Source: a virus
Length of the DNA: 64,000 bases
Virus record (IMG/VR): IMGVR_UViG_3300048011_000285
Coordinates: 1-64,000 of that record
Reading direction: 5' to 3' (one strand)
Both the position numbers and the translations under genes were made by a program. The stretch's first letter is position 1, and every line of letters begins with the position of its first letter. Below the pieces are notes generated by a model. It did no database searches and was not told the DNA's origin. It saw only the letters and a list, made by a program, of their open reading frames with translations. Positions 1 through 64,000 of this stretch are shown one piece after another.

Positions 1-7
1 ACAACAC

Positions 8-84
8 GCGGTTGTAGCTCAGTTGGTTAGAGTATCGGCCTGTCACGCCGAGGGTCGCGGGTTCGAGTCCCGTCAACCGCGCCA
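8..84 (+). tRNA. tRNA-Asp (anticodon GTC)
   Basis: Full cloverleaf. The acceptor GCGGTTG (8-14) pairs with CAACCGC (74-80), followed by G and an encoded CCA (82-84). The anticodon stem TCGGC/GCCGA holds the loop CTGTCAC, giving anticodon GTC. The T-loop has the usual TTCGAGT. It is the first of a phage tRNA cluster. Confidence 0.96.
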
Positions 85-98
85 TTAAAGAGTACAGT

Positions 99-287
99 AT
101 GGATAAGTTTAGATTAATAGAAGTATGGATCACTCCGGGTTCAAAGAATAAACCCGAAGTCAGAACTTCAAGACATACTTACTTTGAAGCCCGTGAAGAT
201 GCATTCGCGGCTCTTGCTAAAGCAGAAGGCGATATGAATCGTCTACTAGAAAATGTAGATGATAACAGACAAGTCTGGCATCAGTAA
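99..287 (+). CDS. small hypothetical protein, 62 aa
   Basis: I do not recognise this protein. It is a short soluble product, rich in charged residues, lying between tRNA-Asp and tRNA-Gln. An AAAGAG stretch 8-13 bases ahead of the ATG could serve as ribosome binding site. No cysteine pair, membrane segment or catalytic motif is visible. Small ORFs wedged between phage tRNAs are common and often poorly conserved. The reading frame looks real because it fills the inter-tRNA space with a proper start and stop, but function is unknown. Confidence 0.6.
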   Translation: MDKFRLIEVWITPGSKNKPEVRTSRHTYFEAREDAFAALAKAEGDMNRLLENVDDNRQVWHQ

Positions 288-303
288 GAAATATTAACGG
301 CAT

Positions 304-378
304 TGGGTCGTAGCATAACGGTAATGCATCGCTTTTTGGTAGCGCAGAGTATAGGTTCGAATCCTATCGACCCAGCCA
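304..378 (+). tRNA. tRNA-Gln (anticodon TTG)
   Basis: The acceptor TGGGTCG (304-310) pairs with CGACCCA (368-374), followed by G and an encoded CCA at 376-378. The anticodon stem CGCT/AGCG encloses TTTTGGT, giving anticodon TTG. The T-arm contains GTTCGAATC. Confidence 0.95.
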
Positions 379-394
379 CTCTATTTTATAGTAC

Positions 395-469
395 GCTCCC
401 TTCGTCTATCGGTTAGGACGTCAGGTTTTCAACCTGAAAAGAGGGGTTCGATTCCCCTAGGGAGTACCA
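395..469 (+). tRNA. tRNA-Glu (anticodon TTC)
   Basis: The acceptor GCTCCCT (395-401) pairs with AGGGAGT (459-465), followed by A and CCA (467-469). The anticodon stem TCAGG/CCTGA holds TTTTCAA, giving anticodon TTC. The T-loop is TTCGATT. Confidence 0.95.
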
Positions 470-474
470 TAAAA

Positions 475-482
475 GATAAATA
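475..482 (+). promoter_or_regulatory. T4-type late promoter octamer
   Basis: GATAAATA just after tRNA-Glu matches the TATAAATA/NATAAATA late-promoter core of T4-like phages. The same octamer recurs ahead of several genes here. It lies just upstream of the micro-ORF promoter, so its own target is unclear. Confidence 0.4.
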
Positions 483-497
483 ATTATAAGAAAGCAC

Positions 498-526
498 TTG
501 ACATTCGGTACAACATGTACTATATT
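498..526 (+). promoter_or_regulatory. sigma70-type promoter
   Basis: TTGACA (498-503), a 17-base spacer, then TATATT (521-526). Start of transcription is expected near 533. It drives the 19-residue micro-ORF at 555-614, whose transcript would stop at the terminator at 647-679. Confidence 0.8.
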
Positions 527-554
527 AAGTGTATAACAAAGAGAAAAGAATCAC

Positions 555-614
555 ATGTCAAATACTACATCATATATATTAGGATGGCCGCCAAGAGATT
601 GGGGAATGTTTTGA
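555..614 (+). CDS. micro-ORF, 19 aa, in its own transcription unit
   Basis: The ORF encodes MSNTTSYILGWPPRDWGMF. It follows a strong promoter (498-526) and a purine-rich ribosome-binding stretch (GAGAAAAG, 541-548), and is followed by an intrinsic terminator (647-679). The peptide has two tryptophans, a PP pair and a hydrophobic C-terminus. The leader GAATCAC immediately before ATG also precedes other early small genes in this window (for example 31036), which supports translation. It may be a secreted or antisense-like peptide, a leader peptide, or incidental to a small RNA. I do not recognise it. Confidence 0.5.
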   Translation: MSNTTSYILGWPPRDWGMF

Positions 615-646
615 CGTGACTTTTTAACAAAAGTTATTTTAAGCAA

Positions 647-679
647 GCCCCTAGTGTTAATTCATTAGGGGCTTTTTTT
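647..679 (+). terminator. intrinsic terminator
   Basis: A 10-bp stem, GCCCCTAGTG against CATTAGGGGC with one G-T pair and a 6-base loop, is followed by seven T. It closes the micro-ORF transcript that starts near 533. Confidence 0.9.
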
Positions 680-684
680 ATAAG

Positions 685-757
685 CACACTATGTCCCACT
701 GCAATGGGAAGTTTTGCAGAACATAGATCCCGAAAGGATTGAAGTTAGTGTGTTTTT
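685..757 (+). ncRNA. candidate structured RNA with pseudoknot
   Basis: An outer stem CACACTA (685-691)/TAGTGTG (746-752) closes the element and is followed by TTTTT. Inside, CCCA/TGGG (695-698/705-708) forms a hairpin whose six-base loop CTGCAA (699-704) is exactly complementary to TTGCAG (714-719), an H-type pseudoknot. A second hairpin, ATCC-CGAA-AGGAT, lies at about 726-738. No ORF occupies this stretch. It lies between the terminator at 647-679 and tRNA-Trp. Short motifs such as GGGAAGT and GAAG before the closing strand recall the glutamine-riboswitch group (glnA / Downstream-peptide) found in cyanobacteria and marine phages, but the match is weak by eye. Confidence 0.45.
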
Positions 758-764
758 AAAAAAT

Positions 765-838
765 GAGGGTGTAGTGAAATGGTATCACGCTGGTCTCCAA
801 AACCAGAAGCAGGAGTTCGATTCTCCTCACCTTTGCCA
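765..838 (+). tRNA. tRNA-Trp (anticodon CCA)
   Basis: The acceptor GAGGGTG (765-771) pairs with CACCTTT (828-834) with two G-T pairs, then G and CCA (836-838). The anticodon stem CTGGT/ACCAG holds CTCCAAA, giving anticodon CCA. Confidence 0.93.
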
Positions 839-844
839 AAATTA

Positions 845-921
845 CTCGGTGTAGCTTAGTATGGTAAAGCGCCTGGTTTGGGACCAGGAGACCGTAGGTT
901 CAAATCCTACCACCGAGACCA
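845..921 (+). tRNA. tRNA-Pro (anticodon TGG)
   Basis: The acceptor CTCGGTG (845-851) pairs with CACCGAG (911-917), then A and CCA (919-921). The anticodon stem CCTGG/CCAGG holds TTTGGGA, giving anticodon TGG. The T-loop is TTCAAAT. Confidence 0.95.
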
Positions 922-931
922 AAATATATTA

Positions 932-960
932 TTGACAAAATAGAATAAATATAATATAAT
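932..960 (+). promoter_or_regulatory. sigma70-type promoter
   Basis: TTGACA (932-937), a 17-base spacer, then a perfect TATAAT (955-960). It is placed to transcribe the small ORF at 991 and the tRNA-like element at 1094. Confidence 0.8.
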
Positions 961-990
961 ATGATTTCTATTAGTTCAAAGGTAGATTGA

Positions 991-1113
991 ATGGAAGATG
1001 AAAAAATAGATGAAGACCATTGGTGGGAAACTTTTTCCGATGATCCATGTGATGATATAAGCGGACAATATCTTCATCTATGGTTTGCGTATAGGTCAAT
1101 GCAGGTTAGCTAA
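991..1113 (+). CDS. small acidic ORF, 40 aa, overlapping a tRNA-like element
   Basis: The ATG follows an AAGG-containing leader and lies about 24 bases downstream of the expected start of the promoter at 932-960. The product is strongly acidic with a WW pair near residue 11 and no recognisable domain. Its last 20 bases run into the tRNA-like element at 1094-1182, and the stop TAA (1111-1113) lies inside the perfect palindrome GTTAGCTAAC. An mRNA segment running into a tRNA-like end is unusual, but I see no other tmRNA hallmark. Function unknown. Confidence 0.45.
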   Translation: MEDEKIDEDHWWETFSDDPCDDISGQYLHLWFAYRSMQVS

Positions 1114-1182
1114 CAGTAACAGATATTTCAGCAGGCGTAAATATCAACTCTGCGGTGAGGTTCGAGTCCTCAATTGACACCA
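1094..1182 (+). ncRNA. tRNA-like element, aberrant fold
   Basis: The 3' half is convincingly tRNA-like. The T-arm is TGAGG-TTCGAGT-CCTCA (1156-1172), then ATTGAC (1173-1178) pairs with GTCAAT (1095-1100), then A and CCA (1180-1182). The acceptor has only six pairs. The middle is not a normal cloverleaf: GCAG (1101-1104)/CTGC (1150-1153) extends the acceptor helix, and GATATTT (1122-1128)/AAATATC (1139-1145) closes a 10-base loop. No standard 7-base anticodon loop is evident. It could be a degenerate tRNA, a tRNA with an insertion, or a tRNA-mimic RNA. Confidence 0.55.
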
Positions 1183-1188
1183 TTATAA

Positions 1189-1196
1189 GATAAATA
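1189..1196 (+). promoter_or_regulatory. T4-type late promoter octamer
   Basis: GATAAATA 26 bases before the start at 1222. It probably transcribes the 71-residue gene and perhaps nothing further, as a terminator follows at 1462. Confidence 0.6.
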
Positions 1197-1221
1197 TATG
1201 TAGATGTTTGGGAGAAGCACT

Positions 1222-1437
1222 ATGAAATTTCTATATATTGATGTTAAAAGACGCAAGTTGGTTGCTGTCTTTCAAAATACGATGGGAGAGAACTTCTATT
1301 GGAGTAAAGACGAAGTTCTAGAACAGAAAAAGAAACATGAACTATTATCAAGTTGGGCAATGATACAACATTGCAATGATGCAATTGAAGCAATGAATGA
1401 ATATAAAGCTCCAAAGAAATGGTGGAAATTCTGGTAA
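1222..1437 (+). CDS. small hypothetical protein, 71 aa
   Basis: The start at 1222 is preferred over the in-frame ATG at 1204 because GGGAGA (1209-1214) sits at the right distance ahead of it. The product is lysine- and tryptophan-rich at its C-terminus (KKWWKFW at the end), which could bind nucleic acid or membrane. A late promoter octamer lies at 1189-1196 and an intrinsic terminator at 1462-1486, so it is a single-gene late transcription unit. I do not recognise a family. Confidence 0.65.
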   Translation: MKFLYIDVKRRKLVAVFQNTMGENFYWSKDEVLEQKKKHELLSSWAMIQHCNDAIEAMNEYKAPKKWWKFW

Positions 1438-1461
1438 TATAACAATTATATTAACAATATA

Positions 1462-1486
1462 AACCCAGCTTCGGCTGGGTTTTTTG
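1462..1486 (+). terminator. intrinsic terminator
   Basis: AACCCAGC-TTCG-GCTGGGTT followed by T residues: an 8-bp stem with a UUCG tetraloop. It ends the unit containing the 71-residue gene. Confidence 0.95.
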
Positions 1487-1501
1487 TTATCTGTATAAAA
1501 T

Positions 1502-1509
1502 GATAAATA
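1502..1509 (+). promoter_or_regulatory. T4-type late promoter octamer
   Basis: GATAAATA 33 bases ahead of the ATG at 1543. It is the probable late promoter for the virion-gene run 1543-8244. Confidence 0.7.
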
Positions 1510-1542
1510 CACATAAGCAATTTTAATGGGAATTAAACTACA

Positions 1543-2895
1543 ATGAGACTATTTGATCTACTTGAGAATGAAAATACTAATCTTGTCGTTGTGTATCCGG
1601 GACGTTTTCACCCGTTTCACGTAGGACATGGTAAAGTATTTCAATATCTAAAGCAAAAGTATAAAGGCGCGCAAGTCTTTATCGCTTCATCTGGGAAAAC
1701 AGATACACATAAGTCGCCTTTTGAATTCAACGAAAAGAAAAAGATGATGATGCTTGCAGGTGTAGACCCGAATGCAATTGTACAAACACGTATCCCATAC
1801 GTTGCATCAGAAATCACAGACAGATTTGATCCAGATACAACAGTAGTTGTATATGCAGTATCAGAAAAAGATATGGCTGAAGATGCGAGATTTGATTTTC
1901 CTGCTGTAGGTAAGAAGCTGAAAAAAGATGGCGATCCTGCACACGTTCAAAAGTGGACAGGAATAAAAGATGCACGTCCATTACGTGAACATTCTTACAT
2001 TGTTACAGTTCCTACATTCACATTCAAAATTCGCGGCGAACCAGTTAACTCCGCTACACAAATTCGTAATATGATTGCGAATGCAGATGAACGTGAGCTA
2101 GTGCAAATTCTTCAGGATTTATATGGTCGCTCAGATATCCCACATGATGTTGTTGAAATCTTTAAGCGTAAGCTAGGATCGGATATAGTAAGTGAAAACT
2201 GGGAAGAAGATTCGCTATTCGAATGCCTACTCGAAGTAGAGATTATGTGGGATATGAATATCCTTACAGAAGATGAAACGAAAGATGCAGATTTAGGATT
2301 TGATCCGAAGACAGTTAATGCATTAAAGAATTTAAAAGTGAAATACCCACACGCAGACAATGTTGTTGCGGCACTTGTAGCAGACGTAGAAGATTCACAA
2401 AGCGTAAGTAAAAAGAATGATACCGAACACGATATCGGTATCGCAGACTTAGAACAAAAAGTACAGGACCTTACTAACGAACTAAATAAATTAAAGCAAC
2501 AAAAGGAAAGTACAATGAGAATTGATGATATTATAAATGAAGAAATCACGTTAACAGAAGAAATAACGTTAGAAGATCATGAAGATTTTCACGAACACTT
2601 TGGTTACTTAGCATTCTGTGAAGATGGACTTTTTGAAGCTGAATATCAAGGACGAACTGTTAAACTAAACAAGCCAATGCAAGGTGACACTAAGAAGTTT
2701 AAAGTGTACGTAAAGAACCCAAAAGGCAATGTAGTAAAAGTTAACTTCGGTCACGGTGGCACAAGTGCTAAAGGTAAGACAATGAAGATTAGAAAGTCTA
2801 ATCCAAAAGCACGTAAGAGTTTTAGAGCAAGACATAATTGTGAGAACCCAGGCCCAAAGCATAAAGCACGTTACTGGTCATGCCGTAAGTGGTAA
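1543..2895 (+). CDS. nucleotidyltransferase-domain virion-associated protein
   Basis: Residues about 14-210 are a HIGH-type nucleotidyltransferase fold: VVYPGRFHPFHVGHGKVF holds the GRFxPxHxGH nucleotide-binding motif, as in NMN/pantetheine adenylyltransferases. The likely reaction is transfer of a nucleotide from NTP; the substrate cannot be read. Residues about 300-325 form a coiled-coil-like stretch. The last 80 residues are basic and end in RHNCENPGPKHKARYWSCRK, a tail found on marine T4-like head proteins. The N-terminus MRLFDLLENE resembles the short capsid-targeting peptides of T4 internal head proteins (a hydrophobic-x-Glu cleavage site). It heads a late operon of virion genes, so it may be packaged in the capsid. 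Confidence 0.75.
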   Translation: MRLFDLLENENTNLVVVYPGRFHPFHVGHGKVFQYLKQKYKGAQVFIASSGKTDTHKSPFEFNEKKKMMMLAGVDPNAIVQTRIPYVASEITDRFDPDTTVVVYAVSEKDMAEDARFDFPAVGKKLKKDGDPAHVQKWTGIKDARPLREHSYIVTVPTFTFKIRGEPVNSATQIRNMIANADERELVQILQDLYGRSDIPHDVVEIFKRKLGSDIVSENWEEDSLFECLLEVEIMWDMNILTEDETKDADLGFDPKTVNALKNLKVKYPHADNVVAALVADVEDSQSVSKKNDTEHDIGIADLEQKVQDLTNELNKLKQQKESTMRIDDIINEEITLTEEITLEDHEDFHEHFGYLAFCEDGLFEAEYQGRTVKLNKPMQGDTKKFKVYVKNPKGNVVKVNFGHGGTSAKGKTMKIRKSNPKARKSFRARHNCENPGPKHKARYWSCRKW

Positions 2896-2906
2896 GGAGA
2901 AAATAA

Positions 2907-3761
2907 ATGAATGATTATACGCACGATAATGGTGATAGAAACTTATCAGGGCCACATTATGCTATGGAGTATAATGCTGCCGGCGAACCAGCATTAAGAG
3001 TAATTGGAAATAACTTTGGTTGGGGTATTCAACTAGCAGATGGTGACATTGAAGGTGTAAGTCATATTGAAAAGTTTGGAATGAATGTTGATGTTGACAG
3101 TGATAAAGAGACTATCTGGGACGGTGGTGGAATTTACACATACATTCAAACAGCCGAAACACTTACTGTAACAAGTAATAATCTACAAGATAACCCAACA
3201 GGTACTGGTGCTCGTACTGTAGAGATACAAGGTATGAACCAAGCAGGCGAAGTTGTTGTTGAAACTGTAGACGTAGGTGATACAACAATTGCTGAATTTA
3301 AACGTGTATTTCGTGTGAAGGTTGCAACATCAGGTACAAGCGGTGTTAATGAAGGAACAATCAGTATTACGAGTGATAATACTTCAACAGCATTAGCAAT
3401 TATTGGTGTAGACGGCACAGGTTCACATGCCGCAGGACGTGGACAAACGTTCATGGCACAATATACAATTCCAGCAGGCAAAACAGGATACATTACACAA
3501 TGGACTGTTGGCTGTGGTAAACAAAATACAGATGCTATTGCAACACTTATGACACGTGATCCAGATGCATCAGGCAACGGCGCTTGGAATGCACGTGATA
3601 TCATTACAGTGAGTGCAACAACGTATGCAAAGAACTATAACATTCCTATTAAAGTAAATGCAGGCGATGATATTGAAGTTCGTGCTTACAGTAGTGTAAA
3701 CAATTCACTAGTAAGTAGTACATTCTGTGTAATACTAATTGACGATCCGGTAGAGGAATAA
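2907..3761 (+). CDS. putative virion structural protein, 284 aa
   Basis: The protein is rich in Gly, Thr, Ser and Val with alternating hydrophobic residues, typical of a beta-sandwich capsid decoration or fibre protein. There is no signal peptide, membrane segment or enzyme motif. The ATG follows GGAGAA at 2897-2902. It lies in the late virion operon, 11 bases after the nucleotidyltransferase gene and 3 bases before the next gene. Unlike its neighbours it lacks the MK(L/I/F)xE-type N-terminus, so it is more likely an exterior or tail component than an internal head protein. Exact role unknown. Confidence 0.6.
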   Translation: MNDYTHDNGDRNLSGPHYAMEYNAAGEPALRVIGNNFGWGIQLADGDIEGVSHIEKFGMNVDVDSDKETIWDGGGIYTYIQTAETLTVTSNNLQDNPTGTGARTVEIQGMNQAGEVVVETVDVGDTTIAEFKRVFRVKVATSGTSGVNEGTISITSDNTSTALAIIGVDGTGSHAAGRGQTFMAQYTIPAGKTGYITQWTVGCGKQNTDAIATLMTRDPDASGNGAWNARDIITVSATTYAKNYNIPIKVNAGDDIEVRAYSSVNNSLVSSTFCVILIDDPVEE

Positions 3762-3764
3762 ACT

Positions 3765-4565
3765 ATGAAACTTAATGAATTAGATAAAGGTGTAGGTGTA
3801 ACACAAGCGCAACTAGACGCACTTGAAAAAGTATTAGACCAAGTATTTTCAAAAGTAGGAATTGATATTGAATTTACACGTCATTTTATTGACCGTGTAA
3901 ATGATGAACGTAATGTAAAACCTATCTCTATTAAAGAACTAGCAATGTTGTTTAAAAAAGAATTCATTAAGTACGGTAAACCAATTGCACAACTAGGACC
4001 AGATGCACAAGCAGTAATGAAAGACTTAGAAAGTGACATTAATATTCCGTTTGCTTTAGAATGGAACGGCAAAGAATTAGAACTTATTGCTAAGACAGTA
4101 ATGCGCAAGAAGAACTTTAAAACTCCAAACAAAGAGTTTGCTGTAGAACGTAAACTTGCAGAAGATATGGGTTCTGTTCCTCCGTTAGCAGAACTTATCG
4201 TGATGGCAGTTGTAGCAAAAACAAGTGTTGATGTACTGATTGGTATGTTCAAAGTTGCACTAAAGACTGGTAAAGGACTAAAGAAACTGAATCAGCTACG
4301 CAAGAAAGTCAAGTCAACTGTTGGTGATACAGGACAACGTATCGCAGACTATGCTCTAGGTGAATCTACCCGTGATGAATTACTTGCACAGTTAAAAGAT
4401 TCAAAAGAAAAGAAGTTTTACAATGCAGCATTGGATGCTTTGCATCGCCTAGTATTATCAAAAGGTAAGAAGCAAAGTATCGGTGGTTATGCATTTGACA
4501 TTGCACGTGCGTTTAACGGTATTAAAGCTAAAGAACTAGAGACCATGTACAATGAAATTCACTGA
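3765..4565 (+). CDS. putative head-associated protein, 266 aa
   Basis: Residues about 38-120 (FTRHFIDRVNDERN to about VMRKKNF) form a small domain that I recall as recurring in marine T4-like virion proteins. Residues about 138-168 are hydrophobic and could form one membrane-active helix, followed by a lysine-rich stretch. The N-terminus MKLNELDKG fits the capsid-targeting-like pattern shared by several genes here. The start is 3 bases after the previous stop, and the gene overlaps the next one by 14 bases, indicating translational coupling. No enzyme motif is visible; function is inferred only from its operon. Confidence 0.55.
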   Translation: MKLNELDKGVGVTQAQLDALEKVLDQVFSKVGIDIEFTRHFIDRVNDERNVKPISIKELAMLFKKEFIKYGKPIAQLGPDAQAVMKDLESDINIPFALEWNGKELELIAKTVMRKKNFKTPNKEFAVERKLAEDMGSVPPLAELIVMAVVAKTSVDVLIGMFKVALKTGKGLKKLNQLRKKVKSTVGDTGQRIADYALGESTRDELLAQLKDSKEKKFYNAALDALHRLVLSKGKKQSIGGYAFDIARAFNGIKAKELETMYNEIH

Positions 4566-6846
4566 AATATCTAGCACCCCACTAACTGAGGCATTTGACA
4601 ATCCATATCCATTCAATCTTAAAGGTCCTGATGAGTCACAATCATTTGTAGCAACAGCACAAACACCAAATGGTCCGCTAAGAATGGAATTTTCATCAAC
4701 TGACTTTGATGACTTTGGTATCGACTTTTCAATTGGAAAGAGCATGGGCAAAACAGATGCGGGCGATGAGTTTAGAGTGTTTGCTACTGTAGTTGCAATG
4801 ATGAAAAAGTGGATCAGTACAGTTGGTATTGAACACGTAGAAGGTTTTGACTTTGGTGCTGATAAAACTGACCACGCTAGTGACGGTAGAGCAAGACTAT
4901 ATACAAGATTTGCTAAACAACTTGCTAGTAAACTAGGTTGGAAGTTAGAACAAAGTACTACAGGAAATGGTAGCACATCATTCTTTAGACTAGTTAATCC
5001 TAAACCAATTCCACGTGATGATGCGTATTGGGACGCACTAGATGAAGAAGTTGAAGTATCATTACACGGCGATACTAAAAAAGGTTATGTGTTATCTAAG
5101 ATTGAAGTATCGGGCGATGAGCGTAATGCTGGTCAGGGTACAAAAGCAATGCAAGACATTGTTGACAGAATGGATAGAGAAGGTGCTATTATCGCACTAA
5201 CACCAGATGATGCATTTGGTGGGAATAAGAATAGACTAATTAAGTTCTATAAGCGTTTTGGTTTCGTACCAAACAAAGGTCGCAACAAAGACTTTCGCTT
5301 TAGAGAAACAATGATCCGTTATCCACAAAGTAATGAAAGTGTTAACGAAGTATCAAAAGAAGAGTTTGATGCTATTCGGAATGGATACGTTGATATTGAG
5401 TTTGATAAGAAATGGTGGCCACTAGACGATGATTACCCACTGATCAAACATATCGGTAAAGCAATCGGCGCAACTAGTTGGACTAGTTGGGGTAAAGTTG
5501 GTGTCCCATGGTCAGAAAAAGAAATGATCGGTGGCGGTGGCACATATATGCTTAAAGGTGATTTCGGTCATATCTTGTTAGATGCGGCTAAGAGTTTTAG
5601 ACCAGAAAAAATCTTAATGTCACAAATCTCAACGTCAGAACGAGGTGCGGGCATCGGCGGTAAAGTTATGAACGCAATAAAGTCATATGCAGATCAAAAG
5701 GGTTTGCCAATAACAATATATAAAGTAACTAACCAGAAGTTTTTCGACAAGTTTGAATGGTTAGAAAAAACAGGCACTGATACATACGAATACAAACTTA
5801 ATGAAAGCGTTAACGAAGGTTACAAGCTACAACTAGAACGTGATGCTGATATGATGGTGTTAAACATTACTGATACAGAGACTGGCAAACGTACTGAGGT
5901 TCGTGGTAAGAGTGGCTATGAAAGTGGTAACTACGATGCGAATGACAAACTACATCAGCTATTAGATAGAATTGGCAAAGCATCAAACATTTCAGAATTA
6001 ATCAACGGCGAAGTTGTAGGTATTAATCCTAAGCATCCTGACGGTAAGAATGCAAAGACTGCAACAGATACCGCATTCAATGAAGCAAAAGATGGTCTAC
6101 CGGTTAAAACACTCAAAGGATTATATCATGTTGGCACATTAGATGCATCTAAAAAGCGTGATGGGTATGAGGGCGCAGGTCTAAGTGTAAGCACACATCC
6201 TGATGCTTGGAAGCAGATTGCAAGAGGTCACGTAACAGGTGATACACATAGTGCTACGAAAGAAGGCAATAAATTCTTAGATGCACACAGTCTTTCAGAC
6301 GCACATAATGAACAAATCAAACAATGGGCAGTCAAAAATGACTACTTAGCACAACAAGAGACTGTCACAGTATGTTATTATGATGATGAAATGGAAGACG
6401 ACCTTTGTTCAACTTTCAATTCAATGGCAGACGCAGAAGCAGAGTATGATGATGAACTAGAATTCATGGATGTGACTGTAGACAAGGGCGGCATTGTTCC
6501 TACTGATAAACTTAAAAAAGAAACAAGACAAAATCGTATTGAATCAACAGGTGTACTAGAATTTGTTCTACCTATATTTGCAGAACAGCAAGGACTTGAT
6601 GGTGTTTGGTGGCAAGACACACTAGATGTTCAGAGATATTCAGCACCACGTGGTGTTATTGTCCCTAGCAAGATTAAATCTTGGAAGTTTGCTGTTAACG
6701 AAACAGCAGGAGTTGGTCGTGTTGTAAAAGGTGTAAATACAACTGTTGATGTGGGTGTAGATGAAATCATCAAACAAGTTAAAAAGTTCGGCAACGATGT
6801 AGATCGTGACGGAATGCCAAAAAATATGCTACGTAAAAAGAAATAG
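4552..6846 (+). CDS. multidomain virion-associated protein: two GNAT-like domains and an ADP-ribosyltransferase-like domain
   Basis: Read in order: a phage N-terminal domain (about 1-160) starting MKFTEISSTPLTEAFDNP, with an L-T-E/A site fitting a prohead protease cut; a GNAT-like acyltransferase domain (about 164-261) with ERNAGQGTKAMQDIV as the acetyl-CoA loop; the junction ESVNEV (262-267); a second GNAT-like domain (about 270-415) with SERGAGIGGKVMNAI; the junction ESVNEG (418-423); and a C-terminal region (about 514-714) opening LYHVG and closing GVWWQDTL...SAPRGVI, which resembles phage ADP-ribosyltransferase-like domains. The two identical junctions at domain borders suggest proteolytic release of modules. 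By analogy with T4 Alt, these could be packaged and injected effectors. Domain calls are by eye. Confidence 0.6.
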   Translation: MKFTEISSTPLTEAFDNPYPFNLKGPDESQSFVATAQTPNGPLRMEFSSTDFDDFGIDFSIGKSMGKTDAGDEFRVFATVVAMMKKWISTVGIEHVEGFDFGADKTDHASDGRARLYTRFAKQLASKLGWKLEQSTTGNGSTSFFRLVNPKPIPRDDAYWDALDEEVEVSLHGDTKKGYVLSKIEVSGDERNAGQGTKAMQDIVDRMDREGAIIALTPDDAFGGNKNRLIKFYKRFGFVPNKGRNKDFRFRETMIRYPQSNESVNEVSKEEFDAIRNGYVDIEFDKKWWPLDDDYPLIKHIGKAIGATSWTSWGKVGVPWSEKEMIGGGGTYMLKGDFGHILLDAAKSFRPEKILMSQISTSERGAGIGGKVMNAIKSYADQKGLPITIYKVTNQKFFDKFEWLEKTGTDTYEYKLNESVNEGYKLQLERDADMMVLNITDTETGKRTEVRGKSGYESGNYDANDKLHQLLDRIGKASNISELINGEVVGINPKHPDGKNAKTATDTAFNEAKDGLPVKTLKGLYHVGTLDASKKRDGYEGAGLSVSTHPDAWKQIARGHVTGDTHSATKEGNKFLDAHSLSDAHNEQIKQWAVKNDYLAQQETVTVCYYDDEMEDDLCSTFNSMADAEAEYDDELEFMDVTVDKGGIVPTDKLKKETRQNRIESTGVLEFVLPIFAEQQGLDGVWWQDTLDVQRYSAPRGVIVPSKIKSWKFAVNETAGVGRVVKGVNTTVDVGVDEIIKQVKKFGNDVDRDGMPKNMLRKKK

Positions 6847-6852
6847 GTTTAC

Positions 6853-8244
6853 ATGAGTTCCTCAAATTTTAACAAAGAAGTTGAAGATATCGAAAAGTCG
6901 CCTTTGGTTAAAATAAATCCAAATGTACATAATTTATCTAAAACAATGTGCTTCAAGACCTGGAATGATATGATTATCAGTCTGCCTCAGCGCACCGTTA
7001 AGTGGTGTTGTAAAGCACAATATACAGAAGAACAACAGAAGCAACTTACGTTCGACCTTGATATCTTAGAAAATGAAGGACTAGATTTCTTTGTAAATCA
7101 CCCAGTACTCACACAACGTAAATATGAACTGAGTGGTGGGACACGTTCCGATGACTGTGCAGGTTGCTGGAAGACAGAAGATGCAAGTGGAAGTAGTGTA
7201 CGTACCGAGTATACAAAAAACTTTGAAATACTATGGAAACGAAGATTAGAAAAAGCTGTACATCATCCAAAGAAAGCAATACAATTTCATCAAGAGATAC
7301 AACAACATGATGGTTTTCGTTTTATTGAATTAGAACTTACGAACAAATGTAACATGGCATGTGCATATTGTTGGGAAGGTTCTAGTACACGTTGGCAAAA
7401 AGAAACTGGTAATAGAATGCCAGATACAGATGATGCGATATTTTCAAAAGTAATTGGACTACTTAATGAATACTGGGAAGGTGATTTAGGCAAGAACAAC
7501 TATGTTAATTTTAGTCTATTGGGCGGCGAACCGTTCTTTACTAATCACATGTATGAATTTTTAGAAGATTTTATCGTTAACCTAAATGACACGAAACGTA
7601 CAGAACAGCGTATAGTTGTAACCGTCACTACCAATCTAAACTTTCCAAAACACAAGTTTGATAAATTTATGAAACTCGTAAAGAGAACCCCTAATATTCA
7701 ATATCAAATGCAGTTGTCAAACGAAGCAGTTGGTAAGCGCAGTGAACTAATACGATGGGGATTGAACTGGAACACTTGGGATAATAATTTAGATGCATTC
7801 TTTACAGAATCGAAGAAGCATAAAAATTTAATATTAGGATTTGGTTGCGCACATAATAGTTTAAGTTATCCTTATTTTAAAGAATACCTAAAATACATCA
7901 ATGAAAAAGTCATACATCATGATTTTAAAAGAACACTAATATTCCATACGAATTGGGTAGATAATCCAAATCATTTAGCTGTGAATATGATTGATCCTAA
8001 TATGTCAGATGTTGCACAAGAAATAATCGATTATTTTGAGAATGAGTTTACTGCAAATGTATATCAGAAATCAAAATATACAAATGTATTGCATACATTA
8101 AAAAGACATGTAGAATCCACTGTTAGTGATGAAGATAAAGAGAATGCGTTCAAGCAATTTAAAATACTTGAAGACCGTAGAAAAATTTCATTCGTAGAAC
8201 AGTTTCCACACTATAATAGTATAGTTAAAATCCCGCATAAATAA
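6853..8244 (+). CDS. radical SAM protein, 463 aa, in the virion operon
   Basis: The radical SAM core has C166-x3-C170-x2-C173 within the stretch TNKCNMACAYCWEGSSTRW, and a GGEPFF motif for SAM binding. The N-terminal 120 residues hold further cysteines (MCFKTW; WCCKAQY; CAGCW), which could ligate an additional iron-sulphur cluster as in twitch-type enzymes. The C-terminal third lacks a clear SPASM cysteine set. It starts 6 bases after the multidomain protein and is followed by a late promoter at 8252. A radical SAM enzyme co-transcribed with virion proteins suggests that it acts late, perhaps on a virion or envelope component. Substrate unknown. Confidence 0.85.
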   Translation: MSSSNFNKEVEDIEKSPLVKINPNVHNLSKTMCFKTWNDMIISLPQRTVKWCCKAQYTEEQQKQLTFDLDILENEGLDFFVNHPVLTQRKYELSGGTRSDDCAGCWKTEDASGSSVRTEYTKNFEILWKRRLEKAVHHPKKAIQFHQEIQQHDGFRFIELELTNKCNMACAYCWEGSSTRWQKETGNRMPDTDDAIFSKVIGLLNEYWEGDLGKNNYVNFSLLGGEPFFTNHMYEFLEDFIVNLNDTKRTEQRIVVTVTTNLNFPKHKFDKFMKLVKRTPNIQYQMQLSNEAVGKRSELIRWGLNWNTWDNNLDAFFTESKKHKNLILGFGCAHNSLSYPYFKEYLKYINEKVIHHDFKRTLIFHTNWVDNPNHLAVNMIDPNMSDVAQEIIDYFENEFTANVYQKSKYTNVLHTLKRHVESTVSDEDKENAFKQFKILEDRRKISFVEQFPHYNSIVKIPHK

Positions 8245-8251
8245 CATATAA

Positions 8252-8259
8252 GATAAATA
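8252..8259 (+). promoter_or_regulatory. T4-type late promoter octamer
   Basis: GATAAATA five bases before the ATG at 8265. A T4 late start would fall at or next to the ATG, implying a leaderless first gene and proper leaders only for the next gene at 8480. Confidence 0.65.
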
Positions 8260-8264
8260 CTATT

Positions 8265-8468
8265 ATGAAAATAAATGAAATCATATCCGAAACTTTCGCT
8301 GGCTCATTTGCCGGGGTGAACACTTCCTTAGGAGGTGGCGATCCTGCTGCAAGTATATATGCTAAAAAGCCAAAGGGTAAGAAGAAAAAAACTAAAATGG
8401 GTTACAGTGCAGATGTCGGTAATCTTGCATACAATAAACCAGTCAAAACACAAATGATTAAAAGATAA
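8265..8468 (+). CDS. small basic head-protein candidate, 67 aa
   Basis: The product opens MKINEIISETFAGSF, with I-S-E/T fitting a prohead-protease site, then has a glycine-rich segment and a very basic tract (KKPKGKKKKTK). It resembles small internal or core head proteins that bind DNA, although I cannot name a family. The ATG lies five bases after the late promoter octamer at 8252-8259 and has no Shine-Dalgarno sequence. It is followed 11 bases later by the 565-residue gene, so the two are probably co-transcribed late. Confidence 0.6.
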   Translation: MKINEIISETFAGSFAGVNTSLGGGDPAASIYAKKPKGKKKKTKMGYSADVGNLAYNKPVKTQMIKR

Positions 8469-8479
8469 GGTAGAATAAA

Positions 8480-10177
8480 ATGAAACTGTCACAACTAATC
8501 GAGTCTTTTGTAATCTCTAATGATGAATTCGAAGATTACCTAAATAGAGCTACGGAACAATTAACACAAGAACTACAGTCAGGTAAGAACCCACGTGACG
8601 CAGTTCATGATTTAGCACTAACATTCGCAGATCAGCACAACAAATCATATGATGCATACACACGTATGTCAGACTCATTATCAGCAAGAATGCATACACT
8701 AGAACTAGATGGTTCAACGTCTACTGAAATAGCTCCTGCCGATATGACGAATGGACCAGAAATGTCTGACATGGGTATGGATGATATGAGCGCAGAACCA
8801 GAGATGATGACAGACCCAATGGGTGACATGGAAATGGAAACTCCAGCACAAGACGAAATGCCAGGTGACAGTGACATGGAAGATTATGCTGCGGTAATGG
8901 ACAATGAGCCAGAAATTGAAGAATCAGTAAACGAAGGTACAAAAGGTTGTGCAGATTGTGACTGGATCAAAGATGAAACTGACGGCGACATTGATACCTG
9001 TGATGAGTGTGCGGCAGAAAAGCGCAAGACTAATGAGAGCGGTATTCTTTATAAAGCAGGCAAAAAGAAGTACGGCGAAAAAGGTATGAAAAAGATTCAA
9101 TCAGCTGCAGGCAAAGGCGCTTCAGCAGAAGAAATTGGACGTATCAAAGATCAGCATAATAAGAAAAAGAAGACAACTGAAGCATCAGACGCAGATGAGA
9201 AAGCACGTCAACGTGCATTTGCTAAAGCAGATGAACCAGAACGTGGTGAGAAACCTAAAAAGGTATCTCTAAAGAAAGCACCTTGGGAAGAGTCAGTAAA
9301 CGAAGGCGATGATACAGTTAAAGTAGTCTTTAGAAAATTCGATAATGGTGATGTGATTGCATTGTTCCCAGAAGAAGAACAGGGTCGTGGACTGATTACT
9401 TCATACATGGAAATTGGTCAGCATGGTGACGCATCTAAGTCATTGATTACTGACTTAGAACCAGCATCAAAAGAAGAATACGCAAAACTAGCCGCTGAAC
9501 TAAAGCGCATTGGTTATGATATTGTTATGGCAGAGTCAGTTAATGAAGCGAAAGCATCAGTACTAGATCAACTACAAAGCATTGTAGATGACAAGCAAGC
9601 AAAATCAATTAAGTTTGATGACGGTTCTTCAAAAGTAGACATGTTCACAGCATCAGCTATCACACAAGTACATGCTAAAGTAAACGATGATAACAAAGCT
9701 AAAATTGAAAAAATGCTTAACACTCGTACAGGTTTAATGAAGATTGCTAAAGTTGCAATGGGCGCATTAAAAGAAGGCAAGCTAGATGAAATTCTTCCAG
9801 CAGTAGGCGCCGTAGCAGGTGGAGTTGCAAGAGCAGCAATGTCAAAAGGCATTAAAGGTGCGGCGACACGTGCGGGTATCAAAGGCGTAGCAAATAAAAT
9901 GTCAAATAACAATGAAGCAAATGACATAGCCGATAGAATTATGCGTACAAGTTCACGTCAATCTTTCTCAGAGTATAATGAGTTCTACAAAGAACTAGAC
10001 AAAGCGGCAAAGGAAGGAAAGAAGAAGGGTGATACAATCTCCGTCGGTGGGACTAAAATCAAACTGAAATCAGCTCCTAAGCCAATGGATCAACTTTCAG
10101 ACGCAGAGATGGATAAAATTGATGCATTAGCAATTCGTCTAAGTGAAAAAGGTTGTTCATCAAAATATAAAAAATAA
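8480..10177 (+). CDS. putative internal head polyprotein, 565 aa
   Basis: It opens MKLSQLIESFVIS (capsid-targeting-like). Residues about 80-147 are Met/Asp/Glu-rich. Three exact junction motifs occur: ESVNEG at 148-153 and 271-276, and ESVNEA at 352-357. After the first junction comes a four-cysteine zinc-ribbon-like unit (CADCDW ... CDEC), then a basic helix AGKKKYGEKGMKKIQSAAGK, a type seen in marine phage head proteins. The third segment is a small alpha/beta domain and the last is helical and Gly/Ala-rich. The recurring V-N-E/(G,A) sites fit the hydrophobic-x-Glu rule of T4 gp21-like protease, so the product may be cut into four pieces. No enzyme motif is recognised. Confidence 0.6.
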   Translation: MKLSQLIESFVISNDEFEDYLNRATEQLTQELQSGKNPRDAVHDLALTFADQHNKSYDAYTRMSDSLSARMHTLELDGSTSTEIAPADMTNGPEMSDMGMDDMSAEPEMMTDPMGDMEMETPAQDEMPGDSDMEDYAAVMDNEPEIEESVNEGTKGCADCDWIKDETDGDIDTCDECAAEKRKTNESGILYKAGKKKYGEKGMKKIQSAAGKGASAEEIGRIKDQHNKKKKTTEASDADEKARQRAFAKADEPERGEKPKKVSLKKAPWEESVNEGDDTVKVVFRKFDNGDVIALFPEEEQGRGLITSYMEIGQHGDASKSLITDLEPASKEEYAKLAAELKRIGYDIVMAESVNEAKASVLDQLQSIVDDKQAKSIKFDDGSSKVDMFTASAITQVHAKVNDDNKAKIEKMLNTRTGLMKIAKVAMGALKEGKLDEILPAVGAVAGGVARAAMSKGIKGAATRAGIKGVANKMSNNNEANDIADRIMRTSSRQSFSEYNEFYKELDKAAKEGKKKGDTISVGGTKIKLKSAPKPMDQLSDAEMDKIDALAIRLSEKGCSSKYKK

Positions 10178-10180
10178 CTA

Positions 10181-10209
10181 TTGACATAAGAACACCTCTG
10201 TGTTATATT
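10181..10209 (+). promoter_or_regulatory. sigma70-type promoter
   Basis: TTGACA (10181-10186), a 17-base spacer, TATATT (10204-10209). The expected start lies within the hairpin at 10214-10232, so the mRNA for DsbA and polymerase would begin with a 5' stem-loop. Confidence 0.8.
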
Positions 10210-10213
10210 AAAG

Positions 10214-10240
10214 GGAACTCAATTAAGAGTTCCTTTTTTT
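10214..10240 (+). terminator. terminator hairpin overlapping a promoter start
   Basis: GGAACTC-AATTA-GAGTTCC (7-bp stem, 5-base loop) followed by eight T. It can end transcription of the virion genes, while the promoter at 10181-10209 starts within it. Confidence 0.75.
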
Positions 10241-10264
10241 ATAACCTTATGAGGAGATTAACAC

Positions 10265-10525
10265 ATGTCATTAGATAGCATTTCAAGCGAAGAAAAAGCA
10301 AAACTGAAGCAACTTGTAGACGAAGGATGTTCTGTATTACAAGAAGTAGATGACCTTAAAGGTGGTCTGCGTGATACTGTAAAAGCTATTGCAGAAGAAC
10401 TAGATATCAAACCTGCTGTACTCAACAAAGCAATTTCACTCGCACACAAAGCAAATCTTCAAGGTGCGAAACAAGACTTCGAAGACGTTGAAACTGTACT
10501 TGAGACTGTAGGACGCACACTATAA
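10265..10525 (+). CDS. dsbA: DsbA-like double-stranded DNA-binding protein (late transcription)
   Basis: An 86-residue helical protein. The central LRDTVKAIAEELDIKPAVLN and following NKAISLAHKA match the phage DsbA family known in T4 and marine T4-like phages. T4 DsbA binds dsDNA and assists transcription from late promoters. The ATG has the Shine-Dalgarno GAGGAG at 10250-10255. It directly abuts the DNA polymerase gene (stop 10525, next start 10526) and lies behind the promoter at 10181, so it is made with replication proteins. The late octamers in this window are the natural targets of such a system. Confidence 0.75.
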   Translation: MSLDSISSEEKAKLKQLVDEGCSVLQEVDDLKGGLRDTVKAIAEELDIKPAVLNKAISLAHKANLQGAKQDFEDVETVLETVGRTL

Positions 10526-13324
10526 ATGAGCTATGTAGACGCATACTACAACAAAGATAAAGATATTGTGCAAGTTGTTGAGCGTATCAACGGCAAACGC
10601 ATTTATCAAGACTATCCTGCGTGGCGTACATTCTATGTACGTGACGATAGGGGATCTCATACAAGTATTCACGGCGAGAAAGTACGTCAAGTAAAAGTGA
10701 AACGCTTAAAGGATATGCATAAAGAGCTACGTATAAACTCAGATAAAAAGATTTATGAAAGTGATATTAAACCTGAGGTTCGCTGTTTAGCAGAGAACTA
10801 TCTAGGTAAGGACTCTCCTGAATTGAATGTAGCGTTTTTCGATATCGAGGTAGACTTTGATGCTGACCGAGGCTTTGCTCCGCCAGAAGATCCGTTCATG
10901 CCAATTACAGCGATTACAGTTCATCTACAGTGGTTAGACCAACTTGTAACGTTTGTTATCCCGCCTGAAAATATGCGTGATGGTGCAGGACTAGAAGAAG
11001 CACAACGTCTGTGTGATAAATTCGAGAATACATTCTTGTATCTATCAGAAGCAGATATGCTTAACGACTTTCTAGCCCTCATTGAGGATGCAGATGTTCT
11101 CAGTGGTTGGAACTCTGAGGGTTTCGATATTCCATATACTGTCAATCGTATTATTCGTATTTTAAGTAAATCGCATTTGCGCAAACTATGTTTGTGGGAC
11201 TTGATGCCGAAGTCAAAGATGATTGTCAAGTATGGACGTGAACAACAGAGCTACGTGTTATCTGGTCGCATTCACCTTGATTATCTTGAACTGTATCGCA
11301 AGTATACATATCATGAAATGCATTCATATTCACTTGATGCTATTGGTGAATACGAAGTAGGTGAGAAGAAGATTGCTTATGAAGGTACACTAGATCAGTT
11401 GTACAACCAAGACTTCTACAAGTTTATTGAATATAATAGACAAGACGTTGCACTACTTGACCAGTTGGATAAGAAGCTACGCTTTATTGATTTAGCAAAC
11501 GAAATTGCACACGACAATACTGTTAACATTCAAACTACGATGGGTGCGGTTGCTGTTACTGAACAAGCCATCATTAACGAAGCACATCGACGGGGTATGG
11601 TTGTCCCAGATAGAAAACGCCGTAGTTGGGATACAGAAGAGGAAGATTATGAGCCCACTCTAGAGGAAGAAGCAGATGCAGAAGCACAGAAAGCTGCAGG
11701 CGCATTTGTTGCTGACCCACAAAAGGGCATACAACGCTGGGTAGCAGGCATTGATATTAACTCACTATATCCTTCTATCATTCGAGCCTTGAATATGTCA
11801 CCAGAGACTATTACTGCACAGCTACGACAAGATTATACAACTGAAATGATTTCATCACGTATTCAAAAAGGTCGTGGCGGAAAGAATAAAGGCTTTGGTG
11901 CAGCACAAGCATGGGAAGATACATTCTGTACAGAAGAATTCCGTTTCATGAATGAGAAAGATAAAACACATATGATGCATCTTGATATGGAGAACGAAGA
12001 GGTTCATCAAGTATCAGGCGCAGAAGCATATGATTTGCTTTATAACTCAGGGTTACCTTGGGCTATGAGTGCAAATGGTACTGTCTTCAAGCAAGATGTA
12101 CAAGGGATCATCCCTAGCTTGCTAGAGCGTTGGTATGCAGAACGTAAAGTTCTACAGAAGAACATGCGCGAAGTTCGTGAAAAAGGCGGAACTGATGAAG
12201 AGATTGCATTCTGGGATAAACGACAACTTGTTAAAAAGATTAACTTGAACAGTCTGTATGGTGCGATTTTGAATCAGGGTTGTCGCTTTTACGATAAACG
12301 CATCGGACAATCAACTACATTGTCTGGTCGTTGTATCACACGTCACATGGGTGCTAAGACTAATGAAGTTATCGATGGCACGTATGACTATAAAGGCAAG
12401 TCTGTAATCTATGGCGACACTGACTCTATCTATTATTCAATGTATCCTTCATATCAAAAAGAGATTGATAGCGGTGAGATTGAATGGGATAAAGAAATTG
12501 CTCTGACAATGTATGATGAAATTGCTGACCAAGTGAATTCAAGTTTCCCTGACTTTATGAAAGAGTTCTTTAACTGTCCACGTAAGCAAGGTGAAATCAT
12601 TGCAGCGGGCCGTGAAAACTTAGCAACAATGGCTATCTTCATTAAGAAGAAACGCTATGCTATGTTGATTTACGATGATGATGGTGTACGCCGTGACGTA
12701 GATGGTAAGCCTGGTAAAGTGAAAGCTATGGGACTTGATTTGAAACGTAGTGATACGCCAGACTATATGCAGAAGTTTTTGAGTGAATGTCTACTTACTG
12801 TTCTTACTGACGGCACACAAGATGATCTTATTGAAATGGTAAAAGAATTCAAGAAAGAGTTTCGTGAAAAACCCGGTTGGGAGAAGGGTACTCCTAAGCG
12901 TGTTAACAATTTGACTAAATTCAAGAATGATGTTGCGAAATATAAGAAAGCACAAAATGCTGAATTTAAATTGCGTAGTTCAGAAGATAAGCTACAGAAG
13001 CCAAGACTTCCGGGGCATGTAAGTGCGGCTCTTAATTGGAATACATTGCGTGAAATGAATAGCGACAAATACTCAGTTGAGATTACAGATGGCATGAAAA
13101 CTATCGTATGTAAACTCAAAGACAACCCAATGAAGATTACAAGTGTTGCATATCCAATTGATGAGTCTCGCATTCCACAATGGTTTCAAGACTTACCGTT
13201 TGATCATGATTTGATGGAAACAGCAATTATTGACAAGAAGATTGATAATCTTATTGGTGTTCTTAAATGGGACTTGAGTGCGGCAAGCACTAGTGAAACT
13301 TTTGATAATTTGTTTGATTTTTAA
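10526..13324 (+). CDS. family B DNA polymerase (T4 gp43-like)
   Basis: A 932-residue replicative polymerase with 3'-5' exonuclease. The exonuclease motif I FFDIEVDFD is at about 109-117 and SGWNSEGFDIPY is motif II. Polymerase motif A DINSLYPSIIRALNMSPET is at about 410, motif B KKINLNSLYGAILNQG at about 570, and motif C IYGDTDSIYYSM at about 630. All catalytic aspartates are present and the length fits T4-like enzymes. It is coupled to dsbA upstream and overlaps the following methyltransferase start by one base (TAATG). It lies far from gp45 by only one gene, as expected of a replication block. Confidence 0.97.
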   Translation: MSYVDAYYNKDKDIVQVVERINGKRIYQDYPAWRTFYVRDDRGSHTSIHGEKVRQVKVKRLKDMHKELRINSDKKIYESDIKPEVRCLAENYLGKDSPELNVAFFDIEVDFDADRGFAPPEDPFMPITAITVHLQWLDQLVTFVIPPENMRDGAGLEEAQRLCDKFENTFLYLSEADMLNDFLALIEDADVLSGWNSEGFDIPYTVNRIIRILSKSHLRKLCLWDLMPKSKMIVKYGREQQSYVLSGRIHLDYLELYRKYTYHEMHSYSLDAIGEYEVGEKKIAYEGTLDQLYNQDFYKFIEYNRQDVALLDQLDKKLRFIDLANEIAHDNTVNIQTTMGAVAVTEQAIINEAHRRGMVVPDRKRRSWDTEEEDYEPTLEEEADAEAQKAAGAFVADPQKGIQRWVAGIDINSLYPSIIRALNMSPETITAQLRQDYTTEMISSRIQKGRGGKNKGFGAAQAWEDTFCTEEFRFMNEKDKTHMMHLDMENEEVHQVSGAEAYDLLYNSGLPWAMSANGTVFKQDVQGIIPSLLERWYAERKVLQKNMREVREKGGTDEEIAFWDKRQLVKKINLNSLYGAILNQGCRFYDKRIGQSTTLSGRCITRHMGAKTNEVIDGTYDYKGKSVIYGDTDSIYYSMYPSYQKEIDSGEIEWDKEIALTMYDEIADQVNSSFPDFMKEFFNCPRKQGEIIAAGRENLATMAIFIKKKRYAMLIYDDDGVRRDVDGKPGKVKAMGLDLKRSDTPDYMQKFLSECLLTVLTDGTQDDLIEMVKEFKKEFREKPGWEKGTPKRVNNLTKFKNDVAKYKKAQNAEFKLRSSEDKLQKPRLPGHVSAALNWNTLREMNSDKYSVEITDGMKTIVCKLKDNPMKITSVAYPIDESRIPQWFQDLPFDHDLMETAIIDKKIDNLIGVLKWDLSAASTSETFDNLFDF

Positions 13325-13908
13325 TGGCTAAAAGAACACACTTAGAACTAGTACAAAACTTAGGTAGAAATGCTGCATCGGATGAGTGTTATACTCCACC
13401 CGATTCAGTTGAACCATTGTTGAAGTACTTAGATAAAGATAAGACTTACTATGAAGCAACTAGCGGAAAGTCAGGGCTTATTGTAGAAGGATTTGCCAAG
13501 TTTGGTTATAATATCGAACCTAGTAATGGAAAAGATTTCTTTGAATGTGCACCTAGTGATGTGCATGATGGAGTTATCACAAACCCTCCCTACTCACTAA
13601 AAGATAAGTTTATCCGACATTGTTATGATTTGGGTAAACCGTTTGCTCTATTCTTACCAGTAGCAAGTTTTCAAGGATCAGCACGTGGTAAGATGTTTAT
13701 GGAGTATGGCATGTCAGCACTAGTATACAACAATCGTGTTGACTTCACAGGAGGAGGATCCCCAACATTCGGTAACGCTTGGTTTATACATGGGTTCTTA
13801 CCACCGAATACAATCTATTGGGTAGATAATCCATCTACAGCAAATCCAAGAAAACAAAAAACAGATGATATTGCAGAAAAAACGTTTGACACGTTGTTTG
13901 ATTTGTGA
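13324..13908 (+). CDS. DNA methyltransferase, N6-adenine type
   Basis: A 194-residue protein with the catalytic motif NPPYS (ITNPPYSLKDKF) typical of N6-adenine or N4-cytosine methyltransferases, and the motif-I-like stretch YYEATSGKSGLIVEGFAKFG for S-adenosylmethionine. There is no clear target recognition domain, so it is a minimal enzyme of the kind common in phages. It could protect phage DNA from restriction. The start overlaps the polymerase stop (TAATG) and its 3' end contains the promoter for the clamp gene. Sequence specificity cannot be read. Its cofactor could come from the phage's own MetK (20883). Confidence 0.75.
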   Translation: MAKRTHLELVQNLGRNAASDECYTPPDSVEPLLKYLDKDKTYYEATSGKSGLIVEGFAKFGYNIEPSNGKDFFECAPSDVHDGVITNPPYSLKDKFIRHCYDLGKPFALFLPVASFQGSARGKMFMEYGMSALVYNNRVDFTGGGSPTFGNAWFIHGFLPPNTIYWVDNPSTANPRKQKTDDIAEKTFDTLFDL

Positions 13909-13914
13909 TATAGT
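13886..13914 (+). promoter_or_regulatory. sigma70-type promoter
   Basis: TTGACA (13886-13891), a 17-base spacer, TATAGT (13909-13914). It lies within the end of the methyltransferase gene and drives the clamp and probably the 7-deazaguanine genes downstream. Confidence 0.8.
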
Positions 13915-13941
13915 AGAACTAATAAAATATAGGAGAACGCA

Positions 13942-14697
13942 ATGCGTGACATTTTAAAAGATATTGTGAAGCACACACATTCGCTTGGTATCATCCAAGC
14001 AGCAAAAGTGACAACAGACAGCGAAGCAACAACACTAGATGCGATGGACGATGACCGTACCGTTGTACTACGTGCAAAGCTACATGACCGTGTACCAGAA
14101 TTTGAAGGCAAGTTCGGTCTAGGTCGTCTTGGGGTACTAAACGGTTATCTCGGTTATGAAAGCCGCAACAACGAAAATGAAGTCGTGGGTACACATGTAG
14201 AGATTAATCGTGTAGAGCGCAACGGCGAAGAAGTTCCAGCAGAGTTTAACTTTACTATTCCAGGTATTCTGAATTCTACATATCGTGTAATCACCGCAGA
14301 ACTTGTTGATGCACAGATCAAAACAGCAAACTTCAAAGGTGCAAAGTGGGATGTTGAAGTAATGCCAACACAACAAGCAATCAAAGATTTGCAAACTGTT
14401 GCGGGTATTCTATCAGCATATGATCCATTGTTCACAGTACGTACAGTAGACGGAAATCTACAGTTTACAATTGGTGATGCATCTACAGATAAAGCAGAGA
14501 TTACATTTGCTCGTAATGTAGAAGGCGAACTTAAATCGGGTTGGTCATTCCCACTTTCAACAGTGTTGACAATTCTAAAATTAGGTGATACATCATCTAT
14601 GAGCATTAAAATCTCGGATCAAGGTGCAATGGCTATTCATGTCGATAGCGGAATGGGCCTATATGAGTACATTTTACCTGCTAAATCTGGTAATTAA
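13942..14697 (+). CDS. DNA polymerase sliding clamp (T4 gp45-like)
   Basis: The 251-residue protein has the alternating beta-strand composition and length of gp45 clamps of marine T4-like phages. Recognisable stretches are FGLGRLGVLNGYLGY, GILNSTYRV and the C-terminal GMGLYEYILPAK. The clamp encircles DNA, confers processivity on gp43, and in T4 also activates late transcription. A Shine-Dalgarno AGGAGA (13932-13937) precedes the ATG and a sigma70 promoter lies at 13886. No clamp-loader genes are visible in this window. Confidence 0.85.
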   Translation: MRDILKDIVKHTHSLGIIQAAKVTTDSEATTLDAMDDDRTVVLRAKLHDRVPEFEGKFGLGRLGVLNGYLGYESRNNENEVVGTHVEINRVERNGEEVPAEFNFTIPGILNSTYRVITAELVDAQIKTANFKGAKWDVEVMPTQQAIKDLQTVAGILSAYDPLFTVRTVDGNLQFTIGDASTDKAEITFARNVEGELKSGWSFPLSTVLTILKLGDTSSMSIKISDQGAMAIHVDSGMGLYEYILPAKSGN

Positions 14698-14739
14698 CCT
14701 AAATAAAAGTATAACAATATACAAAGGATACAATAATAA

Positions 14740-16302
14740 ATGGTTAAAGACTTAGGTAAAAACAACATCAGTAGCGGTTATGCAGTATTTCTGCCCGCTA
14801 TTTCTAGCTTCTATGTTCGTAAGGTATCACAACATTACGCAGGCACGACAGACATGTTCCCTCCTGAGCGTATCCCTCAGGGATTTGAACATGGACTAGA
14901 TGGACTAAACATCTTAGACAAAGATAAAGGCTATGTGTACTATTCGCATGGTCTTTACTCTGCCGGACATGCAGAACTAGACTTAGAAAAAACTAAAATC
15001 GAAGACGGCATGGTTGTCAATCGTAATAGAGAAGAAACAGTTTTAGTAGGGGATTCAGGAGGGTATCAGATTGGCACCGGTGCTTGGAAACTAGACTGGT
15101 CTTCATTCTATGATAAAGAAGGGGATTGGGCAAATACACGTCATGGTATTATGGCGTGGCTTGAAGAATATTGTGATTATTCTATGACACTTGATATTCC
15201 AGGATGGGCATGTTTGCCACAGTATCGTGATAAAAACGGTATCAAAAACTGGGATGAATGTGTAGATAAAACAATCTTCAATCACGAATACTTTATCAAC
15301 AACCGCACACCAGGCAAGACTAAGTTCTTAAACACTCTACATGGTTCCAATTGGGAAACTAGCGAGAGATGGTACGAGAAAGTCAAGCACTTCAATGATA
15401 AGTCAGTATATGGCGAAAGAGCATTTGAAGGTTATGCGATGGCAGGGGATCATGCGGGTGATGCAGAACTACTACTACGTAGACTTATTCGTTTACGTGA
15501 TGATGGTTTGCTCGGACAAGCAAACCAATCAGATGTTTGGATTCATACTCTTGGTATAAGCGTTCTCCCATGGGGTGCTATGTTAACAGCAATCCAACGA
15601 CAGCTACGAAAGCATGTTAATCCAAACATCACAATCTCTTTTGATGCAGCGTCTCCCTATATTACTGCATCAAAAGGGTTAGCTTATGACTATCCTGACT
15701 TAAATGGCAACGCTTGGTCTTACAAGACTAAGAAGTTGAATTGGCGTCAAGATATCAGCAATGATAAACAACCCTGGTTGTATGAAGGGGAAATCGGCTC
15801 ACGTTTGAATATGCGAGATATCAATTACATGCAGCCCGGTATGCTAAATCGCAACAAAAAAGAAGCTAAATCAAGTTGGGATAGTCTAAGCTATATTTTA
15901 ATTCAAGCACACAATGCCGAATATCATATTCGTGGTATGCAAGACGCAATACGCAGGTTCGATCACGAATATGAAATGTTACATGATAAATTAGATATCA
16001 ATAACATGAATTTGGGTAAAACTAACGTGCTATCCGATGTAGTTCCGGATAGAGTTCTATACTTTGCTAAGTTCGTAGAAGAATTGTTTGATCCCAAGAC
16101 AACTGACCCAATGAAAATGTTGGGCGACTTCAAAGCGTTTCTACGTAAATGTGAAGGTTCCCGTGTTCAGAACATTTCTACAACTCCAGACTTTATGGAG
16201 TTCGAAGAAGCAAATGTAAAGACAGATGAATTCGTAGAAGCAGTTAAGGGCAAGAAGAAAGAATACGAAGAACCTGAAGGAATAGAAGACTTATTCGGAT
16301 AA
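14740..16302 (+). CDS. dpdA: DpdA-like DNA 7-deazaguanine transglycosylase (TGT family)
   Basis: A 520-residue TGT-like TIM-barrel. LVGDSGGYQIG (about 103-113) matches the base-recognition SDSGG motif of tRNA-guanine transglycosylases. LDIPGW, LHGSN, EGYAMAG and SFDAASPYITASKG follow, the last holding the likely nucleophilic aspartate. Phage members of this family (DpdA) swap guanine in DNA for a 7-deazaguanine, protecting against restriction. The neighbouring FolE, QueE and QueD-like genes provide the base. The zinc site of tRNA TGTs is not obvious, as expected for DpdA. A host-like tRNA TGT is the less likely alternative. Confidence 0.85.
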   Translation: MVKDLGKNNISSGYAVFLPAISSFYVRKVSQHYAGTTDMFPPERIPQGFEHGLDGLNILDKDKGYVYYSHGLYSAGHAELDLEKTKIEDGMVVNRNREETVLVGDSGGYQIGTGAWKLDWSSFYDKEGDWANTRHGIMAWLEEYCDYSMTLDIPGWACLPQYRDKNGIKNWDECVDKTIFNHEYFINNRTPGKTKFLNTLHGSNWETSERWYEKVKHFNDKSVYGERAFEGYAMAGDHAGDAELLLRRLIRLRDDGLLGQANQSDVWIHTLGISVLPWGAMLTAIQRQLRKHVNPNITISFDAASPYITASKGLAYDYPDLNGNAWSYKTKKLNWRQDISNDKQPWLYEGEIGSRLNMRDINYMQPGMLNRNKKEAKSSWDSLSYILIQAHNAEYHIRGMQDAIRRFDHEYEMLHDKLDINNMNLGKTNVLSDVVPDRVLYFAKFVEELFDPKTTDPMKMLGDFKAFLRKCEGSRVQNISTTPDFMEFEEANVKTDEFVEAVKGKKKEYEEPEGIEDLFG

Positions 16303-16312
16303 GGAGGTATAT

Positions 16313-16492
16313 ATGACACCCGAAAAGAAACAAGCACGACTAGATAGCCTAAGAAAAAAGCACAGAGAACTTGACAATCATATCAAAAAAGAGTATAACT
16401 TACACTTAGATGTGAATCATTTAAAATCTGAGAAACTACGAATGAAATCAGAGATTTATGCTTTAGAGCGGGAACTTGGAGATAATGGGTAG
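16313..16492 (+). CDS. DUF465-like coiled-coil protein, 59 aa
   Basis: A short gene with an exceptionally strong Shine-Dalgarno, AAGGAGGT, at 16301-16308. The product is almost wholly charged alpha-helix (RLDSLRKKHRELDNHI and KSEKLRMKSEIYALEREL), a pattern like the small DUF465/YdcH coiled-coil hairpins that occur in phages. It starts 10 bases after dpdA and overlaps the next gene by 8 bases, so it belongs to the deazaguanine operon. A role in DNA modification is not implied by sequence; it may be a scaffold or accessory subunit. Confidence 0.7.
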   Translation: MTPEKKQARLDSLRKKHRELDNHIKKEYNLHLDVNHLKSEKLRMKSEIYALERELGDNG

Positions 16493-16940
16493 TTACTATA
16501 ATTATATGCTAACAGAAACTAGGAAAGCAAACATGAAAGACGATATGGAAAAACAAAAACAAAATGCAAAACGTTGGATTTGGGTTACTTTTCAAAAAGA
16601 AGGTATTCACAAGTATCCAGCTGCATTGACAGATCCTGCTCTAGCGACAGGCGATGAATATGATGTATCTTTTTTGGGATATCCGCATCGTCACATGTTT
16701 CATTTCCGTGTAGCAATTAAAGTAACACATAATGACAGAGACATTGAATTCATTCAATTCAAGCGTTGGTTAGAAAACTTGTACAAAGATAATGTTATCG
16801 AACTTGATTATAAATCATGCGAAATGATGTCTGATGATTTGTTTGATCAAATCGTTGCGAAGTATCCAGGGCGTGATATTAAAATCGAAATCTCTGAAGA
16901 CGGAGAAAACGGAGCATTAGTAGAATATGACGCTCAGTGA
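16485..16940 (+). CDS. QueD-like (PTPS/T-fold) protein, candidate 6-carboxytetrahydropterin synthase
   Basis: The start at ATG 16485 is set by GGAG at 16478-16481. The 151-residue protein aligns by eye with QueD: WVTFQKEGIHKY against the FxAAH strand, PHRHMFHFRVAIKV against the zinc-binding HGHxFxV segment, IEFIQFKRWLENLY against IDFxxLK, and ISEDGENGALVEY against the C-terminal ET...Y strand. The H-R-H..H cluster could bind zinc, but the canonical catalytic cysteine is not evident. It sits between DpdA and FolE/QueE, exactly where QueD is needed and otherwise missing. Similar proteins are annotated hypothetical in marine phages. The family call is an inference. Confidence 0.5.
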   Translation: MGSYYNYMLTETRKANMKDDMEKQKQNAKRWIWVTFQKEGIHKYPAALTDPALATGDEYDVSFLGYPHRHMFHFRVAIKVTHNDRDIEFIQFKRWLENLYKDNVIELDYKSCEMMSDDLFDQIVAKYPGRDIKIEISEDGENGALVEYDAQ

Positions 16941-17451
16941 AGAAATTCAAGCGATGGTTAGGGTAGTACCTGATCATCCACAACCAGGTATTATGTATCA
17001 GGACATGGCTAGTATCTTTAATCATCCTTCAGGATTGACTAAAGTTATTCAAGCATTTCAAGAACAGAATATCATCTACGACAGAATCGTGGGATTAGAC
17101 GCACGTGGCTTTCCAATGGCTGGTGCGCTAAGTGCTATTACAGGCAAACCGTTTGTTATGGCACGTAAGAAAGGTAAACTTCCGGGTGAGACTATCTCAA
17201 CGGAATACGAATTAGAATACGGAACAGACGAACTACACCTTCAAACTGACTCAGTGTTAGACGATGACCGTGTTCTAATAATTGATGATGTTATTGCAAC
17301 TGGTGGGACACTACTAGCGGCTACATCATTGATAGAACGAATGAATGGTAACATAGTTGGTATTCATTCGATTATGGACTTGACTTTTTTAGGCGGGTCT
17401 GATAAACTGAGAGCTAAGGGATATCCCGTGTTCTCAATACTAAGTGAATAA
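16927..17451 (+). CDS. purine phosphoribosyltransferase (Apt-like)
   Basis: A 174-residue type I phosphoribosyltransferase. The PRPP-binding motif is VLIIDDVIATGGTLLAA (about 117-133), with GLDARGFPMAGALS and KKGKLPG as in adenine phosphoribosyltransferase. The enzyme converts a free purine base and PRPP to a nucleotide. It overlaps the QueD-like gene by 14 bases. DpdA-type base exchange releases free guanine, so a salvage role in this operon is attractive, but the sequence reads as Apt and adenine specificity is the default. It is of normal length. Confidence 0.85.
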   Translation: MTLSEEIQAMVRVVPDHPQPGIMYQDMASIFNHPSGLTKVIQAFQEQNIIYDRIVGLDARGFPMAGALSAITGKPFVMARKKGKLPGETISTEYELEYGTDELHLQTDSVLDDDRVLIIDDVIATGGTLLAATSLIERMNGNIVGIHSIMDLTFLGGSDKLRAKGYPVFSILSE

Positions 17452-17469
17452 AATGGCAAAGGAAATTAG

Positions 17470-18537
17470 ATGCTATATCTTATAGACTTGGAGAGTGTTG
17501 AATCTCGCTATACTAAGCAGTGGAAAACACATCTCCCCACATTGTTACAAAGTAACGGGATTGATGTTACTGTGATTGACGGTCCAACCGACATTCCAGA
17601 AGCCACTACACCCGGTGCTTTTCTTAACTTTGGTGGAACGAACATCTATAAGAGCGCACAATTAGAGAAGATTGCAAAACTTATCTGTGATGGCGAAGTC
17701 AAAGATGGGGATTACTTTCTTTATACTGATGCGTGGAATCCCACTGTTATCCAGCTGAAATATATGGCAGAATTGCTTGGGATAAAAATCCGAATCGGTG
17801 GTTTGTGGCATGCTGGTAGCTACGATCCACAAGATTTCCTAGGACGTTTAATTGGTAATGCTTCATGGGTTCGTAAAGCGGAAATGAGTATGTACGATTG
17901 TTATGATGATAACTTTTTTGCTACTAAGTTCCATATTGATTTGTTTACAAATACATTTTGGGACGATGACCGTGATATCGACAGGCAACTACTTCACTCT
18001 ATTAGACAAGTGGGTTGGCCTATGGAATACATTGAAGAGGATCTCAGAGAGTATAAGAGTATGGCGAAAGAGGACATCATAGTATTCCCACATCGTATTG
18101 CTCCTGAGAAACAGCCAGAAGTCTTTGACTATATTGCTGAACAGATGCCAGAGTATCAGTTCATTAAATGTCAAGAATTAAACTTAACAAAGCCAGAATA
18201 TCACGCTTTGCTCGGAAGAGCGAAATTAGTGTTTAGTGCTAACTTGCAAGAAACTCTAGGCATTTCTGTCTATGAAGGATTGCAAGTTGGTGCTATCCCT
18301 ATGGTTCCAGATAGTCTCTCGTACAGTGAAATGTGGAGTGATCAATTCAAGTATCCAAGTGAATGGACTTCTTCATTAGATGCAACAAAGAAAAACATTG
18401 AAAATATTAAAGCATATATTCATATGCAAATGTCAAAGAATAGTGACCTAACTTGGACAATGAATGAAGAACTACGTAATGTAGAAAAGTTCTATTCGGG
18501 AAATAAACTAGTAACATATCTTAAAGAAAACACATGA
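17470..18537 (+). CDS. GT-B glycosyltransferase-like protein, 355 aa
   Basis: The C-terminal half has the donor-binding signature of retaining GT4-type enzymes: LQETLGISVYEGLQVGAIPM, an E-x7-E motif, preceded by IIVFPHRIAPEKQPEVF, which resembles the linker before the sugar-nucleotide domain. The N-terminal half (FLYTDAWNP, GGLWHAGSYDP) would be the acceptor domain. The expected reaction is sugar transfer from a nucleotide sugar. It lies 18 bases after apt within the base-modification operon, so glucosylation of the modified DNA base, as in T4, is one option; surface glycan modification is another. No membrane segment is visible. Confidence 0.7.
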   Translation: MLYLIDLESVESRYTKQWKTHLPTLLQSNGIDVTVIDGPTDIPEATTPGAFLNFGGTNIYKSAQLEKIAKLICDGEVKDGDYFLYTDAWNPTVIQLKYMAELLGIKIRIGGLWHAGSYDPQDFLGRLIGNASWVRKAEMSMYDCYDDNFFATKFHIDLFTNTFWDDDRDIDRQLLHSIRQVGWPMEYIEEDLREYKSMAKEDIIVFPHRIAPEKQPEVFDYIAEQMPEYQFIKCQELNLTKPEYHALLGRAKLVFSANLQETLGISVYEGLQVGAIPMVPDSLSYSEMWSDQFKYPSEWTSSLDATKKNIENIKAYIHMQMSKNSDLTWTMNEELRNVEKFYSGNKLVTYLKENT

Positions 18538-18543
18538 TAAATA
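18536..18543 (+). promoter_or_regulatory. T4-type late promoter octamer
   Basis: GATAAATA spans the stop codon of the glycosyltransferase gene, ahead of the gene at 18594. A 9-bp inverted repeat (18546-18554/18569-18577) follows, so the mRNA would start at or within a 5' stem-loop. Confidence 0.65.
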
Positions 18544-18593
18544 CATATGATAGAGAGTATCCCAGCTTTCTATCATATTTTGGGAGACATAAT

Positions 18594-18896
18594 ATGGCTC
18601 GTTACAGAGGTATGATTACTAACAATATTAAGTTTGATGCAACAATCAAGGTTCGCCGTTCTATTGACTTGCGCGAATTATCAGACTTTGGTTCAATAAC
18701 AGATGCAGCACGAGATTTACCAACAGCAGGTGCAACACATCGCAGATCAACGGGTAGTTCAACTTCAGCGACTCGCGGATATGCAGACTTGCGTGGTATT
18801 CATAGTGAAGTAGTAGTTGATCGCCAAGATATGGGTTTAATTGCTGATACAGCAAGAGACACATTAGGCTATAATGATGAACCTTATCTACACTAA
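18594..18896 (+). CDS. conserved-type phage protein of unknown function, 100 aa
   Basis: The start at 18594 is chosen over the upstream in-frame ATG at 18534 because GGGAGA (18582-18587) precedes it and because a late promoter and a 9-bp hairpin occupy 18536-18577. The product starts MARYRGMITNN, is rich in Arg, Ser and Thr in its middle, and has no cysteine or membrane segment. It sits as a lone late gene inside an otherwise early/middle operon, which suggests a virion component. No family recognised. Confidence 0.55.
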   Translation: MARYRGMITNNIKFDATIKVRRSIDLRELSDFGSITDAARDLPTAGATHRRSTGSSTSATRGYADLRGIHSEVVVDRQDMGLIADTARDTLGYNDEPYLH

Positions 18897-18914
18897 TATT
18901 TTTTAAATAAAGTA

Positions 18915-18943
18915 TTGACAATTTAACCCACTTGTAGTATTAT
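18915..18943 (+). promoter_or_regulatory. sigma70-type promoter inside an inverted repeat
   Basis: TTGACA (18915-18920), a 17-base spacer, TATTAT (18938-18943). AACCCACT (18925-18932) and AGTGGGTT (18952-18959) form an 8-bp inverted repeat that brackets the -10 region, a possible operator. It drives folE-queE-metK. Confidence 0.7.
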
Positions 18944-18997
18944 ATATTATGAGTGGGTTTACCATATACACATCTAAAATAAAGGAACATAGTATAA

Positions 18998-19684
18998 ATG
19001 ACAAAGACTTCCGAAATAAAGGAACGCTTGATTGAAAATAATATCAGGCATTGGGCAGGTGACAATATTAGTCAAGTCCTACAGCCCGGCGATAAAGACA
19101 TTCTAATAGATGAAGCAACAGATGCATTCGAAAATGTACTTGATGCACTTATTATTGATCGTGAAAACGATCCTAACTCGCAAGGCACAGCAAAGCGTTT
19201 AGCTAAAATGTATTTCAATGAGATTATGGCAGGACGTTATGATACAGCACCTAGCGCAACAGCGTTTCCTAACGACAACGGACATACTTATAAAGGTATG
19301 TTGGTAGTTCGTTCTGAACTTAAATCAATGTGTTCGCATCATCATCAGCCTGTTGCTGGGATTGCATACATAGGTATCATTCCCGGTGAGAAAGTTATTG
19401 GACTTTCAAAGTATACTCGTATTGCACAATGGTGCGCAAGACGTGGTACACTACAAGAAGAACTGTGCAATGATATCATGCGTGAGATTATAAAGGCAAC
19501 TGATAGTGAACACGTAGGTGTTTACATTCAAGCAACACATGGCTGTTGTGAGAATCGTGGCATTATGGCGCATAGTAGCTTAACACAGACTACAGTTCTT
19601 AATGGTGGGTTCTTAGATGATCCTAGTGTTAAGAAAGAATTCTTCGACAATATCAAACTACAACAGGAGTTTGCTCCACGATGA
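18998..19684 (+). CDS. folE: GTP cyclohydrolase I
   Basis: A 228-residue FolE. Zinc ligands and catalytic residues are in MCSHHHQPVAGIAYIG and GCCENRGI; LSKYTRIAQWCARRGTLQEEL is the conserved substrate-binding helix. The canonical CEHH is CSHH here, so the usual glutamate is replaced by serine. It converts GTP to dihydroneopterin triphosphate, the first step of both folate and 7-deazaguanine synthesis. Its 3' end overlaps queE by 4 bases, which ties it to deazaguanine production. RBS AAAGGA at 18981. Confidence 0.95.
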   Translation: MTKTSEIKERLIENNIRHWAGDNISQVLQPGDKDILIDEATDAFENVLDALIIDRENDPNSQGTAKRLAKMYFNEIMAGRYDTAPSATAFPNDNGHTYKGMLVVRSELKSMCSHHHQPVAGIAYIGIIPGEKVIGLSKYTRIAQWCARRGTLQEELCNDIMREIIKATDSEHVGVYIQATHGCCENRGIMAHSSLTQTTVLNGGFLDDPSVKKEFFDNIKLQQEFAPR

Positions 19685-20619
19685 TAGAAGCACCAGTTTT
19701 TGAAAAGGGATATCCGTCACATGAGGCAGTTAACAGAAAGCCAGCTATGAAACTAAGATATTCAGAAGCGTTCTATTCATTACAGGGCGAAGGAAAATTC
19801 GTAGGGGTACCTAGTGTATTCTTACGAACCTTTGGTTGTAATTTACGTTGTCAAAATTTCGGACTAAATAAAGATAGAGAGAAATCAAGGTATAATCCTG
19901 AGGTTGAACAACTTATTAAGGATGGGGTACATGAGACTGCAAAACGATTTGAAGACTTACCTATTATACACACAGGATGCGACACATATGCTAGTATCTA
20001 TCCTGAGTTCAAGCATCTAGTTCACGATTCTACAATCGATGAAGTAGTAGAACATTTGCTATCTCTTACTCCACAGGGCAAATGGACACAAGACGATGGA
20101 CAAGACATTCATTTAATTTTAACAGGTGGCGAACCGTTGTTGGCGTGGCAACGACTATACGTTGAACTTTTTGAGCATCCACGAATGCAGGATTTAAAGA
20201 ATGTTACATTTGAAACAAACACTACACAACATCTACATGACGATTTCTACAACTATCTCAACAACCACGACGACCTTACAGTCACTTGGAGTTGCTCCCC
20301 AAAACTTAGTGTTTCAGGAGAACGTTGGGAAGATGCTATTAAACCTGATGTTGCTAGTGAGTACCAGTGTGTTACTGATAGCGACATGTATCTCAAGTTT
20401 GTTGTCGCTAGCCAAGATGATTTTGCAGAAGTCGAAAAAGCTGTTAGTGCTTATCAAGATGCCGGGGTACAATGTCCAGTATATCTTATGCCGCTGGGCG
20501 GACGCAGTGAAGAATATGCTCTCAACGTTAAAGACGTGGCGGAAGCCTGCATGGCGAGAGGATGGCGATTTACACCAAGACTACACATTTCACTCTTCGG
20601 AAATGCCTGGGGAACTTAG
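19681..20619 (+). CDS. queE: 7-carboxy-7-deazaguanine synthase (QueE), variant cysteine motif
   Basis: A 312-residue radical SAM enzyme that makes 7-carboxy-7-deazaguanine from 6-carboxytetrahydropterin. SLQGEGKFVGVPSVFLRTFG is the QueE N-terminal signature, LTGGEPLLAW is the SAM motif, and the end RLHISLFGNAWGT is typical. The cluster loop is C53-x3-C57-x2-F60: the third cysteine is phenylalanine. The next cysteine is C100 in TGCDTYAS. This layout matches a phage QueE subfamily I recall, and C100 may complete the cluster. It overlaps folE by 4 bases (ATGA). Confidence 0.88.
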   Translation: MIEAPVFEKGYPSHEAVNRKPAMKLRYSEAFYSLQGEGKFVGVPSVFLRTFGCNLRCQNFGLNKDREKSRYNPEVEQLIKDGVHETAKRFEDLPIIHTGCDTYASIYPEFKHLVHDSTIDEVVEHLLSLTPQGKWTQDDGQDIHLILTGGEPLLAWQRLYVELFEHPRMQDLKNVTFETNTTQHLHDDFYNYLNNHDDLTVTWSCSPKLSVSGERWEDAIKPDVASEYQCVTDSDMYLKFVVASQDDFAEVEKAVSAYQDAGVQCPVYLMPLGGRSEEYALNVKDVAEACMARGWRFTPRLHISLFGNAWGT

Positions 20620-20689
20620 GCAAAATGAACAACTACGTAGAGCTATGGAAGCTCCAATAGACTATGAAAAGATAAGGAAACGATTGTGA
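20603..20689 (+). CDS. possible 28-aa ORF bridging queE and the next gene
   Basis: This short frame starts inside the last codons of queE and ends TTGTGA, so its stop overlaps the GTG start of the next gene by 4 bases, the usual sign of translational coupling. Without it there would be 66 bases with no gene between queE and 20686. The product is mostly charged helix (LRQNEQLRRAMEAPIDYEK). No strong ribosome binding site is seen. It could also be a relic of a longer queE C-terminus. Confidence 0.3.
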   Translation: MPGELRQNEQLRRAMEAPIDYEKIRKRL

Positions 20690-20868
20690 AAGATCCAAAA
20701 GTAGCAAAATTAGTCAAGGAATTAGACGACCATATAAAGTCCATTAATAAATTGAATGTAGCTCTTCATAAACAAGGAGTCACATATCGTATTGAAGATG
20801 GACATAATGTTGAAACAGGCGCAAAGATTGTATCTATTCAATATCTTAGACAAACTATTGAATATTAA
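20686..20868 (+). CDS. small hypothetical protein, 60 aa, GTG start
   Basis: The start is GTG at 20686 with AAGGAAA about 8 bases before it. The product is a short charged helix-plus-strand protein (VAKLVKELDDHIKSINKLNV at its start). I do not recognise it. It lies between queE and metK, 14 bases before the metK start, so it is co-transcribed with the SAM and deazaguanine genes. No metal or catalytic motif is visible. Confidence 0.6.
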   Translation: MKDPKVAKLVKELDDHIKSINKLNVALHKQGVTYRIEDGHNVETGAKIVSIQYLRQTIEY

Positions 20869-20882
20869 TAAAGGAAACCACT

Positions 20883-21971
20883 ATGAATCAAAACTATATT
20901 TTTACGAGCGAAAGTGTTAGCGCAGGACATCCAGATAAGGTTGCAGACCAAATCAGTGATGCTCTAGTTGATGCCGGGTTCAAAGCAGGCGATGAAACGA
21001 CTCGTGTTGCTGTCGAAACACTTGTAACTACCAATCATGTAACATTGGCGGGCGAAGTAAAAAACTTTAACGTAAGCAAAGATGAAGTTAAAAAAATCGT
21101 GCGAAATAAAGTTAAAGAAATTGGTTATGAGCAAGAAGGGTTTCATTGGGATAATCTAAACATCTATAATGAACTACATGAACAAAGTGCAGACATTGCA
21201 CTTGGTACAGATGATTTTGGTGCAGGGGATCAAGGTATCATGTTTGGCTATGCATGTAATGACAACGATGCATACTTGCCAGCGCCTATTTACTATGCAC
21301 ATGAAGTTCTTAAAGAACTTAAAAGTCAAAGACAACATGTATTAGGCCCAGATGCTAAATCACAAGTAAGTGTGCAGTATGATGGTGGGCGTGTACAGCG
21401 TATCGACCAAGTTGTTATTTCAACACAACACGGCGAAGGACAAGTAGAGCAAGCAAGAAATATTAGTAAACTTGCTGCAATGAATGTATTAGGAGACTTA
21501 GTTGATGAAGATACTGTATGGCATCTTAATCCCACTGGTAATTTTGTTATTGGCGGGCCTGATGGTGACGCTGGTGTTACTGGACGTAAGATTATCGTTG
21601 ATACTTATGGGGGCTTTGCTCCCCACGGCGGCGGCGCTTTTAGTGGCAAGGATCCGACAAAAGTAGATCGTAGTGCTGCATATATGGCACGTTGGTTAGC
21701 AAAGAACGTAGTGGCAGATGAAATGGCAGACTGGTGCAATATTCAGTTATCATACGCTATTGGTGTTAAGCAACCAACAAGTATCTATGTAGAATCCAAT
21801 GGATACAGCAAGAGCATCGAAAAGTTTATTCGTGAGAATATCGATTTGAGTCCAAAAGGAATCATTGATCGTTTCGATATGTTTAATTTTTATAACTACA
21901 GTGAGAACTGTGTATATGGTCACTTCGGAGATAAAGATGTGTCATGGGAAAAGATTGGATGGGATCTATGA
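20883..21971 (+). CDS. metK: S-adenosylmethionine synthetase
   Basis: A 362-residue MetK with FTSESVSAGHPDKVADQISD at the N-terminus, GAGDQGIMFGYA (about 118-129), GGPDGDAGVTGRKIIVDTYG (about 223-242) and GGGAFSGKDPTKVDRSAAY; these hold the methionine, ATP and metal ligands. It is slightly shorter than host enzymes (about 380-400). It makes SAM from methionine and ATP. The phage encodes at least ten radical SAM enzymes, QueE and several methyltransferases, so a private SAM supply makes sense. RBS AAAGGAAA; overlaps the rhodanese by 4 bases. Confidence 0.96.
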   Translation: MNQNYIFTSESVSAGHPDKVADQISDALVDAGFKAGDETTRVAVETLVTTNHVTLAGEVKNFNVSKDEVKKIVRNKVKEIGYEQEGFHWDNLNIYNELHEQSADIALGTDDFGAGDQGIMFGYACNDNDAYLPAPIYYAHEVLKELKSQRQHVLGPDAKSQVSVQYDGGRVQRIDQVVISTQHGEGQVEQARNISKLAAMNVLGDLVDEDTVWHLNPTGNFVIGGPDGDAGVTGRKIIVDTYGGFAPHGGGAFSGKDPTKVDRSAAYMARWLAKNVVADEMADWCNIQLSYAIGVKQPTSIYVESNGYSKSIEKFIRENIDLSPKGIIDRFDMFNFYNYSENCVYGHFGDKDVSWEKIGWDL

Positions 21972-22309
21972 GTTTTTATAAAACAAATGAAGAACAAGAA
22001 GTTATTTCAATTGATGAATTCGCTAACGAATGGTATGATAGAGAAGAATACATCTTTGTTGACATCAGAGAAGAAACCGAAATAGCAGAACAAGGTAGTA
22101 TTAAGAATGCATTCAATATTTCAATGTATGACATTCCAGAAAATATCGATATGGCGCCTACATACATTATATGTATTCTTGTATGTGATAATGGCGCAAG
22201 GTCAGAACAGGTTGTAAAGTACTTAAAGAACAATGACTATAATAACATGTTTGCACTAGAAGGCGGTATTGGAAAATTGTTTGAAGCACTACCGGAAGTG
22301 AAGGGATAA
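21968..22309 (+). CDS. single-domain rhodanese-like sulfurtransferase
   Basis: The start at 21968 overlaps the metK stop (ATGA). The 113-residue protein has the rhodanese fold order: FVDIREETEIAEQGSI (substrate loop with D and R), NAFNISM, and the active loop LVCDNGARSEQVVKYL with the catalytic Cys, then EGGIGKLFEAL. Such proteins move persulfide sulphur, for example for thiolation or iron-sulphur work. Coupling to metK in a phage loaded with iron-sulphur enzymes hints at a supporting role, but the acceptor is unknown. Confidence 0.85.
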   Translation: MSFYKTNEEQEVISIDEFANEWYDREEYIFVDIREETEIAEQGSIKNAFNISMYDIPENIDMAPTYIICILVCDNGARSEQVVKYLKNNDYNNMFALEGGIGKLFEALPEVKG

Positions 22310-22310
22310 T

Positions 22311-22778
22311 ATGATTAATATACTAAAACCAAAGACTTGGTTTATGACTGATGAAGAAATCAAGCGCAGCGAAGCAAGACAGATCGAAAATGAAACAAAA
22401 ATGGAAATGCGTTTCTCTGAAATTGATTTAGAATTTGGTCGCATTACTCAAGACGAACATGATAAAAAAGTAGCAACCTTAAGTGGTGATCCGTATGTGA
22501 AAGTTCTTAATATCGATTTAGATGAAAATGCGCCAGGCGCTGGGTTCTTTGAATTAGATTTCAATGAACATTTTGTAGAGTATCTAGCTAATAGTGGGTA
22601 CGAAGGAGTAGAACCAGATGAAATCGTAGACAACTGGTTCAACGACTTGTGTAAAAACATTGTATTAAATGACTTAGAAGATGAAACAGGTGATCCGCGT
22701 AGCTTTGATGTAACAAGCAAAGAAGGTTTAATCATCAATCGTCTAAAAACTAACGATAACACCGCAGAATATTCTTGA
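22311..22778 (+). CDS. conserved phage protein of unknown function, 155 aa
   Basis: The protein has a Lys/Glu-rich N-terminal helix followed by an acidic alpha/beta region with PGAGFFELDFNEHFVEYL and DEIVDNWFNDLCKNIV. I recall similar proteins in T4-like cyanophages and pelagiphages, always unnamed. RBS AAGGGA, one base after the previous stop. Its last codons contain the promoter of the next gene. It has one cysteine and no membrane segment. No function can be assigned. Confidence 0.65.
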   Translation: MINILKPKTWFMTDEEIKRSEARQIENETKMEMRFSEIDLEFGRITQDEHDKKVATLSGDPYVKVLNIDLDENAPGAGFFELDFNEHFVEYLANSGYEGVEPDEIVDNWFNDLCKNIVLNDLEDETGDPRSFDVTSKEGLIINRLKTNDNTAEYS

Positions 22779-22803
22779 CATAATGTTCGTTCCGTGTTAC
22801 ATT
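22775..22803 (+). promoter_or_regulatory. sigma70-type promoter
   Basis: TTGACA (22775-22780), a 17-base spacer, TACATT (22798-22803). It drives the RNase H/5'-3' exonuclease gene and the following HAD and small genes. Confidence 0.75.
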
Positions 22804-22835
22804 AAATTCGATAAAGTTAAATAAAGGTTACATTA

Positions 22836-23837
22836 ATGGCTACATTCATTCTAGTTGATAGTTTCAACATGTATCATCGTGCTAAACACGTTGCGATGCG
22901 TGGCGCAGATATTGATATGAAAATCGGTATGGCATTTCACATTATGATGAACAGTGTTAAAATGTGTTATCAAAAGTTCAACGCAGACCACGCAGTGTTT
23001 TGCCTTGAGGGACGTTCATGGCGTAAAGACTTTTATACTCCATATAAAGCACAGCGTAAAGTAGCACAACAAGCTAAGTCTATGCGTGAACAAGAAGAAG
23101 ATGCAATCATGTTTGGTGCATACGATGATCTTGTTACATTCTTGCGTGAAAAGACTAACGTGACAATGCTACGCCATCAAGAGGCAGAAGCAGATGATAT
23201 GATTGCTCTATTCATTGCATCACATCCCGATGATCATCATATCATTGTAAGTAGCGATAGTGACTATCAGCAACTTATCTGCGATAACGTAACTATCTAT
23301 GATGGGGTTCAGAACCGTATCATTACTAAAGATGGCTTCTTTAAAGATGATAAGAACATGACTCCAATCAAAGACAAAAAGACTAAAGAAGTGATGGGTG
23401 CTCCCGATCCTGAATGGTTATTGTTTGAGAAGTGTATCCGTGGAGATACAAGTGATAACATCTTTAGTGCATATCCTGGTTGTCGTAAGAAAGGCACTAA
23501 GAATAAAGTAGGCATGATTGAAGCATTTGAAGATCGTGATACAGGCGGGTTTAGTTGGAATAACTTTATGCTACAGCGTTGGACAGATCACAATGGAGAA
23601 GAGCATGTAGTTCGTGATATGTATGAGCGTAATAAGACACTAATTGACTTGACTGAACAGCCTACAGACTTGAAAGTAAAGTTCATTGAAACTATTGCAG
23701 AAGAAAGTACGCCGAAGCGTGTTAATGGCGTTGGACTTAACTTCCTTAAGTGGTGTGGGATATGGGATTTACAGAACTTAGCTAAAGCACCAGATGAAAT
23801 GGCAGCTATTCTCAATAAGGCATACCCACATGCTTAA
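22836..23837 (+). CDS. RNase H / 5'-3' exonuclease (T4 Rnh-like)
   Basis: A 333-residue FEN-family nuclease. VDSFNMYHRAKH carries the first metal-binding aspartate, DHAVFCLEGRSWRKDFYTPYKA the Arg/Lys helical arch, EAEADDMIALF and VSSDSDYQQL the acidic active-site clusters, and FEKCIRGDTSDNI the helix-hairpin-helix/metal region. The T4 enzyme removes RNA primers from Okazaki fragments and DNA flaps. Length fits (T4 Rnh is 305). Its end overlaps the HAD gene by 8 bases. Confidence 0.92.
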   Translation: MATFILVDSFNMYHRAKHVAMRGADIDMKIGMAFHIMMNSVKMCYQKFNADHAVFCLEGRSWRKDFYTPYKAQRKVAQQAKSMREQEEDAIMFGAYDDLVTFLREKTNVTMLRHQEAEADDMIALFIASHPDDHHIIVSSDSDYQQLICDNVTIYDGVQNRIITKDGFFKDDKNMTPIKDKKTKEVMGAPDPEWLLFEKCIRGDTSDNIFSAYPGCRKKGTKNKVGMIEAFEDRDTGGFSWNNFMLQRWTDHNGEEHVVRDMYERNKTLIDLTEQPTDLKVKFIETIAEESTPKRVNGVGLNFLKWCGIWDLQNLAKAPDEMAAILNKAYPHA

Positions 23838-24546
23838 ATATATCTTTGATGTAGATGGTACACTGACACCAAGTAGATGTGCGATTGATCCAAAGTTTCT
23901 AAGATTTATGTTAAGATTTGTAAAAGATAATCCTGTATACTTAGCAACAGGTAGTGATGCACCAAAGACTATTGAGCAAATAGGAAAAGGATTATTTAAT
24001 TCTGTAGCACGTTCTTATAACTGCAATGGCAACTCTGTATGGGAGAAAGGTGTAAACGTACATAATAATCCATGGAAGATAAAAGTACCAGCGCATAAAA
24101 CATTAAGATACTGGTTAGATAACACACAATTTCCACATCTTACTGGTACTCATATTGAAGAACGTCCAGGTATGGTTAACTTCTCAATCGTAGGACGGGG
24201 TGCCAATACTGAACAACGTGCAGAGTATGTAAAGTGGGATAAAGAATACAATGAACGTGAAAACATGGCATTGTATATCAATTATAACGATGATGAATTT
24301 AAGGATGTAACTGCAACTGTAGGAGGCGAGACTGGCATTGACATTGCTCCTACTGGATCAGACAAGAGCCAAATACTTAAAGATTTTACAAAGTCCGATA
24401 TAGTTATATTCTTCGGTGATGCTATCTTTGATGGCGGAAATGATTATACACTAGCACAAGCAATTAAGAAAAAAGGTGTAGGTAGAGTCCATAAAGTATC
24501 TGATTGGGAAGAAACTTACAAAATATTGACCGATGTATACAGTTGA
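23830..24546 (+). CDS. HAD-superfamily phosphatase, phosphomannomutase-like
   Basis: The start at 23830 overlaps the exonuclease end by 8 bases. FDVDGTLTPSR is HAD motif I with both aspartates; YLATGSDAPKTIEQ is motif II; SDKSQILKDF and FFGDAIFDGGNDYTLAQA are motifs III and IV. The arrangement and length (238 residues) match eukaryotic-type phosphomannomutase and related HAD-IIB sugar phosphatases. It would isomerise or dephosphorylate a hexose phosphate, possibly for nucleotide-sugar supply to the glycosyltransferase at 17470. Phosphatase versus mutase cannot be settled by eye. Confidence 0.85.
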   Translation: MLKYIFDVDGTLTPSRCAIDPKFLRFMLRFVKDNPVYLATGSDAPKTIEQIGKGLFNSVARSYNCNGNSVWEKGVNVHNNPWKIKVPAHKTLRYWLDNTQFPHLTGTHIEERPGMVNFSIVGRGANTEQRAEYVKWDKEYNERENMALYINYNDDEFKDVTATVGGETGIDIAPTGSDKSQILKDFTKSDIVIFFGDAIFDGGNDYTLAQAIKKKGVGRVHKVSDWEETYKILTDVYS

Positions 24547-25027
24547 AATTGTAAAAGATAGATTTTGGATTGTAGAAGACGCAGGAATAAAACTTGGTCT
24601 TATCCGTAAGACCCAGTCTTCTGACTTTGAAGTTATCATGCAGGATGCTCTAGCTATAGAAACTCTACCATTCGATGCTCTTACTTCAAAGTACGGAAGT
24701 AAAATTCTTGAATCTAAGCAAGTAAAGAAAATAGAAAGTGTAGAGTACGGAAAAGACTTAGATGATGTAGATGGAGTTCCTATCAAACATCACGGCCATA
24801 ATAAGCAATGGATACAAATATCTGATAAGTCAGTACCAGTATATACTAAAACTGAGAATTCAAAGGTGATGTATGCTGCTGGTTATTACGGGTTAAAGTT
24901 CCCTGGAGCTGGATGGAAGAACGTATATTGTGTTAAAGCAGAAACATTGAACAACTATGAGTTTATTGGTCCATTCAATTCTAAAACACAATTAGAAGCA
25001 GAGATACATCGTAATAATGTACAGTAA
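24533..25027 (+). CDS. hypothetical protein, 164 aa
   Basis: It overlaps the HAD gene by 14 bases. The product has an N-terminal beta-rich part (YTVEIVKDRFWIVEDAGIKL) and a C-terminal part with AGYYGLKFPGAGWKNVYCVK. No signal peptide, membrane segment or catalytic motif is visible. I do not recognise a family. Being coupled to a sugar HAD enzyme, it could be a partner, but nothing in the sequence proves this. Confidence 0.55.
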   Translation: MYTVEIVKDRFWIVEDAGIKLGLIRKTQSSDFEVIMQDALAIETLPFDALTSKYGSKILESKQVKKIESVEYGKDLDDVDGVPIKHHGHNKQWIQISDKSVPVYTKTENSKVMYAAGYYGLKFPGAGWKNVYCVKAETLNNYEFIGPFNSKTQLEAEIHRNNVQ

Positions 25028-25202
25028 TATAAAAAAATTCATAGCAATTGTCAATCGTGCATCATTAAAAGATGAAAAGCATGTGCGTATGACGACCGCT
25101 GACGCGACTAAACTGAATACTGAGATTAGTTTATTGTTGCTAGAACTAAAAGAACATGAGCGGCCTGCTCGTATAACAACATTAGACGGAGGAAAATTCT
25201 AA
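25017..25202 (+). CDS. small hypothetical protein, 61 aa
   Basis: The start overlaps the previous gene by 11 bases, and its TAA overlaps the ATG of the following gene by one base (TAATG), so it is translated in a coupled string. The product is a basic helical protein with a leucine run (LLLLELKEHE). Unknown function. Confidence 0.55.
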   Translation: MYSNIKKFIAIVNRASLKDEKHVRMTTADATKLNTEISLLLLELKEHERPARITTLDGGKF

Positions 25203-25522
25203 TGCCAGATTTTAACGCAGTAATGATTATTGGACACTTTGTAGTAAGTGTATTCAATGTACCACTAGGACAACCATTGTATCAGTTCGTACCATTTCCA
25301 AATATGGAAATCTGTCAGGAACACGTACAATATCAAGTTACACCACAAACAGGACATCAAATGAGTCTTGAATATAAAATGTACAAAAATGCACAGTGTG
25401 TAACACGCGAAGAGTTTGAAGCGCAGATGAATGCTCAGAGACAACAGCAAGCTCCTGTTGCTCCACAAGATACGTTGCCTGATACAACTCCAATCATTCC
25501 AAAAGGCTGGGAGCAGAAGTAA
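25202..25522 (+). CDS. hypothetical protein, 106 aa, with Gln/Pro-rich tail
   Basis: Start ATG at 25202 overlaps the previous stop. A hydrophobic N-terminal segment (AVMIIGHFVVSVFNVPLG) is too short and mixed to be a sure membrane helix. Two cysteines (MEICQEHV and NAQCVTREEF) could form a disulphide. The C-terminus is rich in Gln and Pro (NAQRQQQAPVAPQDT). It precedes the late promoter of the membrane protease gene. No family recognised. Confidence 0.55.
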   Translation: MPDFNAVMIIGHFVVSVFNVPLGQPLYQFVPFPNMEICQEHVQYQVTPQTGHQMSLEYKMYKNAQCVTREEFEAQMNAQRQQQAPVAPQDTLPDTTPIIPKGWEQK

Positions 25523-25524
25523 AA

Positions 25525-25532
25525 GATAAATA
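25525..25532 (+). promoter_or_regulatory. T4-type late promoter octamer
   Basis: GATAAATA 34 bases ahead of the ATG at 25567. It puts the membrane protease and SbmA/BacA-like transporter under late control. Confidence 0.7.
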
Positions 25533-25566
25533 CTAGGTAATAATAAATTATTTAGGAAACTAGTAC

Positions 25567-26430
25567 ATGTCATTTTTAAAAAAAGCAGTAAACTTTATCA
25601 CAGACGTAATTAAATCAACATGGATTTATACAAAACTAGAATACATCATCAAACGACCACTCTTATTAATTCTAGTACTACTAGTCTTGGGACTTTCTTA
25701 TAATCAGGGAAATATATATTATGAGCAATATGCTGCAGAATACAAGCGTTTAAATTCTGAAAAGGAAAAAGATGCAGATGATACGTCTGATAATCTGGTA
25801 TTCAAAAAAGTAGACGACTTTTTATATACATTGACAGGTTCAGTTGGAGAAGGCGACTGTGATAGAATTTCACCGTTGATGCCTTCAGATTTTACTCTTA
25901 TTTTAGAAAGCCCAGGCGGCAATCTAGCAGAAGGATCGTGTCTTGCGGCTCACATTAAATTAAGAAATGTTGTTACTGTTGTTCGTAATACTCCAGTAAT
26001 GAACGCAGAAGGCAAAATAATCTATGCGCCAGGCGAAGTAGGTGCAGAGTTAGAAATTGATCACCTAAAGGATAAAGTAGTATGTGCATCAGCATGTGGT
26101 TTATTATTCTTAGGTGGCGATAGACGATATCTTATTGGAGATGTTTGGTTCGGTATTCACGGTCCAGGTACTCCAGCAGAATTTATCGGCAGAATGAATC
26201 CAATGCAAGCTGAATCCGGTGCATACCGCACTGCTTCTAACTTGTTAGGATTACTAGAGCAACTGGGCGTTGAAGATCCGGAAGTTCGTAAACTATTTGT
26301 TCAGATACCAAATCAAACAATGTATTGGTTAAAGCCAAGAGACTTTGAGATTAAACCAAATCTTATTAAACTAGCTACTAACTATGTAGATTTTTGGGAT
26401 CTAACAACAGCGACATTGGATCCAATCTAA
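25567..26430 (+). CDS. membrane-anchored ClpP/SppA-like protease
   Basis: One membrane helix at about residues 30-46 (LLLILVLLVLGLSYNQ), then a domain with the ClpP/crotonase layout: LILESPGGNLAEGSCLAAHI forms the oxyanion loop, VVCASACGLLFLGG carries the likely nucleophilic Ser, and WFGIHGPGTP the His region. By analogy with SppA/NfeD-type enzymes the domain would lie on the periplasmic side. It may degrade membrane or signal peptides. The late octamer at 25525 precedes it, and the SbmA/BacA-like transporter follows 24 bases later, so they are probably one late operon. Confidence 0.75.
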   Translation: MSFLKKAVNFITDVIKSTWIYTKLEYIIKRPLLLILVLLVLGLSYNQGNIYYEQYAAEYKRLNSEKEKDADDTSDNLVFKKVDDFLYTLTGSVGEGDCDRISPLMPSDFTLILESPGGNLAEGSCLAAHIKLRNVVTVVRNTPVMNAEGKIIYAPGEVGAELEIDHLKDKVVCASACGLLFLGGDRRYLIGDVWFGIHGPGTPAEFIGRMNPMQAESGAYRTASNLLGLLEQLGVEDPEVRKLFVQIPNQTMYWLKPRDFEIKPNLIKLATNYVDFWDLTTATLDPI

Positions 26431-26454
26431 GTCGCTCTAACGGAGGACTAAAAT

Positions 26455-27495
26455 ATGCTAAAGAGTTTCTTTGCAACGTCCGACCGCGCTTTATATGCTT
26501 GGCTAATGCTTGCTTGGCTACTATTCATCGGTTGGTATAACGTACAAATTCTCGTATACTACAACGCATGGAACCGAGAGTTCTATGACGCAATCCAAAC
26601 ACTACAAGAAGAAAGATTTTGGCAACTGTTCTGGAGTTTTGATCTAGCACGGTTCATTGATTTTTTAACTTTTAATATGGATGAAACAACAACAGTTCCA
26701 AGTTTCTTAGAAATCTTGCTTATCTATGTGCCAATGGCAACGTATGCAACATGGCAAACACAGCGTTACACATTTGCTTGGCGTGAAGCCAATACATTCT
26801 ACTATCTACGCAGATGGGAAACATCGACTGCAAAGATTGAAGGTGGTTCACAGCGTATCCAAGAAGACTTAATGATTTTCGGTAAGACACTGCAATCTCT
26901 ATTCACTGGCTTTGTAAACAAGATTTTCATTCTTGCTGCATTTATCCCAGTATTATGGACACTAAGTGAAGGTCTACCTATCTGGAACGGTCAAATCATT
27001 CCTGGCTTCCTAGTATGGGCTGCACTAACTATGAGTATCGGTGGCACACTATTGTCATTTTTACTAGGTATTAAACTACCAGGACTAGAATATAGAAATC
27101 AAGTTGTTGAAGCTAAGTTTCGTAAGAAGCTAGTATATTCAGAAGATGATTTCAGTGAACGTCTAACCGCAGACTTGTTCCCAATGTTTGCATCAGTTAA
27201 GCGCAACTACTATCGTCTATTCAACTACTACATGGGCTTTGGTGTATGGCAAACAGGCTTCTCACTACTAGCAGGTAACGTTGCTATCATCGTACTAGCA
27301 CCAAGTTACTTCGCACAGTTGATTACATTCGGTGTTCTTATTCAGGTGCTTAATGCATTTGGTCGAGTAGAGGGTGCTTTGACATTCTTTATCGATAGAT
27401 GGACAACAATTGTTGACTTTCAGTCAGTTATCAAACGTTTGAATGAATTCAATCGTGTACTTGATGATGCTGAAAAAGAAGCAGAAGCAGCGTAA
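26455..27495 (+). CDS. SbmA/BacA-family peptide transporter-like membrane protein
   Basis: A 346-residue polytopic membrane protein with the features of SbmA/BacA: YYNAWNREFYDAIQ, WQTQRYTFAWREANTFYYLRRW, EGGSQRIQEDLMIF, LPGLEYRNQVVEAKFRKKLV and the C-terminal TFFIDRWTTIVDFQSVIKRL. I count about six to eight hydrophobic segments. Family members are proton-driven importers of peptides such as microcins and proline-rich antimicrobials, without an ATPase domain. The phage form is shorter than host SbmA (about 400). Shine-Dalgarno CGGAGGAC. It is unusual cargo for a T4-like phage and sits beside a membrane protease and a radical SAM gene. Confidence 0.9.
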   Translation: MLKSFFATSDRALYAWLMLAWLLFIGWYNVQILVYYNAWNREFYDAIQTLQEERFWQLFWSFDLARFIDFLTFNMDETTTVPSFLEILLIYVPMATYATWQTQRYTFAWREANTFYYLRRWETSTAKIEGGSQRIQEDLMIFGKTLQSLFTGFVNKIFILAAFIPVLWTLSEGLPIWNGQIIPGFLVWAALTMSIGGTLLSFLLGIKLPGLEYRNQVVEAKFRKKLVYSEDDFSERLTADLFPMFASVKRNYYRLFNYYMGFGVWQTGFSLLAGNVAIIVLAPSYFAQLITFGVLIQVLNAFGRVEGALTFFIDRWTTIVDFQSVIKRLNEFNRVLDDAEKEAEAA

Positions 27496-27500
27496 AATAG

Positions 27501-27526
27501 ATTGGACGGCTACTTAGTCGTCCAAT
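27501..27526 (-). terminator. hairpin terminator between convergent genes
   Basis: ATTGGACG/CGTCCAAT, an 8-bp stem extended by two weaker pairs around a 6-base loop, overlaps the stop of the minus-strand radical SAM gene. On the minus strand it is followed by TCTATTTTA. It can serve both convergent transcripts but has no long T run on the plus side. Confidence 0.6.
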
Positions 27527-28730
27527 ATTCTTCCCACTCTGGGAAGTAATCAAATACACGCTTTCCAAAGATTTCATCTAATCTATCAGTGTATCTACAA
27601 AAATTATCCCATTCATCTTGATTTCGTTCTTTCGCAGATAGCATCGCTACTGTGAAATCTCCTACCTCATGAGCTGCATGTAGTTCATCATCTGGTAGTG
27701 TTGCTACAAAATCATTCCATTCTTGCAAATATCTGTCTTTTAATTCTTGTGGTAAGTTAATTGGGTTTAACATATCAGGTCGTAATACTTCACACATACT
27801 GTATTTGTTAGGGGTCGAGAACGTCTTGAAGTCATTGTATATTTCAATTAAACGTGCGCTTTGCATATTAGATACTGTAATTACAGGGTTAATAGATGCT
27901 TGCGGTAGTCCTTCTTTAAGAGATAGAATGTTCTTAATAACTCTATCCCAATCACCGCCTTCTCTAAAGTAATTATAAAAAGATGCAGAACCATCGATAC
28001 TGAACTTTAGACTAATACTATTGTATGGTTTCAGAATATCAATAACATCATACCCTTTCCACTTGCCTGCAATAGAACCGTTACTAGTTGTAATAAGATT
28101 AATCTTATGTGCATGAGGTGCAAACTTAATTAAACATTCATAAAATTCACGTTGAAAGAAAGGTTCACCACCGGTGATTTCTAGTTCTAAGAATTCTCCA
28201 TCATCTAATTTTTCAATATATGGGATCATTGTATCTAAATCTAAGAACTGTGCATAACTCGTATCATGCTCTAAATGATTTATATCAAATGTTTTTAAAT
28301 CAGGATTATTACGTACAGTCTTTGTCCACAATGTACTGTATTCTGCACTACAATGTCTACATGCATAATTGCATACATTACTAAATCTAAACTCTACACG
28401 ATGTAGCTTGTTCATCTTACCAGTAACTGAATCAACATTATCTATATACCAAGTATCTGGTTTATCGCTTAACTTAATACGATTACGATAACTAGTCGCG
28501 CCTTTGTCCTCCATGTGCTTACAGTCATTGCATTGTGGTAATGGCCACTCACCATTACGCAACATTAATCGTTGTCTGTTAAGTTCTGGATCATTCATTA
28601 CATCTTCAAACGTTTTATGTTTCTCATACGTGCCTTCAACAGCACGATAGCACATGTCAGTTCTGTTATGTTTAAAATTTAACCCTGCCATACCCATATG
28701 ACATGACAATGGTTCTTTTTTCTGCGACAT
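27510..28730 (-). CDS. radical SAM protein, 406 aa
   Basis: The radical SAM core has C120-x3-C124-x2-C127 in RFSNVCNYACRHCSAEYST, with ITGGEPFF as the SAM motif. The N-terminal 75 residues hold extra cysteines (LSCHMG, DMCYRAV, QCNDC) in positions like those of the twitch-type enzymes at 29519 and 46982. A SPASM cysteine set is not obvious at the C-terminus. A late octamer lies at 28759-28766 on the same strand, and GAGGTG precedes the ATG. It stands alone on this strand between plus-strand genes. Substrate unknown. Confidence 0.88.
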   Translation of the reverse strand: MSQKKEPLSCHMGMAGLNFKHNRTDMCYRAVEGTYEKHKTFEDVMNDPELNRQRLMLRNGEWPLPQCNDCKHMEDKGATSYRNRIKLSDKPDTWYIDNVDSVTGKMNKLHRVEFRFSNVCNYACRHCSAEYSTLWTKTVRNNPDLKTFDINHLEHDTSYAQFLDLDTMIPYIEKLDDGEFLELEITGGEPFFQREFYECLIKFAPHAHKINLITTSNGSIAGKWKGYDVIDILKPYNSISLKFSIDGSASFYNYFREGGDWDRVIKNILSLKEGLPQASINPVITVSNMQSARLIEIYNDFKTFSTPNKYSMCEVLRPDMLNPINLPQELKDRYLQEWNDFVATLPDDELHAAHEVGDFTVAMLSAKERNQDEWDNFCRYTDRLDEIFGKRVFDYFPEWEEYWTTK

Positions 28731-28758
28731 TAATACACCTCATTTATGTTCTTATATG

Positions 28759-28766
28759 TATTTATA
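28759..28766 (-). promoter_or_regulatory. T4-type late promoter octamer (minus strand)
   Basis: TATAAATA on the minus strand, 28 bases ahead of the radical SAM start at 28730. It is a perfect match to the T4 late consensus. Confidence 0.75.
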
Positions 28767-28789
28767 TACGTAGATAATCAGAGATATTA

Positions 28790-28797
28790 GATAAATA
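28790..28797 (+). promoter_or_regulatory. T4-type late promoter octamer
   Basis: GATAAATA 48 bases ahead of the ATG at 28846. Together with 28759-28766 it makes a divergent pair of late promoters. Confidence 0.65.
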
Positions 28798-28845
28798 TAC
28801 GTAACGATATATAAAATATGTTTATTTTGAGGAAGACACATAAGA

Positions 28846-29133
28846 ATGGCAAGACCAAAACCTACTATTATCTTAGAACATACTGACAACAAGACATACC
28901 GTAGTGAGCAAGTACTCAAAGCGGATGCTGTCTATGCAGTATTCTACAAGGGAGAAGCTATCAACTTGCGTTCCCTTAATTCATTAGTTAACTTCCCAGG
29001 ACCGAAGTATAAGAAATGCTCCTTCTCTAATCCAGGGCACGCAATCAATTTGGCTGAACGTTTGAACGACCTATTCAAATGTGATGATTTCGAAGTTTTT
29101 ATTTTAACCAAGGGTAATAAACTAGAACCCTAA
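28846..29133 (+). CDS. conserved-type phage protein, 95 aa
   Basis: The product opens MARPKPTIILEHTD and has GPKYKKCSFSNPGHAINLAERLNDLF, a layout I recall from unnamed proteins of T4-like cyanophages. GAGGAAG at about 28829 is the ribosome binding site. It is small, basic and soluble, with two cysteines. The next gene starts 3 bases after the stop. No function is assigned. Confidence 0.65.
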   Translation: MARPKPTIILEHTDNKTYRSEQVLKADAVYAVFYKGEAINLRSLNSLVNFPGPKYKKCSFSNPGHAINLAERLNDLFKCDDFEVFILTKGNKLEP

Positions 29134-29136
29134 CTT

Positions 29137-29487
29137 ATGACTAAACTAGAACTAATAAAATATTTAAACGATAACACTAAAGGCAGGAAAGCTGGCAGAA
29201 AAGAGTTTAAAATGAATGATATCTTTATCAGTTCAACAAGAGATTCAACAAACTTTCGTTTGACCCGTTACGGTAAGGATGTAATTGAGAAACATTTTAG
29301 AGCATATAAAATTAATCTAACAACAAAAAATGTAGAAGTAGGAGCAAAGATTATAACAATTGATCGTTATATGAATTCTCCTTACTACCTAAATAACTCT
29401 ACACTCATAGTATACGAAGAAGGTGTAGCGGCTGAGCTACTATTAATAGATGGCGACTTCGATCTTTGGGTCGAAAACAAGACTTGA
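29137..29487 (+). CDS. hypothetical protein, 116 aa
   Basis: A basic alpha/beta protein with TKGRKAGRKEFKMND near its N-terminus and RLTRYGKDVIEKHF, no cysteines, no membrane segment. It follows the previous gene by 3 bases. Its last codons (encoding VENKT) contain the promoter for the radical SAM gene at 29519. I do not recognise a family. Confidence 0.6.
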   Translation: MTKLELIKYLNDNTKGRKAGRKEFKMNDIFISSTRDSTNFRLTRYGKDVIEKHFRAYKINLTTKNVEVGAKIITIDRYMNSPYYLNNSTLIVYEEGVAAELLLIDGDFDLWVENKT

Positions 29488-29512
29488 CTTTTTACAGAAT
29501 ATAGAGTAACAT
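29484..29512 (+). promoter_or_regulatory. sigma70-type promoter giving a leaderless mRNA
   Basis: TTGACT (29484-29489), a 17-base spacer, TAACAT (29507-29512). The expected start falls at about 29519, which is the A of the ATG of the next gene. Confidence 0.65.
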
Positions 29513-29518
29513 ACATAG

Positions 29519-30781
29519 ATGACTGATAGAGGAACTAAATGTAAATACTTCTGGAACCACGTTGCACTGTTCAACGGGAAAACTGCTACCCCATGTTGTA
29601 GATATGACAGTAGTACTAAGAATGGCAAGACCCCCACTGTTGACATGAAAAAGCCATTTACTACGTTTACAGAATCTATACATTCACAAGAATGGGAAAC
29701 TCTACGTGACAATGCTGAAAAGGGAATAAAAGAACCGGGGTGTTGGAAATGTTATGCAGATGAAGAAAAAGGAAACGATTCTTTACGTCTGGTAGCAAAC
29801 AGAATGTGGGAAGATGAACCTGTTGAACCGAAACTTCGGTATCTTGAAATAAATCTAGGAAATTTCTGCAATCTAGCATGTAACATTTGTTGTTCTGATA
29901 ACAGTAATCTTTGGTATAAAGATGATAAAGAACTGAGTAAAACACCAGAATATCGTAGAGGAACATACCAACCAGACCACGAAAAAGGCATCAGTCTAAA
30001 TTATGATGATTATAAGAATGTAAAACTAATTAAGTTTGTTGGCGGTGAACCGATGATTCATCCAAAGTTTATAACATTATTAGACTTCTTAATCGAAAAT
30101 GAATTACATAACACAATAGAGATACAAGTATTCACTAACGCAAGTTGGATGCCAAAAGAAAAAGTAATCTCACGTTTGAAAAAGTTCGCAGTCTCAACTA
30201 TCAGTTTAAGTGTAGATGGTATAGGACAGGTAAACGACTACTCTCGTTGGCCTAGTAAATGGACAGTTGTTCATGAATCAGTAAAAGAGTGGATCAAAAC
30301 ATCACACGAAAATGATAACTTCTTTGTAAGATGGGAGCCTACTATATCCATTTACAACTCTAATCATATCCCTGCAATGGTATGTTGGTGGATAGAAACC
30401 ACTATGTCAGTTACCGGGCTTCCAATGGAAGATGCGCTATACGATCCTCAATCGGACGATATTAATATTATCTTCAATAATGTACTTTGGCCATTGTACA
30501 TGAAGCCCAACTTATTGCCTACTAGTGACCGGGAATGTGAAAGAATTGATAACGCTATGTCTAAGATATACAATCGCCATATAGATGTTTCAAGAGACTT
30601 TTCTAAACTTATGTTACGCAAGCTAGAGCAGAGATTAGAACAAGCAAAAAGGTTTATTTCACCTGATACGGATAAAGAAAGTCTAGATACATTCCTCAAG
30701 TTCACAAATGATTTGGATAAATTGAGAAATAATAACTTTGCTGAACAACTTCCCATGTTATTTTCTGCATTAAAAACTTGA
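29519..30781 (+). CDS. twitch-type radical SAM protein, 420 aa
   Basis: The core motif C117-x3-C121-x2-C124 lies in NLGNFCNLACNICCSDNS, with FVGGEPMI as the SAM motif. The N-terminus has C8 in KCKYFWNHVALF and a CC pair at 26-27, then C75 and C78 (GCWKC). This is the same order as FC..PW ... CC ... C..C in the genes at 46982, 52639 and 56321, which I read as an N-terminal twitch domain for a second iron-sulphur cluster. The ATG has no Shine-Dalgarno and coincides with the expected transcript start, so it is probably leaderless. Substrate unknown. Confidence 0.88.
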   Translation: MTDRGTKCKYFWNHVALFNGKTATPCCRYDSSTKNGKTPTVDMKKPFTTFTESIHSQEWETLRDNAEKGIKEPGCWKCYADEEKGNDSLRLVANRMWEDEPVEPKLRYLEINLGNFCNLACNICCSDNSNLWYKDDKELSKTPEYRRGTYQPDHEKGISLNYDDYKNVKLIKFVGGEPMIHPKFITLLDFLIENELHNTIEIQVFTNASWMPKEKVISRLKKFAVSTISLSVDGIGQVNDYSRWPSKWTVVHESVKEWIKTSHENDNFFVRWEPTISIYNSNHIPAMVCWWIETTMSVTGLPMEDALYDPQSDDINIIFNNVLWPLYMKPNLLPTSDRECERIDNAMSKIYNRHIDVSRDFSKLMLRKLEQRLEQAKRFISPDTDKESLDTFLKFTNDLDKLRNNNFAEQLPMLFSALKT

Positions 30782-30806
30782 CAAACTAGACGAATCACAC
30801 TACAGT
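30778..30806 (+). promoter_or_regulatory. sigma70-type promoter, repeated cassette copy 1
   Basis: TTGACA (30778-30783), 17 bases, TACAGT (30801-30806), followed by TAATTAAGTAATCAA-like initial transcript. The same layout recurs at 30978 and 31229. Confidence 0.75.
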
Positions 30807-30836
30807 AATTAAGTAATCAAAAAGAGGAACTTAATT

Positions 30837-30974
30837 ATGTATACTGTTGAATATGGCTACTACAACTATCCCAAAAAGACAAAAGAATTCAAAACATATG
30901 AAAGCGCAAAGAAGTTCTTCTATTATATTGGAAAGCGTAACGGTGTAAAGAAAGTAAATCTAACTGTTCGATAA
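30837..30974 (+). CDS. small basic protein, 45 aa
   Basis: ATG at 30837 behind GAGGAA (30824-30829) and the promoter at 30778. The product is basic and aromatic (MYTVEYGYYNYPKKTKEFK ... KKVNLTVR), a compact beta-like domain. Its stop is followed at once by the next promoter cassette. Function unknown; its early-type promoter and size fit a host-takeover peptide. Confidence 0.6.
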   Translation: MYTVEYGYYNYPKKTKEFKTYESAKKFFYYIGKRNGVKKVNLTVR

Positions 30975-30977
30975 AAC

Positions 30978-31005
30978 TTGACAAATACACAAACCATGCT
31001 ATATT
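30978..31005 (+). promoter_or_regulatory. sigma70-type promoter, repeated cassette copy 2
   Basis: TTGACA (30978-30983), 16 bases, TATATT (31000-31005), then AATTAAGTAATCAA as in copies 1 and 3. Drives the gene at 31036. Confidence 0.75.
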
Positions 31006-31035
31006 AATTAAGTAATCAACAAAAGAGAGAATCAC

Positions 31036-31224
31036 ATGTTTGACAATTTTTACAACGATATGATCAACTTCACTAATGAAAATGAAAACAAGAACCCAGA
31101 CGGATCTGTTAACTGGAACTTTGTTGATGCTGATATGTTTGAGAAATATCAAGTCATTCTAGATGGTGAAACATACTCTGAATACTTTAACAAAGCCGCT
31201 GATATTGTCGAAAGTGCTGTTTAA
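31036..31224 (+). CDS. small acidic protein, 62 aa
   Basis: ATG at 31036 behind AGAGAG and the GAATCAC leader shared with other small genes. The product is acidic, with GSVNWNFVDADMFEKYQ, a motif I recall from short unnamed proteins in T4-like cyanophages. It has its own promoter at 30978 and is followed directly by another. No function assigned. Confidence 0.65.
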   Translation: MFDNFYNDMINFTNENENKNPDGSVNWNFVDADMFEKYQVILDGETYSEYFNKAADIVESAV

Positions 31225-31228
31225 AAAC

Positions 31229-31257
31229 TTGACAAATCTCGCGAATCACGCTATAGT
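31229..31257 (+). promoter_or_regulatory. sigma70-type promoter, repeated cassette copy 3
   Basis: TTGACA (31229-31234), 17 bases, TATAGT (31252-31257), then AATTAAGTAATCAA. Drives the MoxR-like ATPase gene. Confidence 0.8.
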
Positions 31258-31286
31258 AATTAAGTAATCAAACAAAGGAATACAAT

Positions 31287-32417
31287 ATGTCTGCAAAAGT
31301 TTCAACACACGATATGGATGTTCGTCTAGTTCGCCCGAGTGATATTCGAACAGAAATTAACTACGCTATGAATCGTAAGCGTCCGGTCTTCATCTGGGGT
31401 CCCCCCGGTATCGGTAAATCTGAGATTGTTGATTCAATCACACAAGAGCGTTCAGGTTACATGATTGACATGCGGCTTGCTCTTATGGAACCCACTGACT
31501 TGCGTGGTATCCCAGTACCGAATATGAATACAGGCTTGATGGAATGGCTTCCGCCTGCTGACTTGCCTACTCAAGAACTTGCTGATCAATTCGAATGTGT
31601 TGTACTATTTCTTGATGAAATGAATCAAGCACCACAGTCTGTACAAGCTGCTGCGTATCAGCTAATTCTTAATCGTCGGTTGGGTAACTACAAACTTCCT
31701 GATAATGTTCTAATCGTTGCCGCAGGCAATCGTGAAAGTGATCGTGGCGTTGCGTATCGTATGCCCAGTCCGCTTGCTAATCGTTTCGTTCACCTTGAAA
31801 TGACAACTGACTTTGAAGATTGGCAGACTTGGGCTTTGCAAAACAATATAGATGCTGAGGTTGTGGGCTACGTTACTGCAAACAAAATGGATCTAATGAA
31901 CTTTGATCCTCGCACTGCATCACGTGCTTTTGCTACTCCTCGTTCATGGACGTTTGTGTCACAAATGCTTCCGATGGAAGGTGAGCAAATCTCAGATAGT
32001 CGCTTGCACGATTTGATTGCAGGTACTGTTGGTGATGGTATCGCTACTAAATTCATGGCGCACCGTGCAATCTCAGGCAAACTTCCTAATCCAACAGATA
32101 TCTTGAATGGCACTGTTAAAACATTGGGTAAAGAAGGTAGTGAAATCTCTGCGATGTTCTCACTGACTGCTTCACTTTGCTACGAACTGCGTGACTTTGT
32201 TGATCGTAATGGCAAGGACAAAATGGACGAGTTGTACAAAATGGCTGACAACTTCTTCCGTTTCATGATGGATAACTTCGAAACAGAAATGACCGTACTT
32301 GGTGGTCGTACCGCACTGAAAGTTTACAAACTCCCACTTGAGCCGCGTAAAGTTCCTTGCATCGAGGAGTTCTTTAAGAAGTATGGTAAACTAATTATCG
32401 AGGCACATAACGCTTAA
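31287..32417 (+). CDS. MoxR-family AAA+ ATPase
   Basis: Walker A is GPPGIGKSEIVDSI (about 38-51), Walker B is VVLFLDEMNQAP (about 108-119), the sensor region is VLIVAAGNRESD, and LANRFVHLEM carries the arginine finger. MoxR ATPases act as chaperones together with VWA-domain partners, often to assemble or insert cofactors into complexes. A VWA/metallopeptidase gene lies at 39868, separated by the metabolic cluster. GTTCATCC-like operon partners are not adjacent. RBS AAAGGAA. Good length for the family (376 residues). Confidence 0.9.
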   Translation: MSAKVSTHDMDVRLVRPSDIRTEINYAMNRKRPVFIWGPPGIGKSEIVDSITQERSGYMIDMRLALMEPTDLRGIPVPNMNTGLMEWLPPADLPTQELADQFECVVLFLDEMNQAPQSVQAAAYQLILNRRLGNYKLPDNVLIVAAGNRESDRGVAYRMPSPLANRFVHLEMTTDFEDWQTWALQNNIDAEVVGYVTANKMDLMNFDPRTASRAFATPRSWTFVSQMLPMEGEQISDSRLHDLIAGTVGDGIATKFMAHRAISGKLPNPTDILNGTVKTLGKEGSEISAMFSLTASLCYELRDFVDRNGKDKMDELYKMADNFFRFMMDNFETEMTVLGGRTALKVYKLPLEPRKVPCIEEFFKKYGKLIIEAHNA

Positions 32418-32432
32418 TTGCAGACTAAGCGT
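32408..32432 (+). repeat. 8-bp inverted repeat at the MoxR gene end
   Basis: AACGCTTA (32408-32415) and TAAGCGTT (32425-32432) pair around a 9-base loop, overlapping the last codons of the MoxR gene. It is followed by a second hairpin at 32441. Together they form a double-hairpin end. Confidence 0.6.
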
Positions 32433-32440
32433 TAGTACTG

Positions 32441-32471
32441 GAGGGAGGAGTATTGACTTCTCCCTCTTTTT
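32441..32471 (+). terminator. intrinsic terminator containing the next promoter's -35
   Basis: GAGGGAG and CTCCCTC form a 7-bp stem, followed by a run of T. The loop contains TTGACT (32453-32458), the -35 of the promoter for the adenylate-forming enzyme gene. Terminator and promoter thus share the same bases. Confidence 0.7.
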
Positions 32472-32481
32472 ATAGTATAAT
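32453..32481 (+). promoter_or_regulatory. sigma70-type promoter giving a leaderless mRNA
   Basis: TTGACT (32453-32458), a 17-base spacer, TATAAT (32476-32481). Expected start is about 32488-32489, at the ATG of the first gene of the metabolic cluster. Confidence 0.75.
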
Positions 32482-32488
32482 AAGAATA

Positions 32489-33856
32489 ATGATATATCAA
32501 ACATTTAAACAAACTGCAAAAAGATTTCCAAATAAGGATGCACTTATTTGCGGTGACAAAACATACACATATTCAGAACTAGCGACTAGTGTTGATAACT
32601 TGATTGCTGTACTTAGTACGGCATTTATGCCAAATGAGCGTGTACTATTTGCGAGTGAACGTTGGCATAACTATGTGAGAATGGTATTAGCATGTGATGC
32701 TTTAGGTGTCACATTTATGCCAACGTACTATGATTTACCCAAAGCAGTTATCGATGATATATCAAAAGCAAGCAAGCCGGACCATATCATTCTAAATGAA
32801 AATGATGCTATTAATCTTAAACCGCATAATAAGGGATTAGTTTGCGTTAAGGGAAAAGAATACGTTTACACTGTTCTATTCACTAGCGGTACTACAGGAG
32901 CGCCTAAGGCTGTCGCACATAGTAACAAGGCGTGTTATGATGCTTGTATTCAAAACATTGACATATTCAACATGAGTACAGACGATGTTATTTTAGCTCA
33001 ACTCCCGCCGCCGACAGTAGCAGGATTATATCTATTCCCACTACCAGCACTTATGGTAGGTGCTACAGTTGTCATGGAAGCATTTAATCCGAGGCGCTTC
33101 GCAGAAATAAATCTAACATATAAACCAACTGTTGGTATTATTGTTCCTGCTATGATTGTTGCTATGAATAGAGTGCGTAGTTGGCATGAACTTGATATGT
33201 CACATTGGCGTGAACTAAGTGTCGGTAGTACAATTATCCCAGAAGAAATGTTAAACATGTTATTTGACAAGGGTGTTCCAGTCATACGTGATTTATACGG
33301 ATGCACTGAAACTCATGTACCTCCGTTTACATATCTAATCGAACCAGATACTCAACACAAGCTACAATTAGAGTGTACTCCAAACTATCAATACAAACTT
33401 GATAGATACGGAGTTATGTGGATCAAAGGATCTCCCGTAATGATGTATTATCTTAATGATGATGCAAAGTTTGACGAGAATGGATATTGGTGCACCGGTG
33501 ATGTATTTGAACGCAGATACAATAAACTATTCTATAAATCACGGCAGAAAGATTTGATTAAAGTGAATAGTTATAATGTATCTCCAGTATCAATTGAAAA
33601 TGCAATCATGGTATTCCCAGATATAGAGGAAGTATGTGTGACGTTTCGAAGCAGGGAAATGTTGGGAGAAGTTGAGATCGTAGCATTGGTAAAGGTAGAA
33701 AAAGAGATAAATATAAGTGAACTACAATTATCTATCAAAGATAAATTATTCCCTTATGAAATCCCCAAAGAAATAATCATTGTTGATGAACCACTGACCA
33801 GGAATCAAATGGGGAAAATTCAACGGGAAGCTAACAGAGAGAAATTTGTAACATGA
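32489..33856 (+). CDS. acyl/aryl-AMP ligase (ANL superfamily)
   Basis: ATG 32489 is chosen over the TTG at 32453, which is part of the promoter. The 455-residue protein has the full set of adenylate-forming motifs: VLFTSGTTGAPKAVAHSNKA (P-loop), DLYGCTETHVPP, YWCTGDVFE, KSRQKDLIKVNSYNVSP (hinge), and TRNQMGKIQR with the catalytic lysine. It activates a carboxylic acid as acyl-AMP and then loads CoA or a carrier protein. It is shorter than acyl-CoA synthetases of about 550. It is the first gene of the cluster that contains a ketosynthase and a desaturase, so a fatty or aryl acid substrate is likely. It overlaps the halogenase by 4 bases. Confidence 0.9.
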   Translation: MIYQTFKQTAKRFPNKDALICGDKTYTYSELATSVDNLIAVLSTAFMPNERVLFASERWHNYVRMVLACDALGVTFMPTYYDLPKAVIDDISKASKPDHIILNENDAINLKPHNKGLVCVKGKEYVYTVLFTSGTTGAPKAVAHSNKACYDACIQNIDIFNMSTDDVILAQLPPPTVAGLYLFPLPALMVGATVVMEAFNPRRFAEINLTYKPTVGIIVPAMIVAMNRVRSWHELDMSHWRELSVGSTIIPEEMLNMLFDKGVPVIRDLYGCTETHVPPFTYLIEPDTQHKLQLECTPNYQYKLDRYGVMWIKGSPVMMYYLNDDAKFDENGYWCTGDVFERRYNKLFYKSRQKDLIKVNSYNVSPVSIENAIMVFPDIEEVCVTFRSREMLGEVEIVALVKVEKEINISELQLSIKDKLFPYEIPKEIIIVDEPLTRNQMGKIQREANREKFVT

Positions 33857-35550
33857 AATCACAGGTAAAAAAGATTATTATTTTAGGTGGTGGAGCCGCC
33901 GGATGGTTTACTGCTGGTTATCTCAAAACAAAAAATCCTGAAATTGATATTACCCTTATTGAGAGCAAGAAGATCGGTATCATTGGAGTTGGAGAATCTA
34001 CAATCCCACAGTTAGGTGATTTCTTTGCAGAAATGGGTATCGAAGAACGTGATTGGATGTCCAGTACAAATTCACTATATAAACTAGGTAATAAATTTGT
34101 TGGCTGGAACATTGAAGGTAAACGTCACCACGTATCAAATCATTGGTGGTGTTCTAAGTTTGATGAACAGTACTTTACATTTTCTTTTGCTATGCCAGAG
34201 AACCAACTAACACGTTCATATTATCATCAAATCAAAACAGACGATTACTTCAACAATTCTAAAGGCGATCCGGGAGTAGATGATAAATGGAATGACTATT
34301 GGTTACACCTTGAACGTCAAGGTCGTAGAAACTGGTGGGAAATGTCAGAGGATATGTGCGAACAAACCTTCCTGATGGACCACAATAAAGCGCCATTTGA
34401 TATGGATGACAATCAACTAGTAGGTGATTGGCAAGCAAAGACATATCACGTAGATGCAGAACGGTTTCCAGAAGTAGTACGTGATAGAGTTGCAATACCA
34501 AAAGGTGTTAAACACATTTGGGGGCATGTTGCTGATATTGTAAAATCAGAAGATGGATACATTGAAAAACTTGTACTAGAAGATGGCTCAGAGCATGAAG
34601 CGGACTTGTTCTGCGATGCTACAGGCTTTAACCGTATCCTGACAGGTACAATGGACAACGGTTGGCACGACTACGAGCATATCTTTACACGTGATGCTAT
34701 CGTGGCGCCAGTTAAGTATAAAGACGTTAAAACAGAAATGCGTCCGTATACACAGTCGTATGCACAAGATGAAGGGTGGAATTTCATCATCACTCTATAC
34801 AATCGTATGGGGTCAGGTTATATTTTTGATCGTACAGAAATTTCACCAGAAGACGCTATGGTGAAGTTTAAAAAGTATTGGGAAGGGCACGAGTTTATCA
34901 AAGAGCCACGACACATTTCTTGGGAGTCCGGTCGTATGGAAACTCCTTGGAATAAGAACGTTGTTGGTATCGGTATGGCAGGAGCGTTTGTTGAGCCAAT
35001 GGAAGCCAACTCATTATACGTAGCACAGGCATGTATTCAGTTAACTAACCGTATTATCAATCGTGCGAAAGAAGAAAATGCTATTATTACACCATCACAA
35101 ATTCACGCATATAACAAAAATATGAGTAAACTAGAAGACGGTATTGCTGACTTTGTTGCGTATCACTTTACACTGTCCGACCGAGAAGATACACCGTTCT
35201 GGCGTAAACAAAAACAATATGGTATTAACCATAATCACAAAGAAGCGTGTTGGGAACATTACCGTCGTCCTGTGAACTATGTAGGTAACGGCGTATACCC
35301 AGACTTTATGTGGGCCATGCTTGCTGTGTATATGAACAAGTTTGATGATAGCGTAAAACTAAACACCATCAAACCTGAACTAGTAGAAAAAGCAAATATG
35401 ACTTGGGACTTCATTCATAAGTCAAGTAAAGAGAATGGTCGTTACGCACCACACGCATATGATTGGCATCGTAAATTTTTATTCGACGGCAAATCACACG
35501 AAAAAGTATTGGAGGAAGCACTTGCTAAAATATCTAGAAACATTGTTTGA
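33853..35550 (+). CDS. flavin-dependent tryptophan-halogenase-family protein
   Basis: A 565-residue protein. GGGAAGWFTAGYL near residue 11 is the FAD-binding GxGxxG site; GVGESTIPQLGDFF and LYKLGNKFVGW (with the expected active-site lysine) are family hallmarks; FCDATGFNR and GIGMAGAFVEPMEANSLY complete the fold. The usual WxWxIP motif reads WNFIIT here (GWNFIITLYNRMGSGYIFD). The family oxidises halide with FADH2 and O2 to halogenate an aromatic. A marine cyanophage homologue (VirX1) has been described as an iodinase. A flavin reductase is not visible nearby. It is coupled to the ligase by ATGA. Confidence 0.9.
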   Translation: MKSQVKKIIILGGGAAGWFTAGYLKTKNPEIDITLIESKKIGIIGVGESTIPQLGDFFAEMGIEERDWMSSTNSLYKLGNKFVGWNIEGKRHHVSNHWWCSKFDEQYFTFSFAMPENQLTRSYYHQIKTDDYFNNSKGDPGVDDKWNDYWLHLERQGRRNWWEMSEDMCEQTFLMDHNKAPFDMDDNQLVGDWQAKTYHVDAERFPEVVRDRVAIPKGVKHIWGHVADIVKSEDGYIEKLVLEDGSEHEADLFCDATGFNRILTGTMDNGWHDYEHIFTRDAIVAPVKYKDVKTEMRPYTQSYAQDEGWNFIITLYNRMGSGYIFDRTEISPEDAMVKFKKYWEGHEFIKEPRHISWESGRMETPWNKNVVGIGMAGAFVEPMEANSLYVAQACIQLTNRIINRAKEENAIITPSQIHAYNKNMSKLEDGIADFVAYHFTLSDREDTPFWRKQKQYGINHNHKEACWEHYRRPVNYVGNGVYPDFMWAMLAVYMNKFDDSVKLNTIKPELVEKANMTWDFIHKSSKENGRYAPHAYDWHRKFLFDGKSHEKVLEEALAKISRNIV

Positions 35551-35572
35551 TAAAATATCATACGAGAGAAGA

Positions 35573-36322
35573 ATGCATATTCAGTGGTCGTTTAATGCTA
35601 TTGTAACTGCAATTGCGGTCCCATACTGTATATATACAGAACAATATGCTATTCTGGGATGGGGATTTTTGTGGGCATATCTAGTAATGTGTATCGGTGC
35701 AAATGCAGGATTCCATAGATGGGCATCGCATCATAGCTGGAAACCAAGTGAACCAATTAAATGGGTTATGATGACAATGTTTATGTTTGGATCTCCGGGA
35801 TCCCCACTAGTGACTGTTTTATTCCACAGATATCATCATAAACATAGTGACCATGAAGACGATCCGCATTCACCACATGTAATTGGTTGGTTTAGAGGTG
35901 CTACAGGTCGCTTCCAAAAGTCAGGCGGATATCTATCTTCTGGCAGAGATATGTTTAAAGAGCCAAGTGTAGTATTCTATCACAGACACTACTGGAAGTT
36001 CCAAGCCGTTATATATCTGTCTGCATTATTAATTGGTGGTCCTCTATTTTTTGCAATCTTTATCTGTTTCAGTGGTTTCTACAATGCAACTATTGCAGGA
36101 CATATTTTAGATGGGGTTCTATCGCATTATAAGTGGTTAGGTTATCGTTGGTTTGAAACTAAAGATCAGTCGAATAATAATCCTATCTTTGCGTGGTTGA
36201 GCGGTGGTGAAGCATGGCACAATAATCATCATGCAAGGCCCGGTAGATGGTACTTTGGACATAAGTGGTGGGAATTTGATCCTGCTGGTTTTCTAATCTG
36301 GGCGGTGTTAAAACGTATTTAA
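35573..36322 (+). CDS. fatty-acid desaturase (delta-9 acyl type)
   Basis: The start ATG 35573 is supported by GAGAGAAG just upstream and by avoiding a 116-base overlap with the halogenase gene. The 249-residue membrane protein has the three histidine boxes of the stearoyl-CoA desaturase family: HRWASHHSW, HRYHHKHSD and HNNHHARPG, with hydrophobic segments between (about 10-50 and 145-180). It would insert a double bond into an acyl chain using a diiron centre and electrons from ferredoxin or cytochrome b5. Shorter than host enzymes (about 300) but with every metal ligand intact. It abuts the next gene (stop 36322, start 36323). Confidence 0.93.
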   Translation: MHIQWSFNAIVTAIAVPYCIYTEQYAILGWGFLWAYLVMCIGANAGFHRWASHHSWKPSEPIKWVMMTMFMFGSPGSPLVTVLFHRYHHKHSDHEDDPHSPHVIGWFRGATGRFQKSGGYLSSGRDMFKEPSVVFYHRHYWKFQAVIYLSALLIGGPLFFAIFICFSGFYNATIAGHILDGVLSHYKWLGYRWFETKDQSNNNPIFAWLSGGEAWHNNHHARPGRWYFGHKWWEFDPAGFLIWAVLKRI

Positions 36323-36922
36323 ATGTTACTTAAAAATTTTACAGGTGCAGACAAAATAGAGTTTTCTTTACATCAAGTAGATGAAAGCAATATAGTAGAA
36401 TTCAAAGAATTCCTCGTTAAATGTGGCGAAGACGGCGGTCCTAATAATTCATCATTAAAAGCTATTAAGTTTTGTAAATGGGGATCAGAGGAAGCGTGGT
36501 GGTTCGTAAAACATAAAGATACTATTGTATCTATGTGCGGTGCGCATTATCTTCCTCATATATCTCCAAAATGCTATATGATAGCGTATCGTGTATATAC
36601 TCTTAAAGCATGGAGAGACACCGCATCATCTACTAAAGACCATAAAATGCTTAATGAATTTCATCACGGTGCAGTACAACCGTTTGCAGTAGAATGGTGT
36701 TTATCACGTGGTGCCGACACAATTGTTACTACGGTGAATACTGAGAAGAACCTAGAACAAGATCCCAACGGATTAGATTACAAGTTTTCCAGAGTAGCAA
36801 GAATCGTATTTCCACGTGGAGGGAAATATACATTGCTACATAAAGACTTTCTGTTATATAACAAATATCAGGATGTATGGAAGCTGAACTACAAAGACTT
36901 TAGAACAATGGAACCCCTATGA
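36323..36922 (+). CDS. GNAT-like acyltransferase candidate, 199 aa
   Basis: The layout EEAWWFVKHKDTIVSMCGAH, then YMIAYRVYTLKAWR, then FAVEWCLSRGADTIVTTVN resembles the beta-hairpin and central strands of N-acetyl/acyltransferases, ending with a strand like KDFLLYNKY. The acetyl-CoA pyrophosphate loop is not clearly conserved. In the cluster it directly follows the desaturase and overlaps the ketosynthase by 4 bases. It may transfer the acyl product to an amine, but the family assignment is tentative. Confidence 0.5.
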   Translation: MLLKNFTGADKIEFSLHQVDESNIVEFKEFLVKCGEDGGPNNSSLKAIKFCKWGSEEAWWFVKHKDTIVSMCGAHYLPHISPKCYMIAYRVYTLKAWRDTASSTKDHKMLNEFHHGAVQPFAVEWCLSRGADTIVTTVNTEKNLEQDPNGLDYKFSRVARIVFPRGGKYTLLHKDFLLYNKYQDVWKLNYKDFRTMEPL

Positions 36923-38070
36923 CTGTTTATATTGAAAACATATCCGCTTTTACACCGTTTGGCAATTTAGAACAAACCTGGAAATCTATTATCAATAATA
37001 AAATTGCGTATGGTCCTATAACTAAATTCGATCCAAATGCAAGTCGTTATACTAGAAGTAAAGTTGCAGGAGAGTTTCACTTCAATGCAGAAGAATATCC
37101 GATTATAACAGAAGCAGAACGTGATAGACTACCAGAGCATATGCAGTGGGCATTAGCATTATCAAGTGACTTGATTGGCGATAGAGAGCTACCAAGTGAA
37201 AGAACAAGTGTTATTGTATCTCCGGGATTTTCCATGTACTTAGAAAGTCTAAGGGCAAACAGAGAAAATACAGACAATAGCTATACATTCTGTCCTAACA
37301 TGATTGCACACAATATCAATATCAAATATGGGTACACAGGACCTAGTACAATGACCATGAGTGCATGTAGTACAGGCATATACAGTATTATTCTAGGGTG
37401 TATGCTTATTGAAACAGGACAAGCAGATTATGTTATTGCTGGGTCAGTTGACCAATGTATCAGCGAAGATGCATTTAAACAGATGGGCAAATTACGTGCA
37501 TTATCTACGAAGTATAATAGTAATCCCACTGTAGCAAGTAGACCTTGGGATAAAAAACGTGATGGTCTAGTTCTGAGTGAAGGCGGGGCGCTATTTTTGT
37601 TAACTAAAGAAAAAACAGAAAACACACTATGTGAAATAGAAAAGTATGTAATGACAAACGATGCGTATCAAGTTGTTGCGCCGCATCCTGAGGGTAAACA
37701 TATTGAAAGATGTATGTCACAATGCATCGACAGTAAGCCAGATTTAATTAATGCACACGCAACATCCACACCTATGGGCGATGTTGTAGAGTTAGATGCA
37801 ATTAATAGATTAGGTATGAAAGATGTCTACATAACTGCAAATAAATCACAACTTGGACATATGATGGGCGCTGCTGGTGCAGTAGAGACAGCAATAAGTG
37901 CCATGAGTTTAGTTAATAACACTATAACACCATCACTAAATATTGATATACTAGAAGATAGATATAAACCAAAGTATGTGACTACTGCAACAAAACATGG
38001 CATAAATTCTGTTCTATGTAATAGCTTTGGATTTGGTGGCACTAATGCAAGTATACTATTAACAAAATGA
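36919..38070 (+). CDS. beta-ketoacyl synthase (KAS II/FabF-like)
   Basis: A 383-residue thiolase-fold condensing enzyme with the Cys-His-His triad intact: MSACSTGIYSI holds the nucleophile, NAHATSTPMGDVVE and NKSQLGHMMGAAGAVE the two histidines, and NSFGFGGTNASILL ends the protein. It would condense an acyl thioester with malonyl-ACP. No acyl carrier protein is visible in the cluster, so the phage would rely on host ACP. It overlaps its neighbours by 4 bases on each side, showing strict co-translation with the other cluster genes. Confidence 0.93.
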   Translation: MTVYIENISAFTPFGNLEQTWKSIINNKIAYGPITKFDPNASRYTRSKVAGEFHFNAEEYPIITEAERDRLPEHMQWALALSSDLIGDRELPSERTSVIVSPGFSMYLESLRANRENTDNSYTFCPNMIAHNINIKYGYTGPSTMTMSACSTGIYSIILGCMLIETGQADYVIAGSVDQCISEDAFKQMGKLRALSTKYNSNPTVASRPWDKKRDGLVLSEGGALFLLTKEKTENTLCEIEKYVMTNDAYQVVAPHPEGKHIERCMSQCIDSKPDLINAHATSTPMGDVVELDAINRLGMKDVYITANKSQLGHMMGAAGAVETAISAMSLVNNTITPSLNIDILEDRYKPKYVTTATKHGINSVLCNSFGFGGTNASILLTK

Positions 38071-38465
38071 CATTTCAAGATTTATTTAAAAACAACCCTA
38101 ACATATGGATGCCAATAGCAGACATGTTAGACAATGTTTTAACATCAGGGATAAACGATAGATTTACACGCGCTGAACGTGAATACATGTTTGCACACTT
38201 TTCAAAAGAAAATAGTTGCGACTTTTGCTATGAACATCATATAGATTTCGCATATGATTTAGGTTATAACAATAGTATTACAGTCAAAGACTTGATGGAC
38301 GAAGACGCATTAGAAAATATATTTTGGATCAAAAATATTGCACTGTTAGTCAATACTGCGATAAAAGAGTATGATATAAAACAAATTAATTCAGAAAATA
38401 AAAAACTGAAGAATACAACTATAAAAGAATACGGTTATAACTATAAAAAGAATATACGGAGTTAA
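38067..38465 (+). CDS. AhpD/carboxymuconolactone-decarboxylase-like protein
   Basis: The stretch FTRAEREYMFAHFSKENSCDFC followed by YEHH matches the AhpD-like core, in which a CxxC pair and a nearby His form a redox or proton-transfer site (C at about 51 and 54). The protein is helical throughout, 132 residues, with a Lys/Asn-rich tail. AhpD-type proteins reduce peroxides or act as decarboxylases. In this cluster it might handle peroxide or hypohalite by-products. Overlaps the ketosynthase by 4 bases. Confidence 0.6.
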   Translation: MTFQDLFKNNPNIWMPIADMLDNVLTSGINDRFTRAEREYMFAHFSKENSCDFCYEHHIDFAYDLGYNNSITVKDLMDEDALENIFWIKNIALLVNTAIKEYDIKQINSENKKLKNTTIKEYGYNYKKNIRS

Positions 38466-38467
38466 AA

Positions 38468-39193
38468 ATGAAAAACATAGGCATCGATAACTTAAATGAA
38501 GTTATAGAAAATCTAATTTATTTACCTCTCAATATCAGTAATCCACCTGAAGGATGCATTGACGGGATAGAAGAAATAACAGATGACATGATGAAGTGGG
38601 ACGAATTCAGATCCTGTAACCTTATCCCCCTTGCTATCGACTACAGAGAAAAAGATGTCATTGAATGGGTGCCAAAATTTATTGATAAATTTCCAAAACT
38701 AAAGACTTGGCTAGAACAAGAAGTTTTTACTAAGGTAGGTTTTGGTAGAACACTGATAATCGTTACAGACCCAGATGAAACAAATGCTCCCCATATAGAT
38801 GCGGCGCGGGATACATTCGTAGATATATTAAATCATAAACTGCGATATGTATTACAAGGAAACGTAAGTGACTTAGTTTTCATTTCTAAGGATAATACGA
38901 CTGTTATCCCAGAAATCGACAAACCTTATATTATGAATGGTAAGTGGCCACATATGATGCACAATACATACGATAAAAGAAAATACACATTAGCTATTGG
39001 TGCACCTTGGGAGCCAAGCATTGACGATGAACAATATAGAAACCTAATAACAGATGCTTATAGTAAATTTAATAAAAATTATATTGGGTCAACTGGCATT
39101 GAGCTACCAGAAAACTGGAAGGAAATGTTTGAGGACTATGATAAAAATAAATCAAACCATGTCGATGCCAAAGATTTTATTGAAAAAACTTGA
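38468..39193 (+). CDS. 2-oxoglutarate/Fe(II) oxygenase-like protein, 241 aa
   Basis: It shows a double-stranded beta-helix pattern: TLIIVTDPDETNAPHIDAARD supplies the HxD pair, LRYVLQGN and LVFISKDN the core strands, and WPHMMHNTYDKRKYTLAIG the distal His and basic residue. This resembles aspartyl/prolyl-hydroxylase-like phage oxygenases. The C-terminal NWKEMFEDYDK recurs in the 43-residue ORF at 39687, and the two share a 20-base identical DNA stretch. It is the last gene of the metabolic cluster and its end contains the next promoter. Confidence 0.55.
   Translation: MKNIGIDNLNEVIENLIYLPLNISNPPEGCIDGIEEITDDMMKWDEFRSCNLIPLAIDYREKDVIEWVPKFIDKFPKLKTWLEQEVFTKVGFGRTLIIVTDPDETNAPHIDAARDTFVDILNHKLRYVLQGNVSDLVFISKDNTTVIPEIDKPYIMNGKWPHMMHNTYDKRKYTLAIGAPWEPSIDDEQYRNLITDAYSKFNKNYIGSTGIELPENWKEMFEDYDKNKSNHVDAKDFIEKT
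39122..39141 (+). repeat. 20-bp direct repeat, copy 1
   Basis: An exact 20-base match to 39723-39742, within longer similarity that starts at AACTGG and is followed in both places by a TTGACA promoter. It encodes EMFEDY in both copies. Confidence 0.85.
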
Positions 39194-39217
39194 CAAAATC
39201 TATAACTATGCTATACT
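39190..39217 (+). promoter_or_regulatory. sigma70-type promoter with palindromic -10
   Basis: TTGACA (39190-39195), 16 bases, TATACT (39212-39217). The -10 is embedded in the perfect 14-base palindrome CTATACTAGTATAG (39211-39224), a likely operator. Confidence 0.75.
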
Positions 39218-39249
39218 AGTATAGTAGTTGGAAATAAAGGACGAATCAT

Positions 39250-39690
39250 ATGGAAAATGAAGAACTAGATGAATTAATAAAAACTTATATTTACGAAAGT
39301 CCGGACAAAGAAGTTTCAACATCTGATAGTTGGGTAGATACATCTGATTATCATATTGACACAGTAGATAATACAATAGATTTATCTGGTATTCTGACAA
39401 GTAGTAATACCGGTACTATTACCGGTAATAGTACCGGTACTATTACCCTTAATTCAAACCATATTACAGCAGATACATTTGAAGATTTTAATGATATAAG
39501 TTTAGACGTTAATGGCAAAACACGAAAAATTTCAGAGTTGTTTACTATTGTAGATGCAATTGAGAAACGTCTTGGTGTCTTACAGCCAGATCCGAAACTA
39601 TTAGAAAAATACGAAGTACTTCAAGGATTGTATGAACAATACAAAGCGGCAGAAGCAATGCTATATGAAGATGATACAGAAGAAGAATGA
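39250..39690 (+). CDS. phage protein of unknown function, 146 aa, containing a DNA palindrome
   Basis: An acidic protein. The first half is Ser/Thr/Asp-rich with a repeat-like GTITGNSTGTITLNS, the second half is helical (VDAIEKRLGVLQPDPKLLEK), and it ends in DDTEEE. The helical half recalls short unnamed proteins of T4-like cyanophages. The repeat-like stretch is encoded by a perfect 32-base palindrome at 39408-39439. The leader GAATCATATG is shared with the gene at 39868. Not an acyl carrier protein: no phosphopantetheine-site DSL motif is present. Confidence 0.6.
   Translation: MENEELDELIKTYIYESPDKEVSTSDSWVDTSDYHIDTVDNTIDLSGILTSSNTGTITGNSTGTITLNSNHITADTFEDFNDISLDVNGKTRKISELFTIVDAIEKRLGVLQPDPKLLEKYEVLQGLYEQYKAAEAMLYEDDTEEE
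39408..39439 (+). repeat. perfect 32-bp palindrome
   Basis: The two 16-base halves, the left being TACCGGTACTATTACC, are exact reverse complements centred at 39423/39424. It lies inside the coding sequence of the 146-residue protein and could extrude as a cruciform or bind a dimeric protein. Confidence 0.9.
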
Positions 39691-39818
39691 TACCTGAATT
39701 CGAAATAGTTGATAACTGGGACGAAATGTTTGAGGACTATGAAAAGGTAATACATACAGCTATATCTGATTATTGGAAAAAGATGCTCCAAAAGAGTTTT
39801 AAACACTTGACAAACTGA
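39687..39818 (+). CDS. small protein, 43 aa
   Basis: The start overlaps the previous stop (ATGA), so it is coupled. The product contains DNWDEMFEDYEK, nearly the same as NWKEMFEDYDK at the end of the 2OG-oxygenase-like protein at 38468. The match extends to DNA and to the promoter that follows, so one is probably a duplicated copy of the other's 3' end. The rest (IHTAISDYWKKMLQKSFK) is helical. Function unknown. Confidence 0.5.
   Translation: MIPEFEIVDNWDEMFEDYEKVIHTAISDYWKKMLQKSFKHLTN
39723..39742 (+). repeat. 20-bp direct repeat, copy 2
   Basis: Exact copy of 39122-39141, 601 bases away, in the 43-residue ORF and followed 64 bases later by another TTGACA promoter. Confidence 0.85.
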
Positions 39819-39835
39819 AACGCAGATGCTATATT
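39807..39835 (+). promoter_or_regulatory. sigma70-type promoter
   Basis: TTGACA (39807-39812), 17 bases, TATATT (39830-39835). Drives the VWA/metallopeptidase gene at 39868. Confidence 0.8.
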
Positions 39836-39867
39836 ATTAGAGTAAGTTAGACAAAAAGGCGAATCAT

Positions 39868-41205
39868 ATGCAAATCGAACCTAAGAAAATTGTAACAGAA
39901 GACGATTTTAACTCTGTGCTAGATGATCTACTCAAAGAAAATGGTATCGAGGTTGATGAAAATTCAGAAGAGCCTGTAGTATTCGAATACACTGATCAAG
40001 AAGTTAAAGAAATGATTGTATCAGGTCGTGTTCGCATGTTGATTAAGCATCCGTTTTTCGGTACTCTCGCTACACGACTGAAACTAGTCGAAGCTGAGTG
40101 GTGTCCTACTGCCGCAGTTGATGGTAAACACTTCTATTATAACTGTGATTTCTTTCGCACACTAACTAGTGAAGAAATTGACTTTGTTGTAGGCCATGAA
40201 GTATTTCATTGTGTATATGAACACTGTGGTGAAAATGGTCGTCTGATGGATTATAAAGATGAAAATCGTGATCCTAAGCTATGGAATATTGCTGCTGATT
40301 ATAAAGTTAATCAAGGTTGTGTAGAAGCTAAAATCGGTACAATGCCTAAGATGGCATTGTTTGATCGTAAGTATTACAAATCATACACTGAAGAGATTTA
40401 TGCTGATCTATTTCAACAGAAAAAAGATGGGAAAGACTTTAGCGGCACTGAAACGCTTGATGAACATATGTTCGGAGATGGTGAAGGTTCTGATAAAGAC
40501 GGCAAGAATGATCCTACTGGTCGTAAAGCACCTATCAAAATTTCTAAGGAAGAAGCAAAAGCTATCAAGGATCAGATGAAACAAGCTGTTCTGCAAGCTG
40601 CACAATCATCGGGTGCAGGCAATCTGCCGGGTGATATCAAACGTATCATCAAAGATATGACAGAACCAAAGATGGATTGGCGTGAGCATTTGAACCTAGC
40701 AGTTCAATCATCACTCAAATCTGACTTCACATGGATGCGCCAATCTCGCAAGTCACGTTCACTTGGTATCTATCTACCGGGGACTGACAACGACTATCAA
40801 GTTGACGCTGCGATTGGTATTGATGTTTCGGGCTCTATCTCACACGATATGATACGTGATTTTATGGGAGAAATCTCAGGCATCATGGATCAGTTTCAAG
40901 ATTTTCGTTTGCGTGTATGGACTTTCGATACTCAAGTGTATACAGAATCATACAAAGAATTCACCCCTATGAATGCTGATGAAATCAAAGATTATGAAAT
41001 CATTGGTTGTGGCGGCACTGATTTTGAATGTAACTACAACTTCATGGAAGAAAACGATATTGTTCCTGACAAATTCATTATGTTTACAGATGGTTATCCG
41101 TTTGGTTCATGGGGCAATGAAGCATACTGTGATTCACTATTCGTAATTCATGGATCAAATCATATCATCCCACCGTTCGGTGACCATACATACTACTCTA
41201 ACTAA
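39868..41205 (+). CDS. VWA-domain protein with metallopeptidase-like domain (DUF2201 type)
   Basis: The N-terminal domain has VVGHEVFHCVYEHCGENG, an HExxH zinc-peptidase-like helix with an extra His (about 112-120). The C-terminal VWA domain starts DAAIGIDVSGSISHDMIRDF with the MIDAS motif DxSxS and has IGCGGTDFE and MFTDGYPFG. This two-part layout is the predicted metallopeptidase/VWA family often paired with MoxR ATPases. The MoxR gene at 31287 is its likely partner. The target complex is unknown. Leader GGCGAATCAT before the ATG, promoter at 39807. Confidence 0.85.
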   Translation: MQIEPKKIVTEDDFNSVLDDLLKENGIEVDENSEEPVVFEYTDQEVKEMIVSGRVRMLIKHPFFGTLATRLKLVEAEWCPTAAVDGKHFYYNCDFFRTLTSEEIDFVVGHEVFHCVYEHCGENGRLMDYKDENRDPKLWNIAADYKVNQGCVEAKIGTMPKMALFDRKYYKSYTEEIYADLFQQKKDGKDFSGTETLDEHMFGDGEGSDKDGKNDPTGRKAPIKISKEEAKAIKDQMKQAVLQAAQSSGAGNLPGDIKRIIKDMTEPKMDWREHLNLAVQSSLKSDFTWMRQSRKSRSLGIYLPGTDNDYQVDAAIGIDVSGSISHDMIRDFMGEISGIMDQFQDFRLRVWTFDTQVYTESYKEFTPMNADEIKDYEIIGCGGTDFECNYNFMEENDIVPDKFIMFTDGYPFGSWGNEAYCDSLFVIHGSNHIIPPFGDHTYYSN

Positions 41206-41208
41206 AAG

Positions 41209-41216
41209 TATAAATA
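41209..41216 (+). promoter_or_regulatory. T4-type late promoter octamer
   Basis: A perfect TATAAATA ending 5 bases before the ATG at 41222, so the late transcript would start at or next to the start codon. Confidence 0.7.
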
Positions 41217-41221
41217 TCACT

Positions 41222-41761
41222 ATGAGCGATACACTACTCTTGAATGCCGACGGGGCGCCTTTGAGCATCACTCCACTTTCAACCCTCACGTGGCAAGAAA
41301 GTATCAAACTTATCTGGCTAGATAAAATAAATGTCCTAGAATGGCATGAAGATTGGGAGGTTCGATCTCCCAATCATACTTTGCTTGTACCAGCAGTCAT
41401 ATCAGTACGCGACTATGTTAAGAGTGCAGGTGACGTTAATTTCTCTCGTAAGAATATCTTTATAAGAGATAATCACAAATGTCAGTACTGCTTAGAGACA
41501 TTCAAAACATCGGAACTTACCCTAGACCACGTTATTCCTAGATCCAGAGGTGGAAAAACAAGTTGGACAAACATCGTAAGTGCATGTAAAAAATGTAATC
41601 ATGCAAAAGCAAACAGAATGGATATTCGACCAGTAAGGATGCCGAAACAACCTAATCTTTATCAGATGATCGGAAATAAGAATTTTACACTATCAATTAG
41701 ATATGAAATCTGGCTTAAATACCTTAACTGGCCAGAAGAATTTGTTCGCAGAGTAGCATAA
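41222..41761 (+). CDS. HNH endonuclease
   Basis: The start ATG 41222 gives the family-typical opening LLLNADGAPLSITPLSTLTW; the longer in-frame version would overlap the VWA gene. The HNH core is HKCQYCLETF, LTLDHVIPRSRGG, TSWTNIVSACKKCNHAKANR, with two CxxC zinc pairs. Phage HNH proteins of this form act as nicking enzymes, in packaging, or as mobile endonucleases; it is not inserted in another gene, so it is not obviously a homing enzyme. Late octamer at 41209; there is no Shine-Dalgarno. Confidence 0.92.
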   Translation: MSDTLLLNADGAPLSITPLSTLTWQESIKLIWLDKINVLEWHEDWEVRSPNHTLLVPAVISVRDYVKSAGDVNFSRKNIFIRDNHKCQYCLETFKTSELTLDHVIPRSRGGKTSWTNIVSACKKCNHAKANRMDIRPVRMPKQPNLYQMIGNKNFTLSIRYEIWLKYLNWPEEFVRRVA

Positions 41762-41774
41762 CAACAAAAAAGTG

Positions 41775-41803
41775 TTGACAATCACAAAATAATTTAGTAT
41801 AAT
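41775..41803 (+). promoter_or_regulatory. sigma70-type promoter
   Basis: TTGACA (41775-41780), a 17-base spacer, perfect TATAAT (41798-41803). It drives the operon 41876-44727 that ends with DHFR and thymidylate synthase. Confidence 0.85.
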
Positions 41804-41875
41804 AGTATTATGATTAGATATGTTCTATTCATATTATATATAATTAAATGACATCAACCTATAGGAGAATATAAA

Positions 41876-42115
41876 ATGTCAGAAGAAACTCAAGTAGAAG
41901 CACAAGCTGAAGCTCCAGCAGTAACAGTTAATGATTTGGCTAACGTATATGCAGTAATCGATCTTGCATCAAAGCGTGGTGCATTTCAAGCTGGTGAACT
42001 TTCAGCAGTAGGCGCAGTTGCTAATAAAATCAAATCATTTATTGATTTTGTACAAGCACAACAGGCAGAGCAGGCAGAGGGCGAAGCACCAGCAGAAGCT
42101 CCTGCAGAAGGTTAA
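41876..42115 (+). CDS. conserved-type phage protein, 79 aa, Ala/Glu-rich
   Basis: A central helical domain (VNDLANVYAVIDLASKRGAF ... VANKIKSFIDFVQ) is flanked by low-complexity Ala/Glu/Pro tails. I recall short proteins of this form in T4-like cyanophages. Shine-Dalgarno TAGGAGA. First gene behind the promoter at 41775; the next gene starts 3 bases after the stop. Unknown function. Confidence 0.65.
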   Translation: MSEETQVEAQAEAPAVTVNDLANVYAVIDLASKRGAFQAGELSAVGAVANKIKSFIDFVQAQQAEQAEGEAPAEAPAEG

Positions 42116-42118
42116 GTA

Positions 42119-42757
42119 ATGGCTTTTCTAAAACATGTCGGTAGACACGAAGGTACCGGACAACGTTTGAGTGTTGTCTTCCTTCAGCTACCAGATGATA
42201 AAGAAAACGCACTTGTTGTGTATAGTGATTCATTACCGGATCGATACCATGATGATTTCATGCAGGCGGTAGAATCACCAGAAGGACAAGCATCAGCAAA
42301 CTTGTATGAAGTACTGGGTCGTAAAGTATTCTGGCATGGTACTACTATGTTAGAGACATTACACAAAGAAGGACATTTAGTAAAGATTCCAACAGGGTCA
42401 ATTATCATGACACCTAACTCTAATACTAATGTTCCGCTAAATGATATTCTTGCACAAATGGATACCGATGAAATCGAAATCCCAGCAACGAATGATACAA
42501 CACAAACTCCAGCAGATTCACAAGTTGATGCAAATGTAGCAGAATCGCAACAAGACGAGAACAAAGCTATTGCACAAAATCTTATGATTCAAGCAAATCT
42601 TCTACAACAAGATGCAGATGCAAAACGTAAGGAAGCATACACATATGATCCTTCGCTTGCACCAAAGACAGAAGCAAAGCCGAAAGTACGTGTTACTAAA
42701 GCTAAAACATCAGACGCACCAAAGAAGCGTGGTCGTCCGAAGAAGTCTGAGGCGTAA
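42119..42757 (+). CDS. phage protein with C-terminal AT-hook, 212 aa
   Basis: Residues 1-100 form a globular domain (LKHVGRHEGTGQRLSVVFLQ ... GRKVFWHGTTMLETLHKEG). The middle is Gln/Asp-rich and helical. The C-terminus is basic with KKRGRPKKSE, a classical AT-hook that binds the minor groove of AT-rich DNA, fitting this AT-rich genome. Similar proteins occur, unnamed, in T4-like marine phages. It directly abuts the next gene. Role in DNA organisation or regulation is inferred from the hook only. Confidence 0.65.
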   Translation: MAFLKHVGRHEGTGQRLSVVFLQLPDDKENALVVYSDSLPDRYHDDFMQAVESPEGQASANLYEVLGRKVFWHGTTMLETLHKEGHLVKIPTGSIIMTPNSNTNVPLNDILAQMDTDEIEIPATNDTTQTPADSQVDANVAESQQDENKAIAQNLMIQANLLQQDADAKRKEAYTYDPSLAPKTEAKPKVRVTKAKTSDAPKKRGRPKKSEA

Positions 42758-43030
42758 ATGTCAATAAAGCGTAATAGTATACTAGATCGTATTAAGCAGG
42801 AACGTGAACGTCAAGTTGATATTCCTGGTAGCGAATTCGATGCAAACAACTCTCCGAATGATTGGATTGCGATTGCAACTTATTATCTTGCGCAAGAGAC
42901 TAGACGTGCTACTATGCTTGAAGCACCAAGTTCGTATGATTTCGAAAAAGAACTAATCAAGGCGGCGGCAGTTATTGTCGCCGCTCTTGAACATACAGAA
43001 GTAATGAAAGACAACGATGGGTTATCGTAA
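42758..43030 (+). CDS. conserved-type phage protein, 90 aa
   Basis: Helical; ILDRIKQERERQVDIPGSEF and NDWIAIATYYLAQETRRA with FEKELIKAAAVIVAALEHTE. This pattern is common in small phage proteins of unknown function. The ATG follows the previous stop with no gap, and the stop overlaps the next start by one base (TAATG). No catalytic motif is certain. Confidence 0.6.
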   Translation: MSIKRNSILDRIKQERERQVDIPGSEFDANNSPNDWIAIATYYLAQETRRATMLEAPSSYDFEKELIKAAAVIVAALEHTEVMKDNDGLS

Positions 43031-43347
43031 TGGAATTTGATAGAGACGGTGAGTTTGATAGACTAATGGAAGAAATCTTCCCTATGAGTATCCCAGCACA
43101 GTTTGTTAAGTCAATCATTGTTAAGATGAAAAATGGTCAAGACATTGAGCTAACTGGAGATGAACTACTGCATCCACTGCCGATGGCAGAGAATATGGGG
43201 TGGGATAAACTTGCATCACACTTCGAACAAATTGATGATATCGAAGTACAAATTGATGTAGATGGTATCAAAGAAAGTGTAGTTACAAACGTACAAACTA
43301 TTCTTTCAAATCATTTCAATGATGAATCGGGGAAAACAATTGGTTAG
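43030..43347 (+). CDS. conserved-type phage protein, 105 aa
   Basis: An acidic protein with MSIPAQFVKSIIVKMKNGQD and a beta/alpha pattern; I recall relatives among unnamed T4-like cyanophage proteins. It overlaps the previous gene by one base and DHFR by up to 29 bases, so it belongs to the nucleotide-metabolism operon. No enzyme motif seen. Confidence 0.6.
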   Translation: MEFDRDGEFDRLMEEIFPMSIPAQFVKSIIVKMKNGQDIELTGDELLHPLPMAENMGWDKLASHFEQIDDIEVQIDVDGIKESVVTNVQTILSNHFNDESGKTIG

Positions 43348-43855
43348 TATGATTTTTGCCTGTGATAAAGCAGGGGGCATTGGTTTTAAAAACGGTCTTC
43401 CTTGGCCTCATATATCAGAAGATTTACAACATTTTAAACATATAACTGAAGACAACGTAGTAGTTATGGGTAGCAATACTTGGAACAGTCTTGGTGGTCT
43501 AGCACCACTTAAAGGTCGTATTAACTATGTGATTACTGCGAATGACTTGTCAAATTTCACAGGAGCTTTTGACTGCTATAACTATACACAGTACTCAATG
43601 GAAAACATTATTACTGCAATTGATTTTAGGCATCCAGGTAAGGAAACTATTATCATTGGCGGTAAGAAAATTTATGATGAAGCATACAAATATTGTAGTA
43701 CAATATACATGACAAGGATTATGGATACATATAAATGTGATACAGTAGTAGATGTTGATATGTATCTAGATAATTTTGCATGTCGTTCTACACGTGCCGA
43801 GATAGGTAATCAGCATAAACCATCCATTTCAATTGAACGTTGGGAAAGAACATGA
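43319..43855 (+). CDS. dihydrofolate reductase
   Basis: Residues from SMIFACDKAGGIGFKNGLPW onward match DHFR: the Trp after GLP, HFKHITEDNVVVMGSNTWNS, and TIIIGGKKIYDEAYKY are the NADPH and folate contacts. It regenerates tetrahydrofolate consumed by thymidylate synthase, whose gene overlaps by 4 bases. The start is uncertain: ATG 43319 gives a large overlap, while GGGG at 43329-43332 favours TTG at 43340. FolE upstream could also feed folate synthesis. Confidence 0.93.
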   Translation: MMNRGKQLVSMIFACDKAGGIGFKNGLPWPHISEDLQHFKHITEDNVVVMGSNTWNSLGGLAPLKGRINYVITANDLSNFTGAFDCYNYTQYSMENIITAIDFRHPGKETIIIGGKKIYDEAYKYCSTIYMTRIMDTYKCDTVVDVDMYLDNFACRSTRAEIGNQHKPSISIERWERT

Positions 43856-44727
43856 GTAGTCACAACTGGAACGAAGATATGTACCTAGACTTATTGCACA
43901 CTGTGTTACATACAGGTGAGCAACGAGGACAAGAACGTACAGGAGTTGGTACACGGGCACGATTTATGTCATGGTTAGATTTTGACTTGCGCCTTGGGTT
44001 TCCGCTACTAACAACTAAGAAAGTAGCTTTCAAAAGTGTACTAAGTGAACTTCTATGGTTTATCGAAGGTTCACAGAATGAACGTAGACTAGCAGAAATT
44101 CATTACGGCAAACCGCGTACTGAATTGAGAGACAAGAAAACTATTTGGACTGCTAATGCAGACAACCAAGGTAAAGCACTTGGTCATTACAACAGTGAAG
44201 ATAATAAAGACTTAGGTCCCGTCTATGGTGTACAATGGCGCAACTGGAACGGAGTAGATCAATTAGCTAATCTCATTGAAGGGATTAAAAATGATCCTCA
44301 GGGACGTAGACATATTTTAAGTGCTTGGAATGTATCTGACTTAGATCAGATGGCTCTGCCACCGTGTCATACTATGTCACAGTTTTATGTGAATAACGAA
44401 GGTGAACTAAGCTGTAATCTATATCAACGTAGTGCAGACTTGTTCTTAGGTGTTCCATTTAACATTGCAAGCTATGCTCTATTAACACATATGATTGCAC
44501 ACGTTTGCGGATTGAAAGTTGGGGATTACTATCACACTATTGGTGATGGTCACATCTATAATAATCACGTAGATGCAGTTAACGAACAACTAACACGTGA
44601 AGCTACGAAGTTTCCTAAACTAAAGATTATCGGTGAGCATAAATCTATTGATGATTTTACTATGGATAGTTTCGAGATTGTGGGTTACGATCCACTTCCA
44701 TTCATTAAAGCGCCAATGGCAATCTAA
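43852..44727 (+). CDS. thyA: thymidylate synthase (ThyA type)
   Basis: The start 43852 overlaps the DHFR stop (ATGA). The 291-residue enzyme has GPVYGVQWRNW, PQGRRHILSAWNVSDLDQM, ALPPCHTMSQFYV with the catalytic cysteine, QRSADLFLGVPFNIASYALL and DGHIYNNHVDAV, the full ThyA signature set. It methylates dUMP to dTMP with methylene-tetrahydrofolate, serving phage DNA synthesis. It ends one base before the convergent minus-strand operon; no hairpin terminator is seen between them. Confidence 0.97.
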   Translation: MSSHNWNEDMYLDLLHTVLHTGEQRGQERTGVGTRARFMSWLDFDLRLGFPLLTTKKVAFKSVLSELLWFIEGSQNERRLAEIHYGKPRTELRDKKTIWTANADNQGKALGHYNSEDNKDLGPVYGVQWRNWNGVDQLANLIEGIKNDPQGRRHILSAWNVSDLDQMALPPCHTMSQFYVNNEGELSCNLYQRSADLFLGVPFNIASYALLTHMIAHVCGLKVGDYYHTIGDGHIYNNHVDAVNEQLTREATKFPKLKIIGEHKSIDDFTMDSFEIVGYDPLPFIKAPMAI

Positions 44728-44728
44728 T

Positions 44729-45784
44729 TTATTCTACTAAATTTAGACCGTCTATAACATCCCCATCAATGACCATATCAACAGGATGTTTTTCACCATA
44801 GAATTCATTCTGTTCCCAACACTGGTCTTCTTCATTCCAATCAAACCAAGGGCTAACTGCTAATACGTAGTTAGTCCTTTTGTATCCTGGCATTGGCTTT
44901 GCTACATATGGACGATGCGTCACATATGTATCCCAAACATACCAATTTCCGGGAGTAAATGACTTTGTTCCATAATCTTCAATTTCGATACCATATGCAT
45001 TCTCTGGATTATCAAGTGCTAAATTTATACGAAGTTCGTAAAACCAGCTTTCATCTCTGTGCCATAGGAATTTGTTTGCAGTCTCTTGTGTTGCTTTATC
45101 ATCGATGCCTTTAATCTGCGCAATGCGACTACGCACCGGAGAGGACTTAATTCTGTCCCTGAGTGTGCCTAAATATTCATGCCCAGAACATTCACTCCAA
45201 TTTCTAAATCCCCATGTGTCTGGGTACGTGTCTTTGTTGATGCGTTCGCCCACGTCTTTTCTATCTTCATGCGTAGATAAAAGTTCATTTAGTACAGTAT
45301 CATCAATTATACCATGTTGATGTAAATATCTAAACCCATGATGCATCCCAAACTCCTGGGTCTCACTCCACAAGTCTTTATCTAGACGTTTTTCCATAAT
45401 CTTTTCAAATAATGAAAAGTTCTTCATAAACAGTTCATCTGGAATGTTATTTCTAGGATACCCTAATGTCTGTGCATTCTTTGGAATATTGTCATATCTA
45501 TATGTAGGATTAGTCACCAAACTCAATCCACCATAGTTAGAACTTCTAGCAAATTTACCTTGATATATGTTTAGAAACCCATACCAACCATACTTTACGA
45601 ATGCGTCTTCGATACTATCTCTTAGCGTGTCCACATCTAATTTCGTATCTTCAAATTCGAACAATACACCTTCTTTGCTTGGTTTCATTGTTTTAGCATA
45701 TTTGTCAGTATCCAGAGTTTCTGCAATCCAGGCATGGACTGCTTTTCTATCTGGACAATCTTTTATGTAAAATCTTTTCTTCAT
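44729..45784 (-). CDS. 2OG/Fe(II) oxygenase-like protein, 351 aa
   Basis: The C-terminal half has a jelly-roll pattern with the iron ligands: KFLWHRDESWFYELRINLAL (HxD), then DTYVTHRPYVAK (distal His) and YKRTNYVLAVSPWF (Arg that would bind 2-oxoglutarate). The N-terminal 170 residues are unrecognised. It overlaps the radical SAM gene at 45781 by 4 bases (ATGA) and is the last gene of the long minus-strand operon. Hydroxylation of a product made by the radical SAM enzymes is an inference from position. Confidence 0.65.
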   Translation of the reverse strand: MKKRFYIKDCPDRKAVHAWIAETLDTDKYAKTMKPSKEGVLFEFEDTKLDVDTLRDSIEDAFVKYGWYGFLNIYQGKFARSSNYGGLSLVTNPTYRYDNIPKNAQTLGYPRNNIPDELFMKNFSLFEKIMEKRLDKDLWSETQEFGMHHGFRYLHQHGIIDDTVLNELLSTHEDRKDVGERINKDTYPDTWGFRNWSECSGHEYLGTLRDRIKSSPVRSRIAQIKGIDDKATQETANKFLWHRDESWFYELRINLALDNPENAYGIEIEDYGTKSFTPGNWYVWDTYVTHRPYVAKPMPGYKRTNYVLAVSPWFDWNEEDQCWEQNEFYGEKHPVDMVIDGDVIDGLNLVE

Positions 45785-46956
45785 TTTTTATAACTCACAT
45801 CTCCGGGATAGATAGGAACCATTGCGCCGGGCGCACGTTTTGGAATTTTACTATCTGCACTGGATACGCAACTGTCACTGATACATACCTTAGGTGCATC
45901 GAATAGTTTAAACCCACTCTCAATATACCCTAGAGGCTCGTCAGAACAACTGTAAGAGCGTTTGATAGACCCATCAGGTTCACGTATGATGATACCCTTA
46001 AATCCACTAGTACAATCCCAACCTTTAAACTTGTTAAAGTTAAACGCATTAAAGCGTTCTGCTTGGTCCATGTAGTACTTGTCGCCTTTACTATCTTCGA
46101 ACTCAACTTGCATGATAGGTGGGACGTTCTTATCATCGCCGTTAATCATATCCATCTTATACATAGAACCTGTACGCGGCTTTGGACGCATTGCTTTAAT
46201 AGTATTCGCTTTTTCAATAGTATCAGTGTACGCACGTTGTGGCATACCATTCTGCATCATCTTTAGTTGTTCGTCTGTATATCCGTCTACAACACGTGAT
46301 GCAGTAGGATCTGACTGTGGTTTTAGAGTAACATTGATTCCACGTTTGTGAAAGTACATTGCGTTATCCCAATCTCTATCAAACCAGTCTGGTACAAGAA
46401 CCATATTAATTGTTACTTGCACATCATGTTCCATACAGAATAAAAGTTTGTCAGCGAATTCTTCTTGCTTTGCATACTCACTGTGAAATGATGCAGTAAT
46501 ACTAGCACGATGAAATTTTGCAACAATGTCACAATATTTCTGAAACCAATCCATTTTACGTGCCATATTTGTTGTCATATGCACAGAGGTATAATTAGTG
46601 TTATCAACATCATCAGCCAAATGCTGCAAAATATCCAGATATCCTGGATGAAAAGTAGGCTCACCGCCAGAAAGACTAAAATGAAAACTATTAAAACTGT
46701 TATCACGTGCTTGCCTCTTAATTTCATCTATAGTTGCTAGACACAATTCTGTTGGTCTATGATCTTTTCTATCGCTTCTGGCATAAGGCCAGCAGTACGA
46801 ACACTTGTAGTTACAGAAACGTCCTAATAACCAAGACACTGAAAACAAGTCTCTGTATAAAAGTGTTCGTTGACCTACCTTGACGATATCATCATACGGT
46901 GTTGCGGTAAAATCATACTGCGACCAATAGTCTGCGTCTTTTTTAATATCTGTCAT
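45781..46956 (-). CDS. radical SAM protein, 391 aa
   Basis: The motif C48-x3-C52-x2-C55 lies in WLLGRFCNYKCSYCWPYARS, with LSGGEPTF as SAM motif and HMTTNMARKMDWF further on. The C-terminal quarter carries GWDCTSGFKGIIIREPDGSI, then SYSCSDEP and CISDSCVS, a cysteine spacing typical of SPASM/twitch auxiliary clusters. It is related in layout to the enzyme at 54233. A late octamer on the same strand lies at 46983. Substrate unknown. Confidence 0.9.
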   Translation of the reverse strand: MTDIKKDADYWSQYDFTATPYDDIVKVGQRTLLYRDLFSVSWLLGRFCNYKCSYCWPYARSDRKDHRPTELCLATIDEIKRQARDNSFNSFHFSLSGGEPTFHPGYLDILQHLADDVDNTNYTSVHMTTNMARKMDWFQKYCDIVAKFHRASITASFHSEYAKQEEFADKLLFCMEHDVQVTINMVLVPDWFDRDWDNAMYFHKRGINVTLKPQSDPTASRVVDGYTDEQLKMMQNGMPQRAYTDTIEKANTIKAMRPKPRTGSMYKMDMINGDDKNVPPIMQVEFEDSKGDKYYMDQAERFNAFNFNKFKGWDCTSGFKGIIIREPDGSIKRSYSCSDEPLGYIESGFKLFDAPKVCISDSCVSSADSKIPKRAPGAMVPIYPGDVSYKK

Positions 46957-46981
46957 TTTTATCTCTTTATTAAGTACATAC

Positions 46982-48403
46982 TTATTTATATTTTTTCATT
47001 GCGTTATATAGTTCTGGTAGTTGACGTTCCATATTCTCATCACGTATATCATCTAGTTTGCCATTGTAATCCCAGAACTTCTTATTGTTCTCTTCAGTAA
47101 ACCAATCTTCTCCGTACATAAAGTTAATGTTAGTATCAAGTAGTTGATCCATTTTTTGATTTGCCCATTCAACATTTGCAGGTTTAACAAATCCAATTGC
47201 CATTGGATTCTTCTTAGCTAAACTATGAAAGTCAATCGTATGTACAATATTATTTTTAAAATCTGTTCTAAATTCTTCCCAACTATCTCTTACTTGGTCT
47301 TTCACTTCTTTGGGTAAAAAACGTGTACTTAGTTCAAAAGGCCTATGAATTGGGTGTATGTTTACGAATGGTTTTGGATTGTTTTTCATCATTGGAGAAA
47401 TGATTGCAAAATCTTGTTCAATTTTCCATTTAAGAAAATCAGGAACATGAAATGCATTCAATGAACCGATTGTAAAAGCAATCCATGCTCTAAAGTTTAA
47501 TGTTTCTGTACCGACTTCATCTAACTTTTTTAAATTCTTTTCAATCAACTTTGACTTTAGTGGATTGCGTACATACTCTAGTGTGTCACCGATGCCATCC
47601 ATTGAAATACCGAACTGCACTTCTTTGAAGTTTTTCCATAGTTCTAACGCACGTGGTTGAATGTTTGTAAGATTAGTGTTATACTCTAATGTCATGTTCT
47701 TCGCATGACCTGTTTCTAAACAATAATTTAAGAACTCGTAATGTTTTTCAATGATAAGTGGCTCGCCGCCTACTAAGTATACATGTTGCATACCCGACAC
47801 GTTTTCTTTTAAGTTTTCCCAAAAGTGGTCGTCCATTACCCAATCATAATCAGGTGCTGTAAACTTACCCTTTTTGTTTTTAACCATTTCGACTATGCCA
47901 TGAGTGTCTTTAAATTTATTTGTATTCCACATCTTAACATAGTCATCGTACCAAGCACTAGAGTCCATTGGAGAACACATACGACATTTTAAATTACAGA
48001 AGTTACCCAAACGAATATCATAATACGTTTGTTTGATATGTTCTAAATCAATCGTTCCATCTTCCGATGTGTGCTTTACAGCATCTTCCCAAGTAATGTG
48101 TTTAGCAAAACGTTCACCGTCGTTGATACGTCTAGATTTCATACCTGCTTTTTCTTCACGTATACAACGTACACATTCAGGATGCCATTCTCCATCTAAC
48201 ATAGTCTTGCGAATTTCTTTAGCAAGAGGAGAGTTAATAGCATCAGTGATATTGTCACGATGCAAGTTATAATTCTTACCGTCTTCCTTCTTATATATTC
48301 CTCGTGTTGGTCCCTGATTAGCATGACAACAAACTCTCAAGTCACCGTTTGCACGTGTTGAAATATTAATCCAAGGGAGAATACAAAATGTCTTACTTTC
48401 CAT
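46982..48403 (-). CDS. N-terminal-twitch radical SAM protein, 473 aa
   Basis: The N-terminus reads FCILPWINISTRANGDLRVC (C7, C25-C26) with C77-x2-C80 behind it, the N-terminal twitch layout. The core is C136-x3-C140-x2-C143 in RLGNFCNLKCRMCSPMDSSA, with LVGGEPLI. The family (named by NCBI as twitch domain-containing radical SAM protein) is known mostly from marine microbes and phages and has no assigned reaction as far as I know. It is closely similar to the enzyme at 52639, including PDFLKWKIEQ-like segments. It overlaps its upstream neighbour by 11 bases. Confidence 0.9.
   Translation of the reverse strand: MESKTFCILPWINISTRANGDLRVCCHANQGPTRGIYKKEDGKNYNLHRDNITDAINSPLAKEIRKTMLDGEWHPECVRCIREEKAGMKSRRINDGERFAKHITWEDAVKHTSEDGTIDLEHIKQTYYDIRLGNFCNLKCRMCSPMDSSAWYDDYVKMWNTNKFKDTHGIVEMVKNKKGKFTAPDYDWVMDDHFWENLKENVSGMQHVYLVGGEPLIIEKHYEFLNYCLETGHAKNMTLEYNTNLTNIQPRALELWKNFKEVQFGISMDGIGDTLEYVRNPLKSKLIEKNLKKLDEVGTETLNFRAWIAFTIGSLNAFHVPDFLKWKIEQDFAIISPMMKNNPKPFVNIHPIHRPFELSTRFLPKEVKDQVRDSWEEFRTDFKNNIVHTIDFHSLAKKNPMAIGFVKPANVEWANQKMDQLLDTNINFMYGEDWFTEENNKKFWDYNGKLDDIRDENMERQLPELYNAMKKYK
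46983..46990 (-). promoter_or_regulatory. T4-type late promoter octamer (minus strand)
   Basis: A perfect TATAAATA, overlapping the end of the radical SAM gene above and 26 bases ahead of the next start at 46956. It gives late expression to 45781 and 44729 independently of the rest of the operon. Confidence 0.7.
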
Positions 48404-49616
48404 TTTTCTTTATCTCCGTATCTTCAAAGTTCTGTTTGCCATTTCCTCTGAAATCTAGTTCTTTTCCGCAAGTCTTACCACAAATCCAAAGACGATTATC
48501 AGACCCTGTTTTCCAACTATCTACTAAGTCATTGTTAAAGTATGGAGTTTTTAATATATCGAATATGCCATGATTTGCTAAATCATTAAAGCCTTCTCCA
48601 TATCGTTCCCACATATTTTCATTATCTTGTATGCGAGTTGGTGTAGCAGAATCGTGTCCAATCTTACTGTAGTAATGTCCTTGCCAACAGCATGGCCATA
48701 CTTTTCCCTGATAATCAACAAAGATACTTTTATCTCTTGCTGTTTGACATTCTATCTCTGTATTTTTAACATAATTATCAAATGTCTTATGTTTCTTGAT
48801 TACAGCATCAACCTTTTCAGTTGTATTAGCTTGTTTCTTTGGAGCAGCAAGAATAGTCTCCAGGGCGTTATCTTTTTTAATCTGATCTACGTCCTGTTTC
48901 TTCTTTTGTGCTACATGCTGTTTAGCAACAAACGTTAACTCAGTACGCTTGACGATTTGTTCTACTTCTTCACCGTCATAATGTGTTGGGATTACATAGC
49001 GATTAGATTTCTTATATCTAAACTTCCAAAAACCCATGTCTTCTGCTAATTGCTTTGCTTCATCAATTTGATGCTCATTGTGCGCAAACCCAATGTAATC
49101 CCATCTTGCTCTACCACCTTCTGCAATAAATGCTTTAGCGTTTCGCATAATTATATTCCATTTAGAATTCACACGATATAGATGATTAGTATCTTCTAGT
49201 CCATCAATAGCAAAGATAACTTTATCTGGCTTTTTCATAATCTGTGCTAGTTCACGCCACCAGTCTTCTGTCTGTGCTGAACCATTTGTACTTAGTGTGA
49301 GTTGTCGTACTCCTGCATCTTTATACATGCGAATTACTTCAAGTAAGTATGGATACATAATTGGATCGCCATAATTACCATTGATGAAAACATGATTAGG
49401 AAGAAACGGCTTCATATCTTCAAGCATCTTTTCTAATACGCGAGGGTCGGTGTCAGTTAAATCTAAATCATCACGTTTTTTTAAGTTTTTACCGTTGCCA
49501 TCCATACCAGTTGTTCTACCACACATCGGACATAACAAGTTACATCTAGAAGTCAATTCTAAATGTAACACACCAATCCTAAAGTCGATATACTTTAAGT
49601 TCTCTGATTTCGCCAT
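48393..49616 (-). CDS. radical SAM protein with C-terminal SPASM-like cysteines, 407 aa
   Basis: The core is C25-x3-C29-x2-C32 in HLELTSRCNLLCPMCGRTTG, followed by FINGNYGDPIMYPY in place of GGEP and LSTNGSAQTEDWWRELA. After about residue 290, C-terminal cysteines (IECQTARDKS, WPCCWQGHYY, ICGKTCGKE) form a SPASM-like auxiliary cluster set. It is a clear paralogue of the enzyme at 55249 (shared WDYxxFxHNEHQ, DGLxDTNHLYR). It overlaps the 532-residue gene by 22 bases. Substrate unknown; SPASM enzymes often modify peptides. Confidence 0.9.
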   Translation of the reverse strand: MAKSENLKYIDFRIGVLHLELTSRCNLLCPMCGRTTGMDGNGKNLKKRDDLDLTDTDPRVLEKMLEDMKPFLPNHVFINGNYGDPIMYPYLLEVIRMYKDAGVRQLTLSTNGSAQTEDWWRELAQIMKKPDKVIFAIDGLEDTNHLYRVNSKWNIIMRNAKAFIAEGGRARWDYIGFAHNEHQIDEAKQLAEDMGFWKFRYKKSNRYVIPTHYDGEEVEQIVKRTELTFVAKQHVAQKKKQDVDQIKKDNALETILAAPKKQANTTEKVDAVIKKHKTFDNYVKNTEIECQTARDKSIFVDYQGKVWPCCWQGHYYSKIGHDSATPTRIQDNENMWERYGEGFNDLANHGIFDILKTPYFNNDLVDSWKTGSDNRLWICGKTCGKELDFRGNGKQNFEDTEIKKNGK

Positions 49617-51193
49617 TTCATAAATGCTTCCACTGGCATATTGTTATATGCATGATTTAATTCTTCTACTTTCATGCCACGTGTAGGGGAACCATCCCAA
49701 TCTGCACTGTGTACTCTCATTTGATTATTTCGTTTAGAAATATCATTCATTACGTTAGAATAGACTTCTCTGCGTTCTTCATACGATAGAATCCACATTG
49801 TATAACGAGTAGTAATATAGTTACTACTCCACAGTACGTCATCAAAATTCTCATCTGGTTCTTCGATTATATTTAATAATGAACTCCAGTCTCTAATCAT
49901 ATTTGTTTGTGTATAAGTTGTATTATTGTTTCTTACACGTTCAAAGAACTCATACCACTCTTCCATGCTAGGAAAGATACGTAAAATACTTGCTTCGTAT
50001 GCATCTTTCGCACGTTGTCTTTCGCTTTGCCAATTCTCTGATGCATAATCAAAGTCTTCGTAAATTGATAATAGTCCTATATCTTTATCATAATACATTT
50101 CTTTCAAAAAGTCAAGATACATATCAAAGTTTTTTGGATCCCATTCTTCATTTACCCATTTACGCACATCTAATGCATTCTGAGAAATGTCAAAGTAATT
50201 TACGTTTACATCTTCTGCTACTGTATCTGAATGCCAGTTACGCATAAACGCAAATGTCTTAAATCCTGCTGCTACTGAATACAGATTACGTAGTGGCTTT
50301 TTACTAGGGACCATCTGAATATCATTAACACTTTCTGTGTTTAAAATCCACATGGCATGCGGTGAACGTTCTACTGTAAATTGTTGGTAACGTAAGAATT
50401 TTGACTTTGAATCATTCTCATCTAGCGTAGTATCCCAAAATTTAAACTTTGCACAATCTTCTCTAAAGTATTTTTTAAATTCTTCTTGTTCTTCTTTAAT
50501 TTCTGGGTATAGATATGTTTTTGTTTCTCTTGCTCCATCGTCAAAGTTAGGAACTGATAGACCATTCTTCAAGCTAACGTCAATAAAGTTCCAGCCAAAG
50601 CCAGTACGTTTAATAGTTTCCTGAGCTGGTCCAGGTGCTAGATACTTAGGTGTATGACTATCGTGAAAGTTTTCAGCACTACGAATAGCTTGTCTTACTT
50701 CTTGTGGTTTGACCCCAAAGTCTCCAAACTCTGGTTCACCTAATTCTTTCCACATCTTATAGTTGATAACAAAACATTGTTCATGCAATCTAAACCAACG
50801 GTCTTTGTGCTGTTCATCAAGAATATGTCCCATTACTAGAAACTTATTTTCTTGCGCATTTGGTAGATACTCATGATTGCAATATTCTCTGAATAAGCTC
50901 CAACCATGCTCTAGTGGCTTCCATGCATCATACATAATATTACCGTATGCTTGGATTACTACTAAATCAATATCAGATTCTTTTGTGTCTGTCTTAACTG
51001 CCTGTAGGATCTTATCTACACTATCTTCTTCGTAGATAGGATGTTTAAAAAAACTATAATTATTTCTTAGGAAGTTATATGTATTAGCTCTCATAAACTC
51101 ACTGATTTCACCATCGCCGATTGTTTTAGATGTGTCTAGTACTGCACATCTAATTTGTGGCAAGAAGTTGTAAGAACGTTGTTGTTTCTTCAT
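49595..51193 (-). CDS. unrecognised 532-aa protein of the radical SAM operon
   Basis: No confident family. The first half has alternating hydrophobic strands with IDLVVIQAYGNIMYDAWKP, NKFLVMGHILDEQHKDRWFR and LHEQCFVINYKMWKELGEPE. I recall this arrangement from marine phage proteins encoded near glycan genes, and it might be a sugar- or methyl-transferase domain. The second half has SVAAGFKTFAFMRNWHSDTV and VNYFDISQNALDVRKW, like a Rossmann SAM-binding strand (FDIS) in methyltransferases. It overlaps both neighbours and is thus an integral operon member. Confidence 0.5.
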   Translation of the reverse strand: MKKQQRSYNFLPQIRCAVLDTSKTIGDGEISEFMRANTYNFLRNNYSFFKHPIYEEDSVDKILQAVKTDTKESDIDLVVIQAYGNIMYDAWKPLEHGWSLFREYCNHEYLPNAQENKFLVMGHILDEQHKDRWFRLHEQCFVINYKMWKELGEPEFGDFGVKPQEVRQAIRSAENFHDSHTPKYLAPGPAQETIKRTGFGWNFIDVSLKNGLSVPNFDDGARETKTYLYPEIKEEQEEFKKYFREDCAKFKFWDTTLDENDSKSKFLRYQQFTVERSPHAMWILNTESVNDIQMVPSKKPLRNLYSVAAGFKTFAFMRNWHSDTVAEDVNVNYFDISQNALDVRKWVNEEWDPKNFDMYLDFLKEMYYDKDIGLLSIYEDFDYASENWQSERQRAKDAYEASILRIFPSMEEWYEFFERVRNNNTTYTQTNMIRDWSSLLNIIEEPDENFDDVLWSSNYITTRYTMWILSYEERREVYSNVMNDISKRNNQMRVHSADWDGSPTRGMKVEELNHAYNNMPVEAFMKWRNQRT

Positions 51194-51990
51194 TGTGTAA
51201 CTTTATTCCAACTGTTTAATATTAAATCTTCGAATTCTTTTCCGCCATATTGGCCATGAACAATCATATGAACACGAACTTCGTCTGTATCATTCATCAC
51301 CGCGTGTTTGTGTCCTACATTCATTTTAAACATTTTGCCTGGCTTCCACGGAACATAAGCATTGTCATCAATCATCTTAAAGTAGCAATGCTCTGGGTTG
51401 TTCAACGATATATTTAGCGGTCCTAATTTGTCGTGTTCATAATCAGTGTGCGGAGTAATATAACCTCCTGGCTCAAGATACATATATCTAACTCTATCAA
51501 ATGTATGATAGCCAGGAATAGATTTGATCATCTCTACAGTTGTCGGACATTTATCAGCAATCTCTGTCCAACCATATGCTTTACGTGCTTCGTGTTCATC
51601 TTTGTATGTAAAGCCTGCTGCGATTACATCTTTGCTGTCCCAATGTTGAGATACATGCTTATGTAACCCATGTAGCGTCAGGGAGCGCCATCCTCTGTGT
51701 CCGTAGTCATCAGGGTTGTTCTCATCGTAATCGTTCTTTCTATGTTGAATTGCTTCATCATATACAGACATTGCCTCATCATAGCATTTCTTCCAGTCGA
51801 ACTCTGGGACATCTAATTCAAGCCATGGAATACCTGACTCATGCGTCACCCACTTTGATTTTCTAAAACGTGCTGTTGGAGGGAATGTAGGCTCATTTAT
51901 CATAGCATCTACAAATGCGGCTGGCATCGTATCAAAGCTATAACTATTTCTATCTTTAAAATGTTCTTCTATTGTTTTTGGGTATTCCAT
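51190..51990 (-). CDS. aspartyl/asparaginyl hydroxylase-like 2OG oxygenase
   Basis: Start ATG at 51990 follows GGGAGA and overlaps the previous stop (TAATG); the longer frame from 52014 lacks such support. The jelly roll shows RVRYMYLEPGGYITPHTDYE with H181-x-D183, GPLNISLNNPEHCYFKM, NVGHKHAVMNDT (distal His) and VRVHMIVHG (Arg for 2-oxoglutarate). This is close to aspartyl beta-hydroxylase-type enzymes. It lies among radical SAM enzymes and may hydroxylate the same product. Confidence 0.8.
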   Translation of the reverse strand: MEYPKTIEEHFKDRNSYSFDTMPAAFVDAMINEPTFPPTARFRKSKWVTHESGIPWLELDVPEFDWKKCYDEAMSVYDEAIQHRKNDYDENNPDDYGHRGWRSLTLHGLHKHVSQHWDSKDVIAAGFTYKDEHEARKAYGWTEIADKCPTTVEMIKSIPGYHTFDRVRYMYLEPGGYITPHTDYEHDKLGPLNISLNNPEHCYFKMIDDNAYVPWKPGKMFKMNVGHKHAVMNDTDEVRVHMIVHGQYGGKEFEDLILNSWNKVTQ

Positions 51991-52646
51991 TATGCCAATC
52001 TCCCGAATGCCCATTTACGTTCTTCGCACCACCAACATTTACCACAATGTCCAGTACCTGGGTCTTCTATGTTTTCAAAATAATTACTAGTAGGATCGTA
52101 TTCACAACTTCTAGTAATCGGATAAAGTTCTTCAAGTAAATTTGCTTCTTTATACATTTCTGCAATTTTTAGTTTATCAGAATTAAACCATGGCGTATAA
52201 AATGTATTATTATGATGCATATATGGATTGTTGCCTGGTGTTCTGTTTGTTTCTGTAACTGGTAATACAAATGTATCTGTGACTTCTTTTGGAGGGTTTG
52301 ATGTTATACCAGTATATATAATTCCTGTTGTGTTGCTATCTAAGTATACCTGTAACTTAGGAAATAATTCTTCACGTGTTTGTATTTCACAGTAACTAAT
52401 ATGATGTTCAATATTACTATTACCAGTTAACTGAATAATTTTCTCTACTACATTTACTGCCGCGTGAACATTATATCGTGATCTCTGATTATTACCAGTA
52501 GTAAAGATATGTATTGTATCTTCTTTTTCTCGCATTAAATGATAAAGCAAAATAGAACTATCTGCTCCTCCGCTACAACTCACTCCGATCGGACCAGAGT
52601 AGATATCTAGATTTATACCAGCTGGAGAAATAGAGTAATTAATCAT
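51990..52646 (-). CDS. QueC-like PP-loop ATPase
   Basis: Start ATG 52646 is supported by AGGAGT upstream; it overlaps the neighbouring radical SAM gene by 8 bases. GVSCSGGADSSILLYHLM is the PP-loop ATP-pyrophosphatase motif, and the C-terminus CEYDPTS ... GTGHCGKCWWCEERKWAF has the four-cysteine zinc site seen in QueC (7-cyano-7-deazaguanine synthase). QueC turns 7-carboxy-7-deazaguanine into the nitrile. Here it is far from queE and embedded in a radical SAM operon, so it may act on another acid; length 218 fits QueC (about 225). The internal sequence is diverged. Confidence 0.7.
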   Translation of the reverse strand: MINYSISPAGINLDIYSGPIGVSCSGGADSSILLYHLMREKEDTIHIFTTGNNQRSRYNVHAAVNVVEKIIQLTGNSNIEHHISYCEIQTREELFPKLQVYLDSNTTGIIYTGITSNPPKEVTDTFVLPVTETNRTPGNNPYMHHNNTFYTPWFNSDKLKIAEMYKEANLLEELYPITRSCEYDPTSNYFENIEDPGTGHCGKCWWCEERKWAFGRLA

Positions 52647-54201
52647 CGGTGTCCAACTCCTGTTGATTAACATGGAATCCGTTATCTTCTAACTCTTTTA
52701 ATAGTCTATCATCGAACTCGCCATCCCAGTCATCACCTGCTTCTGGAGTCCAATCTAATAACGGTGCCATCTCAGGGAACACATCTCTGAAGTTTGTATC
52801 TCTGATAGCGTCCATCTTTTCAATATATTCAATAAATTCTGGCATACGTTCACGTGACCAGTCGCCGCTATTCATAAACGACAGCATACCACGAAGGCGT
52901 TTCACACCATAAGCGGCATGTAACCACTCGTCTTTTCTGACTTGTGATTCAGTTACACCATCACATTTTTCCCAATTATCTTCAAGCCATTCAATGAATG
53001 TATCAAACTTTGCAGTACACATTTGTTTGAACCAGTTAGGAAGAACTTTAACATTTAGATGCGGTGGGTGATAAACAAAGTGATAGTTAATCATACCTGC
53101 ACCTAGAGGCCATAAGTTAATCTTCTTAAAGTTTTGTTCAATTTTCCACTTGACAAAATCAGGAAGATAGTATATGTTTAATGCTTGCACAGCACATGCT
53201 ACTGTTACTTCTACGTTAGGACCTGTGTTGTCTAACACATGAAACATATCCACAGTATGTTGCCATGTTGACGGGAAACGAATATAATCATTCATCTCAC
53301 CTATTGAGTCAACTGAATAGTGAAAACGTACACGCTTGAATAGTTTCCACAAGTCAAACAAACGCTGTGGCATCTCTAAGCCATTGGAGTTATAGCGAAG
53401 TTCAATCTGCGGAGCATATCCTCTACGAACAACTTCTTCAAGTAACGTATAATGTTCTTCGATGATTGTTGCTTCACCACCAGCAAAATACAATTGCTTC
53501 ATGTGTGGGATTTGTTCATATAACTGTTCCCAGAATGCTTCATTCTTTTTATGCCAGTTGTAACTTGCGCCATCAATCTGGCCTTTGTTACCCCATTGCA
53601 TTGTTTCTTTTAATGATTCGTTTTCAATCTTAGGATGTAACTTCAACCAGTCTTTTACCCACATTGAACTATCATGCGGCGAACACATAATACATTTCAA
53701 GTTACACTTTGACCCAAGACGTAAATCTAAGTAACGGATCTTCGGAGGGATTGAACCATCGTCGGCTGTCTCAGCGAGAATTTCTTTCATATCTACACGT
53801 CTTGACCAGTATTCTGTTTCCCAGAAACGTTTGGACATGTGACCCGCATCTTCTTCGTTGTAGCACTTTAAACATGATGCCGGCTTCTTATTGTTAAGCA
53901 TCTGTGTGCGTACATTCTTCATGTATTCATTGTTCCAACTTGACATTAAGTCAGTGTGGTTCAAGTTTGCAGGTTTTCCATCAGCATTCTTCAAAACACC
54001 AACTTCACCGCCGTGTTTCTTATCATTAGTTGCGCCAACACTTGATGCATTCGCAGTACAGCAAACTCGCATATGTCCATTTGGACGAGTAGACAAGTGT
54101 ACCCAAGGAAGTAAACAAAATGTATCACTAGGTGCGTGTGGTACCCTCTTACGAAACTCTGCTAAATTATTATTAAGTTCTTCTGATTTGTCGTCGGACA
54201 T
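52639..54201 (-). CDS. N-terminal-twitch radical SAM protein, 520 aa
   Basis: ATG 54201 is chosen because GGAGTTA precedes it and a late octamer sits at 54230; the frame could extend to 54258 but would include the promoter. The N-terminus has FCLLPWVHLSTRPNG and a CC pair (C29, C47-C48), then C110-x2-C113. Core motif C166-x3-C170-x2-C173 in RLGSKCNLKCIMCSPHDSS. The SAM motif reads GGEA (FAGGEATI) instead of GGEP. It is a paralogue of the gene at 46982. Substrate unknown. Confidence 0.9.
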   Translation of the reverse strand: MSDDKSEELNNNLAEFRKRVPHAPSDTFCLLPWVHLSTRPNGHMRVCCTANASSVGATNDKKHGGEVGVLKNADGKPANLNHTDLMSSWNNEYMKNVRTQMLNNKKPASCLKCYNEEDAGHMSKRFWETEYWSRRVDMKEILAETADDGSIPPKIRYLDLRLGSKCNLKCIMCSPHDSSMWVKDWLKLHPKIENESLKETMQWGNKGQIDGASYNWHKKNEAFWEQLYEQIPHMKQLYFAGGEATIIEEHYTLLEEVVRRGYAPQIELRYNSNGLEMPQRLFDLWKLFKRVRFHYSVDSIGEMNDYIRFPSTWQHTVDMFHVLDNTGPNVEVTVACAVQALNIYYLPDFVKWKIEQNFKKINLWPLGAGMINYHFVYHPPHLNVKVLPNWFKQMCTAKFDTFIEWLEDNWEKCDGVTESQVRKDEWLHAAYGVKRLRGMLSFMNSGDWSRERMPEFIEYIEKMDAIRDTNFRDVFPEMAPLLDWTPEAGDDWDGEFDDRLLKELEDNGFHVNQQELDTDD

Positions 54202-54229
54202 ATTAACTCCAATACTTGTATTATATACG

Positions 54230-54237
54230 TATTTATC
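54230..54237 (-). promoter_or_regulatory. T4-type late promoter octamer (minus strand)
   Basis: GATAAATA on the minus strand, 28 bases before the ATG at 54201, overlapping the last codons of the upstream radical SAM gene. It gives a late start inside the long operon. Confidence 0.7.
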
Positions 54238-55249
54238 TTTTAGTTTTAGCTGTCTCAATGTCAGCTATACAACTGCACCAATCCCACTTACAGACTGTAG
54301 GTTCAACTGGAAATAGTATCTCATGCGGAAAATCAATATGACCGTGATTACATTCATGATTACAACTGCTTCCGGACGTTATATTTCCGTCCATTGTAAT
54401 CACAATTGTTTCAAGTCCTATATTACATTTCCAACCCTTCCAAGTGTTTTTACCTGTACGCATTAATTCGTTTGGTGTTACTTCTACAGTCTCTTTATTA
54501 TTCTTAAATTTTAACTTTTTAGCAAACATGTTTTTTTGTTCATCGTCTGATAAATTGTTGATTGTCCAAACAGGTATATCATCAAATTTAAGTATATCAT
54601 CTAGATATTCGTTGTCATATTTAAATGCCTCATGTGAACCTAAGGTCTTGCGTAAAGTTTTAATTATCACACTATTGCACATAGAATTGTTATAAAAATA
54701 TTCTGCGGCTTCTCTGCATTTATCAAGATACAATGGATAGAGACATACTTGTATTGTATGAAATACTCCGTGTTCTCTAAGAATACTTGACACATCACAA
54801 ATATGATTTATGTCTGCACTTTCTGGGTGATAACTTATGACAATATCATCTAAGAACGGTGACGCTTTTGCCCACCAATTTAAAGTTCTTGATCCATTAG
54901 TTAATATACGAATTCTGTTATCAGGATCATATTCTTTGAGCCTTGAAATGAAAGGTATAAAATCTTTCCACACAGTTGGTTCACCGCCTAGCAAGTTCCA
55001 TAGTAATTGCTTGCCTAAACTTTTATAATGTATAGTTGCAACTCTGCAAAACTCCAATGTAGTATCTATGGACTTCCATTGTACACTACCATCATTAGCA
55101 TAATCATCACAGTATGTACAGCTATAGTTACATACATTTCCCATATTCCAATCAATCGTAACGAAATCAACATCGGACGAACTCACTAGTTCATCATACC
55201 GATTAAGTAGACTGGTATCTGGTTCTGTAATGAACTTTATTTCTTGCAT
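54233..55249 (-). CDS. radical SAM protein, 338 aa
   Basis: Core motif C40-x3-C44-x2-C47 in DWNMGNVCNYSCTYCDDYAN, with LLGGEPTVWKDF and ILTNGSRTLNWW. The C-terminus has GWKCNIGLETIVITMDGNI, GSSCNHECNHG and VCKWDWCSC, an auxiliary-cluster cysteine set similar to that of the enzyme at 45781. It overlaps the previous gene by one base. Shortest of the operon's radical SAM proteins. Substrate unknown. Confidence 0.9.
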   Translation of the reverse strand: MQEIKFITEPDTSLLNRYDELVSSSDVDFVTIDWNMGNVCNYSCTYCDDYANDGSVQWKSIDTTLEFCRVATIHYKSLGKQLLWNLLGGEPTVWKDFIPFISRLKEYDPDNRIRILTNGSRTLNWWAKASPFLDDIVISYHPESADINHICDVSSILREHGVFHTIQVCLYPLYLDKCREAAEYFYNNSMCNSVIIKTLRKTLGSHEAFKYDNEYLDDILKFDDIPVWTINNLSDDEQKNMFAKKLKFKNNKETVEVTPNELMRTGKNTWKGWKCNIGLETIVITMDGNITSGSSCNHECNHGHIDFPHEILFPVEPTVCKWDWCSCIADIETAKTKR

Positions 55250-56337
55250 TATTTGAACTGTTCAGCAAACGCATCAAACTCTTTGCCACACTTTTGAGAA
55301 CATACCATCGGCTTACCAGTATGTGTATTAGGTTTGCCCCAACTATCAACTAAGTTCTTAGAAAAATAATCATTCTCTAGTACTGCTTTAAGACCATGTA
55401 TCTTGGCATTGAATACATCTTTGCCACCACTCTGTTGAATTAGCTCCCAGACTTGATTCTGTCCAGGCTTCTGCCACCACTTATACATGTTACCTGCAAC
55501 CCAACAACATGGAAGAACTAGACCTTCGGCACTCAAATACATATTCTTTTCTTTAGCAACCTTACAGCTAATCTCTACATTATCAAAATATTGTTCTAGT
55601 GAACCGTGCTTTTCTTTCAGTTCAGTAATCTTATCCAATGCTTTATTCTGATACTTAACTTCTTTTGGCTTCGCAAGCAACTGTTGCTTTTCACCTTTGC
55701 GGTTCATAGCTTGATGTTCCTCTTTGCCTGCTACTTTCATAGTAGAAAAAAATCGCCCAGTCTTCTTTGGAATAAACTTACGAAAGCCTACTTTCTCAGC
55801 AAGCGCACGTGCCTCTTCTACTTGGTGTTCGTTGTGTTCAAAGATCAAATAATCCCATTCTGCTTTACCGCCTGCTTCGATAAATGCAAGCGCATTTTCC
55901 CAAGCGATGTCCCAGTTAACACCTTGACGATATAAGTGATTAGTATCACCCAGTCCGTCAAATGAGAACTTTAGATAACTCCAGTTACCAAGTGTCTTTG
56001 CAAGTTCACGCCACCAATCAGGCTTCTTAGCGCCTGCATTAGTATTCATACCAAGAGTAAGCTCTTTCTTACATGAACGGAAATACTGAAATACTTCTAG
56101 TGTATCTTTAGCAACGATAGGGTCACCAAAGTTACCACACATATAAATTCTGTCAAGTTGCTTGACAAACTCTGGTGGCATAATTTGTTGTACATCTTCA
56201 AGCGACAATTCATGCAACCCTAGATTTGGATTGTCTGCTCCGCCATTTTGATTTCTATCACACATAGGACATGTCGCTTGACACTTCTCTGTGATTTCTA
56301 AATGAACAACTCTTACGTCTTCATATCCGTATATCAT
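55249..56337 (-). CDS. radical SAM protein with C-terminal SPASM-like cysteines, 362 aa
   Basis: Core motif C19-x3-C23-x2-C26 in HLEITEKCQATCPMCDRNQ, then CGNFGDPIVAKDTLEVF and NAGAKKPDWWRELAKTL. C-terminal cysteines ISCKVAKEK, VLPCCWVAG and VCSQKCGKEFD match those of the enzyme at 48393, its paralogue. The start overlaps the upstream gene by 17 bases. SPASM-type enzymes commonly modify ribosomal peptides or proteins, but no precursor gene is evident in the operon. Confidence 0.9.
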   Translation of the reverse strand: MIYGYEDVRVVHLEITEKCQATCPMCDRNQNGGADNPNLGLHELSLEDVQQIMPPEFVKQLDRIYMCGNFGDPIVAKDTLEVFQYFRSCKKELTLGMNTNAGAKKPDWWRELAKTLGNWSYLKFSFDGLGDTNHLYRQGVNWDIAWENALAFIEAGGKAEWDYLIFEHNEHQVEEARALAEKVGFRKFIPKKTGRFFSTMKVAGKEEHQAMNRKGEKQQLLAKPKEVKYQNKALDKITELKEKHGSLEQYFDNVEISCKVAKEKNMYLSAEGLVLPCCWVAGNMYKWWQKPGQNQVWELIQQSGGKDVFNAKIHGLKAVLENDYFSKNLVDSWGKPNTHTGKPMVCSQKCGKEFDAFAEQFK

Positions 56338-57532
56338 TGTAATCCTCTTTTATAAAATCCCATATTTCTGGGACGTAATCCTTAATATGTTGATTTCGAA
56401 CTTTATCGATAATCTTTGTATGTCTTGCTAAATGAATTGGATCTAATTCGTCTTCGTCTTCATATATTTTTTCTAATACAGGTAACACTTTATTTTTAAT
56501 TTGTGTCCTAGATAAGTCTTCATGAATATCCATATTCTCTATTAGTTTAATCATAACAGGTATACGCTTTTTTCGTATAATCTTTGGTATAGATTTACAA
56601 CTTAATGCTTCTGGATACATCAGTAATTCAGGGCGAATATACACTCCTTTATTATTACTCCATACTATAGAATCAATAAGATTGAAAAAGTTGTATGCTT
56701 GTATAGTATAGCTTATTTCACCGTACAAAGCAAGGTTGTTATAAGCTATTATATTCTTATTTATTGATTTAAATTTTACTGGATGCCTGATGTATTCAAC
56801 TACCTTATCAATACCATCAATACTGTAATTAAATGTTATTTGATTGAACTTAGAAATCTTTTCTATAAATCTTTTGTTATCATTTGTTAAGTTTGTAGTA
56901 AAGTGTATAGGAACATTAAGCATGCCACGTTCAATGAGAATGTCAAGAAACTTATCTACTTCTGGCATAATAGTTGGTTCGCCACCAAGAAACTTAACTC
57001 GCTTGCCCTTCTCTGCATTCTCTAATAAGAACTCTATGTTCTCTTGTATGGCCAATGTATTTGTTGCATCGATATTACCAGCGCCCATAATAGATTCCAT
57101 TATAGCGTTATTCTTTATCTCTTTTTGTAATTGAGAACTACAAGCAGGCCCACACATTCTACATGCTAGATTACACAAATTGCCCGGACGTATATCTAAA
57201 TCAATAGGAGAACCATACTGATTGCCATTATCTATATTAGGTAAGATATTTTCACCCTGGTATAATTTAGCAAATCTAATTCTATCGCTTGTTCCGCCAC
57301 TATCTTCAAGTGAGAAGCATTTCACACAAATATCTGGGCGTTTGTTATTTAAGAATTCAGTTCTTATATTTCTTAGATGCTCATTTGTCCATCTAGTTTT
57401 CAAATTAGTTTCAGTATCTGGTGTTGCCACTGTGTGTTCTGTTGTCATACAGCATACACGTTCTCCCTCATTGCTATGTACATACATATGTACAAAGGGA
57501 GCATAACAGAAATTATTAGGCAACTCAGACAA
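56321..57532 (-). CDS. N-terminal-twitch radical SAM protein, 403 aa
   Basis: N-terminal FCYAPFVHMYVHSNEGERVC (C9, C27-C28) and C69-x2-C72 give the twitch layout; core C120-x3-C124-x2-C127 in IRPGNLCNLACRMCGPACSS; FLGGEPTIMPEVDKF is the SAM motif. Third operon paralogue of the genes at 46982 and 52639, and also like 29519. It abuts the methyltransferase gene directly (57532/57533). Substrate unknown. Confidence 0.9.
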   Translation of the reverse strand: MSELPNNFCYAPFVHMYVHSNEGERVCCMTTEHTVATPDTETNLKTRWTNEHLRNIRTEFLNNKRPDICVKCFSLEDSGGTSDRIRFAKLYQGENILPNIDNGNQYGSPIDLDIRPGNLCNLACRMCGPACSSQLQKEIKNNAIMESIMGAGNIDATNTLAIQENIEFLLENAEKGKRVKFLGGEPTIMPEVDKFLDILIERGMLNVPIHFTTNLTNDNKRFIEKISKFNQITFNYSIDGIDKVVEYIRHPVKFKSINKNIIAYNNLALYGEISYTIQAYNFFNLIDSIVWSNNKGVYIRPELLMYPEALSCKSIPKIIRKKRIPVMIKLIENMDIHEDLSRTQIKNKVLPVLEKIYEDEDELDPIHLARHTKIIDKVRNQHIKDYVPEIWDFIKEDYNDIRI

Positions 57533-58942
57533 TTATTTTCTCCCAATTACCATATATCTGTCATACTTTTCTAAGTTAAGTGTACCTTTGAAGATTATTT
57601 CTGAAAGATTTAGTTTTTCTACCCAATCTTTTTCACTTGAAATTATATTTACAACAGTTTCATCATCATGCTCTACAAAATTATTGTTTTGCATAATGAC
57701 AAGAGTTCCTTTTGGGATGCTAGAGAACCATTCATCAAAATTTTTAATGTGTTCGCAACTAGTATTTATTACACATGTAGGAGCATCAATCTCATGTAGC
57801 GTTTCAGTTCGTTCAAATGTAGTGGCATCGCTGTACTTGTAATGATTGATTGGAAGAGTTTGTGTTTCATACTTTAATCCACGTACATCACTTACGAAAC
57901 TCTTAAAGCGCATACCGTCCATGATGTATTCTTTGTTTAGTGTGTCTGCTGGATTATCTGTGCTTGGGTCTATGTCGAAACTATATACGTGTTTGATATT
58001 TTTAACTCTTTCAAACAACAATGCGCTCAACACACCATACCAACCTGCACAAACATATACGTTTTCGCCCAAGTCAATTTCTAGTGCATTTACCATATCA
58101 ACTAACCAAGCCTTTGAACGCAGTTGTCCACGTGAGAATGCATCAGTCAATGCTTGTCCTTCGAAACGATTAATCATTTTTTTCATGTTAGTTGGGATAA
58201 AGAATTTGTTACCCGTAATAAAATCAACTGTTTCTGCTATTTTCGTTTTCATCAGTGTATTAGATTTAAGTAAAGCAATCTCTGCACAGTTTGGATTAAT
58301 AGCTTGTAGTACTTTGAACATCAAAAATAAATCAGGTTCTGCTTCAACTGCAATGATGTTCTTTAGCGCATCTAAGATTTCTTTTGTAGGGTCTGGCAAT
58401 GAAGCTACTAATCTGAATAAAAGCTCGGTCTGTAACATAACGAAACGATTAGTACCACATGCATTCTTCAACGCACTTAACACTTCACTTTCACCTAATG
58501 AATGTTCAATTACATTGAATAGAACAAAGATGTTATCACGTGAGAAATCACCGTCACCACATGTGATGTTCTTTAGGTTATCAATAAAGTCTGTTTCATC
58601 TGGGTACAATCCGTGTAGTACTCTGAATACAAGATACAGCTTTTGTCTGTCTGGCTTATCTACTGCCATAAAGTTTCGTAGAGCATCTAGTGCATCTTCG
58701 TCTTGTGCAATTACATTCAAGACTTTGAATAAAACAAATACATTATCGTCTTCTGTGCGTTCATACACAAGGTTCATTAGCGCACGAATTGTTTCACTGT
58801 ATTCTCTGCCTAAGAGTACCTGTGCAAGTGTAAAGATACTACTAAGCTCTTCTGTATTAACTACACGCTCTAGTTCTTTTACATGAGGGTATGTTTCGCC
58901 ATATAATAAACTTAGCCTGTCTGCGATTTGATATGGTTTCAT
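57533..58942 (-). CDS. helical-repeat protein fused to a methyltransferase-like domain, 469 aa
   Basis: Residues about 30-230 hold five to six copies of a roughly 35-residue helical repeat, of the form VLFKVLNVI ... DALRNFMAVDKPD, VFRVLHGLY ... NLKNITCGDGD, FNVIEHSL ... ALKNACGTN, and so on. Residues about 280-469 form a Rossmann domain: NVYVCAGWYGVLSALLFE and HVYSFDIDPSTDNPADTLNK are SAM-binding motifs of class I methyltransferases. The repeats could bind a protein or carrier partner. It lies between the methyltransferase at 58944 and the radical SAM genes with no gaps. Confidence 0.65.
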   Translation of the reverse strand: MKPYQIADRLSLLYGETYPHVKELERVVNTEELSSIFTLAQVLLGREYSETIRALMNLVYERTEDDNVFVLFKVLNVIAQDEDALDALRNFMAVDKPDRQKLYLVFRVLHGLYPDETDFIDNLKNITCGDGDFSRDNIFVLFNVIEHSLGESEVLSALKNACGTNRFVMLQTELLFRLVASLPDPTKEILDALKNIIAVEAEPDLFLMFKVLQAINPNCAEIALLKSNTLMKTKIAETVDFITGNKFFIPTNMKKMINRFEGQALTDAFSRGQLRSKAWLVDMVNALEIDLGENVYVCAGWYGVLSALLFERVKNIKHVYSFDIDPSTDNPADTLNKEYIMDGMRFKSFVSDVRGLKYETQTLPINHYKYSDATTFERTETLHEIDAPTCVINTSCEHIKNFDEWFSSIPKGTLVIMQNNNFVEHDDETVVNIISSEKDWVEKLNLSEIIFKGTLNLEKYDRYMVIGRK

Positions 58943-58943
58943 A

Positions 58944-59876
58944 TTATTTGTATCCTATCTTTAAGTAGTATTGTTTTTCACCGTATGTGATAACACCTGT
59001 ATATAATTCAAAACTCATAGGGAATTGTTTATTAAAGTTTTGTGAACTTGCAAAAGGTTTCGGCACATCACCTGTTTCACCAACTAACACAAGTCTACGC
59101 ATGTCTGGAATCATCCTGTACCAATCTTTATAGTTCTTCAAGTAACTAATATTAGTATTGATTAATGTTCCGGGTATCTCTACGAATGGATCGCTTAAAT
59201 CGCCGTCCGGTAATTGTGTGATAAATGTATGTTCATCATATCCTATATTAAATAAGTCTTGTGTCGTTGCTTTAAAGCGCCAATCTGCAAGTAGTTCCTT
59301 ACTCATCATCTCATCTGCTAAGAATTGACAGATACCATTAATATCAAATGAGCGAATATTCTCGAATCTAAGTCTAGTATCAAATAGCATTGCTGGAAGA
59401 ATTCCCATGCCACCACCAAGAACATAAATCGCGCCAAGATACTTTTCACCGAATGCATGTTGCATCTGTTGTGAAATCCAACTATACACTTTCGCATTTT
59501 CTTTGTTGACAAAAGATGAAATGTCAACGTTTGGGTATGAGTAAATGATTTCTTTTAGTCTGTCTGTTAGCTTATCATCAATTGGCGGAGTAATATGAGT
59601 CAAGAAGTCCATTGCTTGTCGATAGTTACCTAGCTGTTGTGCAACATTCTCTTTTGAATATGTCACTGCCATATCTTGATAATTATACTCAAGTTTTGCT
59701 AACGGCTTTTCACGTCTACGACTAACACGCTTGTAGTTGATTGTTTCAGTAATCTCTGGTTCTTCGTCCAGTTCTTCTTGTTCAATAAAATCCGTTACAC
59801 CAACTTCATCATATAATTCGTCATTCTTTTTGATGTTTGCAGCCCTACGATTTCTTCGATCACGTATATTACTCAT
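58944..59876 (-). CDS. methyltransferase-like protein, 310 aa
   Basis: The first 80 residues are basic and acidic low-complexity. Then GAIYVLGGGMGILPAMLF and NIRSFDINGICQFLADEM match SAM-binding motifs I and II of class I methyltransferases, and a region with TLINTNISYLKNYKDWYRM matches the same part of the gene at 57533, so the two C-terminal domains are paralogous. It overlaps the 1219-residue gene by 8 bases. Acceptor unknown. Confidence 0.65.
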   Translation of the reverse strand: MSNIRDRRNRRAANIKKNDELYDEVGVTDFIEQEELDEEPEITETINYKRVSRRREKPLAKLEYNYQDMAVTYSKENVAQQLGNYRQAMDFLTHITPPIDDKLTDRLKEIIYSYPNVDISSFVNKENAKVYSWISQQMQHAFGEKYLGAIYVLGGGMGILPAMLFDTRLRFENIRSFDINGICQFLADEMMSKELLADWRFKATTQDLFNIGYDEHTFITQLPDGDLSDPFVEIPGTLINTNISYLKNYKDWYRMIPDMRRLVLVGETGDVPKPFASSQNFNKQFPMSFELYTGVITYGEKQYYLKIGYK

Positions 59877-62800
59877 TGTTATCTTCCTTAAATTTTTCTT
59901 CTAGCCATGCAAAGTCGTTAATTTTTCCTAACATGTCATCATCATCTGCATGTTTAGTACCCCAAGCGCGTCCGGCATTAGCTCCTGCAATTGCGTATGT
60001 TCCGAACTCTCTATCAGCTCCTTTAGTACACCATGCTTCTAAGCGTTCATCATCTTCGTCTTGCTTATTGCGATGAATAATACTAGATGCAAGTTTAGTA
60101 CACTCACGGAAAGCAGACTTCCAAGTATTGAATGGGTCTGTATTAAACGCTGTATAGTTAGCTGGTGTTGGCATCGGCTTAAACTTCTCAGAGATAGATG
60201 TTGTAAAGTCAATACGCCAATCTTTTGCATCACGCAATAGTTGTGTTGGGAATAGTTTTAATCCACCATACCCATAAATCAAATCATTAACTGGGTTCTT
60301 AGACTTCCAAGTGTGCACCGTGTCTTCATCCCATACGCTTGGGAAGTATTCAAAGTTGAACTCTTCTAACAGCAATGCATCAGCATCGATTACATAAAAC
60401 ATACGAGTGTCAGCTAAGTTTGCTGCGGCTTGGTGAGCATTGAAGATACCTTTAACTCCGTGTACACGCTTTGCATGTGGAACACGCTCTAATAGTTTAG
60501 CATAATGTTCGTCTGCCAGCTTCTCTTGATAGCTCAACATGATAACATCATATGGTATATCTCTTGTTGCTGCTTTGACTTTCTTAACTGGTTTCTTGTT
60601 CTTAAAGTTCATCTTGCGTAACTTATCAGCATCGGGCTTCAATTCTTTAATAGCACTTGCAGGAATAAGTTTTAGACCACCGAACTGGTGAATATATCCC
60701 GTATAAGGACTTTCCTTAGGCCATAGATGAAAGTGTGACTTGTGGTGTCGGTCAACATAAAACGTTCTATCAAAGTCATCAATCATTTCTACGTCATTGT
60801 CCAATGCCCAGAAATATCCAGTCTTTGTCATCTTTGCTGCTTTTTGATATGCTGACGCAAGATCCTTTGCATCAATCACATCAATGTTTTTATGTTCTGT
60901 AAATTTAGCAGTATTCTCTGCATACATACCTTCATCAAAATAGAATGCAGGGTGTCCTGTAACACGTGATGCTACTTGATCTACACGAATAATATTCTTA
61001 AATCTATCGAATGAGAAATCTTCTTCATTGGGATTGAACTCTGCTAGATGCGGTCTATGTACAAGATATACTCCTGCGTCTGCTTCGCCTTCACTCTTAA
61101 ACGCAAATACGTTTTCAATACTATGGATGTCTGGATAGTAGTCAAAATCAAATTCATCTACTAGTTCTACAACTGTATCTACAACCCAATAGAATACATG
61201 CTTCTTAGCTTGCGTATACGCTTTATATGGGTCACGTGTGTAATACTTTTTGATATTGTGCTTATCTGGGATACGTGCTACAACTTCATCATGATAGATA
61301 ACATTCTCTGGATGATAGTCTACGTTAGATAGAGCAAGTCCGCCATGTCCCAACTCTACTCCCTTGCGAGATGTAAACTTCCAAATATGAGTAGGGCCAG
61401 TGTCATACAAGTCTGGATAGAAATCATCAATCGTAGTATCTGTTAATTGTAAGTCCGGGTTAACCATCCAGAATATGTTAGATGTTGCAAGCGTAACTGC
61501 TTCTTCAACTGTACGTGCTTCGATACGCTCTGGTGATGACAGATTGCCTACAATTTTATCTACGTCTTTCTGTTTCTCTATATCATATTTAATAGGAACC
61601 AAACGTACGCCATTGCGTACTGTTTTGCCGCTCGGTAGTTCTACATTGAAGTTATGAACATATGTTCTATCGTATAATTGTGGGATATAATCTGTGACTT
61701 GATCAGATACATCATTGTGTATCATCCATACCATTTCAGTATCACAATTCTTAACTCTATCTAGGTCTAATAAATCATTTACTATAACTATATCATAACG
61801 TTCTGGTTTAACTGCGGTTGTCACTTGATATAATGCTTTACGTCTAAAGTCAAATCGTTGATACTTATATTCTTCAAACAAATTATAATCTTTTCTGAAT
61901 AGGCCCAACCCGTGATATTCTAGTGCATTATCTTCCCAGTCAGTTTTTTGCCACACAACAATCTGTTGACGGTCTTCTTCTGTCATTGAGAATTCAAACT
62001 CGTAGTCAAAGTTAAAGTCTGTTACAGTTGTATCACTTGTAATTACATAGTAGTAATTGCACTTTGAATGCTTCTGTGCATACTCATGTAGTTCAGTAAG
62101 TGTTTTAGTTTCAAATGACTTAATACGTGGGAAACGATGTGACAAGTCAGCTAGATTGTTCTTACCAAAGCCACGATCCCAGAAGAAAATATCATAGTCT
62201 GGAACTGTTGCTGCAATTGTATCGTGGAACTTTAGATTGTATTCATCGTATTCACTCGCAACAAACACAACGCCTTTCTCAAATACGTGTGCGCTTGCCA
62301 AATCATATAAGTCTGGATAGAAATCAAACTTGTCGTTTAATTGGACTGCTGGATCAACAATGACAAAAGGGTAAGTTTTCAAATCATTCAGTCCGCCCTT
62401 CAACGTACTAGATGAAACAATAGGAGTTTCTTTTAATGTGCCTATCACTTCGTCTGGATCTTTTTGCTTTTCTTCATCTGCGTTAACTGGTACAAGTCTA
62501 ATACCGTTGCGCACTTCTACGCCACGTGATGTTTTAACTTTAAAGTTGTGAATGAACTCACGGTCATACGAGAATGGATAATGTTCTAATGTGAAATCTT
62601 CAACGTCTTCGTGTACTAACCAATACATATCTGCGTCAACATCATGATCCAGCTTATGCATATCTTTTGTACGAATAACAGGAAACTCTAGGTCACGTGC
62701 AATAGGATCTTTCTCATACACTGCTTTACGTCTAAAGTTAAAGATAGCATATTCACGTTCTTTGAACATAGGCCCATCTTTTGGAAATAGACCCACACCA

Positions 62801-63528
62801 TGATACTCTCTGACTAGTTCTGTCTTTGGATTCTCTTTCTGCCACACAACAACTTTTTGATTTTCTTTATCAAGTCCAAACGCAAATGAATAGTCAAAGT
62901 CAAATGTATCAAAAATCTCTGTATTTGGATGCACTAGATAATAAAAATCAGTACGTGCTTCTTTACGACACAATTCATGCACATCGATATTAGTATCTCC
63001 GTGAACTAAGTTTATACCTGGAAAACGTTCTTTTAATTTTTTAAAGTTTGCTTTTCCATAATCTTTTTCCCAGTAAAATATATCATATGATTCTGTAGTT
63101 GGTTTATACTCTACTTTATCAGTAGTATGTTCTTTAAAGTCACCAGTCAAGTAATATGCATCTTGTATATACTGGACTTCTTTATTCTTTACATCACTAG
63201 TTTTGAACAGTTTAACACCAACAACTGAACGAAAAACATTACGTTCTTCTGCATTCCAAACATGTACTACATTTTCGTCCCAACTATCGGTTTGAAAATC
63301 GAAATCGAAATCTTCATCGACACATACATCTGGATCAATAATCCAGAAGTGTTTTGTGTTTGCAATAGAGGCAATTTTACTAATTGCTTTATCAATCTTT
63401 GGATCACTCCAATCCTCTAGATTGATTTTAACCATGCGAAAGTTAGGATATTTTTTATGTATCCTATCCAAACGTTCATTAGTTTCTCTATCTGATTTGT
63501 AAGTTAGATAAAAACCGTCGTATGCCAT
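59869..63528 (-). CDS. giant repeat protein, 1219 aa, ten DxD-like repeats
   Basis: I count ten repeats of about 100-120 residues, each with a core like FYVIDADALLLEEFNFEYFP, WLVHEDVEDF or FWIIDPDVCVDEDFDFDF followed by an aromatic segment and a block such as YGYGGLKLFP. The acidic DxD-type centre and neighbouring strands recall GT-A glycosyltransferase cores. Repeats 2-3-4 and 5-6-7 are more alike as triplets (EYHGVGLF then NGIRLVPV; EYHGLGLF then NGVRLVPI). The C-terminal 100 residues are distinct. It may be a multi-active-site glycosyltransferase or a virion fibre. Starts behind AGGG and the promoter at 63556. Confidence 0.6.
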   Translation of the reverse strand: MAYDGFYLTYKSDRETNERLDRIHKKYPNFRMVKINLEDWSDPKIDKAISKIASIANTKHFWIIDPDVCVDEDFDFDFQTDSWDENVVHVWNAEERNVFRSVVGVKLFKTSDVKNKEVQYIQDAYYLTGDFKEHTTDKVEYKPTTESYDIFYWEKDYGKANFKKLKERFPGINLVHGDTNIDVHELCRKEARTDFYYLVHPNTEIFDTFDFDYSFAFGLDKENQKVVVWQKENPKTELVREYHGVGLFPKDGPMFKEREYAIFNFRRKAVYEKDPIARDLEFPVIRTKDMHKLDHDVDADMYWLVHEDVEDFTLEHYPFSYDREFIHNFKVKTSRGVEVRNGIRLVPVNADEEKQKDPDEVIGTLKETPIVSSSTLKGGLNDLKTYPFVIVDPAVQLNDKFDFYPDLYDLASAHVFEKGVVFVASEYDEYNLKFHDTIAATVPDYDIFFWDRGFGKNNLADLSHRFPRIKSFETKTLTELHEYAQKHSKCNYYYVITSDTTVTDFNFDYEFEFSMTEEDRQQIVVWQKTDWEDNALEYHGLGLFRKDYNLFEEYKYQRFDFRRKALYQVTTAVKPERYDIVIVNDLLDLDRVKNCDTEMVWMIHNDVSDQVTDYIPQLYDRTYVHNFNVELPSGKTVRNGVRLVPIKYDIEKQKDVDKIVGNLSSPERIEARTVEEAVTLATSNIFWMVNPDLQLTDTTIDDFYPDLYDTGPTHIWKFTSRKGVELGHGGLALSNVDYHPENVIYHDEVVARIPDKHNIKKYYTRDPYKAYTQAKKHVFYWVVDTVVELVDEFDFDYYPDIHSIENVFAFKSEGEADAGVYLVHRPHLAEFNPNEEDFSFDRFKNIIRVDQVASRVTGHPAFYFDEGMYAENTAKFTEHKNIDVIDAKDLASAYQKAAKMTKTGYFWALDNDVEMIDDFDRTFYVDRHHKSHFHLWPKESPYTGYIHQFGGLKLIPASAIKELKPDADKLRKMNFKNKKPVKKVKAATRDIPYDVIMLSYQEKLADEHYAKLLERVPHAKRVHGVKGIFNAHQAAANLADTRMFYVIDADALLLEEFNFEYFPSVWDEDTVHTWKSKNPVNDLIYGYGGLKLFPTQLLRDAKDWRIDFTTSISEKFKPMPTPANYTAFNTDPFNTWKSAFRECTKLASSIIHRNKQDEDDERLEAWCTKGADREFGTYAIAGANAGRAWGTKHADDDDMLGKINDFAWLEEKFKEDNNE

Positions 63529-63555
63529 ACTTACCCTATAGTTATAATTTCTTAT

Positions 63556-63584
63556 ATTATAACAGATTAATCGTCTGTTGTAAA
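63556..63584 (-). promoter_or_regulatory. sigma70-type promoter of the minus-strand operon
   Basis: On the minus strand TTTACA (63584-63579), a 17-base spacer, perfect TATAAT (63561-63556). It overlaps the last codons of the carbamoyltransferase gene and lies about 28 bases before the ATG at 63528. A 6-bp inverted repeat, AACAGA/TCTGTT, lies in the spacer. Confidence 0.75.
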
Positions 63585-64000
63585 GACTTTAATTCCATAA
63601 TGTTTAGAAAAATCTTCTGCATCTTTCAAGTCATTGACGATAGGTTGACCTTTAATGTTCAACGATGTATTTACTAAGATTGGACAACCAGTCTTTTCTT
63701 TGAACTTTGTTAGTAGTTCATGTAGTCCAGGATGCGTTTCTTTAGTTACAGTCTGCACACGTGACGTGCCGTCTTTGTGTATGATAGCAGGAAACTGTTC
63801 TGGATACTTGCACTTGGCAACGAACTGCATATAGGGACTTGCAGTGATATTCTCTGGCATTTCAAAGTAATCATGCACGTCTTCTTCTAGTATCATAGGA
63901 GCAAACGGTCTGAACTTCTGTCTACGTTTGATTTCATTCATTCTGTCTTTGATAGTGTCGCCACGAGGATCAGCAGTTAAAGTACGATTGCCTAATGCTC
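63567..64000 (-). CDS. carbamoyltransferase (NodU/CmcH family), C-terminal part, cut by the window edge
   Basis: The frame stays open to the window end. ALGNRTLTADPRGD ... FRPFAPMILEEDVHDYFEMP and CPILVNTSLNIKGQPIVND are the conserved C-terminal (YrdC-like/NodU C-terminal) motifs of O-carbamoyltransferases such as NodU and TobZ. These transfer a carbamoyl group from carbamoyl phosphate via an adenylate to a hydroxyl. Marine T4-like phages carry such genes; targets may be sugars or hydroxymethylated bases. The start is outside the window. The promoter of the downstream gene lies inside its 3' end. Confidence 0.9.
   Translation of the reverse strand, partial: ALGNRTLTADPRGDTIKDRMNEIKRRQKFRPFAPMILEEDVHDYFEMPENITASPYMQFVAKCKYPEQFPAIIHKDGTSRVQTVTKETHPGLHELLTKFKEKTGCPILVNTSLNIKGQPIVNDLKDAEDFSKHYGIKVFTTDD

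What the first reader, a model, noticed from the sequence alone, without database searches (positions are those of the whole stretch)
32489..39193. Phage-encoded biosynthetic cluster: AMP ligase, halogenase, desaturase, ketosynthase, AhpD-like, 2OG-oxygenase-like
Seven genes in a tight run, mostly with 4-base overlaps or no gap, contain an acyl/aryl activating enzyme, a flavin halogenase-family protein, a three-histidine-box desaturase and a beta-ketoacyl synthase with an intact Cys-His-His triad. The combination looks like a small natural-product or lipid-modifying pathway. No carrier protein or thioesterase is present, so host ACP or CoA would be used. Single members of these families are known in marine phages; the combined cluster is what is striking.
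Basis: partly seen in the sequence, partly recalled or inferred. Interest (0 to 1): 0.92.

Follow-up and report, generated by a model that had tools for sequence, protein, structure and literature searches.

The report
Phage operon for acyl-chain tailoring
Some large marine phages carry a ready-made block of genes that looks able to activate, lengthen, desaturate and modify a fatty-acid-like molecule during infection; the block comes and goes as a whole, but its product is unknown.

Summary
Seven genes at 32489-39193 form one tight run between two phage genes (AAA ATPase, VWA). Confirmed: an AMP-forming ligase, a flavin-halogenase-family protein, an acyl-CoA-desaturase-like protein and a FabF-like ketosynthase with intact catalytic residues; the unnamed fourth gene is modelled as a GNAT acyltransferase. 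The AhpD and 2OG labels stay unproven. Relatives answer the refutation test: of 39 IMG/VR contigs with both flanking genes, 25 carry the whole ligase-halogenase-GNAT-ketosynthase core, 12 none of it, 2 a shortened ligase (one with GNAT); 14, 8 and 2 of 24 clusters. Core genes are under purifying selection and a conserved promoter precedes the ligase. In 8 records no flavin reductase matched and no ketoreductase passed the cut-off. The halogenase keeps the catalytic Lys and Glu but none of 30 copies has the FxxPxxSxG motif of active halogenases, so halogenation is unproven. Best reading: one phage pathway for a modified, perhaps N-acylated, acyl metabolite. My searches found no paper describing this set.

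The parts
32440..32481 (+). terminator-like hairpin (32440-32467) that holds the -35 (TTGACT 32453-32458); -10 TATAAT at 32476-32481, 7 bases before the ligase ATG
   Evidence: four >=11/12 sites on the + strand in 31000-40000 against a mean of 0.35 in 200 dinucleotide shuffles; a >=9/12 site in the 60 bases before the ligase start in 13 of 15 relatives, and by eye also in the other two, L149 and L012
32489..33856 (+). LIG: AMP-forming acyl/aryl ligase (ANL family), 455 aa
   Evidence: PF00501 5.9e-41, PF13193 7.2e-07; P-loop, TGD and C-terminal Lys regions aligned in A12
33853..35550 (+). HAL: flavin-dependent halogenase-family protein, 565 aa
   Evidence: PF04820 6.5e-90; PDB halogenases by profile, PrnA 7.8e-68; K77 and E384 invariant in an 11-row alignment with other phage halogenases
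35543..36322 (+). DES: membrane acyl-CoA desaturase-like protein (start TTG 35543 or ATG 35573)
   Evidence: PF00487 5.5e-10; profile of six desaturases matches acyl-CoA desaturase 4zyo 2.7e-26; His boxes HRWASHH, HRYHHKH, HNNHH
36323..36922 (+). G4: GNAT-fold acyltransferase, 199 aa
   Evidence: AlphaFold pLDDT 91.3; Foldseek 250 PDB chains E<=0.001, the 50 listed are by title acetyl- or acyltransferases of the GNAT kind; best VIA Z 11.2, an acetyltransferase
36919..38070 (+). KAS: FabF-like beta-ketoacyl synthase, 383 aa, Cys-His-His-Lys intact
   Evidence: PF00109/PF02801; alignment A11
38067..38465 (+). AhpD-like CxxC protein, 132 aa (accessory, not in the core)
   Evidence: TIGR04030 19 bits against cut-off 233
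38468..39193 (+). OG: 241 aa, HxD...H...R pattern by eye, identity unproven (accessory)
31287..32417 (+). left flank: phage AAA (MoxR-like) ATPase, phrog_1297
   Evidence: next to VWA in most cassette-free relatives
39868..41205 (+). right flank: VWA-type protein (name by eye)
   Evidence: partner flank

Best explanation
One operon, with its own promoter-like site, that builds and modifies an acyl metabolite during infection. Inferred steps: LIG activates a carboxylic acid as acyl-AMP and passes it to CoA or to the phage's or host's acyl carrier protein; DES (one or two copies, missing in some relatives) adds a double bond; KAS adds two carbons from malonyl-ACP and leaves a beta-keto group; HAL acts on the activated carbon or on an aromatic starter; G4 moves the acyl group to an amine. 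Shown here: the gene set, its conservation as a block, intact catalytic residues of LIG and KAS, the predicted GNAT fold of G4, and carrier proteins in the same phages. Inferred: the order of steps, the substrate, the N-acylated product, and whether HAL halogenates.
For: All-or-none presence: 25 of 39 full, 12 none, 2 partial; 14, 8 and 2 of 24 clusters. The backbone tree needs 3 changes of the whole block, at least 2 forced by well-supported branches (the 2 partial rows not counted). In L019 the flanking AAA is 99% identical to the window's, but LIG is 93%, HAL 79%, G4 46% and KAS 67% identical and a diverged DES (33%) stands after KAS: parts replaced by diverged homologues, set kept. dN/dS 0.057-0.124 for LIG, HAL, DES, G4 and KAS in the pairs compared. 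Conserved promoter-like site before LIG, none of >=11/12 on the + strand inside the cassette. PF00550 carrier in 9 of 10 cassette-bearing and 0 of 10 cassette-free records (Fisher 1.2e-4). No short-chain dehydrogenase over cut-off in 8 records, one weak match below it, in keeping with a retained beta-keto group.
Against: No product, substrate or expression data. The carrier gene is about 28 kb from the cassette, lies in two different gene contexts and need not serve it; the Fisher value is not corrected for kinship, I chose the records, some are near-copies of each other, and records may be fragments. FDHs mostly act on electron-rich aromatics, which a plain acyl chain lacks (recalled). HAL misses FxxPxxSxG in 30 of 30 copies and WxWxIP. 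G4 shows no clearly conserved Q/RxxGxG/A motif (motif recalled), so the acyl donor is unsure. In L041/L167 a shortened ligase, a G4-like protein and a divergent HAL stand together on a contig that ends there, so a set without KAS may exist.
Confidence: 0.6

Rival explanations
1. Membrane-lipid remodelling: the operon changes the host's fatty acids or phospholipids (chain length by KAS, unsaturation by DES, acyl recycling by LIG), and no separate small molecule is made.
For: The DES profile matches acyl-CoA desaturases; cyanophage lipid desaturases are described (Roitman 2018, seen only as a reference inside PMC11480375). An ocean-wide AMG survey lists fatty acid biosynthesis among pathways with most steps virus-encoded, summed over communities (PMC11360552, passages).
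Against: 5 of 14 full clusters have no DES, while HAL and KAS come together in each of the 25 closed contigs that has either; HAL and a GNAT have no obvious part in phospholipid remodelling (inference).
Confidence: 0.15
2. Aromatic starter pathway: LIG activates an aryl acid, HAL halogenates its ring, KAS extends it and G4 makes an amide.
For: Flavin halogenases act on aromatics, VirX1 among them (PMC8407142 passages). LIG scores about as well against 4-coumarate and feruloyl-CoA ligases as against FadD13.
Against: A desaturase is part of 9 of 14 full clusters, which fits a fatty chain; I did not search for other aromatic-pathway genes.
Confidence: 0.15
3. HAL is not a halogenase but a flavin monooxygenase of the same family, so the product is oxidised, not halogenated (compatible with the best explanation).
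For: FxxPxxSxG reads FVEPMEANS in the window; in 30 of 30 HAL copies over 500 aa the S is A or G and the G is S, I, V or A, and WxWxIP has F at the second W. No flavin reductase PF01613 in 8 records.
Against: The catalytic Lys and Glu positions are invariant. HTVC008M's annotated halogenase has a similar FTEPLEATS. WxWxIP is absent in some FDHs (PMC8407142). Flavin reductases are commonly supplied by the host (recalled).
Confidence: 0.35
4. Unrelated auxiliary genes collected in a variable slot between AAA and VWA; no joint pathway.
For: The slot takes other genes too: aminotransferase class IV and a 227-229 aa ligase in L038/L153-type contigs, X273, X332 and others. HAL-family genes occur in many cyanophages (72 records with a match), and no gene annotated as ligase, KS or desaturase stands beside them in the three I opened.
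Against: All or none of the core in 37 of 39 contigs, near-constant order, overlapping junctions, in-place replacement.
Confidence: 0.1

Closest known systems
VirX1, flavin halogenase of cyanophage Syn10 (PDB 6QGM), and other cyanophage/pelagiphage PrnA-like genes
   Same: PF04820 family; four phage relatives aligned are 26-30% identical, catalytic Lys and Glu conserved
   Different: In the three annotated neighbourhoods I opened (Syn10, HTVC008M, S-B64) no neighbour is annotated as ligase, ketosynthase or desaturase, though several are hypothetical. The Syn10 gene that I take for VirX1 by length (530 aa; annotated hypothetical) has FIEPLESTG, the cassette FVEPMEANS
Cyanophage lipid desaturases (Roitman 2018; not read, seen as a reference in PMC11480375)
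   Same: phage-encoded desaturase
   Different: here part of a KS/ligase/GNAT/halogenase-family block; DES has no match in the phages collection at E 1e-5
Phage-encoded biosynthetic gene clusters (pBGCs; Dragos 2021, known only through the passage in PMC10452541)
   Same: a phage carrying a multi-gene pathway for a small molecule
   Different: described there as rare and mostly in temperate phages of commensal or pathogenic hosts; this one is in phages whose DNA polymerase is nearest to those of jumbo phages
Acyl carrier proteins in marine phages (two co-isolated cyanophages with ACP and ACP synthase, PMC3037559 passage)
   Same: phage ACP; the one here has the DSL motif
   Different: here its distribution follows a KS-ligase cassette in the records tested
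FeeM N-acyl amino acid synthase (PDB 2g0b)
   Same: GNAT fold; rank 45 of the Foldseek list for G4, TM 0.51
   Different: many other GNATs score as well or better; no specific kinship shown

Membership tests
Flavin-dependent halogenase (active) | PF04820 match with GxGxxG-type flavin motif | tested here: met
   6.5e-90; GGGAAGW; the family model also rings in 5 of 14 control genomes
Flavin-dependent halogenase (active) | active-site Lys (PrnA K79) and Glu (E346) | tested here: met
   K77 and E384 invariant in the 11-row alignment; PrnA numbering recalled
Flavin-dependent halogenase (active) | FxxPxxSxG motif (or G replaced by a charged residue) | tested here: not met
   0 of 30 HAL copies; definition from PMC8407142. 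So not filed as an active halogenase
Flavin-dependent halogenase (active) | WxWxIP motif | tested here: not met
   WNFIIT in the window; also absent in some FDHs
Flavin-dependent halogenase (active) | halogenating activity | not testable with these tools
   needs an assay
Beta-ketoacyl-ACP synthase | Cys-His-His triad and Lys | tested here: met
   C150, H280, H314, K309; 26 of 26 full-length copies
Beta-ketoacyl-ACP synthase | fabF equivalog score (TIGR03150, 493.75 bits) | tested here: not met
ANL acyl/aryl ligase | AMP-binding and C-terminal domains over cut-off, P-loop, C-terminal Lys | tested here: met
ANL acyl/aryl ligase | substrate class | tested here: inconclusive
   PDB ranking mixes fatty-acyl, 4-coumarate, malonyl and succinylbenzoate ligases
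Acyl-CoA desaturase (SCD-like) | three His boxes and similarity to SCD | tested here: met
GNAT acyltransferase (G4) | GNAT fold | tested here: met
   predicted model
GNAT acyltransferase (G4) | Q/RxxGxG/A acetyl-CoA motif (recalled) | tested here: inconclusive
   no clearly conserved motif between strand 84-93 and helix 113-128, by eye
2OG-Fe(II) oxygenase (OG gene) | family match or double-stranded beta-helix fold | tested here: inconclusive
   no Pfam match, model failed
AhpD-like (AHPD gene) | family score | tested here: inconclusive
   19 of 233 bits; CxxC present
ACP-dependent biosynthetic pathway | carrier protein encoded | tested here: met
   PF00550 in the same record, outside the window; that it serves the cassette is not shown
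ACP-dependent biosynthetic pathway | thioesterase or offloading enzyme | not tested
   two ~335 aa paralogues beside the ACP have no Pfam match at E 0.01; not modelled

The most novel reading that the evidence does not exclude
Large marine phages carry a dedicated, carrier-protein-dependent pathway with its own promoter that makes a small molecule of their own: an unsaturated beta-keto acyl chain, halogenated or oxidised at the activated carbon and transferred to an amine, released or used as a signal, toxin or membrane agent during infection. It would be a ketosynthase-based metabolite pathway native to a phage lineage.
Probability: 0.3. Interest if true: 0.92.

Novelty: new variant of a known kind. 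Interest (0 to 1): 0.77.

Why it matters
Phage auxiliary genes are usually read as single enzymes that boost a host pathway. A conserved block with its own activating enzyme, condensing enzyme, tailoring enzymes and transferase, in phages that also encode carrier proteins, would mean that a phage lineage keeps a biosynthetic route of its own. It gives a defined gene set to express, and may give a setting for asking what phage halogenase-family proteins act on.

Tried and rejected
Relatives in phage isolates: HAL matches 72 records, all under 60% identity, 66 of them named Synechococcus, Prochlorococcus or Cyanophage. KAS matches 29 records and LIG 34; none is named as a marine phage, 23 of 29 and 24 of 34 bear no annotation, and I take them for bacterial DNA (inference). 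DES has no match. These searches may leave out the window's own or very near records.

Cellular source: a genome-contig scan with two short HAL motifs gave 111 pattern matches, none confirmed; it reaches only sequences sharing those motifs.

One search seemed to show KAS without the HATST motif and LIG without the P-loop; searches show HGTST and TSGTSG there, and LIG C-terminal GK motifs in L147, so the fault was in my patterns. Loss of the P-loop and the C-terminal domain is real in the shortened ligases (341-369 aa; L153, L155, L167, L173, L175, L176).

OG structure: model failed, no fold search made with it. OG dN/dS 0.96 rests on very few changes and is not used; HAL in the window/L018 pair also rests on few changes. 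The carrier scan of viral contigs confirmed one close relative only. Literature: searches listed no paper with this combination, by title and abstract start, with passages checked in PMC10452541, PMC8407142, PMC11480375, PMC8269204, PMC11360552 and PMC3037559; two papers were not held.
Full report
WHAT IS THERE. Seven frames on the + strand at 32489-39193 lie in a 71,112-base IMG/VR record of which the window is the first 64,000 bases. Family searches give an AMP-forming ligase (PF00501 5.9e-41), a halogenase-family protein (PF04820 6.5e-90), a desaturase (PF00487 5.5e-10), an unassigned 199-aa protein (G4), a ketosynthase (PF00109 1.9e-27, PF02801 1.5e-20), an AhpD-like protein (weak) and OG (no firm family). 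The left flank is a phage AAA ATPase (phrog_1297), the right flank a VWA-type protein (name by eye). The DNA polymerase at 10526-13324 (phrog_262) is nearest to jumbo phages such as Phosso and Atu_ph07 (49% and 45% identity). One cassette-bearing relative is a 342,607-base contig. The host is unknown.

G4. No Pfam family in the window copy; one homologue has a weak GNAT match of 0.0042. The AlphaFold model from 15 sequences has pLDDT 91.3. Foldseek finds 250 PDB chains at E<=0.001; the 50 listed are by title acetyl- or acyltransferases of the GNAT kind, and the best VIA Z is 11.2, rmsd 3.4 over 145 residues, to an acetyltransferase.

ACTIVE SITES. KAS keeps C150, H280, K309 and H314; 26 of 26 full-length copies in the AAA loci have the three motifs. 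LIG keeps the P-loop and C-terminal domain in the eight full cassettes aligned and, by motif, in the full-length copies of the AAA loci. DES keeps three His boxes, and the desaturase profile matches acyl-CoA desaturase 4zyo at 2.7e-26. HAL keeps K77 and E384, but FxxPxxSxG is met in 0 of 30 HAL copies and WxWxIP reads WNFIIT in the window. [quoted passage not shown] I therefore call HAL a family member, not a proven halogenase.

DO THE GENES BELONG TOGETHER? Scans with KAS, LIG, HAL and G4 found the same gene set in relatives. As a less biased test I searched with the flanking AAA gene (alignment A8, itself made from five cassette or short-ligase contigs): 308 relatives, of which the tool kept 80. 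Of these, 58 have AAA at 80% identity or more. I set aside 19 of the 58 whose fetched stretch shows no VWA gene downstream (most are cut by the contig end; L183, L184 and L188 have another gene there), leaving 39. Of 39: 25 full core LIG+HAL+G4+KAS (13 of them with a desaturase), 12 none of these genes (three of the 12 have one other gene in the slot), 1 short LIG+G4 with a second small ligase, 1 short LIG. Clustered at 97% AAA nucleotide identity: 24 clusters, 14 full, 8 none, 2 partial. Among the 19 set aside, L167 has a short LIG, a G4-like protein and a divergent HAL at the contig end, so its KAS state is unknown. The backbone tree requires 3 changes of state, at least 2 forced by well-supported branches. 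Orders in the 14 clusters: LIG-HAL-DES-G4-DES-KAS 5, LIG-HAL-G4-KAS 5, LIG-HAL-DES-G4-KAS 3, LIG-HAL-G4-KAS-DES 1. OG was seen in L133 and L134 only; AhpD also in L135.

SELECTION AND EXPRESSION. dN/dS is 0.057-0.124 for LIG, HAL, DES/DESb, G4 and KAS in three pairs of contigs and one extra LIG pair. A sigma-70-like site, TTGACT-17-TATAAT, starts inside a terminator-like hairpin just before LIG. Four sites of 11/12 or better occur on the + strand in 31000-40000 against a shuffle mean of 0.35 (maximum 3 in 200), and none lies inside the cassette. A site of at least 9/12 stands in the 60 bases before LIG in 13 of 15 relatives, three of them of the short-ligase kind; the other two, L149 and L012, show a TTGACT-17-TACAAT or -TATAAT string by eye, which my window had cut.

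CARRIER PROTEIN. PF00550 matches in 7 of 8 cassette records first tested; G006, a 71.8 kb record, has none. Of 12 more records, 2 match: G015 and G016. G015 has the halogenase. G016 has no PF04820 match because the contig begins inside KAS, and I count it as cassette-bearing. The other ten have no PF04820 match: six have AAA next to VWA, two have one 210-aa gene between, two (G012, G017) have another gene after AAA. Total: 9 of 10 with, 0 of 10 without (Fisher 1.2e-4). Limits: I chose the records, some look like near-copies (L144/L145 share a cluster; L184/L188 show the same map), records may be fragments, kinship is uncorrected, and the carriers lie in two contexts (beside a radical SAM gene, or beside Fe-S assembly-like genes). 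In the window's record the ACP frame is 67667-67903, between a radical SAM gene and two paralogues without family.

WHAT IS MISSING. In 8 records: no flavin reductase PF01613; no short-chain dehydrogenase over cut-off, one weaker match in G001. Both families may be supplied by the host.

HOW IT MAY WORK. Activation by LIG, unsaturation by DES, two-carbon extension by KAS, HAL acting on the enolisable carbon of the beta-keto product or on an aromatic starter, and transfer to an amine by G4. FDH action on activated beta-keto carbons has precedents (recalled, no call). Only the enzyme classes and their linkage are shown.

KNOWN OR NEW. Single parts are known in phages: halogenase-family genes, ACP, desaturases (reference). 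The review PMC10452541 counts a halogenase gene in 20 of 153 cyanophages and calls phage BGCs rare (passages). I found no paper with this set in the searches; subscription journals are mostly outside that library.

Noticed in passing
record coordinates 67667-67903 (beyond the window; L078:7668-7904): Acyl carrier protein between a radical SAM gene and two ~335 aa paralogues without family match; the paralogues look to me like alpha/beta hydrolases by motif only.
   Followed up: partly
window 32440-32481; also 31229, 39190, 39807: Strong promoter-like sites; the first starts inside a terminator-like hairpin and its -10 ends 7 bases before the start codon, so the transcript may be leaderless.
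   Followed up: partly
L153:11266-13777, L155, L038:9965-13357, L043: Sister phages keep a shortened ligase without P-loop and C-terminal domain (dN/dS 0.11 in L153/L155); in L153, L155 and L038 with a G4-like gene and a separate 227-229 aa ligase with intact P-loop: possibly a split or reused enzyme.
   Followed up: partly
L038:11835-12674: Aminotransferase class IV (PF01063 1.1e-31) in the same AAA-VWA slot.
   Followed up: no
window 27510-28730 (-), 29519-30781, 46982-48403 (-), 54233-55249 (-), 55249-56337 (-): Several radical SAM proteins; the first two pass the NF033640 twitch-domain cut-off; the last is below the Pfam cut-off.
   Followed up: no
window 63567-63998 (-), continuing to record 65099: NodU/Nol-like carbamoyltransferase (phrog_1601 9e-105) cut by the window end.
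   Followed up: no
L079:6210-8364 (record G001) and L295: A second kind of phage ACP gene next to IscA-like and J-domain-like Fe-S assembly genes (names by eye).
   Followed up: no
G001:C1:43884-44459, G002:C1:74325-74900, G004:C1:30047-30613: A second, small AMP-binding protein (235-239 aa frame) in three cassette-bearing records, far from the cassette.
   Followed up: no
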